NCBI RefSeq assembly: GCF_018598185.1
Contig: NZ_JAHESC010000003.1
Coordinates: forward strand, 186,001-250,000
Origin: Dawidia soli
GTDB taxonomy: Bacteria; Bacteroidota; Bacteroidia; Cytophagales; Cyclobacteriaceae
Reading direction: 5' to 3'
DNA: 64,000 nucleotides
Each line of letters opens with the position of its first letter. Position 1 is the first letter of the stretch. Shown piece by piece: positions 1 through 64,000 of the stretch. Made by a program: the position numbers and the translations under genes. The notes under the pieces are model-generated. The model made no database searches. It worked only from the letters and a program-made list of their open reading frames with translations, and was not told the origin of the DNA.

Positions 1-1635
1 ATTAAAAATGTTACGGTAATTTTGGCCCTTTGCCAGGTAAACCTTCGCCAGGCTGTCCTTGCCCATTGCAGAGGCCAGCACACCCGTGCACCATTCGGTA
101 TACGCATACTCCAGCGTGTTGGAAATTCCCAGCGACTGGTAGAAGTAACCTTTGTCACCGTTGCCGAACCGCTCGCTGGTCTTCACCGCCAGGTCGAGCA
201 ACGCCTTGTCGTCCACTTTTAAGATCCCCTTGTTATAAGCATCCGCCATAACCGAAATCGCCGGGTTACCGATCATACAGCCGCTGTAAGCATTCAGCAG
301 TTCCCAACGTTCCAGGTAGTCACGATTGGATTCATGCGCCAGCGCGATCAGTGAATTGGACATATCGTTCACCAACGATGGGTTGATGATCGTCTGCAAC
401 GGAAACTGGCTGCGGAACACGTCCCACCCACTAAAGATCGTACGGCGCGTATAGCCCGATGCCTGGTGTACTTTCCCGTCACCCCCTGTAAAGCTGCCGT
501 CCACATCGGCGAATGCCCGCGGGTCGATCATCGTGTGATACAGGGCTGTATAAAAGATAGACTTCTCGTCATCGGTGCCACCGCTCACCGTCATTTTGCC
601 CAGCGCGTCATTCCACACATCAACAGCACGCTGACGTACCGCATCAAAGTTCCAATCCGTAATCTCAGACTCCAGGTTGTGCTGAGCCCCTTCCATGCTG
701 ACAAAGGAAATACCCGCCCGGAGCATGACCTGCTCGTTCGCCGTACTCGGAAACTCGCTAAAGAAACCCAGGTGCTTACCCTCCGCTTCCGTCGCCGAAT
801 CGAGGACGTTGGCTTCTGCCACCCGTTGCTGATACCGGTCGCTCTCGACATCCTCGCGCTTGCGCGTCCACTGGTCCGGAATATCGGCACTCCACACACC
901 AAATTTCCGGAACGGCTTATTGAACTGCGCATAGAAATAAACCGTATAGTTCGCATGACCGTCACCATTACCCCAGCCACCGCCGTCCGGCGTGCATTGC
1001 ATCCAGCCCTTGATCGTATGATCATCGACCACCTTCACGTACTGGCGCACGGACGTACCACCCACCCGCCGGGCAAGGTCGATTTGAATACGGGCCTGGT
1101 CGTGTTGCGGAAAGGTAAACCGCAGCATGCCGCTGTGCGGTGCCGCCGTCGCTTCAGCCCGAACGTTGTAGTCACTTAACAAAGTGGAGTAATATCCCGC
1201 CGAGGCTTGCTCCTGGTCTTTCGCATAATGCGAACGGTAGCCTGTATTTGGACCACCTTCTTTACCGCGACTGGTTTTGAGCGGCCCCGTGGTAGGCATC
1301 ACCAAAAAGTTACCCAGGTCGCCGTACCAGCCGATCCCGCTCATCTGGGTAAAAGCAAAACCCTCGATCGTAGTATGCTCATAACTATAGCCGGAGCCGT
1401 TATCCCCCCCTGTAATGGTATTGGGGCTCACCTGTACCAATCCATAAGGCGTCGTAGCCCCCGGAAAGGTCTTCCCGAGGCCATGATAGGTACCGGCCTT
1501 ACCCGTACTGGTGCTGGCCCCGATAAAAGGCCGCACATACGCGGCCGGTAGATCTCCGCCCGTATCCGGTGTTGAAGTTGACTTACAACCTGTCAGCAGT
1601 GTGATGACAAAACACCATTGCGCTATCCGTCCCAT
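1..1635 (-). CDS. GH92 alpha-mannosidase lipoprotein, C-terminus outside window
   Basis: The reading frame is open from an ATG at 1635 to the left edge, giving 545 residues; the missing part lies beyond position 1. The N-terminus has a short hydrophobic stretch ending in LLTGC, a lipobox, so the enzyme is probably a membrane-anchored lipoprotein. Family signs are the early FPGATTPYGLVQVSPNT stretch and the later WDVFRSQFPL stretch, both typical of GH92 exo-alpha-mannosidases, which are calcium-dependent and invert configuration. The usual EGNAWxY and DEDxGxMSAW catalytic segments are expected beyond the edge and are not seen. It is the last visible gene of a long minus-strand operon and starts 8 bp after the SGNH esterase. 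It shares the GH92 N-terminal motifs with the genes at 7258 and 33649. The family call is firm; linkage specificity cannot be read. Confidence 0.93.
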   Translation of the reverse strand, partial: MGRIAQWCFVITLLTGCKSTSTPDTGGDLPAAYVRPFIGASTSTGKAGTYHGLGKTFPGATTPYGLVQVSPNTITGGDNGSGYSYEHTTIEGFAFTQMSGIGWYGDLGNFLVMPTTGPLKTSRGKEGGPNTGYRSHYAKDQEQASAGYYSTLLSDYNVRAEATAAPHSGMLRFTFPQHDQARIQIDLARRVGGTSVRQYVKVVDDHTIKGWMQCTPDGGGWGNGDGHANYTVYFYAQFNKPFRKFGVWSADIPDQWTRKREDVESDRYQQRVAEANVLDSATEAEGKHLGFFSEFPSTANEQVMLRAGISFVSMEGAQHNLESEITDWNFDAVRQRAVDVWNDALGKMTVSGGTDDEKSIFYTALYHTMIDPRAFADVDGSFTGGDGKVHQASGYTRRTIFSGWDVFRSQFPLQTIINPSLVNDMSNSLIALAHESNRDYLERWELLNAYSGCMIGNPAISVMADAYNKGILKVDDKALLDLAVKTSERFGNGDKGYFYQSLGISNTLEYAYTEWCTGVLASAMGKDSLAKVYLAKGQNYRNIFN

Positions 1636-1643
1636 AACTATCA

Positions 1644-3044
1644 CTATTTTGTTTTTCCTGTACCTACCGCAACGATTTCGATCCGGTGACTCTTGGGTTT
1701 ATTCATATCGTAGATCATATCCACCAGCAGCTTCATCTGGTCCACATACGACTGACGCACCGCGGGAAACCGAAGGCTTTCATAGGCACCGATCTTTCCG
1801 GCAACCGTCCAGTCTTTCTTCGCCTGCTTACTGGCGAGATCGTATGCCGCCTGGTCATCTTGAAAGAGCATGCCGCGCGACAGGAAAAAATTGAATTGCA
1901 GGCCGTAATAATCGCGCAGTTTACCCTCGATCTCTTTACGCGCCTGATTCAGATTCGCCACCTGCACCGCTTGTTTATATTGAGGCGTTCTTACGACCAG
2001 GGCAAGGTTGACGCCGGCCGCAAACTCTTCCTTCTTCCAGGTACCCATCACGTTACCGTCGATCTTCAACTCATATTGCGCCGCCGTAAGCCCTGTAACA
2101 CGCAGCAGCTCCTGGTTGAAGTCTTGAATAAAGGGAACTACCGCCAGGGCATCGGATTGTTTTTGATCACTTCCCCACATACGCGAAGCCGAATCGACTG
2201 GAAAAGGTAACGCCTTCGCCAGGTAGTCGAACGCCACGTCGTCCGTTACAGCAAGTCCATTAACATCGGCGCCGTTGTTTTTCTTAACCACCTTCTTCCG
2301 GGCATCTATCTCTACCTCCGCCAGTGGCACGCCGCCCAATCCCTGCGCCTTCAGGAACAGATAGGCCATCACCAGGTGCCCGCCGTTACCGGGGTGGATG
2401 CGGTCTTTACCAATGATCGTAAACTCCGGCGTGCTCTTCTGCCCTTCCAGGTTGATCTGCTGCATCGGGTAATACAGATCGACAAAGGGCCACTGATTCG
2501 CCGAGGCTGCTTCCTTTTGGAATGCAATAATACGTTCCATCGCCTTGCTCTTACCCGGAAAATAATTGTCCTTATTCTTCATAGTCTCGTCATAGGGGGG
2601 CGACGACATCATAACTTTCTGCGCGGGCAGAGCCTTCAGCTTCTCCACCAACGGCAGAAAGCTCTCGCGTGAAGCAGCGACCTTCTTGTCTGCCTCTTTC
2701 GCCGGTTCGGCACCGTTGTACTCAAAGTAACCCGAATCATTCATACCAAACGTCAGCACAATGGTCGACGGATTGCGCTTGACCACATCCTCATCAAACC
2801 GCGCAGCGATGTCTTTCACCGTATTGCCGCCAATGCCAACGTTCATCACCTCGATCCGTTCACCGGGAAAACGCGTCATATAGTACAACCAGACATAAGA
2901 CTCATAGTAGCCCGCCTCGGTTATGCTATTGCCCACAAATGCCACCCTGCTCCCGGTGGGAAATTTCTGAAGGGACTGCGCGCCGGTCATCAGGGCACTG
3001 CCCGAGAGGATACCGGCAAGTATCATATCTTTCAAACGCTGCAT
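1644..3044 (-). CDS. Secreted SGNH/GDSL-family esterase
   Basis: A 466-residue protein with a signal peptide (residues 1 to about 22, ending GAQ). The SGNH blocks are clear: GNSIT with the likely nucleophile Ser40, GIGGNT with oxyanion Gly73, GMND with Asn102, and DRIHPGNGGH with Asp214 and His217. Family members remove acetyl or other acyl groups from carbohydrates or lipids. The protein is about twice the size of a minimal GDSL hydrolase; residues from about 240 to 466 form a helical extension whose role I cannot assign. It lies 4 bp after the GH38-like gene and 8 bp before a GH92 gene. A role in de-acylating the glycan so that mannosidases can act is inferred from context, not shown. Confidence 0.9.
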   Translation of the reverse strand: MQRLKDMILAGILSGSALMTGAQSLQKFPTGSRVAFVGNSITEAGYYESYVWLYYMTRFPGERIEVMNVGIGGNTVKDIAARFDEDVVKRNPSTIVLTFGMNDSGYFEYNGAEPAKEADKKVAASRESFLPLVEKLKALPAQKVMMSSPPYDETMKNKDNYFPGKSKAMERIIAFQKEAASANQWPFVDLYYPMQQINLEGQKSTPEFTIIGKDRIHPGNGGHLVMAYLFLKAQGLGGVPLAEVEIDARKKVVKKNNGADVNGLAVTDDVAFDYLAKALPFPVDSASRMWGSDQKQSDALAVVPFIQDFNQELLRVTGLTAAQYELKIDGNVMGTWKKEEFAAGVNLALVVRTPQYKQAVQVANLNQARKEIEGKLRDYYGLQFNFFLSRGMLFQDDQAAYDLASKQAKKDWTVAGKIGAYESLRFPAVRQSYVDQMKLLVDMIYDMNKPKSHRIEIVAVGTGKTK

Positions 3045-3048
3045 ATAC

Positions 3049-5625
3049 TTACTTGGATAATTTCATTTTAATAGTACAAATCCCAAACTGCGGCACCGAG
3101 ATGGCCACCGTGCTTTTTCCATCTGCCACCACAACCGGCAGTACCCGCCGCACATCACCATTAAGCTCGACCTGCCGGGCCTCTTGTACGACACCCTGAA
3201 CAACCGCCGCCCCGGACGACTCCTTCGCCGACACATTAAAGATCCTCACCAGCACGTCATCGCCCTCCATCTGCAATGAGCTTACTTCCCACCCTTTACT
3301 GAGTGTCAGCCACGACTTGCTCCAGGACGCCGGCTTCTCGCCAGACACGACCGCCACCAAAGGCTCATTCCAGCGAGTAGCCGTTTCACTCACGCCGGCA
3401 GCATCCCATTTTTGCGCGTGCGGCACCAACGCGTAGTGAATTCGCGACGGACCTGAAAGACTATAATTTCTACCCCACAACGCTGTACCCGAATATTGAA
3501 GGGTCAACGCCAACGGATGATCCGCACCCGAAACATAGCTGGTAGTATGATCGGTCAGCAAGGTCATGCCGTAGTCACCGGCGGCATCTTCTGCATCTAC
3601 CCACCGAAGCGCTACGTTGTTTTTAATACTGTCCCACCGGTCAAAGTACGTATTCTCCAATGCGCTCGCTGTCACATCGAACGGTGCGTCTTTATAGATC
3701 TTCGTTTTACCGAGCGTCGTGGGAAACACGGCCAGCAGCTTATACCGGTCGTCGTAAAACGCCTTCTCGGGATTCTCGGCTTTAAAACCTGTGGCCTGCG
3801 AATACTTGCCGATCCCGGGATTTCCTTTCCAGTCGATTATCAGGTCGATATCGATCTTCGGATCATGCTGGTATAGCGTCACCACCTGGTAAAAAGGATG
3901 CGGCCCGATCTGCCCGGCAATCTGCAATCGCGTCTGCAAAGGTCCGTCCTCCAGCACGCGGATAGTGGCAGGCTTATCCGTACTCGACAGAAAAGCATTC
4001 TCATCATAAAAGAAGCCCCGCAACTCGTTAAAGCTTCTTGGATGCGAGGCGTCTACAAACTCTTTATTTTTTAAAGCCTTTGCCTGCAGGCCCTTAATAA
4101 CACCACCACGGGCAGGGTCGATAACGACGCGATAAAGGCGGGTATCGACAATGTAGGTGTTATCCTGACCACCCGTGACATGCCCTACTTTTGATGTATT
4201 TGATTTCTTTTTTTTAACCCGATAGGTCGAGTAGCCCAACGCAGGAACATGTGCCAGGAATGATAACTCGCTATAATACCCATGCTCGAACCGGCTGAGC
4301 TGGGACTCCAGCCAGTTGCCATGTTCATCCTGAATGCCCCATGAACTCGCATCCGCGTGGGCAGCCAGGGGAACAGAGACAAGTTCATGCCGATCAGCGG
4401 CCGTTGTATTAAACACTCGAACATATTCCCCGGCCGCACGAATGCTCCGCATACTTTTCGACGCCGCCGACCAAACTACAGAATCACTTGCCTGTACCGT
4501 GAATTCCGTCCAGTCCTGTGTCATATCCGCCCAGGTATGCCCAGGCTTTCCGTTGTAGGGAACGATCCAGCAATCATGATGCTGTGCCAGCAGCAACGTC
4601 CGCCAGGCACGGTCAAATGCCTTCTTCGGATAAGCCGTACGTCCCTCCAGCGCACGCAGCGTGGCGACCTTTTCCGCCATCACGATCTTATTCTCCGCAA
4701 CCCGCACCTGTTGCGCCAGCCGCTGCAACACCTGCGATCCCCACACCAGGCTCACAAGCATATCCTCCTGGCTTACCCGCCACGAGTCGCGGATGGATGA
4801 AGTACCGGCTGTCGTAAAGTAATTCCGCCAGGTAGTATACAGCGAAGGCTGATACGTCGGCTTCGCCACCCCCAGCCACGGGCCGCCCCGCCAACCGGCA
4901 TCCTGTAAACACATGCCCACCGGCGAGGTGATATTGTCCCGAAGACAGGCCTCGATATACTCCTGCCCGTTACCCCACGCCGTCGTCTGCCAGGTCGACC
5001 CCGGAAACAGCTGCTCACAACGGTAACGCGGCACCGTCGGGATCGCCGTACCATCCGGCCCAACCCAGTTTACAATACCTGCGCCATACGCCCGCGTATA
5101 CCCACCCCAACAGGTATTGGGATTTTTCAGAGAGGCATAGGTAAACCCGAATGACTTCAGAATTTGCGGCAGGGCACTCGTGAAGCACGGCTCCTCTGAG
5201 CTATAGGTACGAAAGTCAACGGAGGGAAAATGTTCTTTCATCTTTTCGATACCGTAGGAGAACTGCCGGATAACACTCTCGCCCGTAATATTATACAAGT
5301 AAGCCTGGCCATACGCCGGATTCACAAACTCAACACGCTCGCGGACTCCCGGCTTTTGCAACGCCTCTTTAAACGCAGTATACGCCCCCGGATCATATAC
5401 CTTCACCGAATCCCACGTTTCCGGCTCAATCTCCAGGTTGATCCGCCACGCCGGATGCTTCTCCAGCTGCTCGACCATAAACCGCGTTTGCCATCGTGGA
5501 TAATGTCCATAGACGCCTCCATGGTAGCCGTCGACAAAGTAAGCCGTCTGCGCACGACCAACCCCGCCTCCCAATACCAGGCAAAACCCGATGAGAAATA
5601 ATCCTTTTATACCGCCTCGTACCAT
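3049..5625 (-). CDS. GH38-like alpha-mannosidase, secreted
   Basis: I chose the ATG at 5625 (858 residues). It gives a clean signal peptide (MVRGGIKGLFLIGFCLVLGG, then GVGRAQ) and sits 4 bp past the upstream stop, whereas the longer frame start at 5694 would overlap that gene by 65 bp and bury the signal. The N-terminal domain begins YFVDGYHGGVYGHYP and has the GH38-style TYSSEEPCFTSALP segment. A QHHDCW motif near residue 370 matches the metal-site region of GH38. The second half is beta-rich, as in the GH38 C-terminal domain. GH38 enzymes are retaining, zinc-dependent alpha-mannosidases. The metal motif differs from the classical HxHND form, so this belongs to a divergent bacterial branch and the substrate could be different. 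Two GH92 genes in the same operon support an alpha-mannoside target. Confidence 0.82.
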   Translation of the reverse strand: MVRGGIKGLFLIGFCLVLGGGVGRAQTAYFVDGYHGGVYGHYPRWQTRFMVEQLEKHPAWRINLEIEPETWDSVKVYDPGAYTAFKEALQKPGVRERVEFVNPAYGQAYLYNITGESVIRQFSYGIEKMKEHFPSVDFRTYSSEEPCFTSALPQILKSFGFTYASLKNPNTCWGGYTRAYGAGIVNWVGPDGTAIPTVPRYRCEQLFPGSTWQTTAWGNGQEYIEACLRDNITSPVGMCLQDAGWRGGPWLGVAKPTYQPSLYTTWRNYFTTAGTSSIRDSWRVSQEDMLVSLVWGSQVLQRLAQQVRVAENKIVMAEKVATLRALEGRTAYPKKAFDRAWRTLLLAQHHDCWIVPYNGKPGHTWADMTQDWTEFTVQASDSVVWSAASKSMRSIRAAGEYVRVFNTTAADRHELVSVPLAAHADASSWGIQDEHGNWLESQLSRFEHGYYSELSFLAHVPALGYSTYRVKKKKSNTSKVGHVTGGQDNTYIVDTRLYRVVIDPARGGVIKGLQAKALKNKEFVDASHPRSFNELRGFFYDENAFLSSTDKPATIRVLEDGPLQTRLQIAGQIGPHPFYQVVTLYQHDPKIDIDLIIDWKGNPGIGKYSQATGFKAENPEKAFYDDRYKLLAVFPTTLGKTKIYKDAPFDVTASALENTYFDRWDSIKNNVALRWVDAEDAAGDYGMTLLTDHTTSYVSGADHPLALTLQYSGTALWGRNYSLSGPSRIHYALVPHAQKWDAAGVSETATRWNEPLVAVVSGEKPASWSKSWLTLSKGWEVSSLQMEGDDVLVRIFNVSAKESSGAAVVQGVVQEARQVELNGDVRRVLPVVVADGKSTVAISVPQFGICTIKMKLSK

Positions 5626-5629
5626 ACTA

Positions 5630-7144
5630 TCATTTCTGTTCACGCCAGGAATCCGTTCTAAAGGGCACTGCCGGCAGACCGTTGCCGTTTTCAAGATTAG
5701 TCACCGCATAATTTGTAAAGGCATACCGAAGTGCGACAGGCCGTTTGACCTTGGCCGAGCGCACCTTTACCTGGCTCCCGACAATGACCGCCTCCGCCGG
5801 ATAGAACATACCATCCGCACCCGCCAGCGAAAAGAACTTCGGAGCAGAACCATCCTTCGTCCTCAATCCCCCCGCAACGGTCTCCGGCAGGTACGTAACC
5901 AACGCGGTGCTTTTGTCAAATGTCACGGTCTTCATCTGTGGCCCCTGATACATCACCGACAACTGGTTATATGTCCGGTGCAACGCCGTCAATGCCAGGC
6001 GTATCCCTACCGGCTTTTTATTCTTCGGATGCAGGTCCTTCGCTTCGCCGACATCCATCGTCAGTACCATACCGGTATTGTCAAGCTTCAAGATGTTGGC
6101 CTGCGCCTCGCGGAAGAAGGCATAGTCCGCCAGTTGGGGATTCTCCTGGTCCCAGAAGAACGGAGCCACCTGCACAAAATAAAAGGGCAGCTCTCCTTGT
6201 GCAAAATCAGTCCGCCAGCTCCGGATGAGTGTATGCATCAGGTGCGTGTAACCACCGCGTTCATTCCGGTTGGACTCGCCCTGATACCAGCAAAAGCCGC
6301 GAATCGAAAGTCTGACAAACGGGTGGATCATGGCATTGTACAGCAGGAACGGCCGGGTAACCTTCTCAAAAGAAAACCCACCATCGATAACCTCACGTGA
6401 TTTTTCACTGGTCAGGTACGGCTGCAAATAAGCCGAGTCCAGCAACGGATCGGCCGCCAACACCTCGCGGGGCACATACGCCTGTGCTGCCGATGCGCCA
6501 ATACCCGAAAAGATAACACCAACGGGCACGTTAAGCGTCGTGTGCAACTGCCGCGCAAAGAAATACGCAACAGCGCTGAATCTCTCCACCGTCTGCGGTG
6601 TACACACTACCCACTGTCCCTTCACATAGTCCAGCGGCGTATTACTAAAGTTCAGGGCCGCATTAAAAAGCCGGATGTTCCTATAATCCGCCTTCGCAAC
6701 CTCCGTTTTACCATCCAGTATATCACCCACCGGCGATTGCATATTGGACTGCCCACCGCAAAACCATACCTCACCGATCAGTATATGGCGTAGAACAACG
6801 GGTGCCGCTGTACCACTGGATATCTGAAGTGTATGTTCGCTGAAATCTCCCGGCTGCACCCTCGGCACCGGTATAATCCCCACAAAATCACCCTGATCGT
6901 TGGCCTGTACAACGAGCGTGGTTTTTAACCAATCGGCTTCGATCTTTACCGGTTCGTACCGGCCGGCCTTGCCCCACACCGTAAAAGGTTTGTTCTGCTG
7001 AATTACCATGTTATCGGTCAACACATCGGCAAATCGCAGCACCGGCTGTCCACTCGCCCACAGGAAACTCCCCGACATCAGAAATACGATCAGCCAACAC
7101 CGGCAACCCGGCATAACCTTACTCAAAATCGATCTTATCTTCAC
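5630..7144 (-). CDS. Sialate O-acetylesterase-type (SASA) carbohydrate esterase
   Basis: 504 residues from a GTG at 7144; an ATG at 7114 would still keep the signal peptide and is a real alternative. After the signal (about residues 1-32) comes a beta-sandwich domain (33-120), then the SASA hydrolase domain. The catalytic Ser133 lies in GQSNMQSPVG and a second conserved motif is WYQGESN. The family deacetylates O-acetyl sialic acids or other acetylated sugars. In this alpha-mannosidase operon it probably removes acetyl esters from the glycan, though whether sialic acid is involved cannot be judged: no sialidase or sialic acid catabolic gene is visible. The stop lies 4 bp before the GH38-like start, indicating co-transcription. 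The 113 bp gap upstream is the largest inside the operon. Confidence 0.9.
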   Translation of the reverse strand: MKIRSILSKVMPGCRCWLIVFLMSGSFLWASGQPVLRFADVLTDNMVIQQNKPFTVWGKAGRYEPVKIEADWLKTTLVVQANDQGDFVGIIPVPRVQPGDFSEHTLQISSGTAAPVVLRHILIGEVWFCGGQSNMQSPVGDILDGKTEVAKADYRNIRLFNAALNFSNTPLDYVKGQWVVCTPQTVERFSAVAYFFARQLHTTLNVPVGVIFSGIGASAAQAYVPREVLAADPLLDSAYLQPYLTSEKSREVIDGGFSFEKVTRPFLLYNAMIHPFVRLSIRGFCWYQGESNRNERGGYTHLMHTLIRSWRTDFAQGELPFYFVQVAPFFWDQENPQLADYAFFREAQANILKLDNTGMVLTMDVGEAKDLHPKNKKPVGIRLALTALHRTYNQLSVMYQGPQMKTVTFDKSTALVTYLPETVAGGLRTKDGSAPKFFSLAGADGMFYPAEAVIVGSQVKVRSAKVKRPVALRYAFTNYAVTNLENGNGLPAVPFRTDSWREQK

Positions 7145-7160
7145 GTTATACTATTAACAT

Positions 7161-7168
7161 CAAAAATA
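7161..7168 (-). promoter_or_regulatory. Possible internal promoter -7 element
   Basis: On the minus strand this reads TATTTTTG, a match to the Bacteroidota -7 element TAnnTTTG, within the 113 bp gap ahead of the esterase gene. No TTTG lies at the usual 19 bp spacing upstream, so it may only be a chance match. Confidence 0.25.
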
Positions 7169-7257
7169 TCAATCTTTACCACGCTGGCCGATAACATCAC
7201 TACCGGAATAGATACCGTTCGTGTAAAAGGTTACCGGAAGCGGTGCCTCACCTTCGC

Positions 7258-9549
7258 TTAATGCTCCGGGTTCGATACAGAAAAAGGCTTATCCCGCGCA
7301 TCCGTGCCCCGGTCGAGCGCCGGCGTATCACTCATCTCGAACTGTAACACACCGCCGTCCATGATCGTCTGGTACGTGATCCAGTTGTGCGTATACACTT
7401 TCCCGTTCAACAATGCCGATTGGATATAAACACGGTCTTCGTGGTTGTTACGGGCGTCGATCACAAACTTCTTCCCGTTCTCGAGGGTGATCGTCGCCTT
7501 CCGGAACAATGGACTGCCGATGACATATTGATCCGTTCCAGGGCACACACTGTAGATACCCAATGCGCTCAGCACATACCACGACGACATACCACCCTGA
7601 TCTTCGTCGCCGGGAAATCCGTTTTCCGTAGCGTTGTACAAGCGTGTCATAATGGCGCGCACCTGCTTCTGCGCCTTCCACGGCTGACCTGCATAATTAT
7701 ATAAATACGGTGCGTGCTGAACAGGCTGATTGCCGTGAGCGTATTGCCCCATTTTCGCCAGCACCATTTCCCTCATCTCGTGGATGGTCTGACCATACGT
7801 ACCAACCTTGAACGTTGAATGCATGGTAAACAATGAATCCAGCTTCGACGCGAAGCGTTTCTCACCTCCCATTAAATTGATAAGCCCCTGCACATCGTGG
7901 AAGACAGACCAGGTGTAATGCCATGCGTTTCCTTCCGTAAAAGGCCCACCCCACTCGATCGGGTCAAAGCCGGGAAGCCATGAACCATCGTTCTTCTTTC
8001 CGCGCATAAAGCCAGTAGAAGGATCGAATACAAACTGATAGTTCATCATCTGTCGTTCAAAGACCTTCTGGTAAAAAGTATTACCGGTGGTCTTTGCCAA
8101 TTGATACGCGCAGAAATCGTCGTACGCATACTCCAGCGTTTTGGCCGTAGACTCGTGATAGTCAGGATAGGGAACGAATCCAAGGTCGAAATAGGGCTTG
8201 AATCCTTCTCTTCCGTTGGCGCCACCCCACGGCCCCTTGTTTGTAACTTCATGAAGATAGGCGCCCAGCGCCCGGGCGGGATCGAACGTGCGAATGCCCT
8301 TCGCCCAGGCGTCTGCCAGCAGCGAGATAGAATGGTTACCCACCATGCCGCCAGTCTCACCCGGGTTAGACCACGATGGAAGCCACCCACATTCCTGCTG
8401 CGCGCTTAAAAGGGCCTGCATGTACCGGCCTTGCTGGGCAGGATGCAAAATATTACTCAACGGAAACTGCGAGCGGAACGTATCCCAGAATCCATTGTCG
8501 GTATACATGTAGCCTTCATGTATCTTGCCGTCATACGGACTGTAATAATGAGGCTTATTGTCCTTGTCATACTCAAAGAACTGTCGCGAAAACAGGTTGG
8601 CCCGGAACAGGCAGGAGTAAAATGTCGCTTTGTCCTTCTCGTTGTCACCTTCCACCAATACCCTGTTAAGAAGCGTATTCCAGCGTTTGAACGCAGCGTC
8701 CTTTGTCTGTTCGAATTTCTTATGAGACCCCAGCTCCTGCTTAAACGTAAGCTCCGCCTGCTCCGGGCCGATGTAGGACGACGCCACGCGCACCTGTACT
8801 ACCGCGCCCGGCCTGAACTGCAGATACGCTCCTTTGCCCGCACCTTCGTCTAATGTGTTGCCACTTTGGATCTTGCCTTCTTTGTTCTCCCACGTACCGT
8901 AGGCCTGAAAAGGCTGGTCGAAGATCATGACAAAGTAATTCCTGAAATTCTGCGGTACAAAACGGCCGTTGTCTACCCAGCCGATGATCTTGCGCTCGCC
9001 GGGAATTATTTTGACATGGCTGTTCTTCACATAGCCATCCAGGACAAGGAAAGCATCACCCTTCGGAAAGCTGAACCGGAACTGCGCCCCACGCTCCGTC
9101 GGAGACATCTCCGTGCGAATGCCGTTATCGAATTTTACACTGTAGTAATGAGGCTTTGCCGTTTCATTGGCGTGCGCAAAGGCCAGCGCACGTTCTTCCT
9201 CCTTAACCGTCAGCTTACCGGTACCTGGCATCAGGGAAAACACGCCGTAGTCGTTCATCCACGGACTGCATTGATGAACCTGTTGAAACCCGCGGATCGT
9301 TTTGGCTGTATATTGATATTTCCACCCGTCACCGCTCTTGCCGGTCTGGGCAGACCAGAAATGCATGCCAAAGGGAAGACCCGTCGTCGGGTAAGTATTG
9401 CCATACGACAGGTCCCAGGTCGAGTTCGTTCCCTGCAGTGTATTGACATATTTCACCAGGTCAACCTCCTGCGCCGATACACGCACACACAGTCCAGCAA
9501 AGATCAGGGCAAAGGCCGCACGGCGAAACAGATCACATTTTATACGCAT
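7258..9549 (-). CDS. GH92 alpha-mannosidase
   Basis: 763 residues from the ATG at 9549; a GTG one codon earlier is less likely. The signal peptide ends SAQ near residue 27. The full GH92 architecture is present: the N-terminal beta-sandwich with YGNTYPTTGLPFGMHFW, then the (alpha/alpha)6 domain with GFWDTFRSQFPL, EGNAWHYTW (holds the likely catalytic acid Glu) and GDEDQGGMSSWYV (holds the likely catalytic base Asp). GH92 enzymes remove terminal alpha-mannose. Length and motifs are intact. It starts 22 bp after the DUF5005-type gene stop, so it belongs to the same operon as the SusCD genes. It is clearly diverged from the GH92 at 1-1635, suggesting the two cleave different alpha-mannosidic linkages; that is inference. 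Confidence 0.95.
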   Translation of the reverse strand: MRIKCDLFRRAAFALIFAGLCVRVSAQEVDLVKYVNTLQGTNSTWDLSYGNTYPTTGLPFGMHFWSAQTGKSGDGWKYQYTAKTIRGFQQVHQCSPWMNDYGVFSLMPGTGKLTVKEEERALAFAHANETAKPHYYSVKFDNGIRTEMSPTERGAQFRFSFPKGDAFLVLDGYVKNSHVKIIPGERKIIGWVDNGRFVPQNFRNYFVMIFDQPFQAYGTWENKEGKIQSGNTLDEGAGKGAYLQFRPGAVVQVRVASSYIGPEQAELTFKQELGSHKKFEQTKDAAFKRWNTLLNRVLVEGDNEKDKATFYSCLFRANLFSRQFFEYDKDNKPHYYSPYDGKIHEGYMYTDNGFWDTFRSQFPLSNILHPAQQGRYMQALLSAQQECGWLPSWSNPGETGGMVGNHSISLLADAWAKGIRTFDPARALGAYLHEVTNKGPWGGANGREGFKPYFDLGFVPYPDYHESTAKTLEYAYDDFCAYQLAKTTGNTFYQKVFERQMMNYQFVFDPSTGFMRGKKNDGSWLPGFDPIEWGGPFTEGNAWHYTWSVFHDVQGLINLMGGEKRFASKLDSLFTMHSTFKVGTYGQTIHEMREMVLAKMGQYAHGNQPVQHAPYLYNYAGQPWKAQKQVRAIMTRLYNATENGFPGDEDQGGMSSWYVLSALGIYSVCPGTDQYVIGSPLFRKATITLENGKKFVIDARNNHEDRVYIQSALLNGKVYTHNWITYQTIMDGGVLQFEMSDTPALDRGTDARDKPFSVSNPEH

Positions 9550-9571
9550 CACTTAGAAAAAGGTCTTTTCT

Positions 9572-11008
9572 TTAATTACTCTCCCAGTTATACACTCGTA
9601 CGAAATACGGCCGGTAGTTATCGGCACTTCCCGGAGTATTGAAGTTATCGCCAAAATCAATCGGGTTGATGTTGTACGATATCACCAGCTCCCCTTCCTT
9701 CGACAACGCATGGTGAACCACCGCGTTGTACGTAATAAAGGCCGGATCGGCATCTTGTGTATACTTATCAGGGATCGTATACAGTGTGCGCTTGTTTGTG
9801 AAAGGACCGGTAGGGCTTGTACTTTCATAGATGAGGATCTCCAGGCCGAAACAGGTTGCCTGCGTCACGAAATAGTATTTATCGCCTTTCTTGAACACGT
9901 TCGCCTGTGTGGCGGTGCCGTCGAGCACGGCGATGTATTTGCTGTGATCCGTCGGCGCGGTAGATACCCAACCATCGGTGGTATAATATTCCCATGTGCC
10001 ACGCAGGTCCTGCCCGGGAACACGGGCTACGTAGATCTTAGCGGCGCAAATACCGTAGTTCTCCTGCGTGTACATGTAGGTATAGCCGTCATCAGCTTTG
10101 AAGATGCTGCCATCCCACGCCAGCTCCCCTACATATTTATCCTGGATCAGCTCCTTGAAGTTCATCTCCGTATCGAAAATCGCAACGTCGGTGGAGACGT
10201 GCACGCCGGCAAAGACCGCCGGTTGGATCTGCCCCATGAGCATCTGTACCTCGCCATTGATCACCTGAGAAGGACCACCCCAGTACCATTTATCGTCATC
10301 GTTGTCATTGGCGCCAGGATACCGCACCCACGTGTCGGTATTCTCGTTAACACCGGGATTGAGCTGAACATAGCTGTACAGCGACTTATTTTCCTGGATA
10401 AATCCCGCGTTACGCGCAAACGTGTTGTTGGAACGCGAGCGATTATTATCGATCAACCCAAAGAAGCTATCCTGAAAAGACCATAAGAGCGATCCATCGG
10501 GCAGCTCCGTAGTCACACATCCGTCGCCCCCGTTCCATCCGGAATAGCGGGTGAGGTATTTATTATAGCTCAGGTCATGATACACCGTGAATTCCGGGTT
10601 CCAGCCTCCTGTATTCGGAATCAGCTCCAGCAGGATCGCCTCCGGATCGCCGGTGAGCTCCACCTCGACCGTCCATTCGCTTGTCTTGCCCGATTCGGAC
10701 GTTACGACATAATTAACTTTGTTATTCGTCTTGAAGTTAACCGTAGTCCCCGACGCGGGAACGATCGTGGCGTTGGAAGAAATACCGATCGCAGGAACCA
10801 CATGCTCCAAATCCGTATCAAATGGCAAGGTGACGTGAACCGTTCGCTTTGCTTTATCGATCACGGCGCTGCCGACCTGTCCCGGAACGCTGTAGGAAAC
10901 GATGTTGCTATACGGGAACACGACGGTGCCCGTGTCGTCATCCTTGCATCCGAAGATCACCGATGCCAGAACGACCAGGAAGAATATAGACTGCTGACTT
11001 CTTTTCAT
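9572..11008 (-). CDS. Surface lipoprotein with DUF5018-like and DUF5005-like domains
   Basis: 478 residues with a lipoprotein signal: VIFGCKDDD, where the cysteine is followed by Lys and acidic residues as in the Bacteroidota surface-export signal. Residues about 30-115 look like a DUF5018-type Ig-like domain (VTLPFDTDLEHVVPAI and the closing SEWTVEVEL). The rest (120-478) is a five-bladed propeller-like fold related to DUF5005/DUF4185 and GH43-like propellers, with repeated short blades such as DGSLLWSFQDSFFG and DGYTYMYTQ. No catalytic triad can be assigned with confidence, so it may bind glycan or be an uncharacterised hydrolase. It sits directly downstream of a SusC gene (18 bp) and upstream of GH92, the usual place for a surface glycan-binding protein. 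Confidence 0.8.
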   Translation of the reverse strand: MKRSQQSIFFLVVLASVIFGCKDDDTGTVVFPYSNIVSYSVPGQVGSAVIDKAKRTVHVTLPFDTDLEHVVPAIGISSNATIVPASGTTVNFKTNNKVNYVVTSESGKTSEWTVEVELTGDPEAILLELIPNTGGWNPEFTVYHDLSYNKYLTRYSGWNGGDGCVTTELPDGSLLWSFQDSFFGLIDNNRSRSNNTFARNAGFIQENKSLYSYVQLNPGVNENTDTWVRYPGANDNDDDKWYWGGPSQVINGEVQMLMGQIQPAVFAGVHVSTDVAIFDTEMNFKELIQDKYVGELAWDGSIFKADDGYTYMYTQENYGICAAKIYVARVPGQDLRGTWEYYTTDGWVSTAPTDHSKYIAVLDGTATQANVFKKGDKYYFVTQATCFGLEILIYESTSPTGPFTNKRTLYTIPDKYTQDADPAFITYNAVVHHALSKEGELVISYNINPIDFGDNFNTPGSADNYRPYFVRVYNWESN

Positions 11009-11026
11009 GTGGATTGTTGTTTTTTA

Positions 11027-14000
11027 TTAGAAACCTACCTGCACACCCACGTTCACAACGCGCTGGTTGAGGTACGCGTCACCCGCGGTGTTTGTCGAGA
11101 TCTCCGGGTCCTGCTGATACTTTGAAAAGTTGGTCCATGTCAACAGGTTGTACGCAGTAAGGTAGAACCGTACGTTGTTGACGTTTTGAGGCACCAACCT
11201 GTCCGGCAGCTGATAGCCGATGTTCACCGTCTTCAGACGCACAAAACGCGCGTCGATCAACCAAAAGTCAGACGGGTAAGCGCTTCCGCTGTTCACCGTC
11301 GTGGGGTTGCTTGTCAACCGGGGAAACTCCGCGCTCGCTGCATTGTCAGGCGTCCACCGTTTAAGATGTACGGGCTGAAACTGGCTTTTGAAAGGTTCAA
11401 TGCCGGTACCTACCACGCTGAAGCTGTAGTTGAACGATCCTTGAAACAACACCGATACGCTGAATCCCTTGTAGCTGGCGCCGAGGTTCAATCCAAGCGT
11501 GGTATTGGGCAGGTTCGGTTTGCCGATAGGTCCCTGATCGAAGTTGTCGATCACACCGTCGTTGTTCAGGTCCTTATACTTCAGGTCGCCTGCCTGGATG
11601 GGAGTACTGGTGAGCGGCGCAGCAACATTGTTGGTGGCATCGCCGTCGCTGTTTCTGGCAATATCTTCTTCGGAATAAAAGCCGATATACGTATACCCGA
11701 ACGGTTGATTGATGGCCCGGCCGGTTGCCGCCAGCCAGGGGTATGCCGGGCGTGCCTCATCGTTGTACAACACCTTGTTCTTCGCAACGGAAAACACAAA
11801 GGACGATGTCAGGTTCACCTGCCCGACCTGCGTCTGATAGTTCACAGAACCGTCGAAACCCTGGTTGCTGGTCTCCGCAATGTTTGTGGGAGACGTGCCG
11901 ATACCGATGATGGACGGAACACTGCCCCGGTTCACCAGCTGGTCATAGCGGAAATCATAGAAGTAATCGATCGTAAACGAGAGCTTGTCACCAACGATGT
12001 TGGCATCAAGTCCTATGTCAAACTTCCGCGCCTTTTCCCAGGTAACATTGGGGTTGCCGAGATCGCCTTCACGAATGGTGCTAACACCCTGCGGAATTTG
12101 CCCGAAGGCATAGTTGCCGCCCGGAGCGTAGTCCTGCGTAAACAGGTAGCGGTTTCCGAAGGCAACGTCCGAACCCACCAGACCATACGAAGCCCTCAGC
12201 TTGAACAGGGTGAAATAAGGAACGGCATTCTTGAAAAAGTCCTCCTCGGAAAGGCTCCACCCCGCTGCGATCGCAGGAAAGAATCCATTTCTTTTATCTT
12301 TCCCGAAACGGTCTGTGCCGTTATAGGCGCCGTTGAAATCCACCAGGTATTTATTCTTGTAGTTGTAGCTGATCCGGCCGGTGTAACCACGGTAGTTGAA
12401 CGGCACTTTCGAAGGACTGGCGAAGGGCTCTGCCAGCACCGTGGTGCTTTGGCGATTGTATAAAGCCATGACCTTGAGCGTGTGCACATCGTTGATCACT
12501 TTATCATAGGTCACGAAAGCCTGCAGGTTCGTGTTCTTGGAGTATATGCTGGTGTATCCATACACGGCATACCCGGCGTAGTCGTAGTTACCGCGGGGGT
12601 CGATCGAGTAGGAGCCGTCTACGGAGTTGTAGTGATACGTGGGGATACCATATCCGGGAGCGTCGCCACGCGTCACCTGCCGGCTGTTTTCTTCGATGCC
12701 CGAGTAGGCAAACGTACCCTTCACGGTAAGGCCCGGTGTAATGAAATCCAGGCGTTGTGTCGCGTCCAGGAGGATGTTGGAATCCGTGCGTCTGGTGCGC
12801 GTATAACCGCCGTTGGCGAGACGCGCGTTGAGCGTGGGCAAGTTGTCCTGCGTATCGAACGCGTAGGCATAGGTGCCGTTCGGATTGAGGACAGGGGCCG
12901 AAAAAGGCCGGATCTTCTGAAAATTGTAGATCTCCGAAACCGCGTTCTGATTGCGGGGCTCGTTGATGTTCGAAAAACGGGCCGTCATATCCAATCGCAG
13001 ATCCAACGTTTTGGTTACCGCAAAGTCCAGGTTGGTGCGGTAGTTGAACCTCCTGTAGAAGTAATTGGTGTTCACATCGCTCTGTGGTCCGGAAAAATCC
13101 TTTACCAGGCCATCCTGAGAAAATGCACCGCCCGATATAAAGTACTTCAGTCTGTCTATACCGCCCGATACGTCCACATTGGCATTGTGCTGCCAGGCGT
13201 GTGTTTTGAAGATCTCCTCATACCAGTTCACATTCGGGTGTCCGTACGGGTCGTTGCCTGTCCGGAATGCATCGAGATCGGCTTGCGAGAACCGCGGCTG
13301 AAGACCGTCGTTCTCATAGGCCTCGTTCATCAGCAGGGCCGAGTTATAGGAATCCAGGAACTTAGGTTTTCGTACAGGCGTCTGAACGCCCGTTTCCACG
13401 CGCAGATTCACCTGCGGCCGCCCGGCTTTACCCCTGCGTGTTTTCACCACCAATACGCCGTTGGCACCTTTGATACCATACACCGCGGTAGTAGACGCAT
13501 CTTTCAGAATGGAGATACTTTCAATCTCATTGACGTTGATCTGTTGAAGCTGCTCATACGAGTATTGTACATCGTCAACGATGATCAGTGGCTGGTTACC
13601 GGCAGCATTCAATGAGCTTACACCCCGGATGAAGAAGTCGGACGCATCCCGGCCGGGTTGGCCCGAACGCTGTACCGCAAAAAATCCAGGCATTCTTCCG
13701 ACAAGCGAGTTCTGAACGTTAGAGTTCGGTACCGTGCGGATCTCCGCAGCCTGTACGGAGCTTACCGCACCCGTGTTGGTAATCCGCTTGGTCTCACCAT
13801 AGCCGATCACCATCACTTCTTCCAGCGTGGTAAGGCTGCTGGTCAGCTTCACATCCACAAATGTTTTTCCTTTCACGGATACCTCTTCCGTGGCAAAACC
13901 GATAAACGATATCACCAGGATATCGCCGTCATCTGCCTTGATCGTGAATTTCCCGTCGCTGTCCGTCGTCGTACCGACCTGCGTGCCCTTGATCAGGACA

Positions 14001-14122
14001 CTTACACCCGGAAGCGTCTCGCCTTCCACTGAAGCAACTTTTCCCTCAATGGTGTGATTTCTCTGCGCAAAGGAGACTGTCACCAAGAGAGAAAAAATAA
14101 AAATCAGTAAAATGTTTTTCAT
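11027..14122 (-). CDS. SusC/RagA-type TonB-dependent outer-membrane receptor
   Basis: 1031 residues with a signal peptide ending SFAQ (about 19). Domains: carboxypeptidase-D regulatory-like domain (about 24-100, VASVEGETLPGVSVLIKGT), plug (about 105-240, with the SusC signature VNEIESISILKDASTTAVYG), and a 22-strand type barrel ending in the aromatic-final motif VVNVGVQVGF. It imports oligosaccharides across the outer membrane using TonB energy, in complex with a SusD lid. There is no N-terminal STN domain, so it is not wired to a sigma/anti-sigma pair. It follows the SusD gene at 14157 by 34 bp, giving a SusD-then-SusC order, the reverse of the usual arrangement. Confidence 0.96.
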   Translation of the reverse strand: MKNILLIFIFSLLVTVSFAQRNHTIEGKVASVEGETLPGVSVLIKGTQVGTTTDSDGKFTIKADDGDILVISFIGFATEEVSVKGKTFVDVKLTSSLTTLEEVMVIGYGETKRITNTGAVSSVQAAEIRTVPNSNVQNSLVGRMPGFFAVQRSGQPGRDASDFFIRGVSSLNAAGNQPLIIVDDVQYSYEQLQQINVNEIESISILKDASTTAVYGIKGANGVLVVKTRRGKAGRPQVNLRVETGVQTPVRKPKFLDSYNSALLMNEAYENDGLQPRFSQADLDAFRTGNDPYGHPNVNWYEEIFKTHAWQHNANVDVSGGIDRLKYFISGGAFSQDGLVKDFSGPQSDVNTNYFYRRFNYRTNLDFAVTKTLDLRLDMTARFSNINEPRNQNAVSEIYNFQKIRPFSAPVLNPNGTYAYAFDTQDNLPTLNARLANGGYTRTRRTDSNILLDATQRLDFITPGLTVKGTFAYSGIEENSRQVTRGDAPGYGIPTYHYNSVDGSYSIDPRGNYDYAGYAVYGYTSIYSKNTNLQAFVTYDKVINDVHTLKVMALYNRQSTTVLAEPFASPSKVPFNYRGYTGRISYNYKNKYLVDFNGAYNGTDRFGKDKRNGFFPAIAAGWSLSEEDFFKNAVPYFTLFKLRASYGLVGSDVAFGNRYLFTQDYAPGGNYAFGQIPQGVSTIREGDLGNPNVTWEKARKFDIGLDANIVGDKLSFTIDYFYDFRYDQLVNRGSVPSIIGIGTSPTNIAETSNQGFDGSVNYQTQVGQVNLTSSFVFSVAKNKVLYNDEARPAYPWLAATGRAINQPFGYTYIGFYSEEDIARNSDGDATNNVAAPLTSTPIQAGDLKYKDLNNDGVIDNFDQGPIGKPNLPNTTLGLNLGASYKGFSVSVLFQGSFNYSFSVVGTGIEPFKSQFQPVHLKRWTPDNAASAEFPRLTSNPTTVNSGSAYPSDFWLIDARFVRLKTVNIGYQLPDRLVPQNVNNVRFYLTAYNLLTWTNFSKYQQDPEISTNTAGDAYLNQRVVNVGVQVGF

Positions 14123-14156
14123 GTCTATAGATTTTTTTCTTTGATGATTTCCTTTA

Positions 14157-15869
14157 CTACCACTGCGGGTTCTGACTCATATTGCCGTTCTTGATCACCT
14201 CATCGAATGATATCGGATAGAAATATCTTTTTTCATCGAAGGTTGCATTCTGTACAGGCACGATATTGTAATTCAGCACCGTCCCGGACTTCACAATAAC
14301 CACTCCATTGACGGGAGTAGAGAATACCTGCTCGGCAATTTTCCAGCGACGAATGTCCCAATAACGATGCTCTTCGAACGCCAGCTCGATCCGGCGTTCA
14401 TTTCTGATAATGGTGCGCATTTCCTCTTGCGTAAGGTCGTCTTCGAGACCATAGGTACCACCCCCCGACTGGATGCCGGCACGCTCACGAATAGCCCGTA
14501 TCATCTCATAAACTTCCGTCGTAGGCCCGGCGAACTCGTTCTGTGCCTCTGCATAGTTCAACAGGATCTCTGCGTACCGGAACACCACCCAATCGTGCGG
14601 CGTATTGCCGTAGTTCTGGGCAGTCTCGAATTCTCCCATGAACTTTCTCAGATAATAGCCGGTCTTGGTCTGCTGAACCTGTCCGCCCGGCCGGTGACGG
14701 CCTCCCTGAAATGTCTCTACGCTCGCATTAAGCCACATCGAACCGTTATGGATCACGGTCTGGTCAAGCCGTGGATCACGGTTAGCATAGGGGTCGGCAG
14801 GGTTATAGCCCGATCCCGGATCCGTAATAAACTTCCCGTCTGCCATGAGGAAGGCATCCACCAGGTTTTGCGATGGACTGGTGCGGCCGAGACCCTGATT
14901 GGAGCCGGAAAAGCCCACGGGACCGTTATTCTTCTCGATGTTGGTATTAGCTCCTCCCGAACGGAAAAAGATAGTCTCCCCGTTGCCATCGGTAATGAAA
15001 AGTTTCGCAAAGCTCGGTGCGAGAGAGAAATATGTATTCTGATCTATAAAGTCTTTTGCCGCATCGGCAGCACGCTTCCAGCGGCTCACGTCATAGTTCG
15101 TGTACCCCGTCAGCGCGTTGTCCGGATCAACGTTGCCTCCGTTGTACAGCGGGCTGGCGGCATACAGCAGTACCCTTGCTTTCAGGGCAAGCGCAGCCTC
15201 TTTCGTAACCACGTGGCTGTTGGCATTCGGATCGGCGATCGGGTGCGTACGAAGGCTGTCTTTGATGGCGTCACACTCGCTTACGATGTAGTCCACACAT
15301 TCCTCGAACGTGTTTCGCGGCAGCTCCACATCTTCACCTAGCTCCAGAACACGGTTTCCCATCAGCGGCACGCCACCATAGCGCTTCAGCAGCTCGAAGT
15401 AATGCATGGCCCGGATAAACCGCGCCTCGCTTTTCCATACTTTCGCCATCGGAACACCGCTAGGAAGCTTGTCTCTCAACGGCACCACCTCAATATTGGT
15501 GATAAAAGTAGTGGCGCTTCGGATGCCCGCGTAATAATTTGCCCAGCGCATGTCGCTTGGCACCTGCGACACGGCATTGTATTGCCCGGTGCCCAGCTTG
15601 GTGATATCCACCACTACGGTAGCCGACGATACAGCGTCGTCTGATGCGGCATCGAGGTAGTCGTCCCCCACCCGGTTGTGTCCGTTCTGCAATTGAGAGT
15701 ACACCGTCGTCAGATATTGCCGGGCATTTACACCGAGCGAATCCGTTTTGCTGAAAATAAAATCGATGGTGTACTGCTCGACCGGGAGCGCTTCAAAATC
15801 ATCGTTACATGAAGAAGCCAGCGCCAGCGCACCGATAAAGAAAGAGAATTTAAGTATTCTATGCTTCAT
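14157..15869 (-). CDS. SusD/RagB-type outer-membrane lipoprotein
   Basis: 570 residues. The lipobox is ALASSCNDDFE, with Asp/Glu right after the lipidated cysteine, as in surface-exposed Bacteroidota lipoproteins. The helical SusD fold is shown by the N-terminal SusD-like domain, the RFIRAMHYFELLKRYGGVPL segment, and the C-terminal RYAEILLNYAEAQNEF and RNERRIELAFEEHRYWDIRRW segments. SusD proteins capture the glycan at the cell surface and close over the SusC barrel. It lies between two SusC genes, 13 bp after 15883 and 34 bp before 11027, so its partner cannot be assigned from order alone. Confidence 0.96.
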   Translation of the reverse strand: MKHRILKFSFFIGALALASSCNDDFEALPVEQYTIDFIFSKTDSLGVNARQYLTTVYSQLQNGHNRVGDDYLDAASDDAVSSATVVVDITKLGTGQYNAVSQVPSDMRWANYYAGIRSATTFITNIEVVPLRDKLPSGVPMAKVWKSEARFIRAMHYFELLKRYGGVPLMGNRVLELGEDVELPRNTFEECVDYIVSECDAIKDSLRTHPIADPNANSHVVTKEAALALKARVLLYAASPLYNGGNVDPDNALTGYTNYDVSRWKRAADAAKDFIDQNTYFSLAPSFAKLFITDGNGETIFFRSGGANTNIEKNNGPVGFSGSNQGLGRTSPSQNLVDAFLMADGKFITDPGSGYNPADPYANRDPRLDQTVIHNGSMWLNASVETFQGGRHRPGGQVQQTKTGYYLRKFMGEFETAQNYGNTPHDWVVFRYAEILLNYAEAQNEFAGPTTEVYEMIRAIRERAGIQSGGGTYGLEDDLTQEEMRTIIRNERRIELAFEEHRYWDIRRWKIAEQVFSTPVNGVVIVKSGTVLNYNIVPVQNATFDEKRYFYPISFDEVIKNGNMSQNPQW

Positions 15870-15882
15870 AACTTCCCTAAGC

Positions 15883-18800
15883 TTAAAGTTTGATATTAAT
15901 ACCGCCGCTGATCACCCGCATGATGGGGAAATTCCTGAAGCTGGTCACTTCCGGATCCACTGCGTCGTAAGAGGCCGCGGTGAACAGGTTCTGTCCGTTC
16001 ACAAAGAATTTCAGCTGCGAAATACCATAGCGGTTTGAGATCCGGAACGGCAGCGTATAGCCGATGCTCACATTCTTGAGCCGCATGTAATCCCCCGAAC
16101 GTACCCAGAACGACGATGTCTGTGTGTTGTTGAAATTGTTACTGGTAGAAAGTCTCGGATACGTCGCAGTCTCTGCTGTCTCCGGTGTCCACCGGCCCAG
16201 GATCTGCTCATACGCCTGACCATACGATTGGCCTGTCACCTGGAAACCTGCATCCATCACGCCATCCCGGATATACTGATCACGGTTATACGCCCCCTGG
16301 AACAACACACTTACGTCAAACCCCTTGAAATTAAAACCGGCCGTTAAACCGTAATACGAAAGCGGTTTGTTCTTCCCGATGATGGTCTGATCATACTGAT
16401 TGATGACATTGTCGCCGTTGAGGTCTCGGTACTTGATATCCCCGGGCTGAACAACAATGTTCTCCAGCTTTGCGCTGGAAGCGACATCGGCCGCAGACGA
16501 GAAAAACCCGTCGGCAATATATCCGTAATAAGCGCCAACCGACTCGCCGGTTACACGGTTATAATCGTACACACGCTTCTGTTCATCCAGGAAGACCACT
16601 TCCGTTGCCATGCTCGACCAGTTACCGGTCAGGAAGTAGTTGAAGTCTCCGAAATTGTTCTGATAGGTGGCCGACAGCTCGAGCCCCTTGTAGAGATTCT
16701 CGCCGATATTCTCCTTGGGATAAGCAAACCCGATCAGAGCAATGCTCTTTCCTCTATCTTGCAAGAGGTCGTAGTACCGGTCGTAATAATAATCTGCGGT
16801 AAGCTGCAGGTGATTGTCCAGTGCGGAAATATCTACGCCCACGTCAAGCTTATGAGCCTTTTCCCAGGTGATGTTAGGATTGGCCAGCGGCGTGTTCTCC
16901 AGCATACCGGTTCCGTTCGTACGGCCGAAACCCTGCTGGTACGTGCCATCGGTAAACGTACGCGAGTAGGTCTGACGGAAGATGTAGTATCCGGAGTTGT
17001 CTATACCGTTGCCCGTCTTGCCATAAACGCCGCGAAGCTTTAACTGATCCAGCCATGCAACATCCTGAAGGAATGCCTCCCGGGTAAGTTCCCAGCCCAA
17101 TCCAACCGCGTAGAATGAGCCCCACTGTCTGCCCGGCGCATATACATTGACGTGGCTACGGGTGAACGCCCCTTCCGCGAAGTATTTGCCCTCATAATCA
17201 TACTGAACACGGGCAGCAAGATTGGAAGGTGTCTGCGGAAGGTCGAAGTTTATCGTTGCCACACGGCGATCTCCAAAGAGCTTGCCTACGACGTGATGTT
17301 TGCCGAACGTCCGGTCATAGTCGAGAGAGAGCTGGGCATACCACAATCGGGAAGTGGACACAGGTGCAAAATCATTGGTCTGTGCCAGGGCGCTGCCATA
17401 CTGTGTATATGTTCCACCTTCTCCAGACTCGCTCGGCACATACTGAAATACCGTATTTTGTTTGCGCCTCGTCAGCGCCGTGATATTCTGCGTGGAAATA
17501 TTGGTCACGGCGTTTGCCGATAACCCCTGCACGAAATCATTCAGGTCATAGTGCAGCCCGATATTGGCAAGCGCATCACGGCTGTTGTCCTGAATGTAGC
17601 CCGAGTTGATCAGGCGTGCCATCAGGTTGGTCTGATACGAAACGTCGCCACCATACGACCCGTTGGGGTTATAAATGGGGTAAGCGCTGTTCGGCGTTTC
17701 CAGGATCTGCGAAAGGAGCGCCCCCATACCCGCCCCGGGCTGAGAACCGTCCAGCACCCGGGCAAACAAGGATACGTCTACGAGAAAGTCGTCGGTAACA
17801 TCTACCGCTACATTTGAGCTGATCGTATAGCGTTTCTGTTCGATATTGGTTTGATATGAATTTTGTCCGGACGTATGGAACAGTCCCTGCTGGTTCATAT
17901 AGCTACCGCTGATCGAGTATCGTGCCACCCGGCCGCCACCGCTTATATTGAGGCTGTACGTTGACATGGGCGCGCTGGATTTCAACGTCTGATCATACCA
18001 GTCTACGTTCGGTCTGCCCGTGGGGTCCGTGCCGTTCTTGAACGCTTCGAAATCAGCGTTCGTGTAGACCGCCGCCTTATTGTCGTTCTGAAGGGCCTCA
18101 TTTAGCAAGTAGGCATATTGATACGCCGGAAGCGGCTTCGGCATGTTGAGCGCGCTTTGCACACCTACCTGGCCGGTGAATGAAAGTTTGAATTCCTTTG
18201 TATCGGGTCTTTTGGTGGTGATCAGCAGCACACCGCGCGAGCTGCGCATGCCGAGCAGCAGAGACGAATATGCATCCTTCAACACCGATACCGATTCAAT
18301 ATTATCCGGGTCGATGGAGTAAAGATCGCGCTGAACACCGTCAATAACCACCACCGGCGCCTGACCTCTCAGGCTGATGCCGAACTCGGTGTTGTCACTC
18401 GGTGCACCCAGAAAATACCGCGGTACATTTCCGCCAAGGTCCGCGACGTAATTGTTGCCTGTGGCCGGCATACGGATTCCGCTTCCCTGCGACAGGTAAA
18501 GTCCGGGCAGACGTCCCGCCAGCGCATATGCAACGGTGGGCGCAGGCGTAGTATTCAGCTGCTCGGTATGGATCGTGCTGACCGAACCGATCTGGCTGCG
18601 ACGGTCCGCCTTGCCGTACAGCACATAAACTTCTTCCGGGGTATGCAGGTAGCGACTGAAAAGCGTTACCGTAAAACGTTCCGATGGTTGTGAATCGTTT
18701 TTGATCGTAACCGATGTTTCGGTACCCAGGGTCAGCGTTTTCACATAAAAATCCGGATGTTCGAATACAAGCACCTCGCCGTTTGGGACCGTGGAGAGTA

Positions 18801-19017
18801 AAACAAAGTTCCCTTCGCTGTCAGAACCGGCGACGGAATCGCCCTGCACCCGGATGGTGGCACCTTCGATCGGATTGCCGTAGCTGTCGAGCAATATACC
18901 GCCGCGCACGGATTCCTGAACGACGGATTGTGCCAGCATAGACGTTGAAATAAAGGACATCAGCATCAATAAGGCCAGTGCACCTTTTCTACGTCGCGTT
19001 ATATATAGACAAATCAT
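15883..19017 (-). CDS. SusC/RagA-type TonB-dependent receptor, diverged
   Basis: 1044 residues with a signal peptide ending SMLAQ (about 30). The order is carboxypeptidase-regulatory-like domain (about 40-105), plug (with DPDNIESVSVLKDAYSSLLL) and barrel. The plug is less typical than in the other SusC genes: the TonB-box region reads EEVYVLYGKADRRSQIGSVS and the signature has SSLLLGMRSSRG in place of the usual TALYGxRGxNG. That points to a separate subfamily and perhaps a different substrate from the receptor at 11027. It comes 35 bp after the DUF4961 gene and 13 bp before SusD. It probably pairs with one of the two flanking SusD proteins. Confidence 0.94.
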   Translation of the reverse strand: MICLYITRRRKGALALLMLMSFISTSMLAQSVVQESVRGGILLDSYGNPIEGATIRVQGDSVAGSDSEGNFVLLSTVPNGEVLVFEHPDFYVKTLTLGTETSVTIKNDSQPSERFTVTLFSRYLHTPEEVYVLYGKADRRSQIGSVSTIHTEQLNTTPAPTVAYALAGRLPGLYLSQGSGIRMPATGNNYVADLGGNVPRYFLGAPSDNTEFGISLRGQAPVVVIDGVQRDLYSIDPDNIESVSVLKDAYSSLLLGMRSSRGVLLITTKRPDTKEFKLSFTGQVGVQSALNMPKPLPAYQYAYLLNEALQNDNKAAVYTNADFEAFKNGTDPTGRPNVDWYDQTLKSSAPMSTYSLNISGGGRVARYSISGSYMNQQGLFHTSGQNSYQTNIEQKRYTISSNVAVDVTDDFLVDVSLFARVLDGSQPGAGMGALLSQILETPNSAYPIYNPNGSYGGDVSYQTNLMARLINSGYIQDNSRDALANIGLHYDLNDFVQGLSANAVTNISTQNITALTRRKQNTVFQYVPSESGEGGTYTQYGSALAQTNDFAPVSTSRLWYAQLSLDYDRTFGKHHVVGKLFGDRRVATINFDLPQTPSNLAARVQYDYEGKYFAEGAFTRSHVNVYAPGRQWGSFYAVGLGWELTREAFLQDVAWLDQLKLRGVYGKTGNGIDNSGYYIFRQTYSRTFTDGTYQQGFGRTNGTGMLENTPLANPNITWEKAHKLDVGVDISALDNHLQLTADYYYDRYYDLLQDRGKSIALIGFAYPKENIGENLYKGLELSATYQNNFGDFNYFLTGNWSSMATEVVFLDEQKRVYDYNRVTGESVGAYYGYIADGFFSSAADVASSAKLENIVVQPGDIKYRDLNGDNVINQYDQTIIGKNKPLSYYGLTAGFNFKGFDVSVLFQGAYNRDQYIRDGVMDAGFQVTGQSYGQAYEQILGRWTPETAETATYPRLSTSNNFNNTQTSSFWVRSGDYMRLKNVSIGYTLPFRISNRYGISQLKFFVNGQNLFTAASYDAVDPEVTSFRNFPIMRVISGGINIKL

Positions 19018-19052
19018 AATTTTATTTTAGGATTGAGTAAACTATAGATCTG

Positions 19053-20075
19053 TTACTGGCACTTGAATGTGTAAACGAAGTCAGTACCGACGGCTTCGTC
19101 AACGACCTCGATGGAACCGTCTTCATTGGTAAAAGAATATTCGATCCGCTCGAGCTCCTCTCCTTCCGCCAGGTTGTAATAGCGGGCAGGCCATACCGTA
19201 ATGGCATATGAATTCCCGTACTGGAACTGCTTTTTCATCTGCTGTGCCGCGGTATTATCCCGGACCTCGATCTGCCGACCGCTGCCGCGAACGTACGCCG
19301 TTGACGACAGGAAGATCTTGTCTACGCCGGCTTCGACCAGGTCGTTGGTATCGACATCGCCCTGAAAACCGATGGTGATAAAGTCATCTTCCGTGGCCGT
19401 CAGCGGCTGAACAGAGTTGAAGTGCAATTCGCAGAAGTCTATCACATCGCCGGTGCCATTGGTCACGGCAAAGCAATCGCCTTTGTAGACTTTGTAGAAA
19501 TCCTGATTCGTGGTCATGCCATCGGCCGTCTCATTGACGAAAAACGTCGGCTTGAATTTGAGATTTTCCGGTCCGGCCTTGGCTCGGATGGTAACATAGA
19601 CGTATATGTCCTGTCCGTTGTTCACCGAATAGGTCTTATCCGTCCAGAACGTGATCCACTCCATATCGTCCAGTACGTTCTCGCCGATCCCGACGCGTCC
19701 CCGGATGGCAGCAGGCCAGGATTGGCCGGGAGCCTGCGACGGGCTCGTTCCAGCAGGAATGATGCTCATCGTTTGAACACCCGACTCTTCGGAATCGGTA
19801 TACGTTGCCGTAATGTTCTGCGCAGCGTTCCAGCTTCTGGGCGCAAGAAAACCGACCACCAGCCGGGCGTCGTTCCGGGCCTCCGCTACGTCCAGGAAAA
19901 CCGTTAACTTGAACTCCGCGATCTGTCCGGCATCAACGGACGGCGCGTATTCCACTTCATTGATGAATACGCAGGTGATGGCAAAAATACCGAGCACGAT
20001 CACCACGACATTGCCAACAAACCACTTGCGACTGAGTATGGTATCGGCTTTCATTTTTTGGGTATTAAACTTCAT
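19053..20075 (-). CDS. DUF4961-type envelope protein of the SusCD locus
   Basis: I chose the ATG at 20075 (340 residues) because GGGAG lies just upstream and the longer start would overlap the previous gene by 26 bp. One hydrophobic segment (about residues 18-38, VGNVVVIVLGIFAITCVF) follows a basic N-terminus. There is a cysteine in it but the preceding AIT does not fit a good lipobox, so the protein is more likely anchored by an uncleaved helix; this is unusual beside the SusD lipoproteins. The remainder is beta-rich, with sections like DVDTNDLVEAGVDKIFL. DUF4961 proteins are known mainly from glycan utilisation loci together with DUF5004, which is the next gene upstream. The function is unknown; a surface glycan-binding or assembly role is likely. 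Confidence 0.8.
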   Translation of the reverse strand: MKFNTQKMKADTILSRKWFVGNVVVIVLGIFAITCVFINEVEYAPSVDAGQIAEFKLTVFLDVAEARNDARLVVGFLAPRSWNAAQNITATYTDSEESGVQTMSIIPAGTSPSQAPGQSWPAAIRGRVGIGENVLDDMEWITFWTDKTYSVNNGQDIYVYVTIRAKAGPENLKFKPTFFVNETADGMTTNQDFYKVYKGDCFAVTNGTGDVIDFCELHFNSVQPLTATEDDFITIGFQGDVDTNDLVEAGVDKIFLSSTAYVRGSGRQIEVRDNTAAQQMKKQFQYGNSYAITVWPARYYNLAEGEELERIEYSFTNEDGSIEVVDEAVGTDFVYTFKCQ

Positions 20076-20088
20076 ATTACTCCCGCCT

Positions 20089-20526
20089 TTATTCGTTGAT
20101 CCTCTCCAGAACATATTTATACCTGTTCAGCTGACATCCAGGACTGAATGTCAACTGGATCTGCCGCCTTCCCTGCACGACCGGATAAGTCAGATCGGCC
20201 GCCACCATTTCAGCATTGTTGCCTTCGCTGAAATTGATCTTGAAAGGATATTGCGGGTCGTCAAGAGCCCAGGTACCCTCCTGCTTTACGATAAAGGGCA
20301 GGTAGTTCTCGAAACTATAGCTGCCGTCTTCGTTGAAGTTGACCCTGAACTGCGTGAAATCAAACGCTTCCGTAATATCCACGTCGTTCCGTGCTGCGCT
20401 CACCACCTTCCAGCTTCCATCGATGCTCTTCACGGACTCAATCCGCGCGTCATCGTCGTTATTCTCGCATGAAAGACAGGATACCAGCATCATGATGGCC
20501 AATGCCTGTATGTAAATAGTTTTCAT
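20089..20526 (-). CDS. DUF5004-type small lipoprotein
   Basis: 145 residues with a lipoprotein signal ending LSCENNDDD, again with acidic residues after the cysteine. The mature part (about 120 residues) is a lipocalin-like small beta-barrel type sequence: SWKVVSAARNDVD, then FNEDGSYSFENYLPFIVKQEGTW, in the style of Bacteroidota lipocalin-like/DUF5004 domains. It sits 17 bp after SusD and 13 bp before DUF4961, the gene pairing known from other loci of this type. Its role is not known; accessory binding of the sugar ligand is a reasonable guess. Confidence 0.8.
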   Translation of the reverse strand: MKTIYIQALAIMMLVSCLSCENNDDDARIESVKSIDGSWKVVSAARNDVDITEAFDFTQFRVNFNEDGSYSFENYLPFIVKQEGTWALDDPQYPFKINFSEGNNAEMVAADLTYPVVQGRRQIQLTFSPGCQLNRYKYVLERINE

Positions 20527-20543
20527 ATCAACAGCGTTAAGGT

Positions 20544-22295
20544 CTAGTAATAAGGATTTTGTAATAGCTCCGGAGATTTAGCCGTCTCCGAATAAGGAAT
20601 AGGCCAGAAATACATCGCCTCCCGGAAATTATGCTTGCGAACATTGAATACATTAAAGCTGGCAGCCGAACCGTTCCTCACCACTTCCATTCCGGTCATG
20701 GTCTTGTTTTCAGTCTCATCTGCGATCATCCAGCGGCGTACGTCGAAGAAGCGGTGCCCCTCGAATGCCAGTTCCACTCTTCTTTCATTCCGGATGATTT
20801 CCCGCATGGCTTCTTTCGAGAGGCCCGCAGGGAGTGTGAACGGAGATAAGCCCGCACGCTCACGAATGGCTTCAACCGCAGCGTATACCTCTGACGTGGG
20901 ACCCTCAAATTCATTCTTTGCCTCGGCGTAACTAAGCAGGATTTCCGCATAACGCAGCAACGGACGCGACCCAGGTCCCTGGATAAAACCATTCGCAACG
21001 ATAACCCGGTGCACCATCTTATTCACATAATATCCGGTAGGCGTTCCCGCGCGTACGGCGTCCTGCCCCGACTGTCTGCCCTGATAATTCCCCAGGAAGA
21101 TATCGATCGGAACACGCGGCCCCTGCAGTACGGCCGGCATCAGACTTTGGTCATGATTGATGCTGTTGTCCAGGCGTGGATCACGGTTGGCGTAGGGATT
21201 TTGCGGATCATAACCGGAAGTCGGGTCGGTGATCGGTTTTCCATTCGCCATACCAAATGCATTGACCAGATCATGATAGGGATACGCACCACCCTGTCCA
21301 CCGCCGCGTGACGGCGGCTGCCACAGCCCCTCCTCGTAATTGCCATCGGTGGCTACACGGTCCACAATAATGCCGGAGTAAGCATTGGTCGACTGAAAAT
21401 CCTTCGCGACAAACTCCTCGTAAAATCCTTCACCGGGAATCGGTGAATTATTGACATGCAATTGATATGCGTTGAGACTGATGACAGCCTGGGCAGCGTC
21501 GGCTGCAATTTTCCACCGGTTAGGGTCGGCTGTAGGATATCCTAAGATAGCCGTCAGCGGTTCCGGCGCAAACCCGCTTCCATTAAATAACGGACTCGCA
21601 GCGTAAAGCAGAACGCGGGCTTTCAGCGCTTTACAGGCACCCGCCCCGATCCGTCCATGATCCCGGGCCACCGGCCGGGTAATTAAATTCCCCGCGGCCT
21701 GATCACATTCCGAAACGATATAATCCACGCACTCCTGATAGGTATTCCTGACGGCAAGGATCTTGTCTTCCGCACGATATACCGTGTCGCCGATCAGCGG
21801 AATCCCCCCGTAATGTTTCAGCAGAATGGCATAGTACCATGCGCGCAAAAATCTCGTCTCCGCGGCCAGCTGCGTCTTCAAAGACGGCTGAAAGGGCGTA
21901 ATGTCAAGGTGCTTCAGGAACTGGTTCGCCTTCCGGATATTCCTGTAACAGACATCCCACGCATCCGTCGATACGATCACAGAATTGACCGTCCCGGTCG
22001 CAAACTGAACGTTGGTGGTAATAAAAGGGATAGCACGCGGCTCCGACTCATCAGATCCACCGTCCAGTCCGCCTGAGCGGGCGTTCCCATCACTGAATCT
22101 TCCGGGGTCCGAATCGAAACCGATGTTCTCGAACAACCCATAAAAAAACTGGGTCGCGTACGTACTGTCGGCGAAAACAGTCCCCTCATTAAGATTCGTA
22201 GTCTGGGTGTTGTCCAGGAAATCTGCATCCTGGCAGGCGAGCATAATGCCCCCCGCGAATACGGCCAAAAGAATTACTCTTCTCATTTGCCTCAT
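20544..22295 (-). CDS. SusD/RagB-type outer-membrane lipoprotein, first Sus gene of the operon
   Basis: 583 residues from the ATG at 22295. The longer frame (22331) would place an operator and the likely transcription start inside the gene; an ATG at 22286 is also possible. The lipobox is IMLACQDADF. SusD features are RFLRAWYYAILLKHYGGIPL, RYAEILLSYAEAKNEFEG and RNERRVELAFEGHRFFDVRRW. It binds glycan at the surface as partner of a SusC. Unusually it precedes DUF5004, DUF4961 and SusC rather than following SusC. The 21 bp operator at 22297 lies immediately upstream of the start codon, so this gene and those behind it are probably repressed or activated by a LacI-type regulator. Confidence 0.94.
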   Translation of the reverse strand: MRQMRRVILLAVFAGGIMLACQDADFLDNTQTTNLNEGTVFADSTYATQFFYGLFENIGFDSDPGRFSDGNARSGGLDGGSDESEPRAIPFITTNVQFATGTVNSVIVSTDAWDVCYRNIRKANQFLKHLDITPFQPSLKTQLAAETRFLRAWYYAILLKHYGGIPLIGDTVYRAEDKILAVRNTYQECVDYIVSECDQAAGNLITRPVARDHGRIGAGACKALKARVLLYAASPLFNGSGFAPEPLTAILGYPTADPNRWKIAADAAQAVISLNAYQLHVNNSPIPGEGFYEEFVAKDFQSTNAYSGIIVDRVATDGNYEEGLWQPPSRGGGQGGAYPYHDLVNAFGMANGKPITDPTSGYDPQNPYANRDPRLDNSINHDQSLMPAVLQGPRVPIDIFLGNYQGRQSGQDAVRAGTPTGYYVNKMVHRVIVANGFIQGPGSRPLLRYAEILLSYAEAKNEFEGPTSEVYAAVEAIRERAGLSPFTLPAGLSKEAMREIIRNERRVELAFEGHRFFDVRRWMIADETENKTMTGMEVVRNGSAASFNVFNVRKHNFREAMYFWPIPYSETAKSPELLQNPYY

Positions 22296-22296
22296 T

Positions 22297-22317
22297 TTAG
22301 TTAATCGTTTTAGCAAA
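22297..22317 (-). promoter_or_regulatory. LacI-type operator ahead of SusD
   Basis: The core GTTAATCGTTTTAGCAAA (plus-strand reading) is identical over 21 bp to the site at 23213. It has the CG-centred AT-rich half-sites typical of LacI/GalR operators. On the minus strand an imperfect promoter (GTTG, about 20 bp, ATTTTTTG at 22314-22321) runs into it, so a bound repressor would cover the transcription start. No LacI-family gene is present in the window. Confidence 0.7.
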
Positions 22318-22373
22318 AAATATAAGTGCAACCGTCCACTGCAACCGTTCTACGACCGGCTGCATCGTTTTAC

Positions 22374-23195
22374 TTATGTCTTTATCTCGGTTATTGATTT
22401 ACGTAGTAGAATCAGCGCAACTCCTGTCAGAATATAAGGGATGCTCAGGATCTGCCCCATATTGAGTGAAAGATCGCTCTCGAACGCCGATTGGTTTTCT
22501 TTGAAAGATTCCACGACAAATCGAAACGTCCACAGAACGGTTAATATCATGCCCAGCATTACGCCTGAACGCCAATCGCGGGCATACATATACCACATAT
22601 ATAACATAGACAGAAAGAACACCGTATAAAAGATACATTCATACAGCTGCGCGGGATGTCTCGGTAGTTGATCGACCCGGGCGAAAATAAATGCCCAGGG
22701 CACATCAGTGGGCACACCGACGATCTCGGAGTTCATCAAATTGCCGAATCGTATACACGCGCCGGCGCTGATCGCGACCAGGGCAAGCCTGTCGATCACA
22801 AAAAGATACTCCGCGTGGTTTCTTCTACACCATATATATACGCCGATCAGAATGCCCAATACGCCACCGTGGCTCGAAAGGCCGTGAAAAGGAGGTCTGA
22901 TGATTACAAGCGGATCCCTGATCAGGACATGAAGATCATAGAACAAAAAATGTCCAAGCCGGGCACCTACGATCGCCGGAATGACGATCATCAAAAAAAG
23001 ATTGGGCAGGTTTACCGTATACCGGTCCTCCTTTAAAAAAATATAAAGACCGACCTGGCGACTGATGACAAGGCCAAGCGCCCACATCAATCCGTACCAT
23101 GACAAAAGAACAGACGTTCCCGGAATGCGGAACATAACCGGAGAAACATTCCAGTAAATAAAGCCATCGATAAGACTCAGCGTCAGGGATAGCAC
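22374..23195 (-). CDS. lgt: Prolipoprotein diacylglyceryl transferase
   Basis: 273 residues from a GTG at 23195. Lgt moves diacylglycerol from phosphatidylglycerol to the lipobox cysteine of prelipoproteins in the inner membrane. Diagnostic features are seven or so hydrophobic segments, the HGG motif (SSHGG, His109), and the Lgt signature CIRFGNLMNSEIVG (Arg149, Asn152, Asn155, Glu157, Gly160), followed by PRHPAQLYE (His180). The length is normal. The position is odd: it precedes a SusD operon whose products are lipoproteins and has a consensus promoter flanked by operators of the same type as the SusD gene 78 bp downstream. It is probably a second, inducible copy, although the window cannot show whether a housekeeping lgt exists elsewhere. 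Confidence 0.95.
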   Translation of the reverse strand: MLSLTLSLIDGFIYWNVSPVMFRIPGTSVLLSWYGLMWALGLVISRQVGLYIFLKEDRYTVNLPNLFLMIVIPAIVGARLGHFLFYDLHVLIRDPLVIIRPPFHGLSSHGGVLGILIGVYIWCRRNHAEYLFVIDRLALVAISAGACIRFGNLMNSEIVGVPTDVPWAFIFARVDQLPRHPAQLYECIFYTVFFLSMLYMWYMYARDWRSGVMLGMILTVLWTFRFVVESFKENQSAFESDLSLNMGQILSIPYILTGVALILLRKSITEIKT

Positions 23196-23212
23196 GTTAG
23201 GTCAGGTTTAGA

Positions 23213-23233
23213 TTAGTTAATCGTTTTAGCAAA
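23213..23233 (-). promoter_or_regulatory. LacI-type operator downstream of lgt -7 element
   Basis: Identical over 21 bp to the site at 22297, core GTTAATCGTTTTAGCAAA. It overlaps the end of the lgt -7 element and the predicted transcription start, the classic position for repression. Confidence 0.7.
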
Positions 23234-23260
23234 CATAATCATTTATCTCTTTTTTGCAAA
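23230..23260 (-). promoter_or_regulatory. Consensus Bacteroidota promoter of lgt
   Basis: On the minus strand TTTG (23257-23260) is followed by exactly 19 bp and then TATGTTTG (23230-23237). This matches the TTTG-N19-TAnnTTTG consensus of primary-sigma promoters in Bacteroidota with no mismatch. Transcription would start near 23223, leaving a leader of roughly 28 nt before the GTG of lgt. Confidence 0.75.
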
Positions 23261-23285
23261 CGTTTTAGTTAACCGTTTTAGCAAA
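23256..23285 (-). promoter_or_regulatory. Tandem overlapping LacI-type operators upstream of lgt
   Basis: Two CGTTTTAG sites lie back to back: GCAAACGTTTTAGTTAA (23256-23272), which overlaps the -33 TTTG, and GTTAACCGTTTTAGCAAA (23268-23285), which differs by one base from the sites at 23213 and 22297. Together with the downstream site they bracket the lgt promoter, allowing cooperative or looped binding. Confidence 0.65.
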
Positions 23286-23726
23286 TCCGCTCAGAAACCT
23301 CAAAAACGCAGTTTCTGATACTTTCCCCGCACGATGGCCCTAAACCAGTATAAAAAAGCCTATAACGGGAAATAAGTCAGAAATAAAGCCGCGTGTGCGT
23401 CAACGCAGCGCACCTGTTATGCGCACAAAGGATTTTTCAAAAAAGATCATGTGCCAACAACGATAGGCACCAGCGCAAATAAAAAAAAACAGCCTTACCC
23501 TGCCGGCAACGATTCGCAGGGGCTTTACTAAAGAGAAGACGCTGCTAAACGGCTACGATACCCGCCAGCAGAATAACGATGGGTATATCAAAAGAAAAGT
23601 AGCGGATCTATACTGAACGAAAGACGTTGGGCAATATCCAAACACTAACAAAGCGCATAGCCTGCAAGAACGGCCAGGATACGGGCGTACGATTTTTCGC
23701 GCATCCCCGGGGTTGATTACGAACGA
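23286..23726. other. Non-coding interval between lgt operators and HxlR gene
   Basis: About 440 bp without a credible gene. The only structure I see is the minus-strand terminator-like hairpin at 23481-23524. No tRNA cloverleaf, conserved riboswitch or repeat was recognised. Confidence 0.5.
23481..23524 (-). terminator. Intrinsic terminator of the HxlR transcript
   Basis: Read on the minus strand, AGCC and CCTGC (plus 23520-23516) pair with GCAGG and GGCT, with a four-base bulge, followed after one base by a run of nine T (23489-23481). It lies about 200 bp downstream of the HxlR stop. Confidence 0.5.
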
Positions 23727-24080
23727 TTATAGCTCCAGCTCCAGGCTGGCAAAACCACACAACCCATCGAGCATCTCGCTCAACCTGTTGCCTTTGGGCG
23801 TGAGCGCATATTCGGTGCGGGGCGGATTGCCCGGCAGGTAGCTCTTCTGGATCAGCTGGTGTTGTTCCAGCGCGCGCAAACGGTCGGCAAGAATATGATC
23901 GCTGATGTGCTCCAGGTTTTCTTTCAGGAGCGTGAACCGCGTGTTGCCTTCTTCAATACTGAACAGCACATCGGTCATCCACCGTTTACTTAAGAAATAC
24001 AGCAGCTCATTCAAAGCACACCGTTCTTCTAAAAAGGCCTGGTTCTGATAATTGGTGGACGTCAGTTTTCGCTCTGTCAT
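23727..24080 (-). CDS. HxlR-family winged-helix regulator
   Basis: 117 residues, the usual family length. The winged-helix core is visible: LLYFLSKRWMTDVLF (first helix), the TRFTLLKENLEHISDHILADRL helix-turn-helix and RTEYALTPKGNRL (wing). HxlR proteins are DNA-binding dimers, often redox or aldehyde responsive. It is divergent from the zinc alcohol dehydrogenase 225 bp away, so it likely controls that gene; this is inferred from position. No conserved redox cysteine is obvious apart from Cys in the N-terminal ERCAL and a C-terminal LCGF. Confidence 0.9.
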   Translation of the reverse strand: MTERKLTSTNYQNQAFLEERCALNELLYFLSKRWMTDVLFSIEEGNTRFTLLKENLEHISDHILADRLRALEQHQLIQKSYLPGNPPRTEYALTPKGNRLSEMLDGLCGFASLELEL

Positions 24081-24305
24081 GTCTTACTAATCTTTTAATG
24101 AGTGCCTCATTCCCGGGAAATGTATTGATCTCCAAAGCCGCTTCCCGTTCCTTTACGGCATATTACAGTGGGGTTCCCTCGCCACAACGGCCCATACGCA
24201 ACAAAAGGTTCCAATCCATCCGCTCAGGGCATACAAAAACACCGCGCGTCACACACCCTTCTGTAATACGTAGTTAAAACAAAAAAATTAAAAATCACAG
24301 CCCTT

Positions 24306-25349
24306 ATGATCGCTACAAAAGCGTATGCAGCGCAAACCAAAGATTCTGGCCTCGCACCGTGGAATTTTCAACGTCGTGATGTTGGTCCTCGCGATGTCCA
24401 GTTCGATATCCTCTTCTGTGGCGTATGCCATTCCGACCTGCACCAGATCAAAGACGAATGGGGAGGCAGCATCTTCCCCATGGTACCCGGCCACGAGATC
24501 GTCGGCCGCGTCGTGAAGGTGGGCGCTGACGTAAAAAAATTTAAAGTAGGCGACCTCGCCGGCACCGGCTGCCTGGTCGACTCCTGCCGCGTGTGCGACA
24601 ACTGTAAACACGGCCTGGAACAGTATTGCACCAACGGCCATTCCCAAACCTACAACGGCCTGGAGCAAGACAAAAAGACTCCCACCTATGGGGGGTATTC
24701 CAACACCATCGTCGTTCACGAAGACTTCGTCCTGAGCATCTCCGACAAGCTCGACCTCGCCGCCGTGGCACCGCTGCTCTGCGCCGGCATTACAACGTAC
24801 TCGCCACTGCGCCACTGGAAAGTCGGCAAAGGTCATAAGCTCGCCGTACTCGGCCTCGGCGGCCTTGGCCACATGGCCGTAAAATTTGGTGTGGCCTTTG
24901 GCGCGGAAGTAACGGTACTCAGCACCTCCGCCTCCAAAGAGGCCGACGCCAAAAAGCTCGGTGCCCACAAGTTCGTCGTCACGACGGACCGCGAGCAAAC
25001 AAAAGCGGTCGCCGGCTACTTCGACTTTATCCTCGACACCGTGTCCGCCGACCACGATCTGGGCCTGTACCTGTCGCTGCTAAAAACCGACGGTGCCCAC
25101 ATTCTGGTGGGAGCACCTCCGGATCCCGCGCAGCTCCATGCCTTCAGCCTCATCCCGGGCCGCAAAACACTGGCCGGCTCCATGATCGGCGGACTGCCCG
25201 AAACGCAGGAAATGCTCGACTTCTGTGCCCAGCACAACATCGTCTCCGACATCGAGCTCATCGACATGAAGGACATCCAGAAAGCCTTCGACCGCATGCT
25301 CAAAGGCGACGTCCGCTACCGCTTTGTCATCGATATGGCGACACTTTAA
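24306..25349 (+). CDS. Zinc-dependent NAD(P) alcohol dehydrogenase (YahK/cinnamyl type)
   Basis: 347 residues, complete. Catalytic zinc ligands are Cys41 in CGVCHSD, His63-Glu64 in PGHE and Cys159 in LLCAG. The structural zinc lobe has Cys94, 97, 100 and 108. The Rossmann motif is GLGGLGHM (183-190). Enzymes of this group are NADPH-dependent aldehyde reductases of broad specificity. It starts with an ATG after an A-rich leader, is divergent from an HxlR regulator and ends in a strong terminator at 25366, so it is a single-gene unit. An aldehyde-stress role is likely but not shown. Confidence 0.95.
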   Translation: MIATKAYAAQTKDSGLAPWNFQRRDVGPRDVQFDILFCGVCHSDLHQIKDEWGGSIFPMVPGHEIVGRVVKVGADVKKFKVGDLAGTGCLVDSCRVCDNCKHGLEQYCTNGHSQTYNGLEQDKKTPTYGGYSNTIVVHEDFVLSISDKLDLAAVAPLLCAGITTYSPLRHWKVGKGHKLAVLGLGGLGHMAVKFGVAFGAEVTVLSTSASKEADAKKLGAHKFVVTTDREQTKAVAGYFDFILDTVSADHDLGLYLSLLKTDGAHILVGAPPDPAQLHAFSLIPGRKTLAGSMIGGLPETQEMLDFCAQHNIVSDIELIDMKDIQKAFDRMLKGDVRYRFVIDMATL

Positions 25350-25365
25350 AAGTCTCTTCATTACA

Positions 25366-25403
25366 CTAAAAAAAGCACTGGCCACAACCGGTGCTTTTTT
25401 TAG
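25366..25403. terminator. Bidirectional intrinsic terminator
   Basis: GCACTGG pairs with CCGGTGC (one G-T pair) and is flanked by seven A on one side and seven T on the other, giving a long A/U-extended stem. It lies 17 bp after the alcohol dehydrogenase stop. Confidence 0.9.
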
Positions 25404-25472
25404 TTATAACTGACTATAACAAGTCTAAGCCCCGGGGCGGTGCCCCCAAGAGCAGCTATCGGGTGCCGGACT

Positions 25473-25495
25473 GTCGGCAGTTTCAACCTGCCGTC
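25473..25495. repeat. Degenerate copy of a 23 bp REP-like palindrome
   Basis: GTCGGCAG and CTGCCGTC flank a 7-base loop. The 23 bp unit differs from the perfect palindrome at 38764 by only three bases (positions 2, 11 and 15 of the unit), so the two are copies of one family. It lies between the alcohol dehydrogenase and the Gfo/Idh/MocA gene. Confidence 0.6.
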
Positions 25496-25591
25496 CACCC
25501 AGCCAACCCCCTCAACAAAGCATCTATATAAAACCAATAGCCAGACTCACAACATTCCCCGACCTTCGTTCCATATTAAACAAAAGTCACC

Positions 25592-26686
25592 ATGAAAACA
25601 CCACTCCTCATACTGGTGCTGCTCCTCGCCTTCTTAACATCCGCACAGGCCCAACAAAAGAAGCTCCGCATCGGCATCGCCGGCCTCACCCACTCGCACG
25701 TACACTGGATCCTCAACAGCGCCAACCGCCCCGAGTTCGAGATCGTCGGTATCTCCGAACCCAACCGCGACCTTGCCACGCGCCTGCTCAAACAATACAA
25801 CCTTCCCCTCACGCTGCTATACCCCACACTCGAAGAGATGCTGGACAAAGCAAAGCCCGAAGCTGTCACCGCCTTCCACAGCATCTACAACCACCTGGCC
25901 GTCGTCAAAGCCTGCGCCCCGCGCCACATACATGTAATGGTGGAAAAACCACTCGCTGTCAGCAACGACCACGCCCGGCAAATGGCCGCGCTCGCCAAAC
26001 AGTATAATATACACCTGCTCACCAACTACGAGACTACCTGGTACGCCGGCCACTACGAAGCCTACGACATGATCTACCGCGACAACCGCATCGGCAAGAT
26101 CCGGAAGGTTGTCGTGCACGACGGCCACCGCGGTCCGAAAGAGATCAACGTCAACCCCGAGTTCCTCGCCTGGCTCACCGACCCGGTAGAGAACGGCGGC
26201 GGCGCGCTCATGGACTTCGGCTGCTACGGCGCCGACCTCATCACGTGGTTACTCAAAGGCGAAAAGCCCACCAGCGTTACCGCCGTCACACAGCAGATCA
26301 AACCCGACGTATACCCCAAGGGTGACGACGACGCCACCATCCTCCTCACCTACCCCGGCACCACCGGCGTCATCCAGGCCTCGTGGAACTGGCCCTACAA
26401 TCGCAAAGACATCGAGATCTACGGCCAGACCGCCTACATCTGGGCAGACAAAAACTCCCTCACCTTCCGCAACGGCGACGACGCCCCGCAGCAAACGCCC
26501 ATGACCACGCTGCCCGCGCCGATGGATAACCCGTTTGCGTATTTCGCAGCCGTGGTGAACGGCAACATCGTGGTAAAAGACACCGATCTCTCCTCGCTCC
26601 CGCTCAACATCACCGCCGTGGAGATCCTGGACGCCGCCCGTCGCTCCGCGAAAGAAGGAAAGACAATCTATCTCCAGAAAAAATAA
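25592..26686 (+). CDS. Secreted Gfo/Idh/MocA-family oxidoreductase
   Basis: 364 residues with a signal peptide (MKTPLLILVLLLAFLTSAQA). The nucleotide-binding fold starts RIGIAGLTHSHVHW, differing from the usual GxGxxG, and the signature EKP is at 118-120 (VMVEKPLAVS). The C-terminal domain has the GGGALMDFGCYGADL segment that normally carries the catalytic His/Asp region. Family members oxidise or reduce sugars with a tightly held NAD(P). Export is known for Bacteroidota members of this family. The target is unknown; the gene is not in a PUL operon and is followed only by a small OmdA gene. Confidence 0.92.
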   Translation: MKTPLLILVLLLAFLTSAQAQQKKLRIGIAGLTHSHVHWILNSANRPEFEIVGISEPNRDLATRLLKQYNLPLTLLYPTLEEMLDKAKPEAVTAFHSIYNHLAVVKACAPRHIHVMVEKPLAVSNDHARQMAALAKQYNIHLLTNYETTWYAGHYEAYDMIYRDNRIGKIRKVVVHDGHRGPKEINVNPEFLAWLTDPVENGGGALMDFGCYGADLITWLLKGEKPTSVTAVTQQIKPDVYPKGDDDATILLTYPGTTGVIQASWNWPYNRKDIEIYGQTAYIWADKNSLTFRNGDDAPQQTPMTTLPAPMDNPFAYFAAVVNGNIVVKDTDLSSLPLNITAVEILDAARRSAKEGKTIYLQKK

Positions 26687-26754
26687 CCTATGTTCATGGC
26701 CAGCCGTTTACACGGGCAGGCATACTCTTCAACCTGCCCGCGTAAACCCTGCCG

Positions 26755-27006
26755 ATGATGAAAGCTGCTGCAACCACCCTCACCCGTAAGATCAATCGTT
26801 TGCCTGCCGCCCTCAAACGGCGCATGGAAGAAGAAGGCGTGCTGGAGCTATACCGGCAGCGCCCGCCCTACCAACGAAACGACTACCTCGGTTGGATCGA
26901 CCGCGCCAAACAGGAAGCCACCAAACAGAAGCGCACCGACCAGATGATTGCCGAATTGAAGAAGGGCAATGTATATATGAACATGAAGTGGAACGGTTCC
27001 CGCTAA
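26755..27006 (+). CDS. OmdA-domain small protein (YdeI/OmpD-associated type)
   Basis: 83 residues from ATG 26755; the ATG at 26758 is equally possible. The pattern YRQRPPYQRNDYLGWIDRAK with a following run of Lys/Arg and an AELKKGN segment is the conserved OmdA region found at the C-terminus of YdeI-like proteins. Here it stands alone, without the N-terminal DUF1801-type domain, so it is a short version of the family. The family has been linked to tolerance of cationic peptides or polymyxin in enterobacteria, which need not apply here. Confidence 0.75.
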   Translation: MMKAAATTLTRKINRLPAALKRRMEEEGVLELYRQRPPYQRNDYLGWIDRAKQEATKQKRTDQMIAELKKGNVYMNMKWNGSR

Positions 27007-27301
27007 CCTGGCAACCGCCGTTGTCGACAAAATATACGCCCTGGCAGCTTCAGCAAACGCGCTCGCCGCGCAACACTCCCCGCGGTTGATAATTATTCCG
27101 TATTTTTCGGGCCTGTTGTACAGCCTATGGAAAGCAAAAGTCCGGAACCCGGCGGAACGCTGCTGACACCGCTTTATTGCATCGCCGCACACGTTTTCAA
27201 TGCCGGTATCGTTCTCCGATTGTGGCCCTGTTTTTGATTATTTACCCGATGAAACAACCTCCGGGCAAACCCCGCGTTTTTAGCATAGCACATTTCCAGC
27301 A
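27007..27301. other. Non-coding gap ahead of the AsmA-like gene
   Basis: 295 bp. I see no convincing open frame, promoter element, hairpin or repeat here. Confidence 0.4.
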
Positions 27302-30300
27302 ATGAACCCCAATATAAAGAAGTGGATCGTCAGGCCACTGCTCATACTCCTGATCACCGTTGTTGTCCTGGCCGGTATCGGCCTGATCGCGCTCCTTACC
27401 CAGCAGCAGCGCCTTGTCAACCTGGCCGTAGCCGGGGTCAACAAACAATTCAAAGGCGAACTGACCATCGAAACCAGCAGCATCTCGCCCTTCAAGAACT
27501 TTCCCTACGTGTCGGTAGCCCTGCACGAAGTGCGTTTCTTCCCGACCAAAGCCACCGCCGGCAGACCCCTCGCAGAGATCGGCCGTATTTACGTAGGCTT
27601 CAGCCTGCCCGATATACTCCGGCAGCAATACAACGTACGCCGGCTCTTTATACAAGGCGGCTACGTAGACCTGGTCCGCCAGGAGAACGGCCAGCTCGAC
27701 ATTGTCGAAGCTACCGCCATCCAGGCCGACACCACCCGGCAGTCTGCGCCACAGACCGGCGAAGCCGCCGCCTTTGAAATCGACCTGCAACGCGTAGTAT
27801 TAAAGGACCTTACCGTTTCCTACGCCGACAAAGCCAGCGGCCAACAGATCAGCACGTCCATTGAAAAGCTGGTCTCGTCCTTCCGCATCGATAGCGCCAA
27901 CATCACCGCAGCCCTCGACGGCGGCATGGTCCTCGACCTTGTCACACCCACCGACACGAGCTTCTTCCGCCACAAGCACCTGCAGGTGGACCTTAAAGCC
28001 GACTACAACACCGCCAGCCAACACCTTACCGTCACCACCGGCGGCCTCCTGCTCGAACAAGCCTCGTTCAACGTCACCGGTACAGCCAGTCTGTCACCCC
28101 AGACCGTGGTCGACTTCCACATCCGGGGCGACAAACCCGACTTCAACCTCATGAACGCATTCCTGCCGGCCAATGCCAGGGACGCGCTCAAGCCGTTCCA
28201 ATACGACGGCCGTATATACTTCGACGGCAAGGTGAAAGGTGTCGTGGCGGAAAATCAACTGCCCCATATCGAAGTAACCTTCGGCTGCGAAGAAGCCTGG
28301 TTCCTCAACACAGCGTCCGATAAAAAAGTAGATCAGCTGGGCTTTAAAGGATACTACACCAACGGTCGCGAGAACTCGCTGAAGACGTCGGAGCTACACA
28401 TCACCAACGTCAACGCCCGTCCGGAGAAAGGCATCTTCAAAGGCAACTTCGTCATGCGCGACTTTACCGACCCCCATGTGCTCATGCAGATCAAGTCGGA
28501 ACTGGAATTAAAATTCCTCGGGCAATTCCTCGGCATCCCCGGTCTGCAACAGATCACCGGCAAGATCAAGCTCGACATGAACTTCAAAGAGCTGGCCGAC
28601 ATCGAGCTGCCCGAACAGGCCCTGAACAAACTGAAAGACGGTCTGCAAAGCGAGCTCAGCGTCGAGAACCTCGCCTTCCGTGTGCCCGGCTACCCGCACC
28701 AGATCCGCGACATGAACGTACACGCCAAGATGAAAGACGGCCGCATCACGCTCGACTCGGTCTTCCTGCGCATCGGCAACTCCGACCTGCGCATCGACGG
28801 CAGCCTCAGCGACCTGCCCGCGCTGCTGCACCATCCTGAAAAGTCCGTCACGGTCACGATGAACGCCCGCAGCCAGAACATCATCCTCAAAGAGCTGTTC
28901 GCCCACGATACGGCCCTGTCGCGCAAGATGCAGGAAGAGATCCACGGCTTCAATATCGGCGTGGCGTTGCAAACGTCGGCCAATCAGTTAAAACACCCCG
29001 CGCCACTTCCCAAAGGGAAGCTCGAGCTCAAGAACCTCAGTGCCTCGTTCAAAAAATACCCGCACGCATTCCATGACCTGGGTGCCACACTCACCATCAA
29101 CGACACCGCCCTGCTGCTGCGCAACTTCACCGGCATGATCGACAAGTCCGACATTCGTTTCAGCGGCCGCGTGGTGAATTACCAACTATGGTTTGCCGAC
29201 CATAAAAAAGGCAAGACCCAGATCGCCTTCGACTTTAAGTCCAACCGCTTTGCCATGGACGACCTGCTCGGGCCTATCAGCCGCAAGCTCATCCCGCCCG
29301 GCTATCGCCACGAAGAGGCCAACGACGTATGGCTGCGCTCCAAGATCGACCTGAAGTACGACACCGTCTTTAAGATCGCCCGCATCAAGATTGCCAACAT
29401 CTCCGCCAACCTCAAACAACACGGCCTGCAGCTCAAGGACATCAAGGGCAGGCTGGTATATGCCTCGAAGATCATAAAAGCCGACACGCTGCGCGGCACC
29501 ATCGGTCGCAGCGACTTCGATGTAAATTTCCGCTACTACACCGGTGACAACCCCAAATACAAAGAGAAACACAATTACCTCTACTTCAACTCCAAATTCC
29601 TCGACATCGACCAGATCACACAATACGACTTTTCGGCCGGCGTAGACAGTGCCGACGCCACTACCCCCACCGTGGCCACCACAACACCCGCCGCCAACAC
29701 CGCGACCGGCAGTAAAGATACCAGCCAGCACGCAGCCGCGTTCAACGTCTTCATGATCCCCTTCTCGACATTCGACGTACAAGTGAATATCGGCAAGCTG
29801 AAATACAACAGGCTTTGGTTGCGCGACGCCCAGGCGCGCATCCGCATGCAGGAAGATCACCACATCTACATCGACACCCTGTCGACCAAGATCGCGGGCG
29901 GTACCCTGGCCATGCGTGGCCACTTCAACGGCAGCAATCCTGAAAAGATCTACCTGCGCAGCCGCATCAAGGTAGACCAGGTCGACCTCGAAAAGATGAT
30001 GCTCAAGCTCGACCACTTCGGCCAGGATGTTGTCATCAACAAAAACATCAAAGGCCGCGTCACCGGTCAGATCAAAAGCTATATCCGCATACACCCCGAC
30101 TTCGTACCGATCCTCGACAACTCCAAGGCCGAGCTAAACGTCGCCATCTACAAAGGCAGCCTGGTAAACTTCGCTCCCATGCAGGCCATGGCCGGTTACT
30201 TCAAAGACAAGAACCTGCGCATGATCAACTTCGACACGCTGCACAACGTCCTGACCTTTGCCGACGGTGTGTTGAACATCCCCTCCATGAATATCAACTC

Positions 30301-30562
30301 GTCGCTGGGCTTCGTCGAGATCTCCGGTAAACAATCGCTGGATCTGAAAATGGAGTACTACATCCGCGTACCGCTCAAGATGGTCACCAAGGTGGGCTTC
30401 AGCTCGCTGTTCGGCAAAAAGCAGGAAGAGATAGACCTCGACCAGGTCGACGCGATCGAGTACGCCGACAAAGACAAAAAAACACGCTTCATGAACCTGC
30501 GCGTAACCGGTACACCTGACGATTTCAAAATAGGCCTCGGCAAAGACAAACGCCGAAGCTAA
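27302..30562 (+). CDS. AsmA-like/TamB-superfamily inner-membrane protein
   Basis: 1086 residues. A single N-terminal membrane segment (about 13-35, LLILLITVVVLAGIGLIALL) is followed by a very long beta-rich periplasmic part. The AsmA N-terminal pattern KGELTIETSSISPFKNFPYVSV and C-terminal AsmA_2-type region (IKSYIRIHPDFVPILDNSKAELN, then FADGVLNIPSMNINSSLGF) are clear. AsmA-like proteins form long hydrophobic grooves thought to move phospholipids between membranes. There is no gene coupling with neighbours: it is flanked by a 295 bp gap and a convergent GH43 gene. Substrate and partners are unknown. Confidence 0.9.
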   Translation: MNPNIKKWIVRPLLILLITVVVLAGIGLIALLTQQQRLVNLAVAGVNKQFKGELTIETSSISPFKNFPYVSVALHEVRFFPTKATAGRPLAEIGRIYVGFSLPDILRQQYNVRRLFIQGGYVDLVRQENGQLDIVEATAIQADTTRQSAPQTGEAAAFEIDLQRVVLKDLTVSYADKASGQQISTSIEKLVSSFRIDSANITAALDGGMVLDLVTPTDTSFFRHKHLQVDLKADYNTASQHLTVTTGGLLLEQASFNVTGTASLSPQTVVDFHIRGDKPDFNLMNAFLPANARDALKPFQYDGRIYFDGKVKGVVAENQLPHIEVTFGCEEAWFLNTASDKKVDQLGFKGYYTNGRENSLKTSELHITNVNARPEKGIFKGNFVMRDFTDPHVLMQIKSELELKFLGQFLGIPGLQQITGKIKLDMNFKELADIELPEQALNKLKDGLQSELSVENLAFRVPGYPHQIRDMNVHAKMKDGRITLDSVFLRIGNSDLRIDGSLSDLPALLHHPEKSVTVTMNARSQNIILKELFAHDTALSRKMQEEIHGFNIGVALQTSANQLKHPAPLPKGKLELKNLSASFKKYPHAFHDLGATLTINDTALLLRNFTGMIDKSDIRFSGRVVNYQLWFADHKKGKTQIAFDFKSNRFAMDDLLGPISRKLIPPGYRHEEANDVWLRSKIDLKYDTVFKIARIKIANISANLKQHGLQLKDIKGRLVYASKIIKADTLRGTIGRSDFDVNFRYYTGDNPKYKEKHNYLYFNSKFLDIDQITQYDFSAGVDSADATTPTVATTTPAANTATGSKDTSQHAAAFNVFMIPFSTFDVQVNIGKLKYNRLWLRDAQARIRMQEDHHIYIDTLSTKIAGGTLAMRGHFNGSNPEKIYLRSRIKVDQVDLEKMMLKLDHFGQDVVINKNIKGRVTGQIKSYIRIHPDFVPILDNSKAELNVAIYKGSLVNFAPMQAMAGYFKDKNLRMINFDTLHNVLTFADGVLNIPSMNINSSLGFVEISGKQSLDLKMEYYIRVPLKMVTKVGFSSLFGKKQEEIDLDQVDAIEYADKDKKTRFMNLRVTGTPDDFKIGLGKDKRRS

Positions 30563-30594
30563 AAAAAACGGCTGCCCCTCAACCCGGGCAGCCG
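30561..30594 (-). terminator. Intrinsic terminator of the GH43 operon
   Basis: CGGCTGCCC (30569-30577) pairs with GGGCAGCCG (30586-30594). On the minus strand it is followed by eight T (30568-30561), placing it as terminator for the minus-strand genes ending at 30623. It overlaps the last bases of the convergent AsmA-like gene. Confidence 0.85.
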
Positions 30595-30622
30595 CAATAA
30601 CCATCAACACATAACAAACTTA

Positions 30623-32299
30623 CTAATGGATCACCACCTTGCGGGTGGTGGTACCGGTGCGCGACTGAACCTTGAGCTGATAGATTCCGGGCGTAAACCC
30701 TTCTACATTCAGCTCCGTACGCGGCGTGGTAATGGCTTGTTCTTTTATCACCTTACCCATCGGATCATACATCTTGACTATAGTCTTCTTGCCCAGCGCC
30801 CCCCGATACTCCACCGTGAGCGTGCCACGCGTAGGATTCGGATATGCCGCCAGTGACCCGTCTTCCTCAACGCTTGTGCCGAGGACTACGTTCACCACTT
30901 TTTTCTTCACGTTTGCATAGTTGAAATTAAAGGCCCCGTCGCCCATCAACACCCGCATGATGTGTTTGCCCGCCGTCAGCTGAACGTCGCGGCTCACCGT
31001 GGCATATTGCTGCCAGTTACCCGTGTTCGGCACGGCGATCGTACCGGTCTTGTCCTCCCCGTCAAACTCCACGCGGATCGAGCTCCCCGAGGCATTCTGC
31101 GACGCCACCCGCAGCTCGACGGCATACGCGCCCGCTTCTGCCACGTTCACGGTATACTCCAGCCACTCACTGCCCCCCAGCCAGCCCACGTTGTAGCCGC
31201 CTTCACCGCAGTGCTCGATATCGACAAACTCATTCGTACGATATTGTCCGCCGTTGTTCAGTGTATCGCTGTCGCTATAGGCCACGGCCGGGCCGCCGTC
31301 GTCAAAGTCTTCGGCTTCGATCTTGCCGGGGATCGGCCACGGCGTGCCTCCGTACGGCGTACCGTGCCCCTTGGTCTGGATCACTTTCTGAAGGGTACCG
31401 TCGGCGTTGTAAAACAACTTGTCCACGCAGATTGAACGCAGCCAGTCGTTCCCCGACAAAGCACTGTTGTGATAAAAGGCATACCACTGACCTTTGTACT
31501 CCACGATCGAACCGTGGTTGGTATAGCTGTCCGTCGGATCGATGTAAACACCCCTGTAGGTCCACGGCCCCAGCGGACTGGCGCTCGTCGCATACCGCAT
31601 ACGGTTGTGTTTCACACCGTCGTCGTTGTTGTCGGCGTACGACAGGTAGTATAGACCGTTGCGTTTGTGTACCCACGAGGCTTCGTGAAAATCCACCACG
31701 CCCTGCATGGGCTGCATGGCCCCGTCAAGCTCGATCATATTGGACTTTAATCTGCCACCCAGGCATACACCGCCACCGCCGTAATAAAAATATGCTTGTC
31801 CGTCGTCGTCGATAAAGACGCATGGATCGATGTGCGACTGCAACCCTTCGATATACCCCTGCACCGTAAAGTCGCTGGCAGGCTTGCTGCTGGTCGCGAT
31901 GCCGATCTTCCAGGTCGAATTCCACTCCGTACCACTCGGGTGCGGAAAGTAGAGGTAGTATGTGCCGTTCTTGTACGCGCAGTCGGGTGCCCACATAAAG
32001 CCGCCTTCCGGCCGGCCCCAGGGCACCTGGCTTGCCCGCAGGATCTCGCCGTGGTCGACCCAGTCCACCATGTTGTCGGTCGAGAAGACGTGGTACTGGT
32101 CCATCAGGTCGGCCCCTCGCGGTGGCGCGATGTCGCGCGAGGGGTATACATACAGGCGGCCATCGCTCCACACGTGGGCCGACGGATCGGCAGTATACAG
32201 GTGCTTGATAAAAGGGTTGCCGGGCATGTCCTGCGCCTGAGTCCCTGCCGGCAGGAGCAACGATCCACACAGGATCGCCAACATCAGTCTTGCGTTCAT
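30623..32299 (-). CDS. GH43 enzyme with CBM6 and type IX secretion sorting domain
   Basis: 558 residues in four parts: signal peptide (1-23), GH43 five-bladed propeller (about 28-320), CBM6 beta-sandwich (about 326-466, opening KIEAEDFDDGG and with WLEYTVNV) and a C-terminal Por secretion-tail domain (about 475-558, YPNPTRGTLTVEY and the ending GIYQLKVQS). The likely catalytic residues are Asp39 (base), Asp158 (modulator) and Glu206 (acid, FHEASW). GH43 enzymes act on xylosides, arabinosides or galactans. The tail marks it for export through the type IX system, so it is a cell-surface or free extracellular enzyme, unlike the lipoproteins around it. The gene is 10 bp after the GH71/99-like gene stop. 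Confidence 0.93.
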   Translation of the reverse strand: MNARLMLAILCGSLLLPAGTQAQDMPGNPFIKHLYTADPSAHVWSDGRLYVYPSRDIAPPRGADLMDQYHVFSTDNMVDWVDHGEILRASQVPWGRPEGGFMWAPDCAYKNGTYYLYFPHPSGTEWNSTWKIGIATSSKPASDFTVQGYIEGLQSHIDPCVFIDDDGQAYFYYGGGGVCLGGRLKSNMIELDGAMQPMQGVVDFHEASWVHKRNGLYYLSYADNNDDGVKHNRMRYATSASPLGPWTYRGVYIDPTDSYTNHGSIVEYKGQWYAFYHNSALSGNDWLRSICVDKLFYNADGTLQKVIQTKGHGTPYGGTPWPIPGKIEAEDFDDGGPAVAYSDSDTLNNGGQYRTNEFVDIEHCGEGGYNVGWLGGSEWLEYTVNVAEAGAYAVELRVASQNASGSSIRVEFDGEDKTGTIAVPNTGNWQQYATVSRDVQLTAGKHIMRVLMGDGAFNFNYANVKKKVVNVVLGTSVEEDGSLAAYPNPTRGTLTVEYRGALGKKTIVKMYDPMGKVIKEQAITTPRTELNVEGFTPGIYQLKVQSRTGTTTRKVVIH

Positions 32300-32309
32300 A
32301 AACGGTTAT

Positions 32310-33614
32310 TTATTCTCGGGTTGGTTTTGCAATGGTATAGCCGTTCTCTCCATGGAACCAGCGGGCAGCCTGCCCGACCAGCCACAGGTAATGATCGGTC
32401 TCCAGGTCCGCTTCGATGCCTGTGAACTTCAATCCCGTATCGCCATTCAACGGCACATCGCCTTCGTTCTTAACCTTGAAGATGGCCGTACCCTCGTCGA
32501 TCTCATCGAACATCGCCACATACAACGATGACGCACCTTGCAGCTTGGCACCCCACACCTGGCGCCACAAAAAGTCGCCCTTCAGCCGCGGGATGGAATT
32601 ATACAGGCCCGGATCGTTGTGCATGTTCGCCCAGCTAAAGCCCGGAAACACCAGCGGCACATAGTCCACGCCGTTGGCCTTGCACCACTTGACATCTTCC
32701 GCCACATTGTTCGGGTTATAGCCGTTGATATCATAGCGACCCACCGCCCACGGCATAATGATATCCGCCTTCTTGATCAGGGCGTGCAGCGCCGCGTCCT
32801 TTTCTGTATCGGCCCCGTTGGTGCGCCAGTAATACGGCACCCCCAGCATGATCGACACCTTGTTCGTGGCCTTGAGCTTATCCACCAGCGCCGTGACGTC
32901 CGCCGTCGTATAGGCACGGTTGTCGTTAAAGCCGACGCCCCAGATCACCACCAGCGGCTTGCCGCGATGGCGCAGGTAGGTAGGATTCTCCTGGCTGTCG
33001 AGCAGGTTAAAAAGCTCCTGAAGCTCTTCCCAGTCATCGTACAGGTACGCCACATCCGCAGGCGAGCTGCCGCTCAGGTCATACATCACGCTGATGGCAC
33101 GTTCGTATTTCCGGGCAGCCTTCAGCGCATTCTCCAGCACCTTGTTAAAGTGACGCTTGCCGCTGGCGTTAGACGGCTTGATCTCCCCCACAAAGCGCTG
33201 CATGTGCACACCGTCCAGGCCATAGTCCTTCATCCACTTGAAGTGCAGGTCCACTGTCGACTCGTCATACGGACTATATACATAAGCGCTCGATCCGTCA
33301 GGATACCGAAAGGCCGTTTCATAGGTCTTGGTATACTCACGCACATCGGGCCACAGGTCTACATTCGTACAGCCGGGGAAGAATCCGCAACCATTCTTCT
33401 GGTAGTGGTACCAGCCGCGGTTCGACTCATCACCCTCGGCGGCAAACCACCCCTGGTACCCCGCCATCACCAGCTTCGTATACGACGGGTACTTTACATT
33501 TGCGTCCACATCGGTAGAGTCCTCCGGCTCCGGCACGGGATCGGAGTCGCTGGAGCTGCAGGCCATGGCCATCAACGGAAAAATCAGTAAGGCTAAGATC
33601 TTCAGTAGTTTCAT
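32310..33614 (-). CDS. GH71/99-like lipoprotein
   Basis: 434 residues with a lipobox ending MAMACSSSDSD (Cys19) and an acidic linker of about 20 residues. The catalytic-type domain runs from about 42 to 400, starting SYTKLVMAGYQGWF, with WMKDYGLDGVHMQRF, YDLSGSSPADVAYLYDDW and PGFSWANMHND, which match the TIM-barrel GH99/GH71-like group. GH99 enzymes are endo-acting alpha-mannosidases or alpha-mannanases. The sequence is clearly related to this clan but I cannot place the catalytic glutamates, so the specificity is open. It is flanked by GH43-CBM6 and GH92 genes in one minus-strand cluster, which favours an alpha-mannan role. Confidence 0.78.
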   Translation of the reverse strand: MKLLKILALLIFPLMAMACSSSDSDPVPEPEDSTDVDANVKYPSYTKLVMAGYQGWFAAEGDESNRGWYHYQKNGCGFFPGCTNVDLWPDVREYTKTYETAFRYPDGSSAYVYSPYDESTVDLHFKWMKDYGLDGVHMQRFVGEIKPSNASGKRHFNKVLENALKAARKYERAISVMYDLSGSSPADVAYLYDDWEELQELFNLLDSQENPTYLRHRGKPLVVIWGVGFNDNRAYTTADVTALVDKLKATNKVSIMLGVPYYWRTNGADTEKDAALHALIKKADIIMPWAVGRYDINGYNPNNVAEDVKWCKANGVDYVPLVFPGFSWANMHNDPGLYNSIPRLKGDFLWRQVWGAKLQGASSLYVAMFDEIDEGTAIFKVKNEGDVPLNGDTGLKFTGIEADLETDHYLWLVGQAARWFHGENGYTIAKPTRE

Positions 33615-33648
33615 ATCACAGGTTTAGGTAATTCAAATCGGGAGTGCT

Positions 33649-35931
33649 TTATTTTCCTCGCGGCTGCGCAGACATCGTAAATTCCAGCGTTCCGCCCTTC
33701 GCCAGGTCGGCATGGAAAAAGAACGGCGTGCGCAAGACCTTACCGTTCAGCTTCGCCTGTTGCACATACCGGGTCTGCGCCGTGTTGTGCGGCGCCTTGA
33801 TCACAAATTTCTTGCCACCGTCCAGGTGGACCGTCACCTCCTCGAACAACGGCCGCCCCAGGGTATACGTCGGATCGCCCGGGTTTACCTGGTAGAAGCC
33901 CAGGCTGCTCAGGATATACCATGCCGACATCTGTCCGCAATCTTCATTACCCGACAATCCATTCTGATCGTTAAAATAGAGTGTGGTCAGGATCTGATCC
34001 ACCAACGCCTGCGTCTTCCACGGCTGGCCTACATAGTTATACAAATACGCGATGTGGTGGCTCGGCTCATTACCGTGCGCATACTGGCCGATCAACCCCG
34101 AAATATCCGCCGACACATTCTGACCCGCGAGGTCCGAGTCGGCCGCAAACAAACTGTCGAGGCGCATCGCGAACGCCGCCTTGCCGCCGTGCAGCGCTAC
34201 CAATCCCTCCACATCGTGCGGCACAAACCACGACCACTGGTACGCATTCCCCTCCACATATTCGTCTTCGCGGTGATTCGAGAAGCGCGGGTTGAACGGC
34301 GACTTCCACGTGCCATCAGTTTTTTTACCACGCATAAACCCCGTGGTCTTATCAAAGTAGAGTTGATACCGCTTAGACCGCGCGCTGAATTTCTCATAGT
34401 CCGCCGTCTTGCCCAACGCCTTGGCCATTTGTGCTATACACCAGTCGTTATAAGCGTATTCCAGTGCCTTCGATACCGACTCGTTCTCTTTGTCGCACGG
34501 TATAAAGCCCAGCGTCTGGTTATAATACTTCGCCTTAGGCATCAGGTTCCGTTTGATCTCCTCATCGGGAAACGACACATTGATCGTGTCATACGTCGAA
34601 GCATGTACGATCGCCTGGTACGCTTTCTCCACGTCAAAATTGCGATAGCCCTTGAAATAGGCGTCCACGATCACCGGCACCGAGTGGTAACCGATCATCG
34701 TACCCGTCTCGTTAGACGACAGCTCCCACATCGGCAACACGCCCCGCTCCTCGTACTTCCGCACCAGGGCGCGGATCCACGCTTCATTGCGTGCGGGGTT
34801 GATGATGGTCATCAGCGGGTGGAATGCCCGGAAGGTATCCCACAGCGAAAACACGGTATAATTATCCGAACCGTTGGCGGTATGTGTGCGCGTATCCATA
34901 CCACGGTAACGACCGTCGGCATCGGTATAAATATTCGGACTGATCGCCGTGTGATACAGCGCCGTGTAGAAGATCTTCTGCTGGTCGGGCGTACCGCCTT
35001 TGATCTCGATCTTGCCGAGCCATGCTTCCCACGCGGCCGCGGCCGCCGCATGTACCGCGGCGAAATCCCACCCGGCAATTTCACGCATCACGTTGTTGCG
35101 TGCACCGTCATAGTCTACCGCCGAGATGCCCACTTTCGCCAGCACCGCGTTGCCCGCGCCGTTCCTGAACTTCAGCAGCGCCTTCGCGCCGCGCAGGTTG
35201 GTCGTTCGTACGGAGGCATCCAGTAACGCCTCGTTGACAGCCAACGTGCACGTAAACGGCTCCGAAAAAACAGCGTGAAAATATACATGCTGATCGCGCG
35301 CCCAGCCTTTGGTCACCTTCCGGCCGCGCAGCTCGTGGTCGTTGATGATCTCGATCTCGTTGACCACGTTCTGATGGCTTTGCAACGTATGGCCCACATC
35401 CACGATCAATCCGGCGTCGCTGCCCGCGGGAAAAGTGTAGCGGTGCATCCCCGCGCGCGTGGTCGCCGTCAGCTCGGCCTTTACGTTATAATCTTTGAGG
35501 GTCACCGTATAGTATCCCGGCGACGCATGCTCGGTGCCCGGCACTTTGGCCGAACAATATCCCGCGTCAGGCGTCTCGGCAGTACCTTGCGCCAGCGGCT
35601 GCGCACCCGTGGTCGGCATAAACAAAATGTCGCCATAATCACCGATGCCCGTGCCGCTCAGGTGCGTGTGCGAAAAACCGAGGATAGCCGGGTCGGAACT
35701 GTGATAACCAGAGCAGGCATCCCATCCATTCAAGCGTGTATCGGGACTGAGCTGCACCATGCCGTACGGCACGGTCGCCCCGGGGAATGTGTGGCCGTGG
35801 CCCCCCGTACCGATGAATGGGTCCACCAGGTCGACTTTGTGAGAAACAGGAGCGCGTGACTCCCGCGGAGGTTGTGCATATGCACCGCTCCCTACTATAA
35901 TAAGGAGTCCTAAAGCGGATAACATCTTCAT
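33649..35931 (-). CDS. GH92 alpha-mannosidase
   Basis: 760 residues from the ATG at 35931, which gives a direct signal peptide (MKMLSALGLLIIVGSGAYAQ); the longer frame start at 35976 adds 15 residues before it. Motifs of a complete GH92 are FPGATVPYGMVQLSPDT, LWDTFRAFHPLMTIINPARN, EGNAYQWSWFVPHDVEG and GNEDCGQMSAWYILSSLGFY, carrying the expected acid (Glu) and base (Asp) residues. It removes terminal alpha-linked mannose. It is the most canonical of the three GH92 genes in the window. It is divergent from the sensor-regulator gene at 36074, with a 142 bp shared control region. Confidence 0.95.
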   Translation of the reverse strand: MKMLSALGLLIIVGSGAYAQPPRESRAPVSHKVDLVDPFIGTGGHGHTFPGATVPYGMVQLSPDTRLNGWDACSGYHSSDPAILGFSHTHLSGTGIGDYGDILFMPTTGAQPLAQGTAETPDAGYCSAKVPGTEHASPGYYTVTLKDYNVKAELTATTRAGMHRYTFPAGSDAGLIVDVGHTLQSHQNVVNEIEIINDHELRGRKVTKGWARDQHVYFHAVFSEPFTCTLAVNEALLDASVRTTNLRGAKALLKFRNGAGNAVLAKVGISAVDYDGARNNVMREIAGWDFAAVHAAAAAAWEAWLGKIEIKGGTPDQQKIFYTALYHTAISPNIYTDADGRYRGMDTRTHTANGSDNYTVFSLWDTFRAFHPLMTIINPARNEAWIRALVRKYEERGVLPMWELSSNETGTMIGYHSVPVIVDAYFKGYRNFDVEKAYQAIVHASTYDTINVSFPDEEIKRNLMPKAKYYNQTLGFIPCDKENESVSKALEYAYNDWCIAQMAKALGKTADYEKFSARSKRYQLYFDKTTGFMRGKKTDGTWKSPFNPRFSNHREDEYVEGNAYQWSWFVPHDVEGLVALHGGKAAFAMRLDSLFAADSDLAGQNVSADISGLIGQYAHGNEPSHHIAYLYNYVGQPWKTQALVDQILTTLYFNDQNGLSGNEDCGQMSAWYILSSLGFYQVNPGDPTYTLGRPLFEEVTVHLDGGKKFVIKAPHNTAQTRYVQQAKLNGKVLRTPFFFHADLAKGGTLEFTMSAQPRGK

Positions 35932-36073
35932 AGGCTGGTTGCTGATAAGGAATGCCTCGAAAATATCCGCACACACTTAAAAACAGATTAATATCCGCTT
36001 AAACCCGCAGTGCAAACGTTTTTTAATTCTGATTATGCGGTTTTTTGAGTAAATTGTCACTATTGTAAATCTT

Positions 36074-38665
36074 ATGTGTGGGAGAAACTTAGTTGAGACA
36101 CGGATATCCGGAAGGATTCTGATCATGGGCCTGCTGACCTTGTTCTTTATCCAGGAGGGTTGGGCACAGAACAGCACGCCAACACCCGATTACGGCCTCT
36201 CGTTCGCCTCACACGAAGTCACCAAAGACCAACGCACATCACTTTCCCTCACGCCCGAAGAACCTTTCACCATCAAAGAGGACTTCGAGATCCGCTTCGA
36301 CTTCTCGCTCAAACGCCTGATCGATGCATACGGCTACGTGCTCCGCATCATCGCCAACGACTCTATTAACATAGACCTCGTATCGAGTCCCGAGCACGAC
36401 GACTTCCACGACCTCAACCTCATCATCGACAACAACCCACCGCAGATCCACTACGACCATCAGGACATCGGCCTGCGCCCGCTGCAGTGGACACCCGTCA
36501 CGATCAAGTTTGAAACCCGTCGTAAGAAGCTCACCGTGTCGTGGGCCGGTAAGACCAAAACACAGGAGCTGCCCTTCGCGAATCTGCGCACCTTCCGCTT
36601 TTTCTTTGGCGCCAACGATTTTGGACGTTTCAATACGTCCGATGTACCGCCCATGATCCTCCGCCACATCGCGCTCCAGCGTGTAAACGACAAGACCATT
36701 CAGTGGGACCTGCGTCGCCACGGCGTCGGCCAGGTATACGACAACACCAATACCTACGCCGCCATCGCTAAAAACCCGACGTGGCTCATCGACAAACATA
36801 CCACCTGGGTACACGCCCAGCAGTTCACCATCGCGCGTTACCCATCCGTAGCCTTCAACAGTGCCACGGGAACCGTATACGCCACCGACAAAAATCACGT
36901 ATATACCTACCACCTCTCCGACGGCCAGATGCACCACGCGCGCGTGCGCCAGGGCAAGCCCGTCTATATCGATGCCAACCAGCTGCTCTACATCGACGCG
37001 ACCCATACCCTCGTCAATTACGATCTGTATACCAACGTACTCTCCGCCTACGACTTCGACCACCAGCGATGGCAGAACAGCGACACCACTTACAACCTGC
37101 CCAACTACTGGCACAACAACAAATTCTACAACTCCTTCGATCGCTCCGTATATACCTTCGGCGGCTACGGTCACTTTAACTATAAGAATAAATTCATGCG
37201 CTACGACTCCGCGTCCCACGCATGGATCGAAGTAAAGACCCAGGGCAGTATTCCCCCGCGTTACCTCGGCGCCCTCGGCCTGACCGCGGCCAAAGACAAG
37301 GCTCTCATCTTTGGCGGCTACGGCAGCGAAAGCGGCAAACAGGAGTTGTTCCCGCAAAGCTTCTACGATCTATATACGTTCGATCTAAAGACCCACGCCA
37401 TCCGCAAGCTCTGGGAGCGCAAGTCCGAACCGGGCGAAGAAGATATCGTCTTCTCGAACTCACTGGTGGTAAACGAAGAAGACAGCTGCTTCTACGTTCT
37501 CAGCTTCCCGAAGAACAAATACGAAAACTACATCAAGCTGCGGAAGTACTCCCTCTCCAAACCCGAGTGGCAGGTGCTGGCCGACTCCATCCCCTTCCAG
37601 TTCCACGACGAGCACGCCTTCTGCGACCTGTTCCTCTCCAAAGCCACGCGTCAGCTCGTAGCCGTCACGTCGCACAAACAGATCGACCAGTACAAGATCA
37701 ATCTATACACCATCAACTATCCGCCCCTCAGCACCACCGATGTGTTCCAGGACACCGCGCCACGCATCGCACGGGCATCCTACTATAGCATTCTCGTCTT
37801 TATACTAATCACCGGCACGCTCGCCACGCTGGCCGTCATCATCTTCGTCCGCCGCAAAAAGAAAGCACCCGCTGTCGCCGTGATGACGACAGCCACCACC
37901 ACGGTGGCCCACGACGCCGCGCGCCATGCGCACGAGTCCGAGAAGAACATCGGAACGATCTACCTTTTCGGAGGCTTCCAGGTATTCGATAAACACGGTC
38001 ACGACATCACCGGCAAGTTCACGATGACCATCAAAGAGCTGTTCGTGCTCATCCTGATCCACTCCGTAAAATTCGAGAAAGGCATCTCCACCACCACGCT
38101 GCAGGAATACCTGTGGCCCGACAAAGGCGATATGAGCGCCCGCAACAACCGCAACGTAAACATCAAAAAACTGCGCGGCCTGCTCGAAGAGATCGGCGAC
38201 CTCACGATCGAAAACAACCACGCCTTCCTCCAGCTCGCCCTGGGCAAAAACGTCCTCTGCGACTACCACATCGTCTCACGTATCCTGGCAACCGAAACGC
38301 CGCTCACCGCCCAAACCGCCGAAACCCTGTTACGCTTCGTAAAACGCGGCAACCTGCTCCCCAACATCCAAACCACCTGGCTCGACAACTTTAAGTCCGA
38401 TATTTCCAACCGCATCATCGACGTCCTGCTGGAATATTCCCAAACCCTCAACGCCACCAAAGACGACCGCGTATTGCTGGAGATCGCCGACACCATCTTC
38501 CACTACGACAGCATCAACCAGGAAGCCCTCGTCATCAAATGTTCGGTCCTAAATAAGAAGGGCAAATATTCACTAGCCAAAACGTGGTACGATCACTTCG
38601 TAAAGGAATATAAAACCCTCTACGCCGAAAGCTACCCCAAGACCTTCGATGAGGTAATATCCTGA
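36074..38665 (+). CDS. Membrane-spanning regulator: LamG-like + kelch sensor, winged-helix/BTAD-like output
   Basis: 863 residues. Visible order: signal/anchor (about 1-32, ending WAQ), a LamG/concanavalin-like beta-sandwich (about 40-205), a kelch-type propeller (about 225-555, with YTFGGYGHF and LIFGGYGSES blade starts), one membrane segment (about 570-592, then RRKKK), an unstructured Ala/Thr/His linker, a winged-helix domain (about 626-722, FGGFQVFDKHG, then KELFVLILIHS, LQEYLWPDKG and RNVNIKKLRGLLEEIG) and a bacterial-transcriptional-activator-like helical tail (about 728-863). The layout predicts direct signalling from envelope to DNA by one polypeptide. It is divergent from GH92, GH71/99-like and GH43 genes and probably controls them. 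No histidine kinase or receiver domain is present. I know of no well-studied homologue with this arrangement. Confidence 0.82.
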   Translation: MCGRNLVETRISGRILIMGLLTLFFIQEGWAQNSTPTPDYGLSFASHEVTKDQRTSLSLTPEEPFTIKEDFEIRFDFSLKRLIDAYGYVLRIIANDSINIDLVSSPEHDDFHDLNLIIDNNPPQIHYDHQDIGLRPLQWTPVTIKFETRRKKLTVSWAGKTKTQELPFANLRTFRFFFGANDFGRFNTSDVPPMILRHIALQRVNDKTIQWDLRRHGVGQVYDNTNTYAAIAKNPTWLIDKHTTWVHAQQFTIARYPSVAFNSATGTVYATDKNHVYTYHLSDGQMHHARVRQGKPVYIDANQLLYIDATHTLVNYDLYTNVLSAYDFDHQRWQNSDTTYNLPNYWHNNKFYNSFDRSVYTFGGYGHFNYKNKFMRYDSASHAWIEVKTQGSIPPRYLGALGLTAAKDKALIFGGYGSESGKQELFPQSFYDLYTFDLKTHAIRKLWERKSEPGEEDIVFSNSLVVNEEDSCFYVLSFPKNKYENYIKLRKYSLSKPEWQVLADSIPFQFHDEHAFCDLFLSKATRQLVAVTSHKQIDQYKINLYTINYPPLSTTDVFQDTAPRIARASYYSILVFILITGTLATLAVIIFVRRKKKAPAVAVMTTATTTVAHDAARHAHESEKNIGTIYLFGGFQVFDKHGHDITGKFTMTIKELFVLILIHSVKFEKGISTTTLQEYLWPDKGDMSARNNRNVNIKKLRGLLEEIGDLTIENNHAFLQLALGKNVLCDYHIVSRILATETPLTAQTAETLLRFVKRGNLLPNIQTTWLDNFKSDISNRIIDVLLEYSQTLNATKDDRVLLEIADTIFHYDSINQEALVIKCSVLNKKGKYSLAKTWYDHFVKEYKTLYAESYPKTFDEVIS

Positions 38666-38673
38666 CAGTAGCT

Positions 38674-38706
38674 GGCGCAAGTCTGAGCGAAGCGGTGACT
38701 TGTGCC
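38674..38706. repeat. 33 bp imperfect palindrome
   Basis: GGCGCAAGTC pairs with GACTTGTGCC (one G-T pair) around a 13-base loop. It is the first of three hairpins packed between convergent genes and may terminate both transcripts. Confidence 0.65.
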
Positions 38707-38711
38707 TATAC

Positions 38712-38738
38712 CTGACGCCAGTTTGCAACTGGCGTCAG
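38712..38738. repeat. 27 bp perfect palindrome
   Basis: CTGACGCCAGTT and AACTGGCGTCAG pair perfectly around a 3-base loop. Sequence and loop recall the 23 bp family at 38764 (GACGCCAGTT against GACGGCAGTT). Confidence 0.75.
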
Positions 38739-38763
38739 AGCATTGGCGCCGGCCTCTCCGCTC

Positions 38764-38786
38764 GACGGCAGTTACAAACTGCCGTC
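38764..38786. repeat. 23 bp perfect REP-like palindrome
   Basis: GACGGCAGTT and AACTGCCGTC pair perfectly around ACA. It overlaps the TGA stop codon of the GH2 gene (38785-38787). A diverged copy is at 25473. Palindromes of this kind recall REP elements mobilised by REP-associated tyrosine transposases, though no such gene is in the window. Confidence 0.75.
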
Positions 38787-41733
38787 AGTTCCAGGCATTA
38801 TTATAAGGCTCCGCCACCACCCTAAACCCATCATTCCCCACCAAACCCGCATCAAACTCCACCGCCACACTCCTACTCTCCCCCGGCATCAACGTAAAAT
38901 ACCCATCGCTGATAAACGCCGGCAGCACCTGCTCCCCCGTCCTTGCATTCAACACCTGCACGCGTACAGCAAACGCCACACCGGTCTTTCCATTCACAAC
39001 CTGGGCCTTCACGACCTGCTTGCCGTTCACCTTCTCCGCGCTCGAAACAACTTTCAGATCAACCGGCTTCAACGAATTCAGCGCCGTAAAATCCTTGCGC
39101 TTGTTCCCGCGCCAGTAGAAGTTCTCCGACACAATCTTACCTGCCTTATCCTTCAAACGCAGTTTGATAAAGTGCACGGCCGTCAACCCGCTATTCTTCG
39201 GCGTACCGCCATATACCCTCAGATCATACAGTGAATACCCCCAACCCGTGCCGCGCTCGACACCATACACCCGCACATACCGCGCTTCTGCGTCATCCAC
39301 AAAAGCGACATCCTGTACCCCTTCCTTACCATAATTGACTGTCGCCGCGTCGCGCCAATTCGAAGCATCATCCGACACCTGGATCTTATACACCTTGGCA
39401 TACGCCGTCTCCCACTTCACACGCACACCACTGATCGCCTCCCGGGCACCCAGATCAACATATACCCATTCGTTATTGCGCGCCGCACTTGCCCAGCGGG
39501 TACTCTCGTCGCCATCCGTAATAGACTCGGCACGGCCCGTCTCGGTCGAAGAAGCCACCACAGGCTTACCTTTTGCCAGATCACCCCGCTCGCCGCCAAA
39601 CGGTAATGCAAAACAATGCACCGCCGCATTCGACAACGCATCCACCGTCCGCGACAGCGTATACTTATCGACCACCTTGCCGTCCAGGTTATAGATCATC
39701 GCTTCTGCCGTCGCCCCTTCCAGATCCTTGCGCGTGGTATTGACCACCTTCACCGCATCGCTCACCGGGTTCCACTGAATGTGCACCGGTTCACACGCAC
39801 TCTTAATGCCCCAGTATGCACCCGTCAGGTCATAGTAATAATCGTACGTCTGCCAGATAAAAGTCGGCAGACCGGCGTTGCTCGTCCAGGTCATGATGCC
39901 CGCGGCGTCGTTCCAGATGTGGTCCTGCCAGCCTTCATACATCGCCTTGTTCGTCTCGATATTGACCAGCTGCGCCTTGCGGCAATACTCCTCGATGTTC
40001 GAAGGTTTACCATACCGTGTCTCGATGCTGCGGTCGTAGCCGTCCGCGTCGGCGTTAAAGGCCCAGTTGCCGAAGAAGTGGCGCTCCCACATCTCGTTGC
40101 GCGGCCACCAATGCTCCTTCGGTATAAATTTCTTAAAGCTTTCGACGTTCGTGAACACGGCACTGCCCAACTCGGTGCGGAAGCCCCAGCCGTCGTTGCC
40201 ACCCAGGCCGGTGGGATACTCGGTAAAGTAATAGCGCGGATCACGGTTGCCCCAGGGGCCGCTGCCGGAAAGGTTGTCGGCGTGCGAGTTCGCTTGGTAA
40301 TAGCGGTCGCCACCGTCAAAGGCGCGCACGTCTTCTTCCAGCCACTTGTTCAGCGGCGCTTCCGGCCAGCCTTCGTTGTCGGCGCACCACACCGCAATAG
40401 ACGGGTGATTGCGCAGCCGCACGATTTTCTCGATCGCGTTGGCGTTGAAGTTGCTCACGTCGCGCGGCAGGCTGGGGTTCGAGTTCAGCCAGAAGTCGTC
40501 CCACACCATGATGCCGTACTTGTCGCAGGCTTCGTAAAACTCTTCATCCGTCGTCGAGCCGATCCAGTTGCGGATCATGTTAAAGTTCATCTCGCGGTGC
40601 AGGCGTACCTTGGTATCGTACTCCTCGCCCCGGCACCGCAGCATATACTCCGACATGCTCCAGTTGCCACCCTTCACAAACACACGCGTGCCATTGATCG
40701 AAATGTGCAGCACCTGCCCCAGCGTATCGTAGCTGTACTGCTTGATGCCGAATGTCACCTGTTTTGTATCGGAGATCGTATTATTCTCTACCACGTTAAA
40801 CACACAGGTATACAGGTTAGGATCGCCATACCCATTGGGCCACCACAGTTTCGGGTTGTGTACGACCAGTTGGGAGAAGTGCCGCTTGTCAAGCTTTACC
40901 TGTGCCGTGCTGTTAGCCCCCACGTTCACCTTTTCTTCAAATGTGATGTTACCGGGTTGGATCACCCCTTTGACAACCGCCGTGCGCGATGCGTCGGTAT
41001 TGTTTTTTACATCCAGGGCCACCGTCAGGAACGCCGTGGCGTTTGTCGGCAGCTGCGTACGGATCCAGGGATCCCGAATGGTCAGCGCGCCAGAAGTACT
41101 CAGGTATACATCGTCGGTAATACCGGCGTTCAACCCGGGCACATAAGGCATCCAGTCCCAGCCACCACTGGAAACATACGTCGGCGACGCCGCGTTGGCC
41201 ATCGGGTGGCGCGGCGGCGATACCAGCACCGCCAGGGTATTGGCACCCGACGCCCGTACAATGCGCGTAATGTCATATTTGCCGCGCTGCATAAAGCCGT
41301 CCAGCGCGCCCAGCTTCTGGCCGTTGAGATAGATCTCCCCCTCGCGGTTGATTCCCTCGAAGTTCAGCCACAGGATTTCGCCCTTCATTGCTGCCGGTAC
41401 GGAAAACTGCGTCACATACCAATAGGGCTGATCGAACTTGGCTTTATCTGCCTTCCAGATGTTATCTGCATAGTTGGGGTCCTTTTCCAGTCCGGCCGCG
41501 ACATACGCCGTATACACCGTACCCGGCACCACCGCCGTTACCCATCCATCGGGTTTAAAATCCTCAAAGAGGCCGCGAAGATCCGTCCCCACCTCGCGCT
41601 GGGACTTGACCCGCCACACCTGCCGCGGCGAGCTTTTCAGATCTATATTCGTTTGGCCGCCGGCGATGCCCGACACGCCCACACACAAAAAACCAAGGCA
41701 CACGACCTTGTAAAAAAACTGATATATATACAT
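38785..41733 (-). CDS. GH2 exo-beta-glucosaminidase/mannosidase-like enzyme with inserted F5/8C domain
   Basis: 982 residues from the ATG at 41733, which directly starts a signal peptide ending IAGGQ; the longer frame start at 41799 has no signal at its N-terminus. Domains: sugar-binding jelly roll (about 35-215), Ig-like (220-335), TIM barrel (340-660) with acid/base Glu454 in ADNEGWPE and nucleophile Glu521 in RTELGSAVF. Then an Ig-like domain is interrupted by an F5/8C (discoidin) carbohydrate-binding domain (about 718-843, ITDGDESTRWASA) before HFIKLRLKDKAGK. The overall pattern is closest to exo-beta-D-glucosaminidases and mannosylglycoprotein endo-beta-mannosidases. It is the last gene of the sigma/FecR-controlled PUL, 84 bp after GH3. 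The activity cannot be chosen between glucosaminidase and mannosidase. Confidence 0.88.
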   Translation of the reverse strand: MYIYQFFYKVVCLGFLCVGVSGIAGGQTNIDLKSSPRQVWRVKSQREVGTDLRGLFEDFKPDGWVTAVVPGTVYTAYVAAGLEKDPNYADNIWKADKAKFDQPYWYVTQFSVPAAMKGEILWLNFEGINREGEIYLNGQKLGALDGFMQRGKYDITRIVRASGANTLAVLVSPPRHPMANAASPTYVSSGGWDWMPYVPGLNAGITDDVYLSTSGALTIRDPWIRTQLPTNATAFLTVALDVKNNTDASRTAVVKGVIQPGNITFEEKVNVGANSTAQVKLDKRHFSQLVVHNPKLWWPNGYGDPNLYTCVFNVVENNTISDTKQVTFGIKQYSYDTLGQVLHISINGTRVFVKGGNWSMSEYMLRCRGEEYDTKVRLHREMNFNMIRNWIGSTTDEEFYEACDKYGIMVWDDFWLNSNPSLPRDVSNFNANAIEKIVRLRNHPSIAVWCADNEGWPEAPLNKWLEEDVRAFDGGDRYYQANSHADNLSGSGPWGNRDPRYYFTEYPTGLGGNDGWGFRTELGSAVFTNVESFKKFIPKEHWWPRNEMWERHFFGNWAFNADADGYDRSIETRYGKPSNIEEYCRKAQLVNIETNKAMYEGWQDHIWNDAAGIMTWTSNAGLPTFIWQTYDYYYDLTGAYWGIKSACEPVHIQWNPVSDAVKVVNTTRKDLEGATAEAMIYNLDGKVVDKYTLSRTVDALSNAAVHCFALPFGGERGDLAKGKPVVASSTETGRAESITDGDESTRWASAARNNEWVYVDLGAREAISGVRVKWETAYAKVYKIQVSDDASNWRDAATVNYGKEGVQDVAFVDDAEARYVRVYGVERGTGWGYSLYDLRVYGGTPKNSGLTAVHFIKLRLKDKAGKIVSENFYWRGNKRKDFTALNSLKPVDLKVVSSAEKVNGKQVVKAQVVNGKTGVAFAVRVQVLNARTGEQVLPAFISDGYFTLMPGESRSVAVEFDAGLVGNDGFRVVAEPYNNAWN

Positions 41734-41817
41734 GCTGTGAATATGGTTAAAGAAGGAGTGGCGCCAGATAACAATTACCCGAAAGCACCCGGCAGCCACC
41801 CCCGAAACACGATGACA

Positions 41818-44091
41818 TTAATGAACCACGATCGTTTTATGAAAATGAATTTGGTCGGAAGCACTGCCGATCTGAATATCGAACTCGCCCGGCTCTACCA
41901 CGTAGCGCATGCGGTCGTTGTAGAGCCCCAGCTCCGACACGGGCACCTTTAACGTAACGGTTACACGCCTGCCCGCCTTGACCAATACCTTCTGAAAGGC
42001 CTTTAACTGCTGCACCGGAGTGGCCACCGAGCTCACCTTGTCGCGCACATACAGTTGCACCACTTCCTTGCCATCGCGCGGGCTGGTATTTTCCAGCTCC
42101 ACATTGATTCGGACCGTATCCGTCGACGCCAGCAACGAGTCGCGCGACACACAACGCAGATACCGGAAGCTCGAATAGCTCAGACCATACCCGAAGTTCC
42201 ACAGCGGCTCGGGGGTATCGAATATATAGTGACCCCGCGGCTGCTCCGGCGTACCCGGCTGGTCAAACGGACTCTCGCGATCCGTCACATAGTGGTTATA
42301 GTAACACGGCGTATTCCCCGTGCTGCGCGGAAACGACACGTTCAGCTTACCCGAAGGGTTCACACGGCCCACCAGAATATCGGCCATGGTGCGTCCCTGC
42401 ATCTCGCCACCGTACCACTGCGCCACCACGGCGTCGGCATGGTCCTTCACCCACGGCATCGCCAGCGGCTTACCTGAAATGAACACGACTACCATCGGCT
42501 TACCGGTAGCCTTCACCGCCTGGAGCAGCTCCGCTTGCACCCCCGGCAGCTCCAACGACGACAGGCCAAAGCCCTCCCCCGCCGTCGAGTTCTTCGCACT
42601 GCGGCCCAGGTACGTGCTGCGGGTACCGATCGCCACGATCACCAGGTCGCTGGCCTGCGCGGCCTTCACCGCATCCGGTATCCGCGAGCGATCCTGGCTC
42701 CACCAGTCACACCCTTCGACGTGACGCAGCGTCACCTTATTACCCACAACATCTTGCAGGCCCTTTAGCAGCGTAACACCCTCTTTCGTATCCGGTCCCG
42801 TCCACGAGTAATCGCCAAACACCGTCTGGTTGCTGTTCGGCCCCAGCACGGCAATCGACTTATACTTCGCCAGGTCCAACGGCAGGATGTTGTTGCTGTT
42901 CTTGAGCAACACCGCGCTCTCGTCGGCCACTTCTTTCGATAGGGCCACCTTGTCGGCACTGCGCACAACCTTGGCCACTTTGGTCGAGTCGCCGTACGGC
43001 GCATCGAACAACCCGAGCGAAAACTTGGTCGTCAGCACCCGGCGCACAGCCTGGTCGATATACCGCATTTCCAACTGGCCGCTTTGCACCAGCGCCTCCA
43101 GCTTGGTGTAGGCGCCGTCGATGTTCAGGTCCACACCGGCCGTCAGGGCGATCTTCGCCGCCTCTTCCTGCGTAGCGGCCTGGTGGTGGAAAGACTGCAA
43201 GCGGTCCACCGAACCCCAGTCGGAATATACATAGCCCCGAAAGCCCAGCTCGCCGCGCAGAATGTCCGTCATGTAATACGCCGAGCCCGTCACCGCCAGG
43301 CCGTCATACGCGCTGTAGCACGACATCACCGACCACGGCTGTGTCGCCGCGATCACGCGCTTGAATGGATACATATAAATACTGCGCAGCTCACGCTCAC
43401 CCCCGCTCACGTTGGCGCAATTCAAACCACCGGAGGGCGAGCCGTGTGCCACGAAGTGCTTAGGCGTACACGTGATATTGTGTTTCTGATAACCGCTCAC
43501 AAACGCAGTAGCCATCTCGCCGATCAGGTAGGGATCTTCCCCATAGGTTTCTTCGATCCGACCCCAACGCAGCTCACGCGCAATGTCGAGCACCGGCGAC
43601 AGGATCTGGTGGATCCCGATCACCCTAGCCTCCTCGCCCGCCGCTTCCGTCATGCGGCGTATCAGCGCGGGATTGAACGTACTGCCTTGCGCCAATGCCT
43701 GGGGAAAGATGGTACACTCGTTTTGCAAAACGCCTTCGATACCTTCCGCCGCCGTAAGGATGGGAATCCCCAGCCGGGTCTTTGTCGCCATATACTGCTG
43801 CAGCCTCTGGTACATCTTCGCGCAGTCGATGGCGCGCATGCCCATCTCGTGGGTACAGCCCCAGCTCTCGCCGTTAAAGATCCGGTCGATCTCGTCGGCA
43901 CGGCCGCTGCCGCGGTTTTGCAGTTGCAATATTTTTTCTTTCAGCGTCATGCGCTCCAGCAGGTCTTCCACCCGTGCCGGCACCGATGCCGTCTTGTCTT
44001 TATAGAGAGCCTTGCCCGCGTTGGTTTGGGCATAGCCGGAGAATGTCAGCGTTGAAAGAACACCGATCGTAGCAAAAAAAACAGTCTTCAT
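41818..44091 (-). CDS. GH3 beta-glycosidase (BglX type)
   Basis: 757 residues from the ATG at 44091; it opens a signal peptide (MKTVFFATIGVLSTLTFSGY). The longer frame start at 44178 lies inside the upstream hairpin. The domains are the GH3 barrel (about 38-370), alpha/beta sandwich (about 390-600) and fibronectin-III-like end (about 660-757). The nucleophile is Asp291 in YVYSDWGSV; KHFVAHG is at 211. GH3 enzymes are retaining exo-glycosidases, commonly beta-glucosidase or beta-xylosidase in this subgroup. It lies between the lipoprotein gene at 44211 and the GH2 gene, with a terminator-like hairpin before it, so expression may be partly uncoupled from SusCD. Confidence 0.93.
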   Translation of the reverse strand: MKTVFFATIGVLSTLTFSGYAQTNAGKALYKDKTASVPARVEDLLERMTLKEKILQLQNRGSGRADEIDRIFNGESWGCTHEMGMRAIDCAKMYQRLQQYMATKTRLGIPILTAAEGIEGVLQNECTIFPQALAQGSTFNPALIRRMTEAAGEEARVIGIHQILSPVLDIARELRWGRIEETYGEDPYLIGEMATAFVSGYQKHNITCTPKHFVAHGSPSGGLNCANVSGGERELRSIYMYPFKRVIAATQPWSVMSCYSAYDGLAVTGSAYYMTDILRGELGFRGYVYSDWGSVDRLQSFHHQAATQEEAAKIALTAGVDLNIDGAYTKLEALVQSGQLEMRYIDQAVRRVLTTKFSLGLFDAPYGDSTKVAKVVRSADKVALSKEVADESAVLLKNSNNILPLDLAKYKSIAVLGPNSNQTVFGDYSWTGPDTKEGVTLLKGLQDVVGNKVTLRHVEGCDWWSQDRSRIPDAVKAAQASDLVIVAIGTRSTYLGRSAKNSTAGEGFGLSSLELPGVQAELLQAVKATGKPMVVVFISGKPLAMPWVKDHADAVVAQWYGGEMQGRTMADILVGRVNPSGKLNVSFPRSTGNTPCYYNHYVTDRESPFDQPGTPEQPRGHYIFDTPEPLWNFGYGLSYSSFRYLRCVSRDSLLASTDTVRINVELENTSPRDGKEVVQLYVRDKVSSVATPVQQLKAFQKVLVKAGRRVTVTLKVPVSELGLYNDRMRYVVEPGEFDIQIGSASDQIHFHKTIVVH

Positions 44092-44158
44092 TCCATTGGT
44101 TAAAAGTCGATGAACAATAATTCTTGATGGATATTGGGTAAATTGGGATAGGAAAGAA

Positions 44159-44184
44159 ACACCGGCGGCAAATGCCACCGGTGT
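44159..44184 (-). terminator. Terminator-like hairpin between lipoprotein gene and GH3
   Basis: ACACCGG pairs with CCGGTGT; after one mismatch GGC/GCC extends the stem around an AAAT loop. On the minus strand it is followed by a T-rich TTTCTTTCC. It may attenuate transcription into GH3. Confidence 0.55.
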
Positions 44185-44210
44185 AGGAGTTATTTAGATT
44201 GGAGATGAAA

Positions 44211-45413
44211 TCAATTCGAATCTTCCGGGTGGACCACCAGTTTCACGCTCCTGAATTGCAGGTATACATTCTGGCCCGTACTGATCACCCAGCCTATCGC
44301 AACCGGCTTGGCCTCTTCTAATGTGAATGTCAGATCGTGCGTGCCTCTCAGATCGTCAACGTTTGTAGCGTGGAACAGTGCCAGCGGCGTGCCGATATTA
44401 TTGATATCCGGCAGTTCCGATCCCTCTGCTATGATCTCATAAACATCAAAGGGACTACCGCCGCAGTTACCGGTTTCAAAAGACATGGTGTATGTACCGG
44501 CCGGCAATATAAAAGTCTGCCACACCTTGCCATTGTCTACACCCGCGCCACTCCAGTCCTGTGTTTCAAAATGGATCACACCACCTTCGTCCCATGACCA
44601 TCCGCCACCCTGACCGCCATTCTGATTGGTAGCCGCCGGGTTGAACAACCAATCCTTAGGTGTACCCCACTTTTGGTTACCACTATCACCGCGCTTGAAA
44701 GGCTTTCCTGGGTTCTTGAAATAAGCACGCGTAATGTTTGTCGCTCCGATATACTCGATCGCAGCTTTGAATGTATCGATCGCCAGTTTTTCCGGCTTGT
44801 AATACGTCTGGTAACTAAACTTGGTGCTCCTCTTATAGTCCAGCAAAGCCACCGAGTCCATATCCCCCTTCACACGCACAACCCGCTCCACATCGTCCGC
44901 ACCCATATACCTGATCTCTGTAAACAGAGCAGTTTCATCGCTGGTATACATCCGGACCCGAACCTCGGTGTCGCTCATCACTTCCACCGCCCGGAGTGGC
45001 CGGTTGATCAGCGACTCCTGGTAGTTTACGCCATACGAAGACCCGCCGGCGAATACCGTTACCGACGAGTTGCCCGCGGCGTCGTACGTGATCAGCTCGA
45101 AATTGTAGCGCCCCTCGGGCAACGCGATCGGAATGCTCAGGCTGTCGACCCCGGCGCTCCGCTCGATATCCAGGATCAGCGAATCCTGACGGATATTCCA
45201 GTATATCTTAAGCTTGACGATCTTCGGGTCGGCAATCAGCAACCCCGTGATCACCACGCGATTGTTACCCGCCCGCGCATGCACCGAGTCGACGCGCCCG
45301 GTATAGATCAGCTCTTTTCCGCCAGTGTATTTCAGATAGTCGTCCATGTCGGTACACGCCACGACGGCAGCCACCATCATGGCAACGATCAATATCCCTT
45401 TCAGATTTTTCAT
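44211..45413 (-). CDS. DUF4998-type surface lipoprotein, DUF5013-like C-terminus
   Basis: 400 residues from the ATG at 45413; the five residues added by the longer frame come from a TTG. The lipobox is VAAVVACTDMDD, with acidic residues after the cysteine. An N-terminal DUF4998-like module (about 24-210) has YTGRVDSVHARAGNNRVVITG, and paired Ig-like repeats. The C-terminal domain (about 235-400) is a jelly-roll sandwich (GVIHFETQDWSGAGV and WVISTGQNVYLQFRSVKL), resembling DUF5013. Such proteins are surface glycan-binding partners of SusCD. The gene lies 31 bp after its DUF4959-type neighbour. The paralogue at 59047 has the same N-terminal module but a different C-terminal domain. Confidence 0.8.
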   Translation of the reverse strand: MKNLKGILIVAMMVAAVVACTDMDDYLKYTGGKELIYTGRVDSVHARAGNNRVVITGLLIADPKIVKLKIYWNIRQDSLILDIERSAGVDSLSIPIALPEGRYNFELITYDAAGNSSVTVFAGGSSYGVNYQESLINRPLRAVEVMSDTEVRVRMYTSDETALFTEIRYMGADDVERVVRVKGDMDSVALLDYKRSTKFSYQTYYKPEKLAIDTFKAAIEYIGATNITRAYFKNPGKPFKRGDSGNQKWGTPKDWLFNPAATNQNGGQGGGWSWDEGGVIHFETQDWSGAGVDNGKVWQTFILPAGTYTMSFETGNCGGSPFDVYEIIAEGSELPDINNIGTPLALFHATNVDDLRGTHDLTFTLEEAKPVAIGWVISTGQNVYLQFRSVKLVVHPEDSN

Positions 45414-45444
45414 GATAATGCTATTCAAATATCAAAACTATAGA

Positions 45445-46632
45445 TCACTTATCGTTGCCCCAGAAAGTAACTTCCGAAAACACCATATTCGTATTCCCCG
45501 ACCAGTTTTCCAGGCAGCGGATGCGGATATACCGAACACGCGGCATGTCGTTGGGTACATTGGCTTCATCGCCTGCACGACCCGCCGTACGGTCGTCGTC
45601 GGTGAACAAACCAATGGGCAGCCCCGAAGGCTTGATGTTGGTGATCGACAACAGCTTGGTCCAACCATCCAGCGAGCCGTTGGGATTGTAGCTCGTCGTA
45701 CCCCATACCTCATACCGTTTCGGCGATACGTCGTTATACCAGTGACGATCGTCTTGTACCGTCTGCAGCGAGAAGCGGCTCAGCTGTGCTTCCACGCCCA
45801 GGTCGAACGTGATGATCTTCGGCACACCCGTGCTGGCGTTGCCTGTGTGCAGGCCAAAGCCCGGTACGTCACCCGTCACACGGCCGTCCCACACGTAGGG
45901 CATCGCACCGCCCCACTCGTTGGTCCGGGAATCCCCCGGCAGCGACAACTCCCGGAATTTGGTCTTGTCCAACTCAACCTCGTAGATCGGCACCAGCTCT
46001 TGCAGCAATACATCCGACTCATTGCCCCAGCGATCGCGGACAAAGACACCAAACGGGCGCGACACCGATTCATACCCGCGCACCGAGAAGCTCGCAGTAT
46101 CACGTGCCGTATAGAAGGTGCGCGCCACAGCCATGTTACCTGTCGAGTCCGGCGTCGTCACGACGATTGCCAGGTCGGCCTTACTGGTATTGATGAACGA
46201 TATCGAAGCACCGCCGAAATCAGGCTCTATCACGATCGTCTCGAAAGTCGTCAGCACGGGCGGCGTCTTCGGTATTACCTGAATGGTAACGGGCGTCGAT
46301 CGGTTGCCACTGCGGTCTACAGTATAGAGGTCAACCGTACGGGGCTCTGTATCCGGAAAGCCATCGACAGTAAGGGTATTCGTATAATACGAGCCCTTGA
46401 ACTCCATGTCACGCCCCGCTTTATTCTTATAGATCGCCTGCACATACAACAGGTCGGGGTCTGACGGCAACGTGTAGGTCAGACGCGCGGCGCCAGGCAG
46501 CGGCTCGGCCTCCACGTTCAGTACGGGGCCCGGCGCCGACCCGTCGGTCTCGATGGCGCTGAGCTGATCGGTATCACAGCCGGACACGACCGCCAACAAT
46601 ATACATACCGTAATATATTTTATACTGTTCAT
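45445..46632 (-). CDS. DUF4959/DUF5126/DUF5000-type surface lipoprotein
   Basis: 395 residues with a lipobox ending VVSGCDTDQL. Three modules follow: DUF4959-like (about 30-125, VLNVEAEPLPGAARLTYTLP), DUF5126-like Ig module (about 128-230, VIEPDFGGASISF) and a C-terminal DUF5000/F5-8C-like sandwich (about 240-395, RYEVWGTTSYNPNGSLDGW and closing FSEVTFWGN). It is a likely surface glycan-binding lipoprotein of the SusCD system. It follows SusD by 33 bp. A full-length paralogue with the same module order is at 60201. Confidence 0.85.
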   Translation of the reverse strand: MNSIKYITVCILLAVVSGCDTDQLSAIETDGSAPGPVLNVEAEPLPGAARLTYTLPSDPDLLYVQAIYKNKAGRDMEFKGSYYTNTLTVDGFPDTEPRTVDLYTVDRSGNRSTPVTIQVIPKTPPVLTTFETIVIEPDFGGASISFINTSKADLAIVVTTPDSTGNMAVARTFYTARDTASFSVRGYESVSRPFGVFVRDRWGNESDVLLQELVPIYEVELDKTKFRELSLPGDSRTNEWGGAMPYVWDGRVTGDVPGFGLHTGNASTGVPKIITFDLGVEAQLSRFSLQTVQDDRHWYNDVSPKRYEVWGTTSYNPNGSLDGWTKLLSITNIKPSGLPIGLFTDDDRTAGRAGDEANVPNDMPRVRYIRIRCLENWSGNTNMVFSEVTFWGNDK

Positions 46633-46665
46633 TTGAATACAGGGTTAAAGGAACATTGATCTTTA

Positions 46666-48579
46666 TTACCAGCCCGGATTTTGCACCAGCTTGGGATTCA
46701 CTACCAGGTCGTTTTGCTTCAGCGGGAACAGGTAGTCACGCGGCGCGATGAAGTGCGGGCTATACAGCAACCGCGGATGGTAATACGCCGAGGCAATCTC
46801 CTGCTCGATGTTCCATCCGAAGATGCCCTGGTTGAGCTCTTCGGCCGCCGTCTTCCACCGGCGCACATCCCAGAACCGGCTGCCCTCGAACATCAGCTCA
46901 ATGGCGCGCTCGCGCTGGATGATCCACCGAAGACCCGCTTGCGTAGTATACTTCGCCGGCTGTATGGAGTGGTTCGTCCACGACTCCGCGACACTTTTCA
47001 GACCGGCCCGCGCGCGGACCTGGTCGAGCCACGGCAACGCATCGGCACCGCGTCCGACCTCGTTCAGCGCCTCGGCATACAGCAGGTACAAATCCGCCAG
47101 GCGCATTTCGGGCCAGGGGTATGCCTCCACGGTAGCATCGTTCTGCGTCATTACCAGTTTCCAGTTCACCAGTTTCTTGGCCCACAATCCCGTAGACGAA
47201 TAGTTGTTTGCACCGATGCGCGACTGAGGCTGGCCTTTTTTTGCCCGCACCGTCCAGGTGTCTCGGTCGGATTGGCTCGGGCTGTTCTGCATATACCACA
47301 CCGAACCGTCAAACCCGAGGTCGGCGTAGTAGCGGTTCTCGCGATCGAACTGAATAGAAGCCGTTTCATATCCTTCAATCAGGTTGTACCGGTCGTCAAC
47401 CCCCGCAGAACGCAGCGAATACCGCCCGGAATAGTTGAATTCCTTGTCCTCTTCCATGGGCACGCCGTTGCTGGTATAAAAGAGGTGGGTGATATTGAGC
47501 GTCGGGTTGATTAGATCTTTGGCCCCCCAGATGTTCAACGGGAACTGCTGGTCGATACGCGCCATGCAATCCTTCTGCAGATCCGCTACCGCGCGGCCCG
47601 ACAACCCCCAGATCAGCTCGGGATTCCAGCGCTCGCCGACGGCGTTGCGAATACTCATTTGTGTGATCGTCGTGTCACTTAGCTTAGAGAACGTCGAGAA
47701 CGTATACAACCGCGCGCCGCTGGCATGACACGCCTCCAGCGCCTTTTCACAGGCCGCCACCGCTGAATCCCATTTCACGCGGTCCGGCGTGGAATTGAAC
47801 AGGTGCACGCCATCGTGGTCTGCAAAATCAGCATAGTCAGGATTGCCGTTGAACAACGGGCTGGCGGCTGTCACCAGCAGCCGGGCCTTCAGCATTAGCG
47901 CCGCGGGACGCGTAACGCGGCCCAGTTCCGTTGAACGGTTCAGGATCACATCGGGCAGATTGGAGGCCGCCGTGTCCAGCAACGCAGCGATATAGTGCAC
48001 CACTTCGTCCACCGGCGCCCGCTTGTCGCGGAACTCGTCCGTCGAGCTCGTTACGGGGTGATTCTTCGGCAGCAGCACGATCGGGCCGTACATGCGGAAG
48101 AGGTAAAAGTGAAAGTATGCTTTCAGAAACTGCACTTCGCCGATCCAGCGCTGGCGCATAGTCGGCCCCAGGTCGGCGACCTTCGCCGGGTTGCTGACGT
48201 TCTCCAGGAAGATGTTGCAATCGCGGATGGCACGGTACATCGACTGGCCGCCGTTGTTGCCGTCCCAGCAATTCATGTACGGGTCGTTGATGTTCTGGTT
48301 GCCCTTGGCGATCTCTAACGCCTGGTAGTTGTTCGAGCCGTTCTGCGGATGATACGTCCACATCTCGTCGGCGCCCATCAGGCCGATATTGCCGAAACCG
48401 CTGTTCTGACCCGGCAGGTACGAGTAGCAGGTATATAAATATTTCTCCGCTTCCAGCTGGTTGGCAAATGCGTGGTCCAGCGTCGCCACGTTGTCAGGTA
48501 CGATGTCGAGGTAATCACAAGCACACAGCGACACCGTCAGCGAAACGAACAGGATGCTATATCGTAAAATGTTCTTCAT
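46666..48579 (-). CDS. SusD/RagB-type lipoprotein
   Basis: 637 residues from the ATG at 48579, the first residue of a clear signal (MKNILRYSILFVSLTVSLCA) with a cysteine in the lipobox SLCACDYLD. The upstream 31 residues of the longer frame overlap the SusC gene. SusD features are KAYFHFYLFRMYGPIVLLP, LLYAEALNEVGRG and RERAIELMFEGSRFWDVRRW. It presents glycans to the SusC at 48591, whose stop is 11 bp upstream. Its closest relative in the window is the SusD at 61405. Confidence 0.96.
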   Translation of the reverse strand: MKNILRYSILFVSLTVSLCACDYLDIVPDNVATLDHAFANQLEAEKYLYTCYSYLPGQNSGFGNIGLMGADEMWTYHPQNGSNNYQALEIAKGNQNINDPYMNCWDGNNGGQSMYRAIRDCNIFLENVSNPAKVADLGPTMRQRWIGEVQFLKAYFHFYLFRMYGPIVLLPKNHPVTSSTDEFRDKRAPVDEVVHYIAALLDTAASNLPDVILNRSTELGRVTRPAALMLKARLLVTAASPLFNGNPDYADFADHDGVHLFNSTPDRVKWDSAVAACEKALEACHASGARLYTFSTFSKLSDTTITQMSIRNAVGERWNPELIWGLSGRAVADLQKDCMARIDQQFPLNIWGAKDLINPTLNITHLFYTSNGVPMEEDKEFNYSGRYSLRSAGVDDRYNLIEGYETASIQFDRENRYYADLGFDGSVWYMQNSPSQSDRDTWTVRAKKGQPQSRIGANNYSSTGLWAKKLVNWKLVMTQNDATVEAYPWPEMRLADLYLLYAEALNEVGRGADALPWLDQVRARAGLKSVAESWTNHSIQPAKYTTQAGLRWIIQRERAIELMFEGSRFWDVRRWKTAAEELNQGIFGWNIEQEIASAYYHPRLLYSPHFIAPRDYLFPLKQNDLVVNPKLVQNPGW

Positions 48580-48590
48580 GTGTTCCGGTA

Positions 48591-51500
48591 TTAGAATTTG
48601 ATCTGCACGCCCAGGTTGTATACTTTCTGAATGGGGTAGCCCAGGCCGTTGCCGCCCATCTCGATATCCCACATATCAAAGCCACTTAGCAGGAATAGGT
48701 TGTTGCCACTCACATAAATACGCGCCGACTCCATGCCCAGCTTCTTGCTTTGCGCCGGTGTCAGCGTATAACCCAGCTCGACGGTCTTCACCCGCAGGAA
48801 CGCGCCGTTGCGCATAAACCAGGTGCTGTAGCGTGAGAAGTTGTTGCTGTTGTAGGTCGTGCTCAACCGCGGCCATACCGCGTACAGGTTCCGGTTCTCT
48901 TCCGACCAGTGACTGTCGGCATATTCTTTCAGAAGCGGTACGTCGTTCTGAAAGGGCGACGTATTCGACGCATCGAGCCAGAAGGAAGAACGCGCCGAGC
49001 CCTGGAAAAAGGCCGAGAAGTCCACGCCCTTATGCCCGAACGAAAAACCAAAGCCGTACACGATCTCCGGTAACCACGGGTGCCCGATCGGCACCTGGTC
49101 GGCATCGGTGATCTGACCGTCGCCATTCATGTCGCGGTACTTGATATCGCCCGCGTGGTACTCGCCAAAGTTCTGTTTGGGCGAGTTGTTTACCTCCGTC
49201 TCGTCTACAAACAACCGCTCCGCTACCAGCCCGTAGATCTGGTTGATCGGTTGCCCACGGTGGTACCGATACCCTTCTACATACTCGGGCTCCTCATACT
49301 TCAGGAACTCGCTGTGCGCATAGGTGAAGTTGCCCCGCGCCTTCAGCCAAGCGCCGCTCGCGAACGAGCGATTATAATCCAGCGACATATCGACCCCACG
49401 ACCTTTCGCCTGGCCCACATTTGCACGAACGTTTGCCGCCAGGCCTACAGCAGCAGGGATCGAAGCGCGATCCATCAGGATGTTTTCGCGGTGCTCGGTA
49501 AAGTAATCGATAAAGATGTCGAAGTCGTTGAAAATGCCCAGCTCGATGCCCAGGTTGAGCTTGCGTGCCGTCTCCCACGAAATGTCGCGGTTGTCATACC
49601 GGCTGATGCTCACGCCGTTCTTTGTTTGATTCAAGTTCTCGCCAAAAGTATATTTCCGGTTTTCGTCGTTCAGATTGACATTCGACAGGTAAAAGAAACG
49701 GTCGTTGGCATCGCCGATGGCGTCGTTGCCCACCAGCCCATACGTGCCCTTCAGCTTCAGGTTCTGGATGATGTGCTCGAAGCCTTTAAAGAACTTCTCG
49801 TTCGACACCACCCAGCCCGCGCCGATGGCGGGAAAGAAACCATAGCGGTTGTTCTTGTAAAACCGCTCCGAGCCGTTGTAGCCAAAGGTGAACTCGGCCA
49901 GCAGACGATCCTGGTAGCCATAGGTAAAGCGGCCGGAAACACCCTGGTTGCGATACGGCAACGACTTCTGTAGGCTGCCTTGGTTGGCCAGCAACTGCTG
50001 CCTACGCTGGAATACTACCAGCCCGCTCACATCGTGGTCGTTGAACTTGGCGTTGTAAATAAGATTACCCTGCAGGTAGGTAGTCGAGTTGATGTCCTTG
50101 CTCAGCTCATTGTAGTTCAGGTACTCGGTCGGATTGCCGTTAGCGTTCAGCAATCCAAGGCTATATTCGTTCGTCTCCGAGTCGTAGCTCGACACGTTGT
50201 AATAATAGGGGTTGTAATACCGGTTTACGTCGAAGAAAGAATATCGCGACGTGTTGAAGATGGCGCTCGCGGCCAATCCCGGAAGCACAAAGCCAAAGTC
50301 CTGCTTTAATTCGAACTGCGCATCGATCAGCGACTTGGCATAGTCCTTATAGCCACGCACCAGCTCTGCATATGGATTGATGTACCCCGCGCCCTGGCTG
50401 GAGCCACGCGTGGCATTACCGAACAGCACGTGGTTGGTGCCAGGCTGGAACGACGCCGGATAATACGCCGGGAACAATACGGGGTTGGACCGCATGATCT
50501 TTTTATAAGCATCGGCGCCACCGTCCAGCGGGCCACGGTAGTCGTCAAAGCTGCCCGACAGGCGGGTGATCAATTCCGTCTTTTTGGTCAGGTTGATGCT
50601 GATGTTACTCCGCATCTGGTACGACTTCAGGTTGATGTTGTTGTTGAAGTTCGACTGGTTGTCTACATTCAGGTTACCGTTGTCCTGGTAGAACACCCCC
50701 GATACATAATATCGCGCGATCGCCCCGCCACCGCTCACGTTGAGATTATATCGCTGGTTGCTCACGACCTTCTTCACCAGCATGGCGCGCCAATCCGTGG
50801 CTGGGTATAGATAGGGATTTAGCCCGGCACGCGTGCCATCGATCTTCTCGCGCGAATACAACGACGGCGCCAACGGGTTACGCGTCAGCACCGCCTCGTT
50901 GGCCAGCGTCATATAGGTAATGGGATCCGCCAGCTCGATATTCTGTGTGTTGGAAGAAAAGGAGTTCTCAAAACGGAACGAGATCGTCGCAGGCCCGTCG
51001 TTACCGCGTTTGGTCGTCACCTGGATCACACCGTTCGCACCCCGCGCGCCATACAACGCCGTGGCCGTAGCATCTTTCAGGATCGAAAACGCCGCAATAT
51101 CATCCACGTGCAGACGCGATAATTCCAGCGTAGTCGTCTCGATACCGTCGATCAGGATCAGCGGATCTTTTTTATACCCGAACGTCGTCACCCCGCGGAT
51201 AAAGAAGTCCGAATTATCCGCGCCCGGCTCACCACTTCGCTGGTAGGCGATCACGCCCGACACGCGGCCGGCCAGCGCCGTCGTCAGGTTGCTGGAAGGC
51301 ACCTTCAGCTCCGAAGGGTTCACCGCATCGATCGAGCTCACCATGCTCGCTTTCTTTTGTGTGCCAAAGGCCACGACCACCACCTCTTCGAGGCTGGCCA
51401 CATCCACCTCCAGCTGCACATCGATCACCGTACGCGAATTGATCGTCTCCTCCACCGTTTTATACCCCAGGAAGGAATACACCAGGATGCCACCATCGCC

Positions 51501-52028
51501 CGAGGGCACCGTGATTTGGTAATTACCGTCACGGTCGGATGTCGTACCATTGGTCGTGCCCTTCAACAGGACACTCACCCCCGGTATACCTTCGCCGTTC
51601 TCGTCCTTGACGTTACCCTTGACGACGACATCAACCGACGCCGGGTCGAAGAGGTAGGCATTGGTAGACGTGATCTCTTTGATGATGACATTGCTGCCTT
51701 CGATGGCATACGTCAGCGGCAGGTTGCGAAGGCAGACTTTCAACACGTCTTCGAGCGGTGTTTCGTGAAAGCTTACATTCAGCCGCGGCGCATCTTTCAC
51801 CTTCTTGGGCGACCAGAATATATTGTATCCGGTCTGTTTGTTGATCTCGCCGAATACCTCCTTGAGCGTGGCACCCTTCTTCTCATACGTGATCTTCTGA
51901 GAAAGAACAGCCCCGCCCGCCTGCATAAATGCCAGGAAGATGACAAAGGTGGTGATCTTCATAATAAGCAGGAATTTCTTGACGTACCCCGAGGGCATGC
52001 CAATATTAGTCGTACAATTTTTGTACAT
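48591..52028 (-). CDS. SusC-type TonB-dependent receptor/transducer with STN domain
   Basis: 1145 residues from the ATG at 52028 (MYKNCTTNIGMPSGYVKKF...), the leader type typical of sigma-coupled SusC proteins in Chitinophagia. After the signal (ending GGAVLSQ) is an STN/secretin-N domain (about 45-115, ATLKEVFGEINKQTGYNIF), a carboxypeptidase-regulatory-like domain (about 140-215), the plug (with VDDIAAFSILKDATATALYG) and barrel. The STN domain normally contacts the periplasmic part of the FecR anti-sigma, passing substrate signals inwards. FecR and the sigma factor lie just upstream. It is the transporter and sensor of this PUL. Confidence 0.96.
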   Translation of the reverse strand: MYKNCTTNIGMPSGYVKKFLLIMKITTFVIFLAFMQAGGAVLSQKITYEKKGATLKEVFGEINKQTGYNIFWSPKKVKDAPRLNVSFHETPLEDVLKVCLRNLPLTYAIEGSNVIIKEITSTNAYLFDPASVDVVVKGNVKDENGEGIPGVSVLLKGTTNGTTSDRDGNYQITVPSGDGGILVYSFLGYKTVEETINSRTVIDVQLEVDVASLEEVVVVAFGTQKKASMVSSIDAVNPSELKVPSSNLTTALAGRVSGVIAYQRSGEPGADNSDFFIRGVTTFGYKKDPLILIDGIETTTLELSRLHVDDIAAFSILKDATATALYGARGANGVIQVTTKRGNDGPATISFRFENSFSSNTQNIELADPITYMTLANEAVLTRNPLAPSLYSREKIDGTRAGLNPYLYPATDWRAMLVKKVVSNQRYNLNVSGGGAIARYYVSGVFYQDNGNLNVDNQSNFNNNINLKSYQMRSNISINLTKKTELITRLSGSFDDYRGPLDGGADAYKKIMRSNPVLFPAYYPASFQPGTNHVLFGNATRGSSQGAGYINPYAELVRGYKDYAKSLIDAQFELKQDFGFVLPGLAASAIFNTSRYSFFDVNRYYNPYYYNVSSYDSETNEYSLGLLNANGNPTEYLNYNELSKDINSTTYLQGNLIYNAKFNDHDVSGLVVFQRRQQLLANQGSLQKSLPYRNQGVSGRFTYGYQDRLLAEFTFGYNGSERFYKNNRYGFFPAIGAGWVVSNEKFFKGFEHIIQNLKLKGTYGLVGNDAIGDANDRFFYLSNVNLNDENRKYTFGENLNQTKNGVSISRYDNRDISWETARKLNLGIELGIFNDFDIFIDYFTEHRENILMDRASIPAAVGLAANVRANVGQAKGRGVDMSLDYNRSFASGAWLKARGNFTYAHSEFLKYEEPEYVEGYRYHRGQPINQIYGLVAERLFVDETEVNNSPKQNFGEYHAGDIKYRDMNGDGQITDADQVPIGHPWLPEIVYGFGFSFGHKGVDFSAFFQGSARSSFWLDASNTSPFQNDVPLLKEYADSHWSEENRNLYAVWPRLSTTYNSNNFSRYSTWFMRNGAFLRVKTVELGYTLTPAQSKKLGMESARIYVSGNNLFLLSGFDMWDIEMGGNGLGYPIQKVYNLGVQIKF

Positions 52029-52090
52029 TTGAATGGCTTGCGTTAAGTAAGGAATTGTTATGAACAGTGACATTCTGAATGAGGCAGGCT

Positions 52091-52121
52091 AAGAGCAGGG
52101 GCATCGGAAGTGCTCCTGTTC
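52091..52121. promoter_or_regulatory. Long hairpin between FecR and SusC genes
   Basis: AGAGCAGG pairs with CCTGTTCT, and the stem continues inward to about 13 bp with three G-T pairs around a CGGAA loop. It lies in the 207 bp between FecR and SusC. No T-run follows on either strand, so it may be a leader structure or processing site rather than a simple terminator. Confidence 0.5.
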
Positions 52122-52235
52122 TCATTTATAGGCCTGCTCAATCTCAGGATGTAGTGGGGGGTGGAGAGTTTATTTTTTTCATGGGCGGTTAGTGTTTAGT
52201 AGTATTTCGTCAGGTTCTTCGGATATAGAGTGGTA

Positions 52236-53354
52236 TCATGCCGGTTGTTTACTGCTGATATAAATCGTCCTTCCCGCTACCCGGAACTGCACATCGCCGG
52301 TTTGCTCCATAATGTTCAGCAGCGTCGATATGTTCGCGAACCGCGTCGTCACGGCACCGAACGTCTCTTCTTTCAGCGCCGCGTTCTCAAAGACCACGTC
52401 CACATCATACCATCGCGCCACGCTGCGCATGATGTCCTCCAGGCGTTCGTCGTCAAACCGGAAATAGCCGTCCTTCCAGGCCACCGCTTCGCGGATGTCT
52501 ACGTCCGATACCGTGAGGTTCTCGGCGGCCAGGCGTGATTGTTGCCCCGGTGCCAGCGTCACACTGTTTGCTCCCGCCGTTACACGCACCTTGCCTTCCA
52601 GCAAGCTGGTTTTGATATCACCGTCGTCCGCATAAGCCTTTACATTGAAGTGCGTGCCCAGTACCTGTACAGCGTGTCCTCCCGACATCACGATAAAGGG
52701 ACGCTCGGGATGATGGCTCACCTCAAAGTACGCCTCACCCTTCAGCTCCACGCGACGCTCTTTACCATCCGAAAAGCTCAACGGCAGCCGCAACGACGAA
52801 TAGGCATTCAGCCAGACCTTCGAGCCGTCGGGCAACACGACCTGGTACTGGCCGCCCTTCGGCGTCTCTACCGTATTATATCCCGTGGCAGCAGTATGGT
52901 TGACGTTAGATGTAAGGGTATAGATGAGCTGTCCTTCACCAGACTTGGTGATCTGAATATTTTGCTCGCTGGCGATCTGGCCGGCGGCGGCTTCGGTAAG
53001 CGAAATGTTGGTCCCATCGGCCAGGACCAGCACGGCCTGGTGGCGACCCGGCGCAAAGTCGTCTTGCTCGGCAACGCCCGGACGCAAATACAATCCCACG
53101 CCTACGCCTATTATAAGGAGTATCGAGGCAGCGGCCAGCCAATGGCGGCGGTGCTCGCGTTGCGGGCGGGTGATCTCATAGTTCAGACGGGCGCGCATGG
53201 ATTCACCCACCACGTGCTCGTCTTCCGGAAAGACGGCATCGCGTTCTGCCCGCTGACGGTACCAGGTGGCCAATTCCTCCTTCTCCGCCTCGGTGGCGGT
53301 CCGGTCCTTGTATTTTCGCAGTAACGAGTAGATGTATTCCTGGTCCACAGGCAT
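52236..53354 (-). CDS. FecR-family anti-sigma factor
   Basis: 372 residues from the ATG at 53354. The cytosolic N-terminal part (about 1-80) has the YIYSLLRKYKDRTATEAEKEEL segment that binds the sigma factor. A membrane helix follows (HWLAAASILLIIGVGVGLYL), then the periplasmic FecR domain (VETPKGGQYQVVLPDGSKVWLN, LKGEAYFEVSHHPERPF) and a C-terminal DUF4974/STN-like domain (DERLEDIMRSVARWYDVDV). It holds the sigma factor until the SusC transducer signals. It starts 75 bp after the sigma gene stop. Confidence 0.95.
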   Translation of the reverse strand: MPVDQEYIYSLLRKYKDRTATEAEKEELATWYRQRAERDAVFPEDEHVVGESMRARLNYEITRPQREHRRHWLAAASILLIIGVGVGLYLRPGVAEQDDFAPGRHQAVLVLADGTNISLTEAAAGQIASEQNIQITKSGEGQLIYTLTSNVNHTAATGYNTVETPKGGQYQVVLPDGSKVWLNAYSSLRLPLSFSDGKERRVELKGEAYFEVSHHPERPFIVMSGGHAVQVLGTHFNVKAYADDGDIKTSLLEGKVRVTAGANSVTLAPGQQSRLAAENLTVSDVDIREAVAWKDGYFRFDDERLEDIMRSVARWYDVDVVFENAALKEETFGAVTTRFANISTLLNIMEQTGDVQFRVAGRTIYISSKQPA

Positions 53355-53429
53355 AAGTCGGTTTAGTACAGGTATGTACCATAACCCCGGGCGTACCCCA
53401 CAGCGCAAACGATTTATTTTTGAAAAAAC

Positions 53430-54038
53430 TTAGAATCCGGTCCGATCGACCTCTTTCAGAATGACGTACAACACCGGGGCCGCCAGCACGAACAGCCAGC
53501 CATAGTTTTTAAGCTCCCCGCGGATGATGTTCAGCGCGCGCGTGAGGTTCCGCTCAACGGCCTTTTGGGTGATCTGGGCCTGCTCGGCGATCTCGCTGTT
53601 TTTCATGCCCTGCTCCCGGCAACGAAACACAAATCGACACTTCGCGGGCATTTCTTCCACGATGCCATTGATATATTCCTCCAGGAAGAGCGCATCGAGC
53701 TTCTCCTCGTCCTGCGACAGCTCGCTGAACTCATAGTTCAGCCGCAGCAGCTCCGAGCGGCGACTCTCCCGCTGATAGTACTTGTAGATGCTGAATTTTA
53801 CAGCCGTGGCCAGAAAGGCCGGCAGGTTGTCGATCTCCACCTGGTGGCGACGCTCCCACAACGAAATAAATACCTCGTGCACAATGTCCTTCGCCACGGT
53901 TTTGTCCTCGCTGTGGTTCCAGGCAATGTGCAACATTTTTTTCCAGTACCGCCCGTAGATCTCGTTAAACGCAACATGGTCATCGGCCTTCAATAAGGCC
54001 GACAGCGCATGATCGTTATAGGCACTGTAGTTGGACAT
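53430..54038 (-). CDS. ECF RNA polymerase sigma factor
   Basis: 202 residues from the ATG at 54038; a longer frame begins 30 bp earlier. Region 2 is visible (FNEIYGRYWKKMLHIAWNHS and DIVHEVFISLWERR) and region 4 (KNSEIAEQAQITQKAVERNL). It directs RNA polymerase to the PUL behind it once FecR releases it. The C-terminus has a hydrophobic tail (LFVLAAPVLYVIL), so it may sit at the membrane near FecR; several Bacteroidota sigma factors end this way. It is the first gene of the PUL. Confidence 0.95.
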   Translation of the reverse strand: MSNYSAYNDHALSALLKADDHVAFNEIYGRYWKKMLHIAWNHSEDKTVAKDIVHEVFISLWERRHQVEIDNLPAFLATAVKFSIYKYYQRESRRSELLRLNYEFSELSQDEEKLDALFLEEYINGIVEEMPAKCRFVFRCREQGMKNSEIAEQAQITQKAVERNLTRALNIIRGELKNYGWLFVLAAPVLYVILKEVDRTGF

Positions 54039-54214
54039 AGGACTCTTCAGAATCAACCCCGCGAGCATCGGGGCATCCTCGTCATGGTGTTTGTTCAGGT
54101 TGTGGGCTAGGCAACCTTATAGGAAAGGTCCTCATTTTTTTAATGATGTACAAATGGGGAAACAAAAAGGATCAGCACCGCAACTTCGCAACGCAGCTTT
54201 GTGGCAAGAACTAT

Positions 54215-54910
54215 TCAATCATACCGTAGGCTTTCGATCGTCAAATCACGCAGATCAGGCAACGCAGCGTCAGTATGCATGAGCTTTTGCGGTAAGAGGT
54301 CTAATCCTGATAAAATCCCGAGATCACGCGCGGCCAGATAGGTTATATACTGCTTAAATTCATCCACGTATTCGGCAGCGCCCTCAGCAGGTTTCGCCGT
54401 TAAATTATCCAAATCCAACATGAATATCCTCACATCGACCGCGGTTAAAATTTTACGTATCCCTGAACCATCCCGATTGAACTCGTTGTAAGAATCGAGC
54501 AGATTTGAAAGGATCTGACTGCTCAGGCTTTCCCGATTCCGAACCTCCACCGCGTTGGCGAATGCCCGATAACCCAGCCTGAAATATGGATCAAAGCGTG
54601 CCGACGTCTGGAAAATAAGAAAAGTAAACAGGTCGATAAAGGCATATTCATCCTGGGCCGACAGTGGCAATCTCGCATTGTCGTCTTTCACGCGCCCGAC
54701 CACGAACAAATCCGCAATCTGTTGCTGAAACTCTGCCGCATACCGAACAAAATCAGCCGGCGTGAATCTGCACGTTCCCGGCAACGAAATTGATTTATAC
54801 ATTTGATAATACGGCCATAAGGCGTGCTCATCCTCTAACAGTCGGCGAGTCCTGGTTTGGTACAATTTCTCGTCAAACGTATGTAGTGTGTTCCACTGTC
54901 CCATAGACAT
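54215..54910 (-). CDS. Hypothetical protein, unrecognised
   Basis: 231 residues from the ATG at 54910 (an in-frame TTG lies one codon earlier, and ATG 54904 is possible). I do not recognise the family. It looks soluble: no signal peptide and no membrane segment. It seems mostly helical, for example FVRYAAEFQQQIADLFV and LSSQILSNLLDSYNEFNR, with an acidic C-terminus. It stands alone, downstream of the divergent-looking MocR region and upstream of the sigma gene by 177 bp. Codon use resembles its neighbours, and its length and lack of shadow coding on the other strand support a real gene. Confidence 0.65.
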   Translation of the reverse strand: MSMGQWNTLHTFDEKLYQTRTRRLLEDEHALWPYYQMYKSISLPGTCRFTPADFVRYAAEFQQQIADLFVVGRVKDDNARLPLSAQDEYAFIDLFTFLIFQTSARFDPYFRLGYRAFANAVEVRNRESLSSQILSNLLDSYNEFNRDGSGIRKILTAVDVRIFMLDLDNLTAKPAEGAAEYVDEFKQYITYLAARDLGILSGLDLLPQKLMHTDAALPDLRDLTIESLRYD

Positions 54911-55046
54911 CAATTTCTGAAACGTAAATATATCGATATAATACTGCGGATCTGTTTAGTTCGATTTCAACCTGCTTGGCGGGTTATGCATAGTTTATGA
55001 ACCGATGCTATGCCGTTACCGCAACAGGCCTTTATGGCGTGGACTG

Positions 55047-56570
55047 TTATTTTTTTGCAAAGGGAGCAAGGGCCCGTCTCCAGATCTCTATTGCGCTGGC
55101 CATTTCTGTTTCATCCAGGGAACAGTACCCTATGCGTATAAAGTCATTTGGTCTGGAAGTATTGGGCTGAAAAAAATAATTACTGCCATCGCTGATCTTT
55201 AATCTTAGCGTTGCCGCATGCAAGGCAACGGCTTTAGCACGTATCCCCCTTCTGTAGGTTGCCCAGATAGCGAGTCCGCCGTTAGGCCGATCAAACGTTA
55301 AAAAATCCCCTAACTGCTGTTGAAGCAAACGGCAAGTATTTTCCAACCGTTCCTGATAAACCTTATGCGACTTTTTGATATGCCGGGAGATATCACCGGT
55401 GCTCAAAAGTTCGGCGGTCGCCTCCTCCAGCAGCTGCTCACCCTGGCGGTCTATTAATTTACGAATGGCAGCAGCTTCATTTATGACCACTTCCGGCGCT
55501 ACCATAAACCCGATCCGGACGCCGGGTGCAATGCTTTTACAAAAGGAACCGACGTAAATAATGTGTCCACCGGTATCCAGGCTCGCCAAAGGCAAAAGCG
55601 GATTGCTTGAAAAGTGATAGTCAAAATCATAATCGTCTTCAAGCAGAGCAAATCTGTACCTGCGCGCCAGGTTCATCAGTCGCATCCGACGCTCTGCACT
55701 CAGGGTAACGGTTGTAGGCCGGTGGTGATGAGGGATTATATAGATCATCTTAGGCACCTTTCTTTTACACAACTGCTCGATCCTATCTACATCTATACCG
55801 TCTTTATCCACCGGGATAAAGGTTAAATTCGCTCCTGCCAGCGTAAAGGTTTGATTCGCATCCCTATAACCGGGTTCCGGTACAAATACATTGTCTCCCG
55901 GACGGATGAGCAGCTGCGTGGTTAAATAGATAGCCATCTGCGTCCCTTTCGTGATCAGTATTTCTTTTTCAGTGATCCGCATCCCCCGGGTCCGGTTTAA
56001 AAAATTGGCAAGCTCGACCCTGAGTCGATACGAACCATGCTCCGGACCATACGTGAGAAATTGATTTGCCAGGCGTCCCCTTCCTAATCTTCTGTACTCC
56101 CGCACCAGCTCCTCGATCGGTGCAATTCTGGGATCAGGAAAACCGTCGTCGATCTTATACAGCGGTGCCGGCATTCCCAAAGCATTGATTTCCGTGTCAG
56201 GATCTGTTCTCGTGGCTAGCGAAGAAGACTGCCGGATGATCGGATAAGCGGGTTGCCATTTCCGTATCGAATTTTTGCCAGTGGGCGTAACCGTGCGAAC
56301 CGAAGTATCGGGAAGTTCATTGGAAATATACACGCCGCTTCGTTCCCGGGTTTCCACCCAACCCTGCGCACCCAATTCCTCGTAGGTTGCCACGACCGTT
56401 TTACGGTTGAGCTTCAGACTTTGCGCAAGCTCACGCGACGATGGAAGGGCCTGTCCCGGTTTCAGGACGCCACGACAGATCAACTGGATAATTTCAGATT
56501 CTAATTGCCGGTATAAGGGACTATGCTCACCGTCTTTTTTAAATGAAATTGAAAGAAGTTTTTTAATCAT
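55047..56570 (-). CDS. MocR/PdxR-type GntR regulator with aminotransferase domain
   Basis: 507 residues. The N-terminal GntR winged helix (about 15-82: LYRQLESEIIQLI, LPSSRELAQSLKLNRKTVV) is joined by a linker to a fold-type-I aminotransferase-like domain (about 135-505). The PLP-binding lysine is probably Lys345 in GSFCKSIAPGVRIG, with EDDYDF near 311-316. MocR proteins use PLP or an amino-sugar ligand to control neighbouring genes. It is divergent from the oxidoreductase at 56761, the likely target. A pdxST pair, the usual PdxR target, is not in the window, so the name PdxR would be premature. Confidence 0.93.
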   Translation of the reverse strand: MIKKLLSISFKKDGEHSPLYRQLESEIIQLICRGVLKPGQALPSSRELAQSLKLNRKTVVATYEELGAQGWVETRERSGVYISNELPDTSVRTVTPTGKNSIRKWQPAYPIIRQSSSLATRTDPDTEINALGMPAPLYKIDDGFPDPRIAPIEELVREYRRLGRGRLANQFLTYGPEHGSYRLRVELANFLNRTRGMRITEKEILITKGTQMAIYLTTQLLIRPGDNVFVPEPGYRDANQTFTLAGANLTFIPVDKDGIDVDRIEQLCKRKVPKMIYIIPHHHRPTTVTLSAERRMRLMNLARRYRFALLEDDYDFDYHFSSNPLLPLASLDTGGHIIYVGSFCKSIAPGVRIGFMVAPEVVINEAAAIRKLIDRQGEQLLEEATAELLSTGDISRHIKKSHKVYQERLENTCRLLQQQLGDFLTFDRPNGGLAIWATYRRGIRAKAVALHAATLRLKISDGSNYFFQPNTSRPNDFIRIGYCSLDETEMASAIEIWRRALAPFAKK

Positions 56571-56748
56571 CGCTGGACCCCTTGATATCTTGAAATTGGC
56601 CCACCAAGGTAACCAAATTAGAAGTTAGTTTTATCCCACATTGTAAGGCTCATGGTATAACTTTAACGAACTATAAAATCATGCTGAAAACTGAATTAAA
56701 AATGTACGTCAACATCACGTCAGGCGCATGTCCCCTGACAACTACAAA

Positions 56749-56756
56749 AGGAGGTG
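56749..56756 (+). promoter_or_regulatory. Strong Shine-Dalgarno before the oxidoreductase
   Basis: AGGAGGTG lies four bases before the ATG at 56761. A near-complete anti-16S match is rare in Bacteroidota, whose starts are normally A-rich without SD; it supports a foreign origin of the gene and fixes its start. Confidence 0.8.
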
Positions 56757-56760
56757 CATT

Positions 56761-57678
56761 ATGAAAGCGATCGTTGTAACGGACCAGGCCGCGGGAACAG
56801 CCGGAATGAAACTGGCGGAGCGGCCCGAGCCGCAAGCGGCAATTAACGACGTCATTGTCCAGGTGCACGCGTCGGCCATGACGGGAGACGAGCTGTCATG
56901 GCCCTCGACCTGGACCGACCGGCACGACCGTGACCGGACACCATCGATCCCCGGCCACGAACTGGCCGGCGTGGTCACCGCCCTGGGCTACGGCACCACC
57001 GGGCTGTCGGTGGGGCAACGCGTGTTCGGACTCACGGACTGGTATCGCGACGGCACGCTGGCGGAGTATGTGGTCGTTGAAGCACGCAACCTCGCACCGC
57101 TCCCGGGCGACGTAGATTTCACCGTAGGCTCAGCCGTTGTGATGCCGGGCCTGACGGCGTGGCAAGGACTGTTCGAGCACGGCCGCCTTCGCGCCGGTCA
57201 GCGCGTCCTCATTCACGGTGCGGCCGGCATAGTCGGCTCGATGGCAGTCCAGCTTGCCCGTGAAGCCGGCGCCTATGTCATCGGTACCGGACGCGCTACC
57301 CACCGCCAGACAGCGCTCACCTTCGGCGCCCAGGAGTTCGTCGACCTCGACAGCGACACCCTGGAAAACACCGCCCAGGTCGATCTCGTTTTCGATGTTT
57401 TCGGTGGCGATATCGCGAAGCGGTCCGCAGGGGTGATTCGCACCGGCGGAACATTGGTGACCGTTGCCGGCCCAACCGAGGCACGGCCCGACGGGGGATT
57501 GACCATAGATTTCGTCGTCGTACCCGATCGCGCTCAATTGAGTGAGCTCATCCGGCGGGTTCGGGATGGCCGGCTGCGCACAAACATCGGCCACGTCTCG
57601 CCCCTCGAAGATGCCGTCGCCGCCTTCAACCCCACCGAACGTGTCAAGGGGAAGACGATCATCCGCGTTCGCCCGTAA
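56761..57678 (+). CDS. NADPH:quinone oxidoreductase-type zinc-less MDR enzyme, probably acquired
   Basis: 305 residues; the ATG at 56761 is set by the AGGAGGTG in front of it. MDR features: N-terminal GroES-like domain with SIPGHELAGVVTALG and a Rossmann domain with HGAAGIVGSMAVQLARE. The catalytic zinc cysteines of alcohol dehydrogenases are absent (SAMTGDELSW at the usual site), as in quinone oxidoreductases and related NADP-dependent enzymes. The sequence is G/C-richer than its neighbours, with third positions mostly G/C, and reads like an actinobacterial protein. It is divergent from the MocR regulator and ends at the hairpin at 57750. The substrate is unknown. Confidence 0.9.
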   Translation: MKAIVVTDQAAGTAGMKLAERPEPQAAINDVIVQVHASAMTGDELSWPSTWTDRHDRDRTPSIPGHELAGVVTALGYGTTGLSVGQRVFGLTDWYRDGTLAEYVVVEARNLAPLPGDVDFTVGSAVVMPGLTAWQGLFEHGRLRAGQRVLIHGAAGIVGSMAVQLAREAGAYVIGTGRATHRQTALTFGAQEFVDLDSDTLENTAQVDLVFDVFGGDIAKRSAGVIRTGGTLVTVAGPTEARPDGGLTIDFVVVPDRAQLSELIRRVRDGRLRTNIGHVSPLEDAVAAFNPTERVKGKTIIRVRP

Positions 57679-57749
57679 GGTCCGGCTGGTCGGTCATGGC
57701 CTCTCGCGTATAAAGCGAATTGGGCGTTTCTTAGCTATTGGATAAATTT

Positions 57750-57785
57750 AAAAACACTTGAAGCATCGACTTCAAGTGTTTTTTA
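57750..57785. terminator. Bidirectional intrinsic terminator
   Basis: AAAACACTTGAAG pairs with CTTCAAGTGTTTT around a 5-6 base loop, with T-runs and A-runs flanking. It ends the oxidoreductase transcript, 72 bp past the stop. Confidence 0.88.
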
Positions 57786-57796
57786 CAAGTATATAC

Positions 57797-58390
57797 ATGG
57801 ACACCATACTTTCAGAGATCAGGAAGTGTACTGTTTGCAAAGAATTTTTGCCTAACGCTCCACGACCGATCATCCAGGCGAGCAGCGTTTCAAAAATTGT
57901 AATAATAGGGCAAGCTCCAGGTCAAAGAGTTCAGGATAGCGGTATTCCGTGGGATGATGCCAGTGGTAACAATTTACGGGAATGGTTGGGAGTCGATAAA
58001 CAAACATTCTATAATGAAAAGATCTTTGCGCTGGTCCCCATAGGCTTTTGTTTTCCGGGCAGCGGAAAATCAGGCGACTTGCCCCCCAGACCCGAATGTG
58101 CACCGTTGTGGCATCAACAAGTGCTGAAATCAATGACAGCGGTAAAATTGACCTTATTGATTGGACAATACGCCCAGCACTATTACTTGAAAACCGCGAA
58201 GATGACCTTAACAGAAACTGTAAAAAATTACAAAGAATACCTGCCAGCATATATCCCATTACCCCATCCATCGCCCCGGAACAACATTTGGCAAAAGAAA
58301 AACGAGTGGTTTAAGGAAAGCTTACTCCACGTGCTCCGGGAAAAAGTAAAATCCCTTCTGAACGAAACGAAAATTAAACACACCAAGTAA
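57797..58390 (+). CDS. Uracil-DNA glycosylase family 4-like, iron-sulfur type
   Basis: 197 residues from the ATG at 57797. The longer frame would start inside the terminator hairpin, so it is rejected. Motif A is GQAPGQRVQDSGIPWDD (38-54) and motif B is LPHPSPRN. Cys11 and Cys14 (CTVC) with Cys85 and Cys101 have the spacing of the 4Fe-4S ligands in family 4 enzymes such as the thermophilic UDGa. It removes uracil from DNA to start base excision repair. The spacing is persuasive for a cluster but the family branch (4 versus related) is not certain. It has no operon partner. Confidence 0.85.
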   Translation: MDTILSEIRKCTVCKEFLPNAPRPIIQASSVSKIVIIGQAPGQRVQDSGIPWDDASGNNLREWLGVDKQTFYNEKIFALVPIGFCFPGSGKSGDLPPRPECAPLWHQQVLKSMTAVKLTLLIGQYAQHYYLKTAKMTLTETVKNYKEYLPAYIPLPHPSPRNNIWQKKNEWFKESLLHVLREKVKSLLNETKIKHTK

Positions 58391-58548
58391 CCTGTAGGCC
58401 CATCGTGCCGGCTGCGTCGCCCAACGATCGTAAAGTAATTCCCTACACCAGCTTCCCGTTCCTGAAGATTAAAATCTGTTCCTGCTGACATAAGGCTGTC
58501 AGTCGGTGGTGCTTTTTTTGCCTCCCAGAACTTTTAAAACGAGAAACA

Positions 58549-58956
58549 ATGAATTTATCTTCCGTCCGGATCATCACCGCAGACATTAAACGCCTTATTG
58601 ATTTCTATGAGCGGATCACGGCCGCATCACTGGCAAAATACACCGAAGATTTTGCCGAGCTGCGCACACCGCAGGCAAATCTCGCCATCGGCAGCACGAG
58701 AACCCTTGCCCTGTTTGGCAATGCCGAAATTGCCGTCCCCGCCGCGAACCGCTCCGCGATCATTGAATTCCGCGTCGACGACGTCGACGCAGAATTTGAA
58801 AGACTCAAGACATTTCTCGGCGACGCCGTCCTTCAACAACCCACCACCATGCCCTGGGGCAACCGATCATTGCTTTTCCGCGACCCCGACGGCAACCTGG
58901 TGAACTTCTTCGCGCCGGTGACCGAAGACGCGAAGAAAAGATTTGGTTTAGCGTAA
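58549..58956 (+). CDS. VOC-family (glyoxalase/bleomycin-resistance fold) protein
   Basis: 135 residues. Two beta-alpha-beta-beta-beta modules are visible: VRIITADIKRLIDFYERITA, then IIEFRVDDVDAEFERLK, and a closing RSLLFRDPDGNLVNFFAPV. The final DPDGN is the usual VOC metal-site turn. VOC proteins may be dioxygenases, glyoxalases or antibiotic-binding proteins; no specific residue pattern selects among them here. It stands alone, convergent with the lipoprotein gene at 59047. Confidence 0.88.
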   Translation: MNLSSVRIITADIKRLIDFYERITAASLAKYTEDFAELRTPQANLAIGSTRTLALFGNAEIAVPAANRSAIIEFRVDDVDAEFERLKTFLGDAVLQQPTTMPWGNRSLLFRDPDGNLVNFFAPVTEDAKKRFGLA

Positions 58957-58994
58957 GGTGAATGGATGTAACGTTGGCTTGATTCCATAAGGGA

Positions 58995-59026
58995 AGCGCT
59001 CCCCTGGCCCGTACTCGGGGAGCGCT
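58995..59026. terminator. Hairpin between convergent genes
   Basis: AGCGCTCCCC pairs perfectly with GGGGAGCGCT around a 12-base loop in the 90 bp between the VOC gene and the minus-strand lipoprotein gene. There is no long T-run, so it is a terminator by position. Confidence 0.6.
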
Positions 59027-59046
59027 CCTATAGAACATGAATTCAA

Positions 59047-60177
59047 TCAAAAACCATAAGCGCTTACTTCACCCATTACCATATTATTCTCGGGTCCCGA
59101 TACGCCCACAAATCGAAAGTATCGGCCCTGAGTCGAAGCGGGCACAACAAAGGTCTGTTCACCCAGCAGGAAACGATTAAAGTTAAATTCTCCCAGGTCG
59201 GTCCAAACCACATTGTCCAGGCTCACTAAGAATTTAATTTTATCAGGAGCCCGGTGATCGCCATCAGGAGGAGAGTCAAAGGTTGTGATCCAGGCTCCGA
59301 ATTGTGTTATGGTCCTTACAACGCCCATGTCGATCGTGGCATGATGGGGATACGACGAGCCGCCGGCGAGTGAATGCCAACGGGTCTTAAATGTCCCATC
59401 AATAAAATTATCCACCGAATTGTCCGCACCGCCGTGCTGCGACGAAAAGTCAACGATGTGCCAGTCCGTCTTGTCAAACGACAACAGTGTACCGGGTGCA
59501 TAGTCTGTAAAAAAACTATCAACACTGGTAGAATCAGGTTTATACACGGTCCTGTACTCGTACCCCATATCCGGTTTAAAGTCTGTAATGACAGCGGTCG
59601 GCTGATCTGCCGGGAAAGTCTGAAGCTTACTATTTCCCGCGAGGTCGGTATACTTTACTTCTATCGCAACGGCCCCGTCAACAGCGCTCCCCCAGTGTAT
59701 CGTTACCTTTCCCTGCACATCGATCGACGTCGACCCTACCGACCGGCTCACCAATTGCGCCTGATACCGTTCACCATAAACATTCGCACTAAGCTCCACC
59801 GGCAGTGACCTATTACCAAAATCATCCAGGCAGACAAGCTTAAAAATGTATCTTCGCTCCTCGAGATTCTCCAGCATCTTTTTAAAAATACCCTGGCCTT
59901 CAATCACCAGGTCTGAAGAATCCTGATAATCGTTCCAGAAGAACCGGGCCGTTTTGATCCGCTGTGACCTGACAAATACTTCAAACTCGACACGATTCCT
60001 CCCCGGATGAGGCGCTACGCTATCGGCCTTCGCCGCATATATATCCTCTCCCCGATCCAGATACTCCTGGTGCAGATCGTTCATGTCCGAACAGGCCGTC
60101 AGCACGGCAACCAGCAATACGATGCCGATGGCATGTAGGGGGTGAGATCCTTTGCGTAAATAATATAGCTGTTTCAT
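59047..60177 (-). CDS. DUF4998-type lipoprotein with F5/8C C-terminal domain
   Basis: 376 residues; lipobox VLTACSDMND. The DUF4998-like part (about 30-240) shares the NRVEFEVF and Ig-like pattern with the protein at 44211. The C-terminal domain (about 250-376) is a discoidin-type sandwich (VDNFIDGTFKTRWHSLAGG, HHATIDMGVVRTITQFGAW and YFRFVGVSG) rather than DUF5013. It probably binds glycan on the cell surface. It lies 23 bp after the DUF4959-type gene and is the last gene of this PUL in the window; no glycosidase follows it here. Confidence 0.82.
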   Translation of the reverse strand: MKQLYYLRKGSHPLHAIGIVLLVAVLTACSDMNDLHQEYLDRGEDIYAAKADSVAPHPGRNRVEFEVFVRSQRIKTARFFWNDYQDSSDLVIEGQGIFKKMLENLEERRYIFKLVCLDDFGNRSLPVELSANVYGERYQAQLVSRSVGSTSIDVQGKVTIHWGSAVDGAVAIEVKYTDLAGNSKLQTFPADQPTAVITDFKPDMGYEYRTVYKPDSTSVDSFFTDYAPGTLLSFDKTDWHIVDFSSQHGGADNSVDNFIDGTFKTRWHSLAGGSSYPHHATIDMGVVRTITQFGAWITTFDSPPDGDHRAPDKIKFLVSLDNVVWTDLGEFNFNRFLLGEQTFVVPASTQGRYFRFVGVSGPENNMVMGEVSAYGF

Positions 60178-60200
60178 GATATTTCTTTAAAGGGTTAACA

Positions 60201-61370
60201 TTACCGGTTGTCGCCAAAGAACTGCAGCTCCGATATTTGAAAGTTGTCACCACCCGACCAGGTCTGTGTAACCTTGATCCGGATATAGCGGACTCTCGGC
60301 GCCGTCACAGGACAAATAAAATCCTCGCCATTGTAGGCCCGGCTCACATCTTCGTCTGTATTCTGTCCCATCGGCAATCCGGAAGGTTTTACAGACGTGC
60401 AGTCCATCAGCTTCGTCCAGCTGCTCCAGTTTCCCGATCCATCGAGCTGCTCGGCGCCCCAGACCTCAAATTTCCGCGGATTCCCTTCTGCATAAACGTA
60501 TGACCCCTGTCGTTGGAAGACCCTCAAACGACTCATCTGAACGACCACACCCAGATCGATGGTAACAGAATGAGGCCAAACGCCCGAGCCACCCGGCGAG
60601 CTATATCCCTGGTCACCCATGATATCATCCCACATTCTGGGCTTCACCCAGCCAAAGGCACTCGGTTGATCACCCGGCAGCTCGACAGCATTGAATTTGT
60701 TGCGATCAAATTTCGTTTCAAAGATCGGTGTCAACGTATAATACTTCGTTTCACTCCGGTTCCCCCAACGGTCCTGAACATACGCACCGATATTGACAGG
60801 GATCGTATCCATTTCTCGCTTGGCTCCCTCCCCGATCTTTACCGAGCTGTAAAAAGTCTCCAGCGGAACGTACTCTTTGTTATGATCTTCTTTCAGTATC
60901 ACCACGGAAATTTCCGCCCGCGACGGGTTCTGCCAATACGCATGAACGCCTCCAAAATCCGGGATCAGATCCAATGTTCCGCCGATCGTCACAACAGGAG
61001 GCTCGAGCGGAGCGATAGTCGCTTCCACCGCCTGTGATTCGTTCCGGCTCCGGTCCACGGCAATCAGCTTTACCTGTCGCTCGGCAGTGTCTCCGAATCC
61101 CTGGATCTGTAACGTATCGTTATAAAGAGAAGCACGCACCTCGCTGGTTATTCCATCTTTCAATGAATACACCGCTTTTACATAAAGAAGATCTTCATCC
61201 TGCGGCAACGTATAACGCAGGACGGCTCCTCCCGGAATATTTTCAACCTCTACGTTTGCGATCTCGCCGGGAGGACGGGTGTCTACTGGTTCCTGCCAAA
61301 AGGGCTCCTCCTTACAGGCCAGGGCGATAAAACCAACGACTATACTTAAAAGAGTAGTTCTCATGTTCAT
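60201..61370 (-). CDS. DUF4959/DUF5126/DUF5000-type surface lipoprotein
   Basis: 389 residues from the ATG at 61370 (ATG 61364 two codons later is also plausible; the 61415 start overlaps the SusD stop region). Lipobox GFIALACKEEPF, with Lys-Glu-Glu after the cysteine, a strong surface-export signal. Module order matches the gene at 45445: DUF4959-like (ANVEVENIPGGAVLRYTLP), DUF5126-like (LIPDFGGVHAYW) and DUF5000/F5-8C-like (KFEVWGAEQLDGSGNW, RYIRIKVTQTWSGGDNFQIS). Likely a SusCD-associated surface glycan-binding protein. It follows SusD by 34 bp. Confidence 0.85.
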   Translation of the reverse strand: MNMRTTLLSIVVGFIALACKEEPFWQEPVDTRPPGEIANVEVENIPGGAVLRYTLPQDEDLLYVKAVYSLKDGITSEVRASLYNDTLQIQGFGDTAERQVKLIAVDRSRNESQAVEATIAPLEPPVVTIGGTLDLIPDFGGVHAYWQNPSRAEISVVILKEDHNKEYVPLETFYSSVKIGEGAKREMDTIPVNIGAYVQDRWGNRSETKYYTLTPIFETKFDRNKFNAVELPGDQPSAFGWVKPRMWDDIMGDQGYSSPGGSGVWPHSVTIDLGVVVQMSRLRVFQRQGSYVYAEGNPRKFEVWGAEQLDGSGNWSSWTKLMDCTSVKPSGLPMGQNTDEDVSRAYNGEDFICPVTAPRVRYIRIKVTQTWSGGDNFQISELQFFGDNR

Positions 61371-61404
61371 ATACCTGTTTTTAAAATACATGATGGGTGA
61401 CTGC

Positions 61405-63315
61405 TTACCAGCCATAATTTTGGATCAGGTTATTGTTGACTACCATGTCCGACACTTTGATAGGCCAGAAATAGTCTTTCACGGTAAACTCGACCGGGTC
61501 TTTCGCCACCGACATTACCCGGTAAAAATCGGCGGCAGTCTCGCCCATGATATTCCATCCCTGGGGCTGTTCGTTCAGGACCTCGATCTCTTTCCAGCGC
61601 CGGATGTCCCAAAAACGCTTGCCTTCAAACGCCAGCTCAATCGCGCGTTCGTCGTGAATGATCTCCCGCAGGCCTTCTTTGGTGGCGGGTTTACCGGGCC
61701 TGCTGGAATAGGTAGACCACGATTCCTGAACGCCCTTGAGCCCGGCGCGAGCCCGGATGAGATCCAGATACGTGAAGACCTCGTCGACCGGCCCGCTGGC
61801 TTCATTCAATGCTTCGGCATACATCAGGTACAGGTTGGCCAGTCGCATAATGGGGAAAGGGAAATATTCATACGAGATATTGTCCCGCGTTTGCGCATCT
61901 TTGAAACTGTGCATCTTCTTCACTGAATATCCTGTTGCAGAAAATCCGGATCCCCCCTGCCATCCGGAAACACCAAGGTTGAAGAAATCGCAGGACTTGA
62001 CATTCGCCGGAAAATCATAATAGCCATTCCCGAAGTACACGCCCTTGTCAAAACCCAGGCTCGCATAGAAGCGCGGCTCACGGTTGTAATGCAGGTACAC
62101 GGTCTTCTCGCCTTCCTTTACATAATATCTCTCATCTCCGGCAGAAGCTTCCGGTCTTACTTTATAGCGGCTCTCATACCACCCGTTATCCCGCCACTGA
62201 ACATCCTCGTCGATCGGAACGCCGTTCGCGGAATAATATTTCCCAACCATCTTTAACGTCGGCGCCCATTCACTGGTGGCATCATTGAGCCGTTCCGGAT
62301 TTAACCGCATCAGCCTGGCCGTTGCGTGCCGTACCAGAAAGCCGACGTCATTGTTGGTGTTGCCCCACAGCAATTCCTTGTTCCAGCGATCGCAAATGGC
62401 CTGCCGGTACGTCGTCTGAACCTTGAACGGCGCGGGAGAATTTAACGTCAGCGGATCAACCTGGTCGTATAATGCTTTACCTTGTGCATGGCAAACATCG
62501 ATGGCCTCTTTACACGCATCCGCGGCAAGCTTCCACTTTTCAGGATCATAGGTCTGCGAGAAAAGCTGCACCCCCCGCTTATCGATCATGCTGGCATAGT
62601 CGGCATTACCATTGAACAGGGGGCTCGCCGCAAAGAGCAACACTTCAGCACGCATACTCAACGCCGCCAGTTTGTCAACGCGGCCGGCTTCGGTTCCTTC
62701 GATCACTTCGTTTGCATCCGGCAGATCAGCGACCGCCTCCTGCATCAGGTTCGCGATGTACTGAACGACCGAATCTACCGGCTCACGATACGCCTTTACC
62801 TCTTCTGCACTGGCATTGATCGGAAGGTTGACATCGACGATGGGAATAGGACCATAGCATTTAAACAGACAATAATGATAGTAGGCCTTCAGGAATTTCA
62901 CCTCGCCGATCCACCGCTTCTTCTCGTAATCCGCCAGGTCCTGCACTTTATGAATGTTCTCCAGAAAGATGTTACAATCGCGGATCCCGGTCCATAAACC
63001 GTCACCCCAATAATTAAAATAGGGATTCGCCGCATTTTGCAACCCGCGGGCGATGTTGGTATTCGTCCACGTGGGGAAACCCTGGTTGATAATATACCGT
63101 TGCCAGGTCTCGTCGGCGCCGTTCATGGCCGGATCGTTATCCACCGCGCCAATGGGTGGACGGTAGTTATAACAAGTGAACAGGTACTTTTGAGCGACCG
63201 TCCTGTTGCGGAAAGCATAATCAATGGTCGCAATATTGTCCGGCACCACATCCAGGTAGTCAACGCAGGCGCTCAGGGTGCACAGTATGATCAGTGTTAT
63301 GAATATCTTTTTCAT
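61405..63315 (-). CDS. SusD/RagB-type lipoprotein
   Basis: 636 residues from the ATG at 63315, starting MKKIFITLIILCTLSAC (lipobox LSAC). The longer frame has 27 residues from the SusC overlap. SusD features are KAYYHYCLFKCYGPIPIVD, LYLMYAEALNEASG and DERAIELAFEGKRFWDIRRW. It pairs with the SusC fragment whose stop lies 10 bp upstream and is close to the SusD at 46666, with the same DYLDVVPDNIAT opening. Confidence 0.96.
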   Translation of the reverse strand: MKKIFITLIILCTLSACVDYLDVVPDNIATIDYAFRNRTVAQKYLFTCYNYRPPIGAVDNDPAMNGADETWQRYIINQGFPTWTNTNIARGLQNAANPYFNYWGDGLWTGIRDCNIFLENIHKVQDLADYEKKRWIGEVKFLKAYYHYCLFKCYGPIPIVDVNLPINASAEEVKAYREPVDSVVQYIANLMQEAVADLPDANEVIEGTEAGRVDKLAALSMRAEVLLFAASPLFNGNADYASMIDKRGVQLFSQTYDPEKWKLAADACKEAIDVCHAQGKALYDQVDPLTLNSPAPFKVQTTYRQAICDRWNKELLWGNTNNDVGFLVRHATARLMRLNPERLNDATSEWAPTLKMVGKYYSANGVPIDEDVQWRDNGWYESRYKVRPEASAGDERYYVKEGEKTVYLHYNREPRFYASLGFDKGVYFGNGYYDFPANVKSCDFFNLGVSGWQGGSGFSATGYSVKKMHSFKDAQTRDNISYEYFPFPIMRLANLYLMYAEALNEASGPVDEVFTYLDLIRARAGLKGVQESWSTYSSRPGKPATKEGLREIIHDERAIELAFEGKRFWDIRRWKEIEVLNEQPQGWNIMGETAADFYRVMSVAKDPVEFTVKDYFWPIKVSDMVVNNNLIQNYGW

Positions 63316-63325
63316 CGTACTCGTT

Positions 63326-64000
63326 TTAGAAGGAAAGTTGAAGCCCCATGTTGAACACCTTTTGAATGGGGTACCCCATACCGTTGCCGTTCGCATCGCG
63401 ATTGCCGCCCAGCTCCGGATCCCACATCTTGAATTTACTGAACGTTAAAAGATTGGTTCCACTAAAGTAAAAGCGCAGGTTCGTCAGCTTAACCCGTGAG
63501 ATAAGACTGATCGGCAGCGTATAACCGAACTCGACAGATTTTAACCGCAGGAACGATCCATCTCTCACGACCCAGCTGGAGCCCACCATATTATTTTCGA
63601 CACGCGTGGGCGAAAGCCGGGGCCATAAGGCATATACATTCCGGTTTTCCTCCGACCAATGATCGTCGGCATAGTCTTTCAGCAAGGCATTCTGCCCGTC
63701 AACGAACGGCGACGTATCAAACGCATTGATCTGGAAAGACTCCCGCGCAAGCCCCTGGAAGAAACAGGAAAGATCGAATCTTCTCCAGCCACCCGATAAG
63801 CCAAAACCATAAACGATCTCCGGCACCGTGGGGTACCCCATCGGCACCATATCCAGTTCGTTGATCTGACCGTCGTGGTTGATGTCTTTATATTTGATAT
63901 CACCCGCCATATAGTCGCCGAACTGCGTGGGTGAATTCCGCACTTCGTCCTCATCCACAAAAAGGCGTTCGGCAACCAACCCCCAGATCTGGTTTAACGA
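63326..64000 (-). CDS. SusC-type TonB-dependent receptor, C-terminal fragment
   Basis: The frame is open to the right edge (about 225 residues visible); the beginning lies beyond 64000. The NQIWGLVAERLFVDEDEV segment and the RDGSFLRLKSVEFGYTLP segment are typical of the SusC barrel, and the end VFNMGLQLSF is a terminal strand with a final Phe. It is strongly like the SusC at 48591 (LVAERLFVDE in both). Whether it has an STN domain cannot be seen. Confidence 0.93.
   Translation of the reverse strand, partial: SLNQIWGLVAERLFVDEDEVRNSPTQFGDYMAGDIKYKDINHDGQINELDMVPMGYPTVPEIVYGFGLSGGWRRFDLSCFFQGLARESFQINAFDTSPFVDGQNALLKDYADDHWSEENRNVYALWPRLSPTRVENNMVGSSWVVRDGSFLRLKSVEFGYTLPISLISRVKLTNLRFYFSGTNLLTFSKFKMWDPELGGNRDANGNGMGYPIQKVFNMGLQLSF

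Follow-up and report, generated by a model that had tools for sequence, protein, structure and literature searches.

The window analyzed here, a 64-kb stretch (64,000 nucleotides) of the Dawidia soli genome, contains, at 36074..38665 (+), an uninterrupted open reading frame of 863 amino acids, which encodes a putative membrane regulator with a LamG-like/kelch/TM/SARP layout. A glycosidase operon diverges from it. The adjacent gene (33649..35931, −) encodes a GH92 alpha-mannosidase-type protein (PF07971, 4.3e-187), and its start was placed by eye at a probable ATG at 35931; the longest ORF begins at a GTG at 35976. The second gene (32310..33614, −) encodes a GH99-like protein. The gene itself had no Pfam match; the assignment derives from a paralogue (L180:5175-6452, 45% identical) that matches PF16317 at 3.5e-9, exceeding the GH99 threshold across the final third of the model, and the "GH71-99" guess of the initial annotation fits this result. 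The third gene (30623..32299, −) encodes a GH43 protein with a CBM6/35 module and a sorting tail (PF04616, 1.9e-38).

The architecture of the regulator was assessed from an 83-row family alignment (A2) and an AlphaFold2 model built from 83 rows (mean pLDDT 88.9, pTM 0.65), which superseded a model from a 3-row alignment (pLDDT 51.8). The features that follow are all on the + strand. The N-terminus forms a hydrophobic helix at residues 9-29 (36098..36160), identified from the model and from reading the sequence. It had been proposed as a signal anchor, and the hydrophobic segment is present, but it resembles a cleavable signal peptide (EGWA-QN) more closely than an anchor. At a hydropathy threshold of 1.6, this segment passed in 50 of 81 proteins, with the window regulator falling below. 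Residues 40-235, approximately (36191..36778), are all-beta at high confidence in the model and form a sandwich that is LamG-like by topology. None of 82 family members reached E 0.01 with a Pfam LamG model, a PDB profile search of the sandwich gave only chance-level matches (best 0.15, MotA; thrombospondin-1 N-domain, 0.76), and hhalign against a LamG-bearing relative returned a probability of 0.5%. The LamG label, based on model topology, is the weakest part of the layout. The adjoining domain, about residues 246-548 (36809..37717), is a kelch-type beta-propeller. Pfam PF24681 matched residues 319-502 at 3.5e-16, above the family cut-off, and nearly all of the 50 Foldseek matches listed against the PDB were kelch propellers, so that Pfam and Foldseek together indicate kelch repeats in a closed propeller.

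Hydropathy identified one strongly hydrophobic segment in the regulator, at residues 573-591, followed by the basic stop-transfer VRRKKK (37790..37864). A mid-protein segment of this kind was present in 80 of 81 proteins (L081 had none above the threshold), and the 12 residues after it carried a net positive charge in 79 of these 80, the exception being L054. The positive-inside rule supports a cytosolic C-terminus, in agreement with the cytoplasmic placement proposed earlier for residues 592-625. Pfam found no kinase or receiver domain in the regulator, which bears out the suggestion of a one-component protein. The single-polypeptide layout of the initial annotation stands for the kelch propeller, membrane helix, basic stop-transfer and winged helix/BTAD; its LamG part is a matter of model topology.

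Beyond the membrane, profiles and the model place an OmpR-type winged helix, the DNA-binding half of a SARP module, at residues 627-723 (37952..38242), and the all-helical, TPR-like BTAD half at residues 724-863 (38243..38662). The C-terminal family profile A3 matched other SARP/BTAD proteins (8e-16, 1.1e-14 and 8.5e-14). Aligned with one SARP protein by hhalign, it scored 98.3% over 214 of 233 columns, and the PDB chains matched in turn by that protein include EmbR and AfsR. Among the 83 members, Pfam detected BTAD in 11 (best 3.4e-6) and Trans_reg_C in four, and it gave no BTAD match for the window regulator by itself. A winged helix followed by an all-helical BTAD is the order expected of a SARP, and the assignment of this predicted module to the SARP type is well supported. 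The SARP/BTAD-like output foreseen in the initial annotation is thus upheld, and computationally the C-terminal domain does have a DNA-binding fold.

We found 98 relatives, nearly all matching over their full length, of which the best 80 were kept for family analyses (alignment A4 omits the truncated L064). Computationally, homologues sharing all four parts exist, and the predicted sandwich/kelch/TM/SARP architecture is that of a real family, with members in many Bacteroidota. Among the open-licence PMC papers listed, we recognized none that describes it. With no more than three candidates scored per genome, the family was matched in at least 6 of 296 genomes and in at least 14 of 395, three of the latter 14 matching solely via ordinary SARP/BTAD proteins. 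Variants were also present. One relative bears a true Laminin_G_3 domain, and relatives in G526/G528 fuse a Reg_prop (weakly Y_Y_Y) sensor to the same SARP output, with no TTAA array in the stretches examined. SARP-only proteins of about 260 amino acids were seen next to a longer member in G338 and, in G456, next to a 392-aa fragment containing a membrane helix. The sensor types considered in the class-level reading given at the end are sandwich plus kelch, an unassigned domain plus LamG, and HTCS-type propellers with Y_Y_Y.

Neighboring genes were counted at the 57 of 80 loci with full flanks, 20 of which belong to Sphingobacterium. Gene boundaries come from a basic script that takes the longest ORF, and distances to starts are therefore approximate. 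With this caller, a divergent upstream neighbor was present in 50 of 57 loci, and its Pfam class was GH76 in 23 and GH92 in four of the 57. Using profiles seeded from some of the same loci, we found a GH92 or GH76-like gene, both of alpha-mannan type, nearby in 51 of 57 (GH76-like 36, GH92 19) and neither in six; blastp alone likewise placed GH92 in 19 of 57. Without Sphingobacterium, the linkage held in 31 of 37 loci; by taxon label it held in 23 of 28. The same architecture was recovered beside glycosidases elsewhere, a check suggested in the initial annotation. The specificity of the GH76-like subfamily is uncertain because its matches to Pfam GH76 are weak (best 6e-21, far weaker for most); in the phylum sample, with at most three candidates scored per genome, it occurs in at least one of 395 genomes at 1e-60, a count we do not use as proof. 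SusC-like genes lay near 45 of 57 loci, a raw count and not a measure of enrichment. In an annotated Persicobacter record, the relative is flanked by GH92 on both sides, together with SusC/SusD and two exact TTAA arrays.

A triple direct repeat of TTAA, at 35977, 35988 and 35999 (35977..36002, unstranded), sits between the regulator and GH92 with an 11-bp period. The exact array matched once in the 64-kb window and in none of 100 shuffles, and the same array was present in all four close orthologues (L007-L010). Toward GH92, the alignment shows a −7-like element, TATTTTCG (35958..35965, −), placed by eye; 11 bp separate it from the nearest TTAA, and TAnnTT keeps this spacing in 5/5 sequences. 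The label follows the Bacteroidota −7 consensus. Upstream regions were compared for 76 regulators (75 loci plus the window, five loci being too near a contig end). Exact TTAA triples (N7/N7, N8/N7, N7/N8) occurred upstream of 27 of 76 regulators vs. 11 of 562 other locus genes (Fisher 5e-19; 10 named genera), rows that are not phylogenetically independent; 49 of 76 regulators had no such triple. Seven other cores at these spacings reached 0-6 of 76. With one mismatch allowed, the counts were N8/N7 29, N7/N9 24, N8/N8 22, N9/N6 21, N9/N8 19 and N7/N7 17 of 76, and the spacing preference is sharp for exact matches only. Lag-11 autocorrelation over 75 upstream regions was 11.17 vs. 9.89 ± 0.13 in ten block shuffles. 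As it was also raised at lags 6, 12-14 and 20, we relied on the exact-pattern counts.

In known SARP operators, three direct repeats recur every 11 bp (PMC5930380), and 8 bp separate the 3' repeat from the −10 element (PMC10936776). The TTAA array has this geometry as a sequence pattern near a promoter and is a putative operator; at this level it supports the proposed targeting of the divergent GH92/GH71-99/GH43 cluster. The convergent GH2/GH3/SusCD block (38785-52073) contained no exact array, and with two mismatches allowed the window had four array matches, a number reached by 6 of 100 shuffles; this block need not be a target. Neither of the two regulator paralogues in the Dawidia soli genome had an exact array nearby. 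A second locus of the same genome, L180 (SusC/SusD/GH99-like/GH43), has SusC/SusD 83/84% identical to those of L009, a locus in a related genus that includes the regulator, and the SusC genes of both lie behind a TTAA array.

We consider it likely that the protein activates alpha-mannan (mannose-rich glycan) utilization as a membrane-tethered, one-component regulator of the SARP type. The sandwich and kelch propeller, outside the inner membrane, would sense an alpha-mannan-derived oligosaccharide, the polymer probably being alpha-mannan of yeast and fungal walls. The signal would cross via the single membrane helix and flexible linker. Two or three SARP modules may then settle head-to-tail on the 11-bp-period array, as the array and known SARPs suggest, and recruit RNA polymerase to the promoter of GH92/GH99-like/GH43; the second SusC/SusD/GH99-like/GH43 locus may be served in the same way in trans.

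Several other readings were weighed against this one. A different ligand could drive the same machine, namely an N-glycan core, mannan of the cell's own envelope, or a SusC/SusD protein as partner. GH92, GH99 and GH76 enzymes act on N-glycans and glycoproteins too, and the kelch propellers among the PDB matches are, by their descriptions, mostly protein binders; however, the recurrent GH76-like/GH92 linkage points to mannose-rich polymers, and we hold this alternative to be possible but somewhat unlikely. The SARP part might also act as a soluble factor, released when a ligand or partner triggers proteolysis near the membrane. Such release would suit the disordered, low-confidence linker at 595-623 in the AlphaFold2 model, the lack of any column at 80% conservation across residues 560-626 of the family alignment, and the SARP-only proteins of G338 and G456, whereas a stable anchor is consistent with the helix and basic flank shared by 79 of the 81 proteins. 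We regard release as unlikely. It is very unlikely that the regulator represses the divergent operon: the array, placed by eye, could reach into the −33 region, but SARPs, according to PMC10936776, are activators and engage the −35 region in just this manner.

The array itself could be the site of another regulator, such as a second transcription factor common in the lineage, with the membrane SARP acting elsewhere. In G000, 19 forward array matches were found vs. 0 for a reversed-pattern control, and some lay near GH31, GH95, HlyD and GT2 genes; arrays without an adjoining regulator were among them. In genomes without a found regulator, arrays and controls numbered 15/11 (G222), 20/10 (G034) and 19/28 (G053). 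We rejected the array as an exclusive marker of the regulator, since it also occurs elsewhere in G000 and in genomes where no regulator was found. Against a foreign site stand the enrichment upstream of regulators across the named genera and a geometry equal to that of SARP operators. In addition, GGGTTAAAANNGGGTTAA occurred in 11 of 21 genomes with the regulator and in 0 of 15 where none was found, with 11 of its 12 matches having a GH76 match no more than about 3.1 kb away, and the form GGGTTAAAA, some of whose source genomes were included in the later count, was missing from all 15 genomes where the regulator was not found. We therefore think a foreign site quite unlikely. The interpretation offered in the initial annotation is, as a whole, partly supported.

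The activator reading can be placed among known systems. ToxR/CadC-type proteins have a sensor outside, one TM and an OmpR-type winged helix inside, the winged helix being N-terminal and not known to be joined to a BTAD. The order is reversed in the window regulator, with the sensor first and the winged helix last, and no N-terminal cytosolic winged helix preceding the TM and periplasmic sensor was found. At E<=10, Pfam gave no match in the regulator to histidine kinase, receiver or AraC domains (HTCS), or to sigma-70 regions or an anti-sigma domain (ECF systems). PMC3878776 lists SusR-like, HTCS and ECF sigma/anti-sigma systems, plus conventional sugar regulators, for Bacteroides PULs. HTCS, including HTCS_Man, share the large periplasmic sensor, the PUL target and, for some, alpha-mannan, but contain kinase, receiver and AraC parts (PMC3878776) of which the window regulator has none. 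SusR is likewise a membrane protein with a periplasmic sensor and a cytosolic DNA-binding part that activates SusC/D genes, and its inferred motifs are direct repeats. By description rather than by sequence, it is set apart in that its DNA-binding part is reported to resemble no known family, a long spacer separates its repeats, and the passages on it mention no kelch/LamG-like sensor (PMC3878776). Since SusR is already a membrane one-component PUL regulator in that account, the novelty here would lie in the SARP output and in the combination of sensor domains. AfsR, PimR and EmbR share the winged helix plus BTAD and the 11-bp direct repeats; however, the SARP part is N-terminal in the known proteins, with NOD/TPR or LAL parts after it in large SARPs, and the accounts of domain layout mention no membrane helix (PMC5930380, PMC10936776), whereas here the module is C-terminal behind one.

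More broadly, we lean slightly toward membrane SARPs as a fourth class of Bacteroidota glycan-utilization switches, in which swappable sensors would sit on one conserved output. The main branch would be dedicated to alpha-mannan and read triple 11-bp TTAA operators, and the HTCS-type variants would suggest exchange of sensors between phosphorelay and direct DNA-binding outputs. A membrane-bound SARP with an operator visible in the sequence would add a class of PUL regulator and allow alpha-mannan sensing to be read out directly, and regulons, including unlinked loci, would become predictable from a simple repeat. A regulator type familiar from the antibiotic clusters of actinomycetes would here be wired to a transmembrane sensor.

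The regulator gene (window 36074-38665, plus strand) was open over 863 codons with no interruption. The initial annotation had described a single polypeptide with a kelch domain, one membrane helix and a winged helix with a helical tail, and the reading frame, Pfam and AlphaFold2 agreed on this. The kelch domain passed the Pfam cut-off (PF24681, 3.5e-16); for kinase, receiver, AraC and sigma parts, Pfam gave no match in the regulator. The proposed signaling without phosphorylation is consistent with the missing kinase and receiver as far as the regulator itself goes, and partner proteins may have a role. The AlphaFold2 model, built from an alignment of 83 family members (mean pLDDT 88.9, pTM 0.65), contained a beta-rich region (residues about 40-235), a propeller (about 246-548), a single helix (567-592), a low-confidence linker (595-623) and, at 627-723, a winged helix including its wing strands, followed by a helical tail. 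Its top Foldseek matches were kelch propellers, specifically plant specifier proteins, LZTR1 and KLHDC2. On its own, the window protein had no BTAD match in Pfam; among relatives, BTAD was matched by 11/83 (best 3.4e-6) and Trans_reg_C by 4/83. The family profile, A3, recovered other SARP/BTAD proteins of the phylum (8e-16, 1.1e-14 and 8.5e-14) whose own BTAD matches were strong (3.7e-25, 3.9e-11 and 5.9e-12). One of these aligned with A3 in hhalign (98.3%, 214/233 columns) and itself had PDB matches to EmbR and AfsR. Because of these combined matches, the tail is identified as a complete SARP module, which bears out the winged-helix/BTAD-like output originally suggested. The winged-helix half was the most conserved part of the regulator, with 29% of columns 627-730 at ≥80% identity; elsewhere this share was 18% (propeller), 11% (sandwich), 9% (BTAD half) and 0% (membrane/linker region).

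The D. soli genome contained three family members, with the paralogues 55% and 26% identical to the regulator. Paralogue C49 adjoins SusC, SusD and a GH99-like gene; within 9 kb of paralogue C27 are SusC and one GH76-like gene. Scanning species genomes yielded 98 relatives, of which the best 80 were kept (789-888 aa, depending on the chosen start); query coverage was least at loci L064 (134-862) and L070 (41-828). Judged from record titles, these belonged to Cytophagales, Sphingobacteriales, Bacteroidales and other taxa. A mid-protein membrane segment was present in 80/81 proteins, with net positive charge behind it in 79/80. The full family was patchy, occurring in at least 6 of 296 phylum-sample genomes, D. 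soli included (three candidates scored per genome). Other sensors were found on the same membrane-SARP end. In Parabacteroides distasonis (L004:6063-8738, a plasmid record), an unassigned N-terminal region, matching a TIM barrel weakly, precedes a true Laminin_G_3 domain, a transmembrane segment and the same SARP end; this gene adjoins an oxidoreductase and a sugar isomerase, and the displayed stretch around it had no SusC/D annotation. Variants of ~1000 aa in genomes G526 and G528 matched Reg_prop at E ≤ 0.01 in five of six scanned (four above cut-off) and, weakly, Y_Y_Y in two of the six. In such variants (L142:5358-8372, L144:12070-15030, L144:5698-8721, L151:3806-6811 and L152:4715-7711), an HTCS-type sensor is linked through one membrane segment to this SARP output, which replaces kinase, receiver and AraC. 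The G216 form was 646 aa long and gave no kelch match. SARP-only proteins of ~260 aa, lacking a membrane segment, were encoded at L109:9794-10570 and L148:8964-9746, directly 3' of another member, which is 808 aa long in G338 and a 392-aa piece in the case of G456. At G164:C1:1152952-1155449, a stop divides a family member between two frames, which looks like either gene breakage or an error of sequencing.

The window regulator diverges from a GH92/GH99-like/GH43 gene cluster. GH92, GH76, GH99 and GH125 indicate alpha-mannan. Neighbors were counted for the 57 relatives with full flanks, from loci ranked by sequence similarity rather than by neighbors. The upstream neighbor was divergent in 50/57 loci (binomial 4e-9, related loci not being independent); by Pfam it was GH76 in 23 and GH92 in four, the remainder being mixed and including single neighbors with no glycan link, e.g., HypD and an ABC transporter. 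Downstream neighbors were varied (GH92 in four, GH125 in two, DUF1275 in seven, sugar-kinase-like in six). Recurrence of the architecture beside glycosidases, a check raised with the initial annotation, was evident among the relatives kept: searched with our own profiles, GH76-like genes occurred in 36, GH92 in 19 and either in 51 of the 57 flanks, and in 31/37 with Sphingobacterium set aside. Since genomes average about nine GH92 copies (2-20 in 33 genomes searched), ~3% of random 18-kb flanks would contain one by chance, a hand estimate from copy number. An annotated Persicobacter psychrovividus record agreed with this: GH92 flanks the relative on either side, SusC/SusD come next, and two exact TTAA arrays are present. 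A GH76-bearing cluster of one marine Bacteroidota member is described as inducible by alpha-mannan (PMC9213526). The GH76-like genes near regulators in 36/57 loci formed a divergent subfamily (~490 aa, e.g., L025:7144-8619), detected at 1e-60 in at least 1 of 395 phylum genomes (few candidates scored per genome). A conserved ~600-aa protein (L026:6854-8668 and relatives) was present in 20/57 full-flank loci, often adjoining the GH76-like gene. The window contained more SusC-like genes at 11027-14122 and 15883-19017, about 17-25 kb from the regulator.

Between the regulator and GH92, three TTAA cores followed at exact 11-bp steps in 5/5 aligned intergenic regions (the window and four orthologues with proteins 53-89% identical). 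The pattern occurred once in the 64 kb (35977-36002) and in 0/100 shuffles. Read from the alignment, a minus-strand TAnnTT was separated by 11 bp from its closest TTAA in 5/5 sequences, a gap of 8 bp if the unit is, by our choice, a heptamer starting at TTAA. Given that unit, the array resembles SARP operators, for which 8 bp is the published spacing from the last repeat to the -10 (PMC10936776). The site of PimR, a SARP, consists of three heptamers separated by 4 bp, a repeat number that seems to be the best (PMC5930380). In other genera, the array tends toward GRTTAA-N-GGGTTAAAA-NN-GGGTTAA, with period 12 + 11.

In the 400 bp before each of 76 regulators, the exact TTAA triple took the N8/N7 form in 22 cases and the N7/N7 form in six; 27/76 had an exact N7/N7, N8/N7 or N7/N8 triple, and ten had N8/N9 (overlap with the 27 not counted). 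Thirteen other spacings, N7/N8 included, gave 0-1 of 76, and seven other four-letter cores gave 0-6. Comparison genes in the same loci had an exact triple in 11/562, four of these SusC-sized (1037-1067 aa), and exact matches were intergenic in 48/49 across all 80 loci. The form GGGTTAAAANNGGGTTAA, derived from some of the same genomes in which it was counted, was present in 11/21 regulator-bearing genomes (reversed control, 0) and in 0/15 genomes in which no family member was found; 11/12 matches were at most about 3.1 kb from a GH76 match. Counting against the array, spacings other than 11-12 bp were about equally common before regulators with one mismatch allowed, and its specificity is weakened by 19 forward exact triples elsewhere in the D. 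soli genome (control, 0). Genomes with no regulator found also hold exact triples, mostly near control level. Over loci L180-L189, D. soli showed about 20 triples at 11-12 bp vs. 0-1 for the reversed pattern. Several of these were of another flavor, TTAATTTCGATTTAA, in the vicinity of genes such as HlyD and EF-hand, and may be the site of a different regulator; further D. soli arrays precede GH31, GH95, HlyD protein and glycosyltransferase genes.

Among the places in D. soli with exact triples, C26 (locus L180) had one array 36 bp ahead of its GH99-like gene and one 98 bp ahead of SusC, distances being taken from the array midpoint to the start of the longest ORF. Its GH43 was 73% identical to the window GH43, and its SusC/SusD were 83/84% identical to the Chryseosolibacter histidini pair at L009, where SusD is truncated by the edge of the locus. 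There, a single gene separates the SusC/SusD pair from GH92 and the regulator, and SusC has an array ~107 bp upstream. We read L180 and the window locus as a putative single regulon, split in the D. soli genome.

Building on the domain anatomy, SARP homology, conserved linkage and conserved array in SARP geometry demonstrated here, we propose that the regulator would sense a sugar outside, that the signal would cross the membrane, and that SARP ends would bind the TTAA array cooperatively and activate GH92. The SARP end may act either at the membrane or after release from it. A one-component PUL activator in the membrane is already known in SusR, whose inferred motifs are direct repeats, and the B. 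thetaiotaomicron alpha-mannan loci have been assigned to HTCS (PMC3878776). The open-access literature searched yielded no description of a SARP output on a transmembrane sensor or of its link to alpha-mannan genes, and given the SusR precedent, it is in these two features that the novelty would lie. There is a fair chance that this regulator type merits a class of its own.
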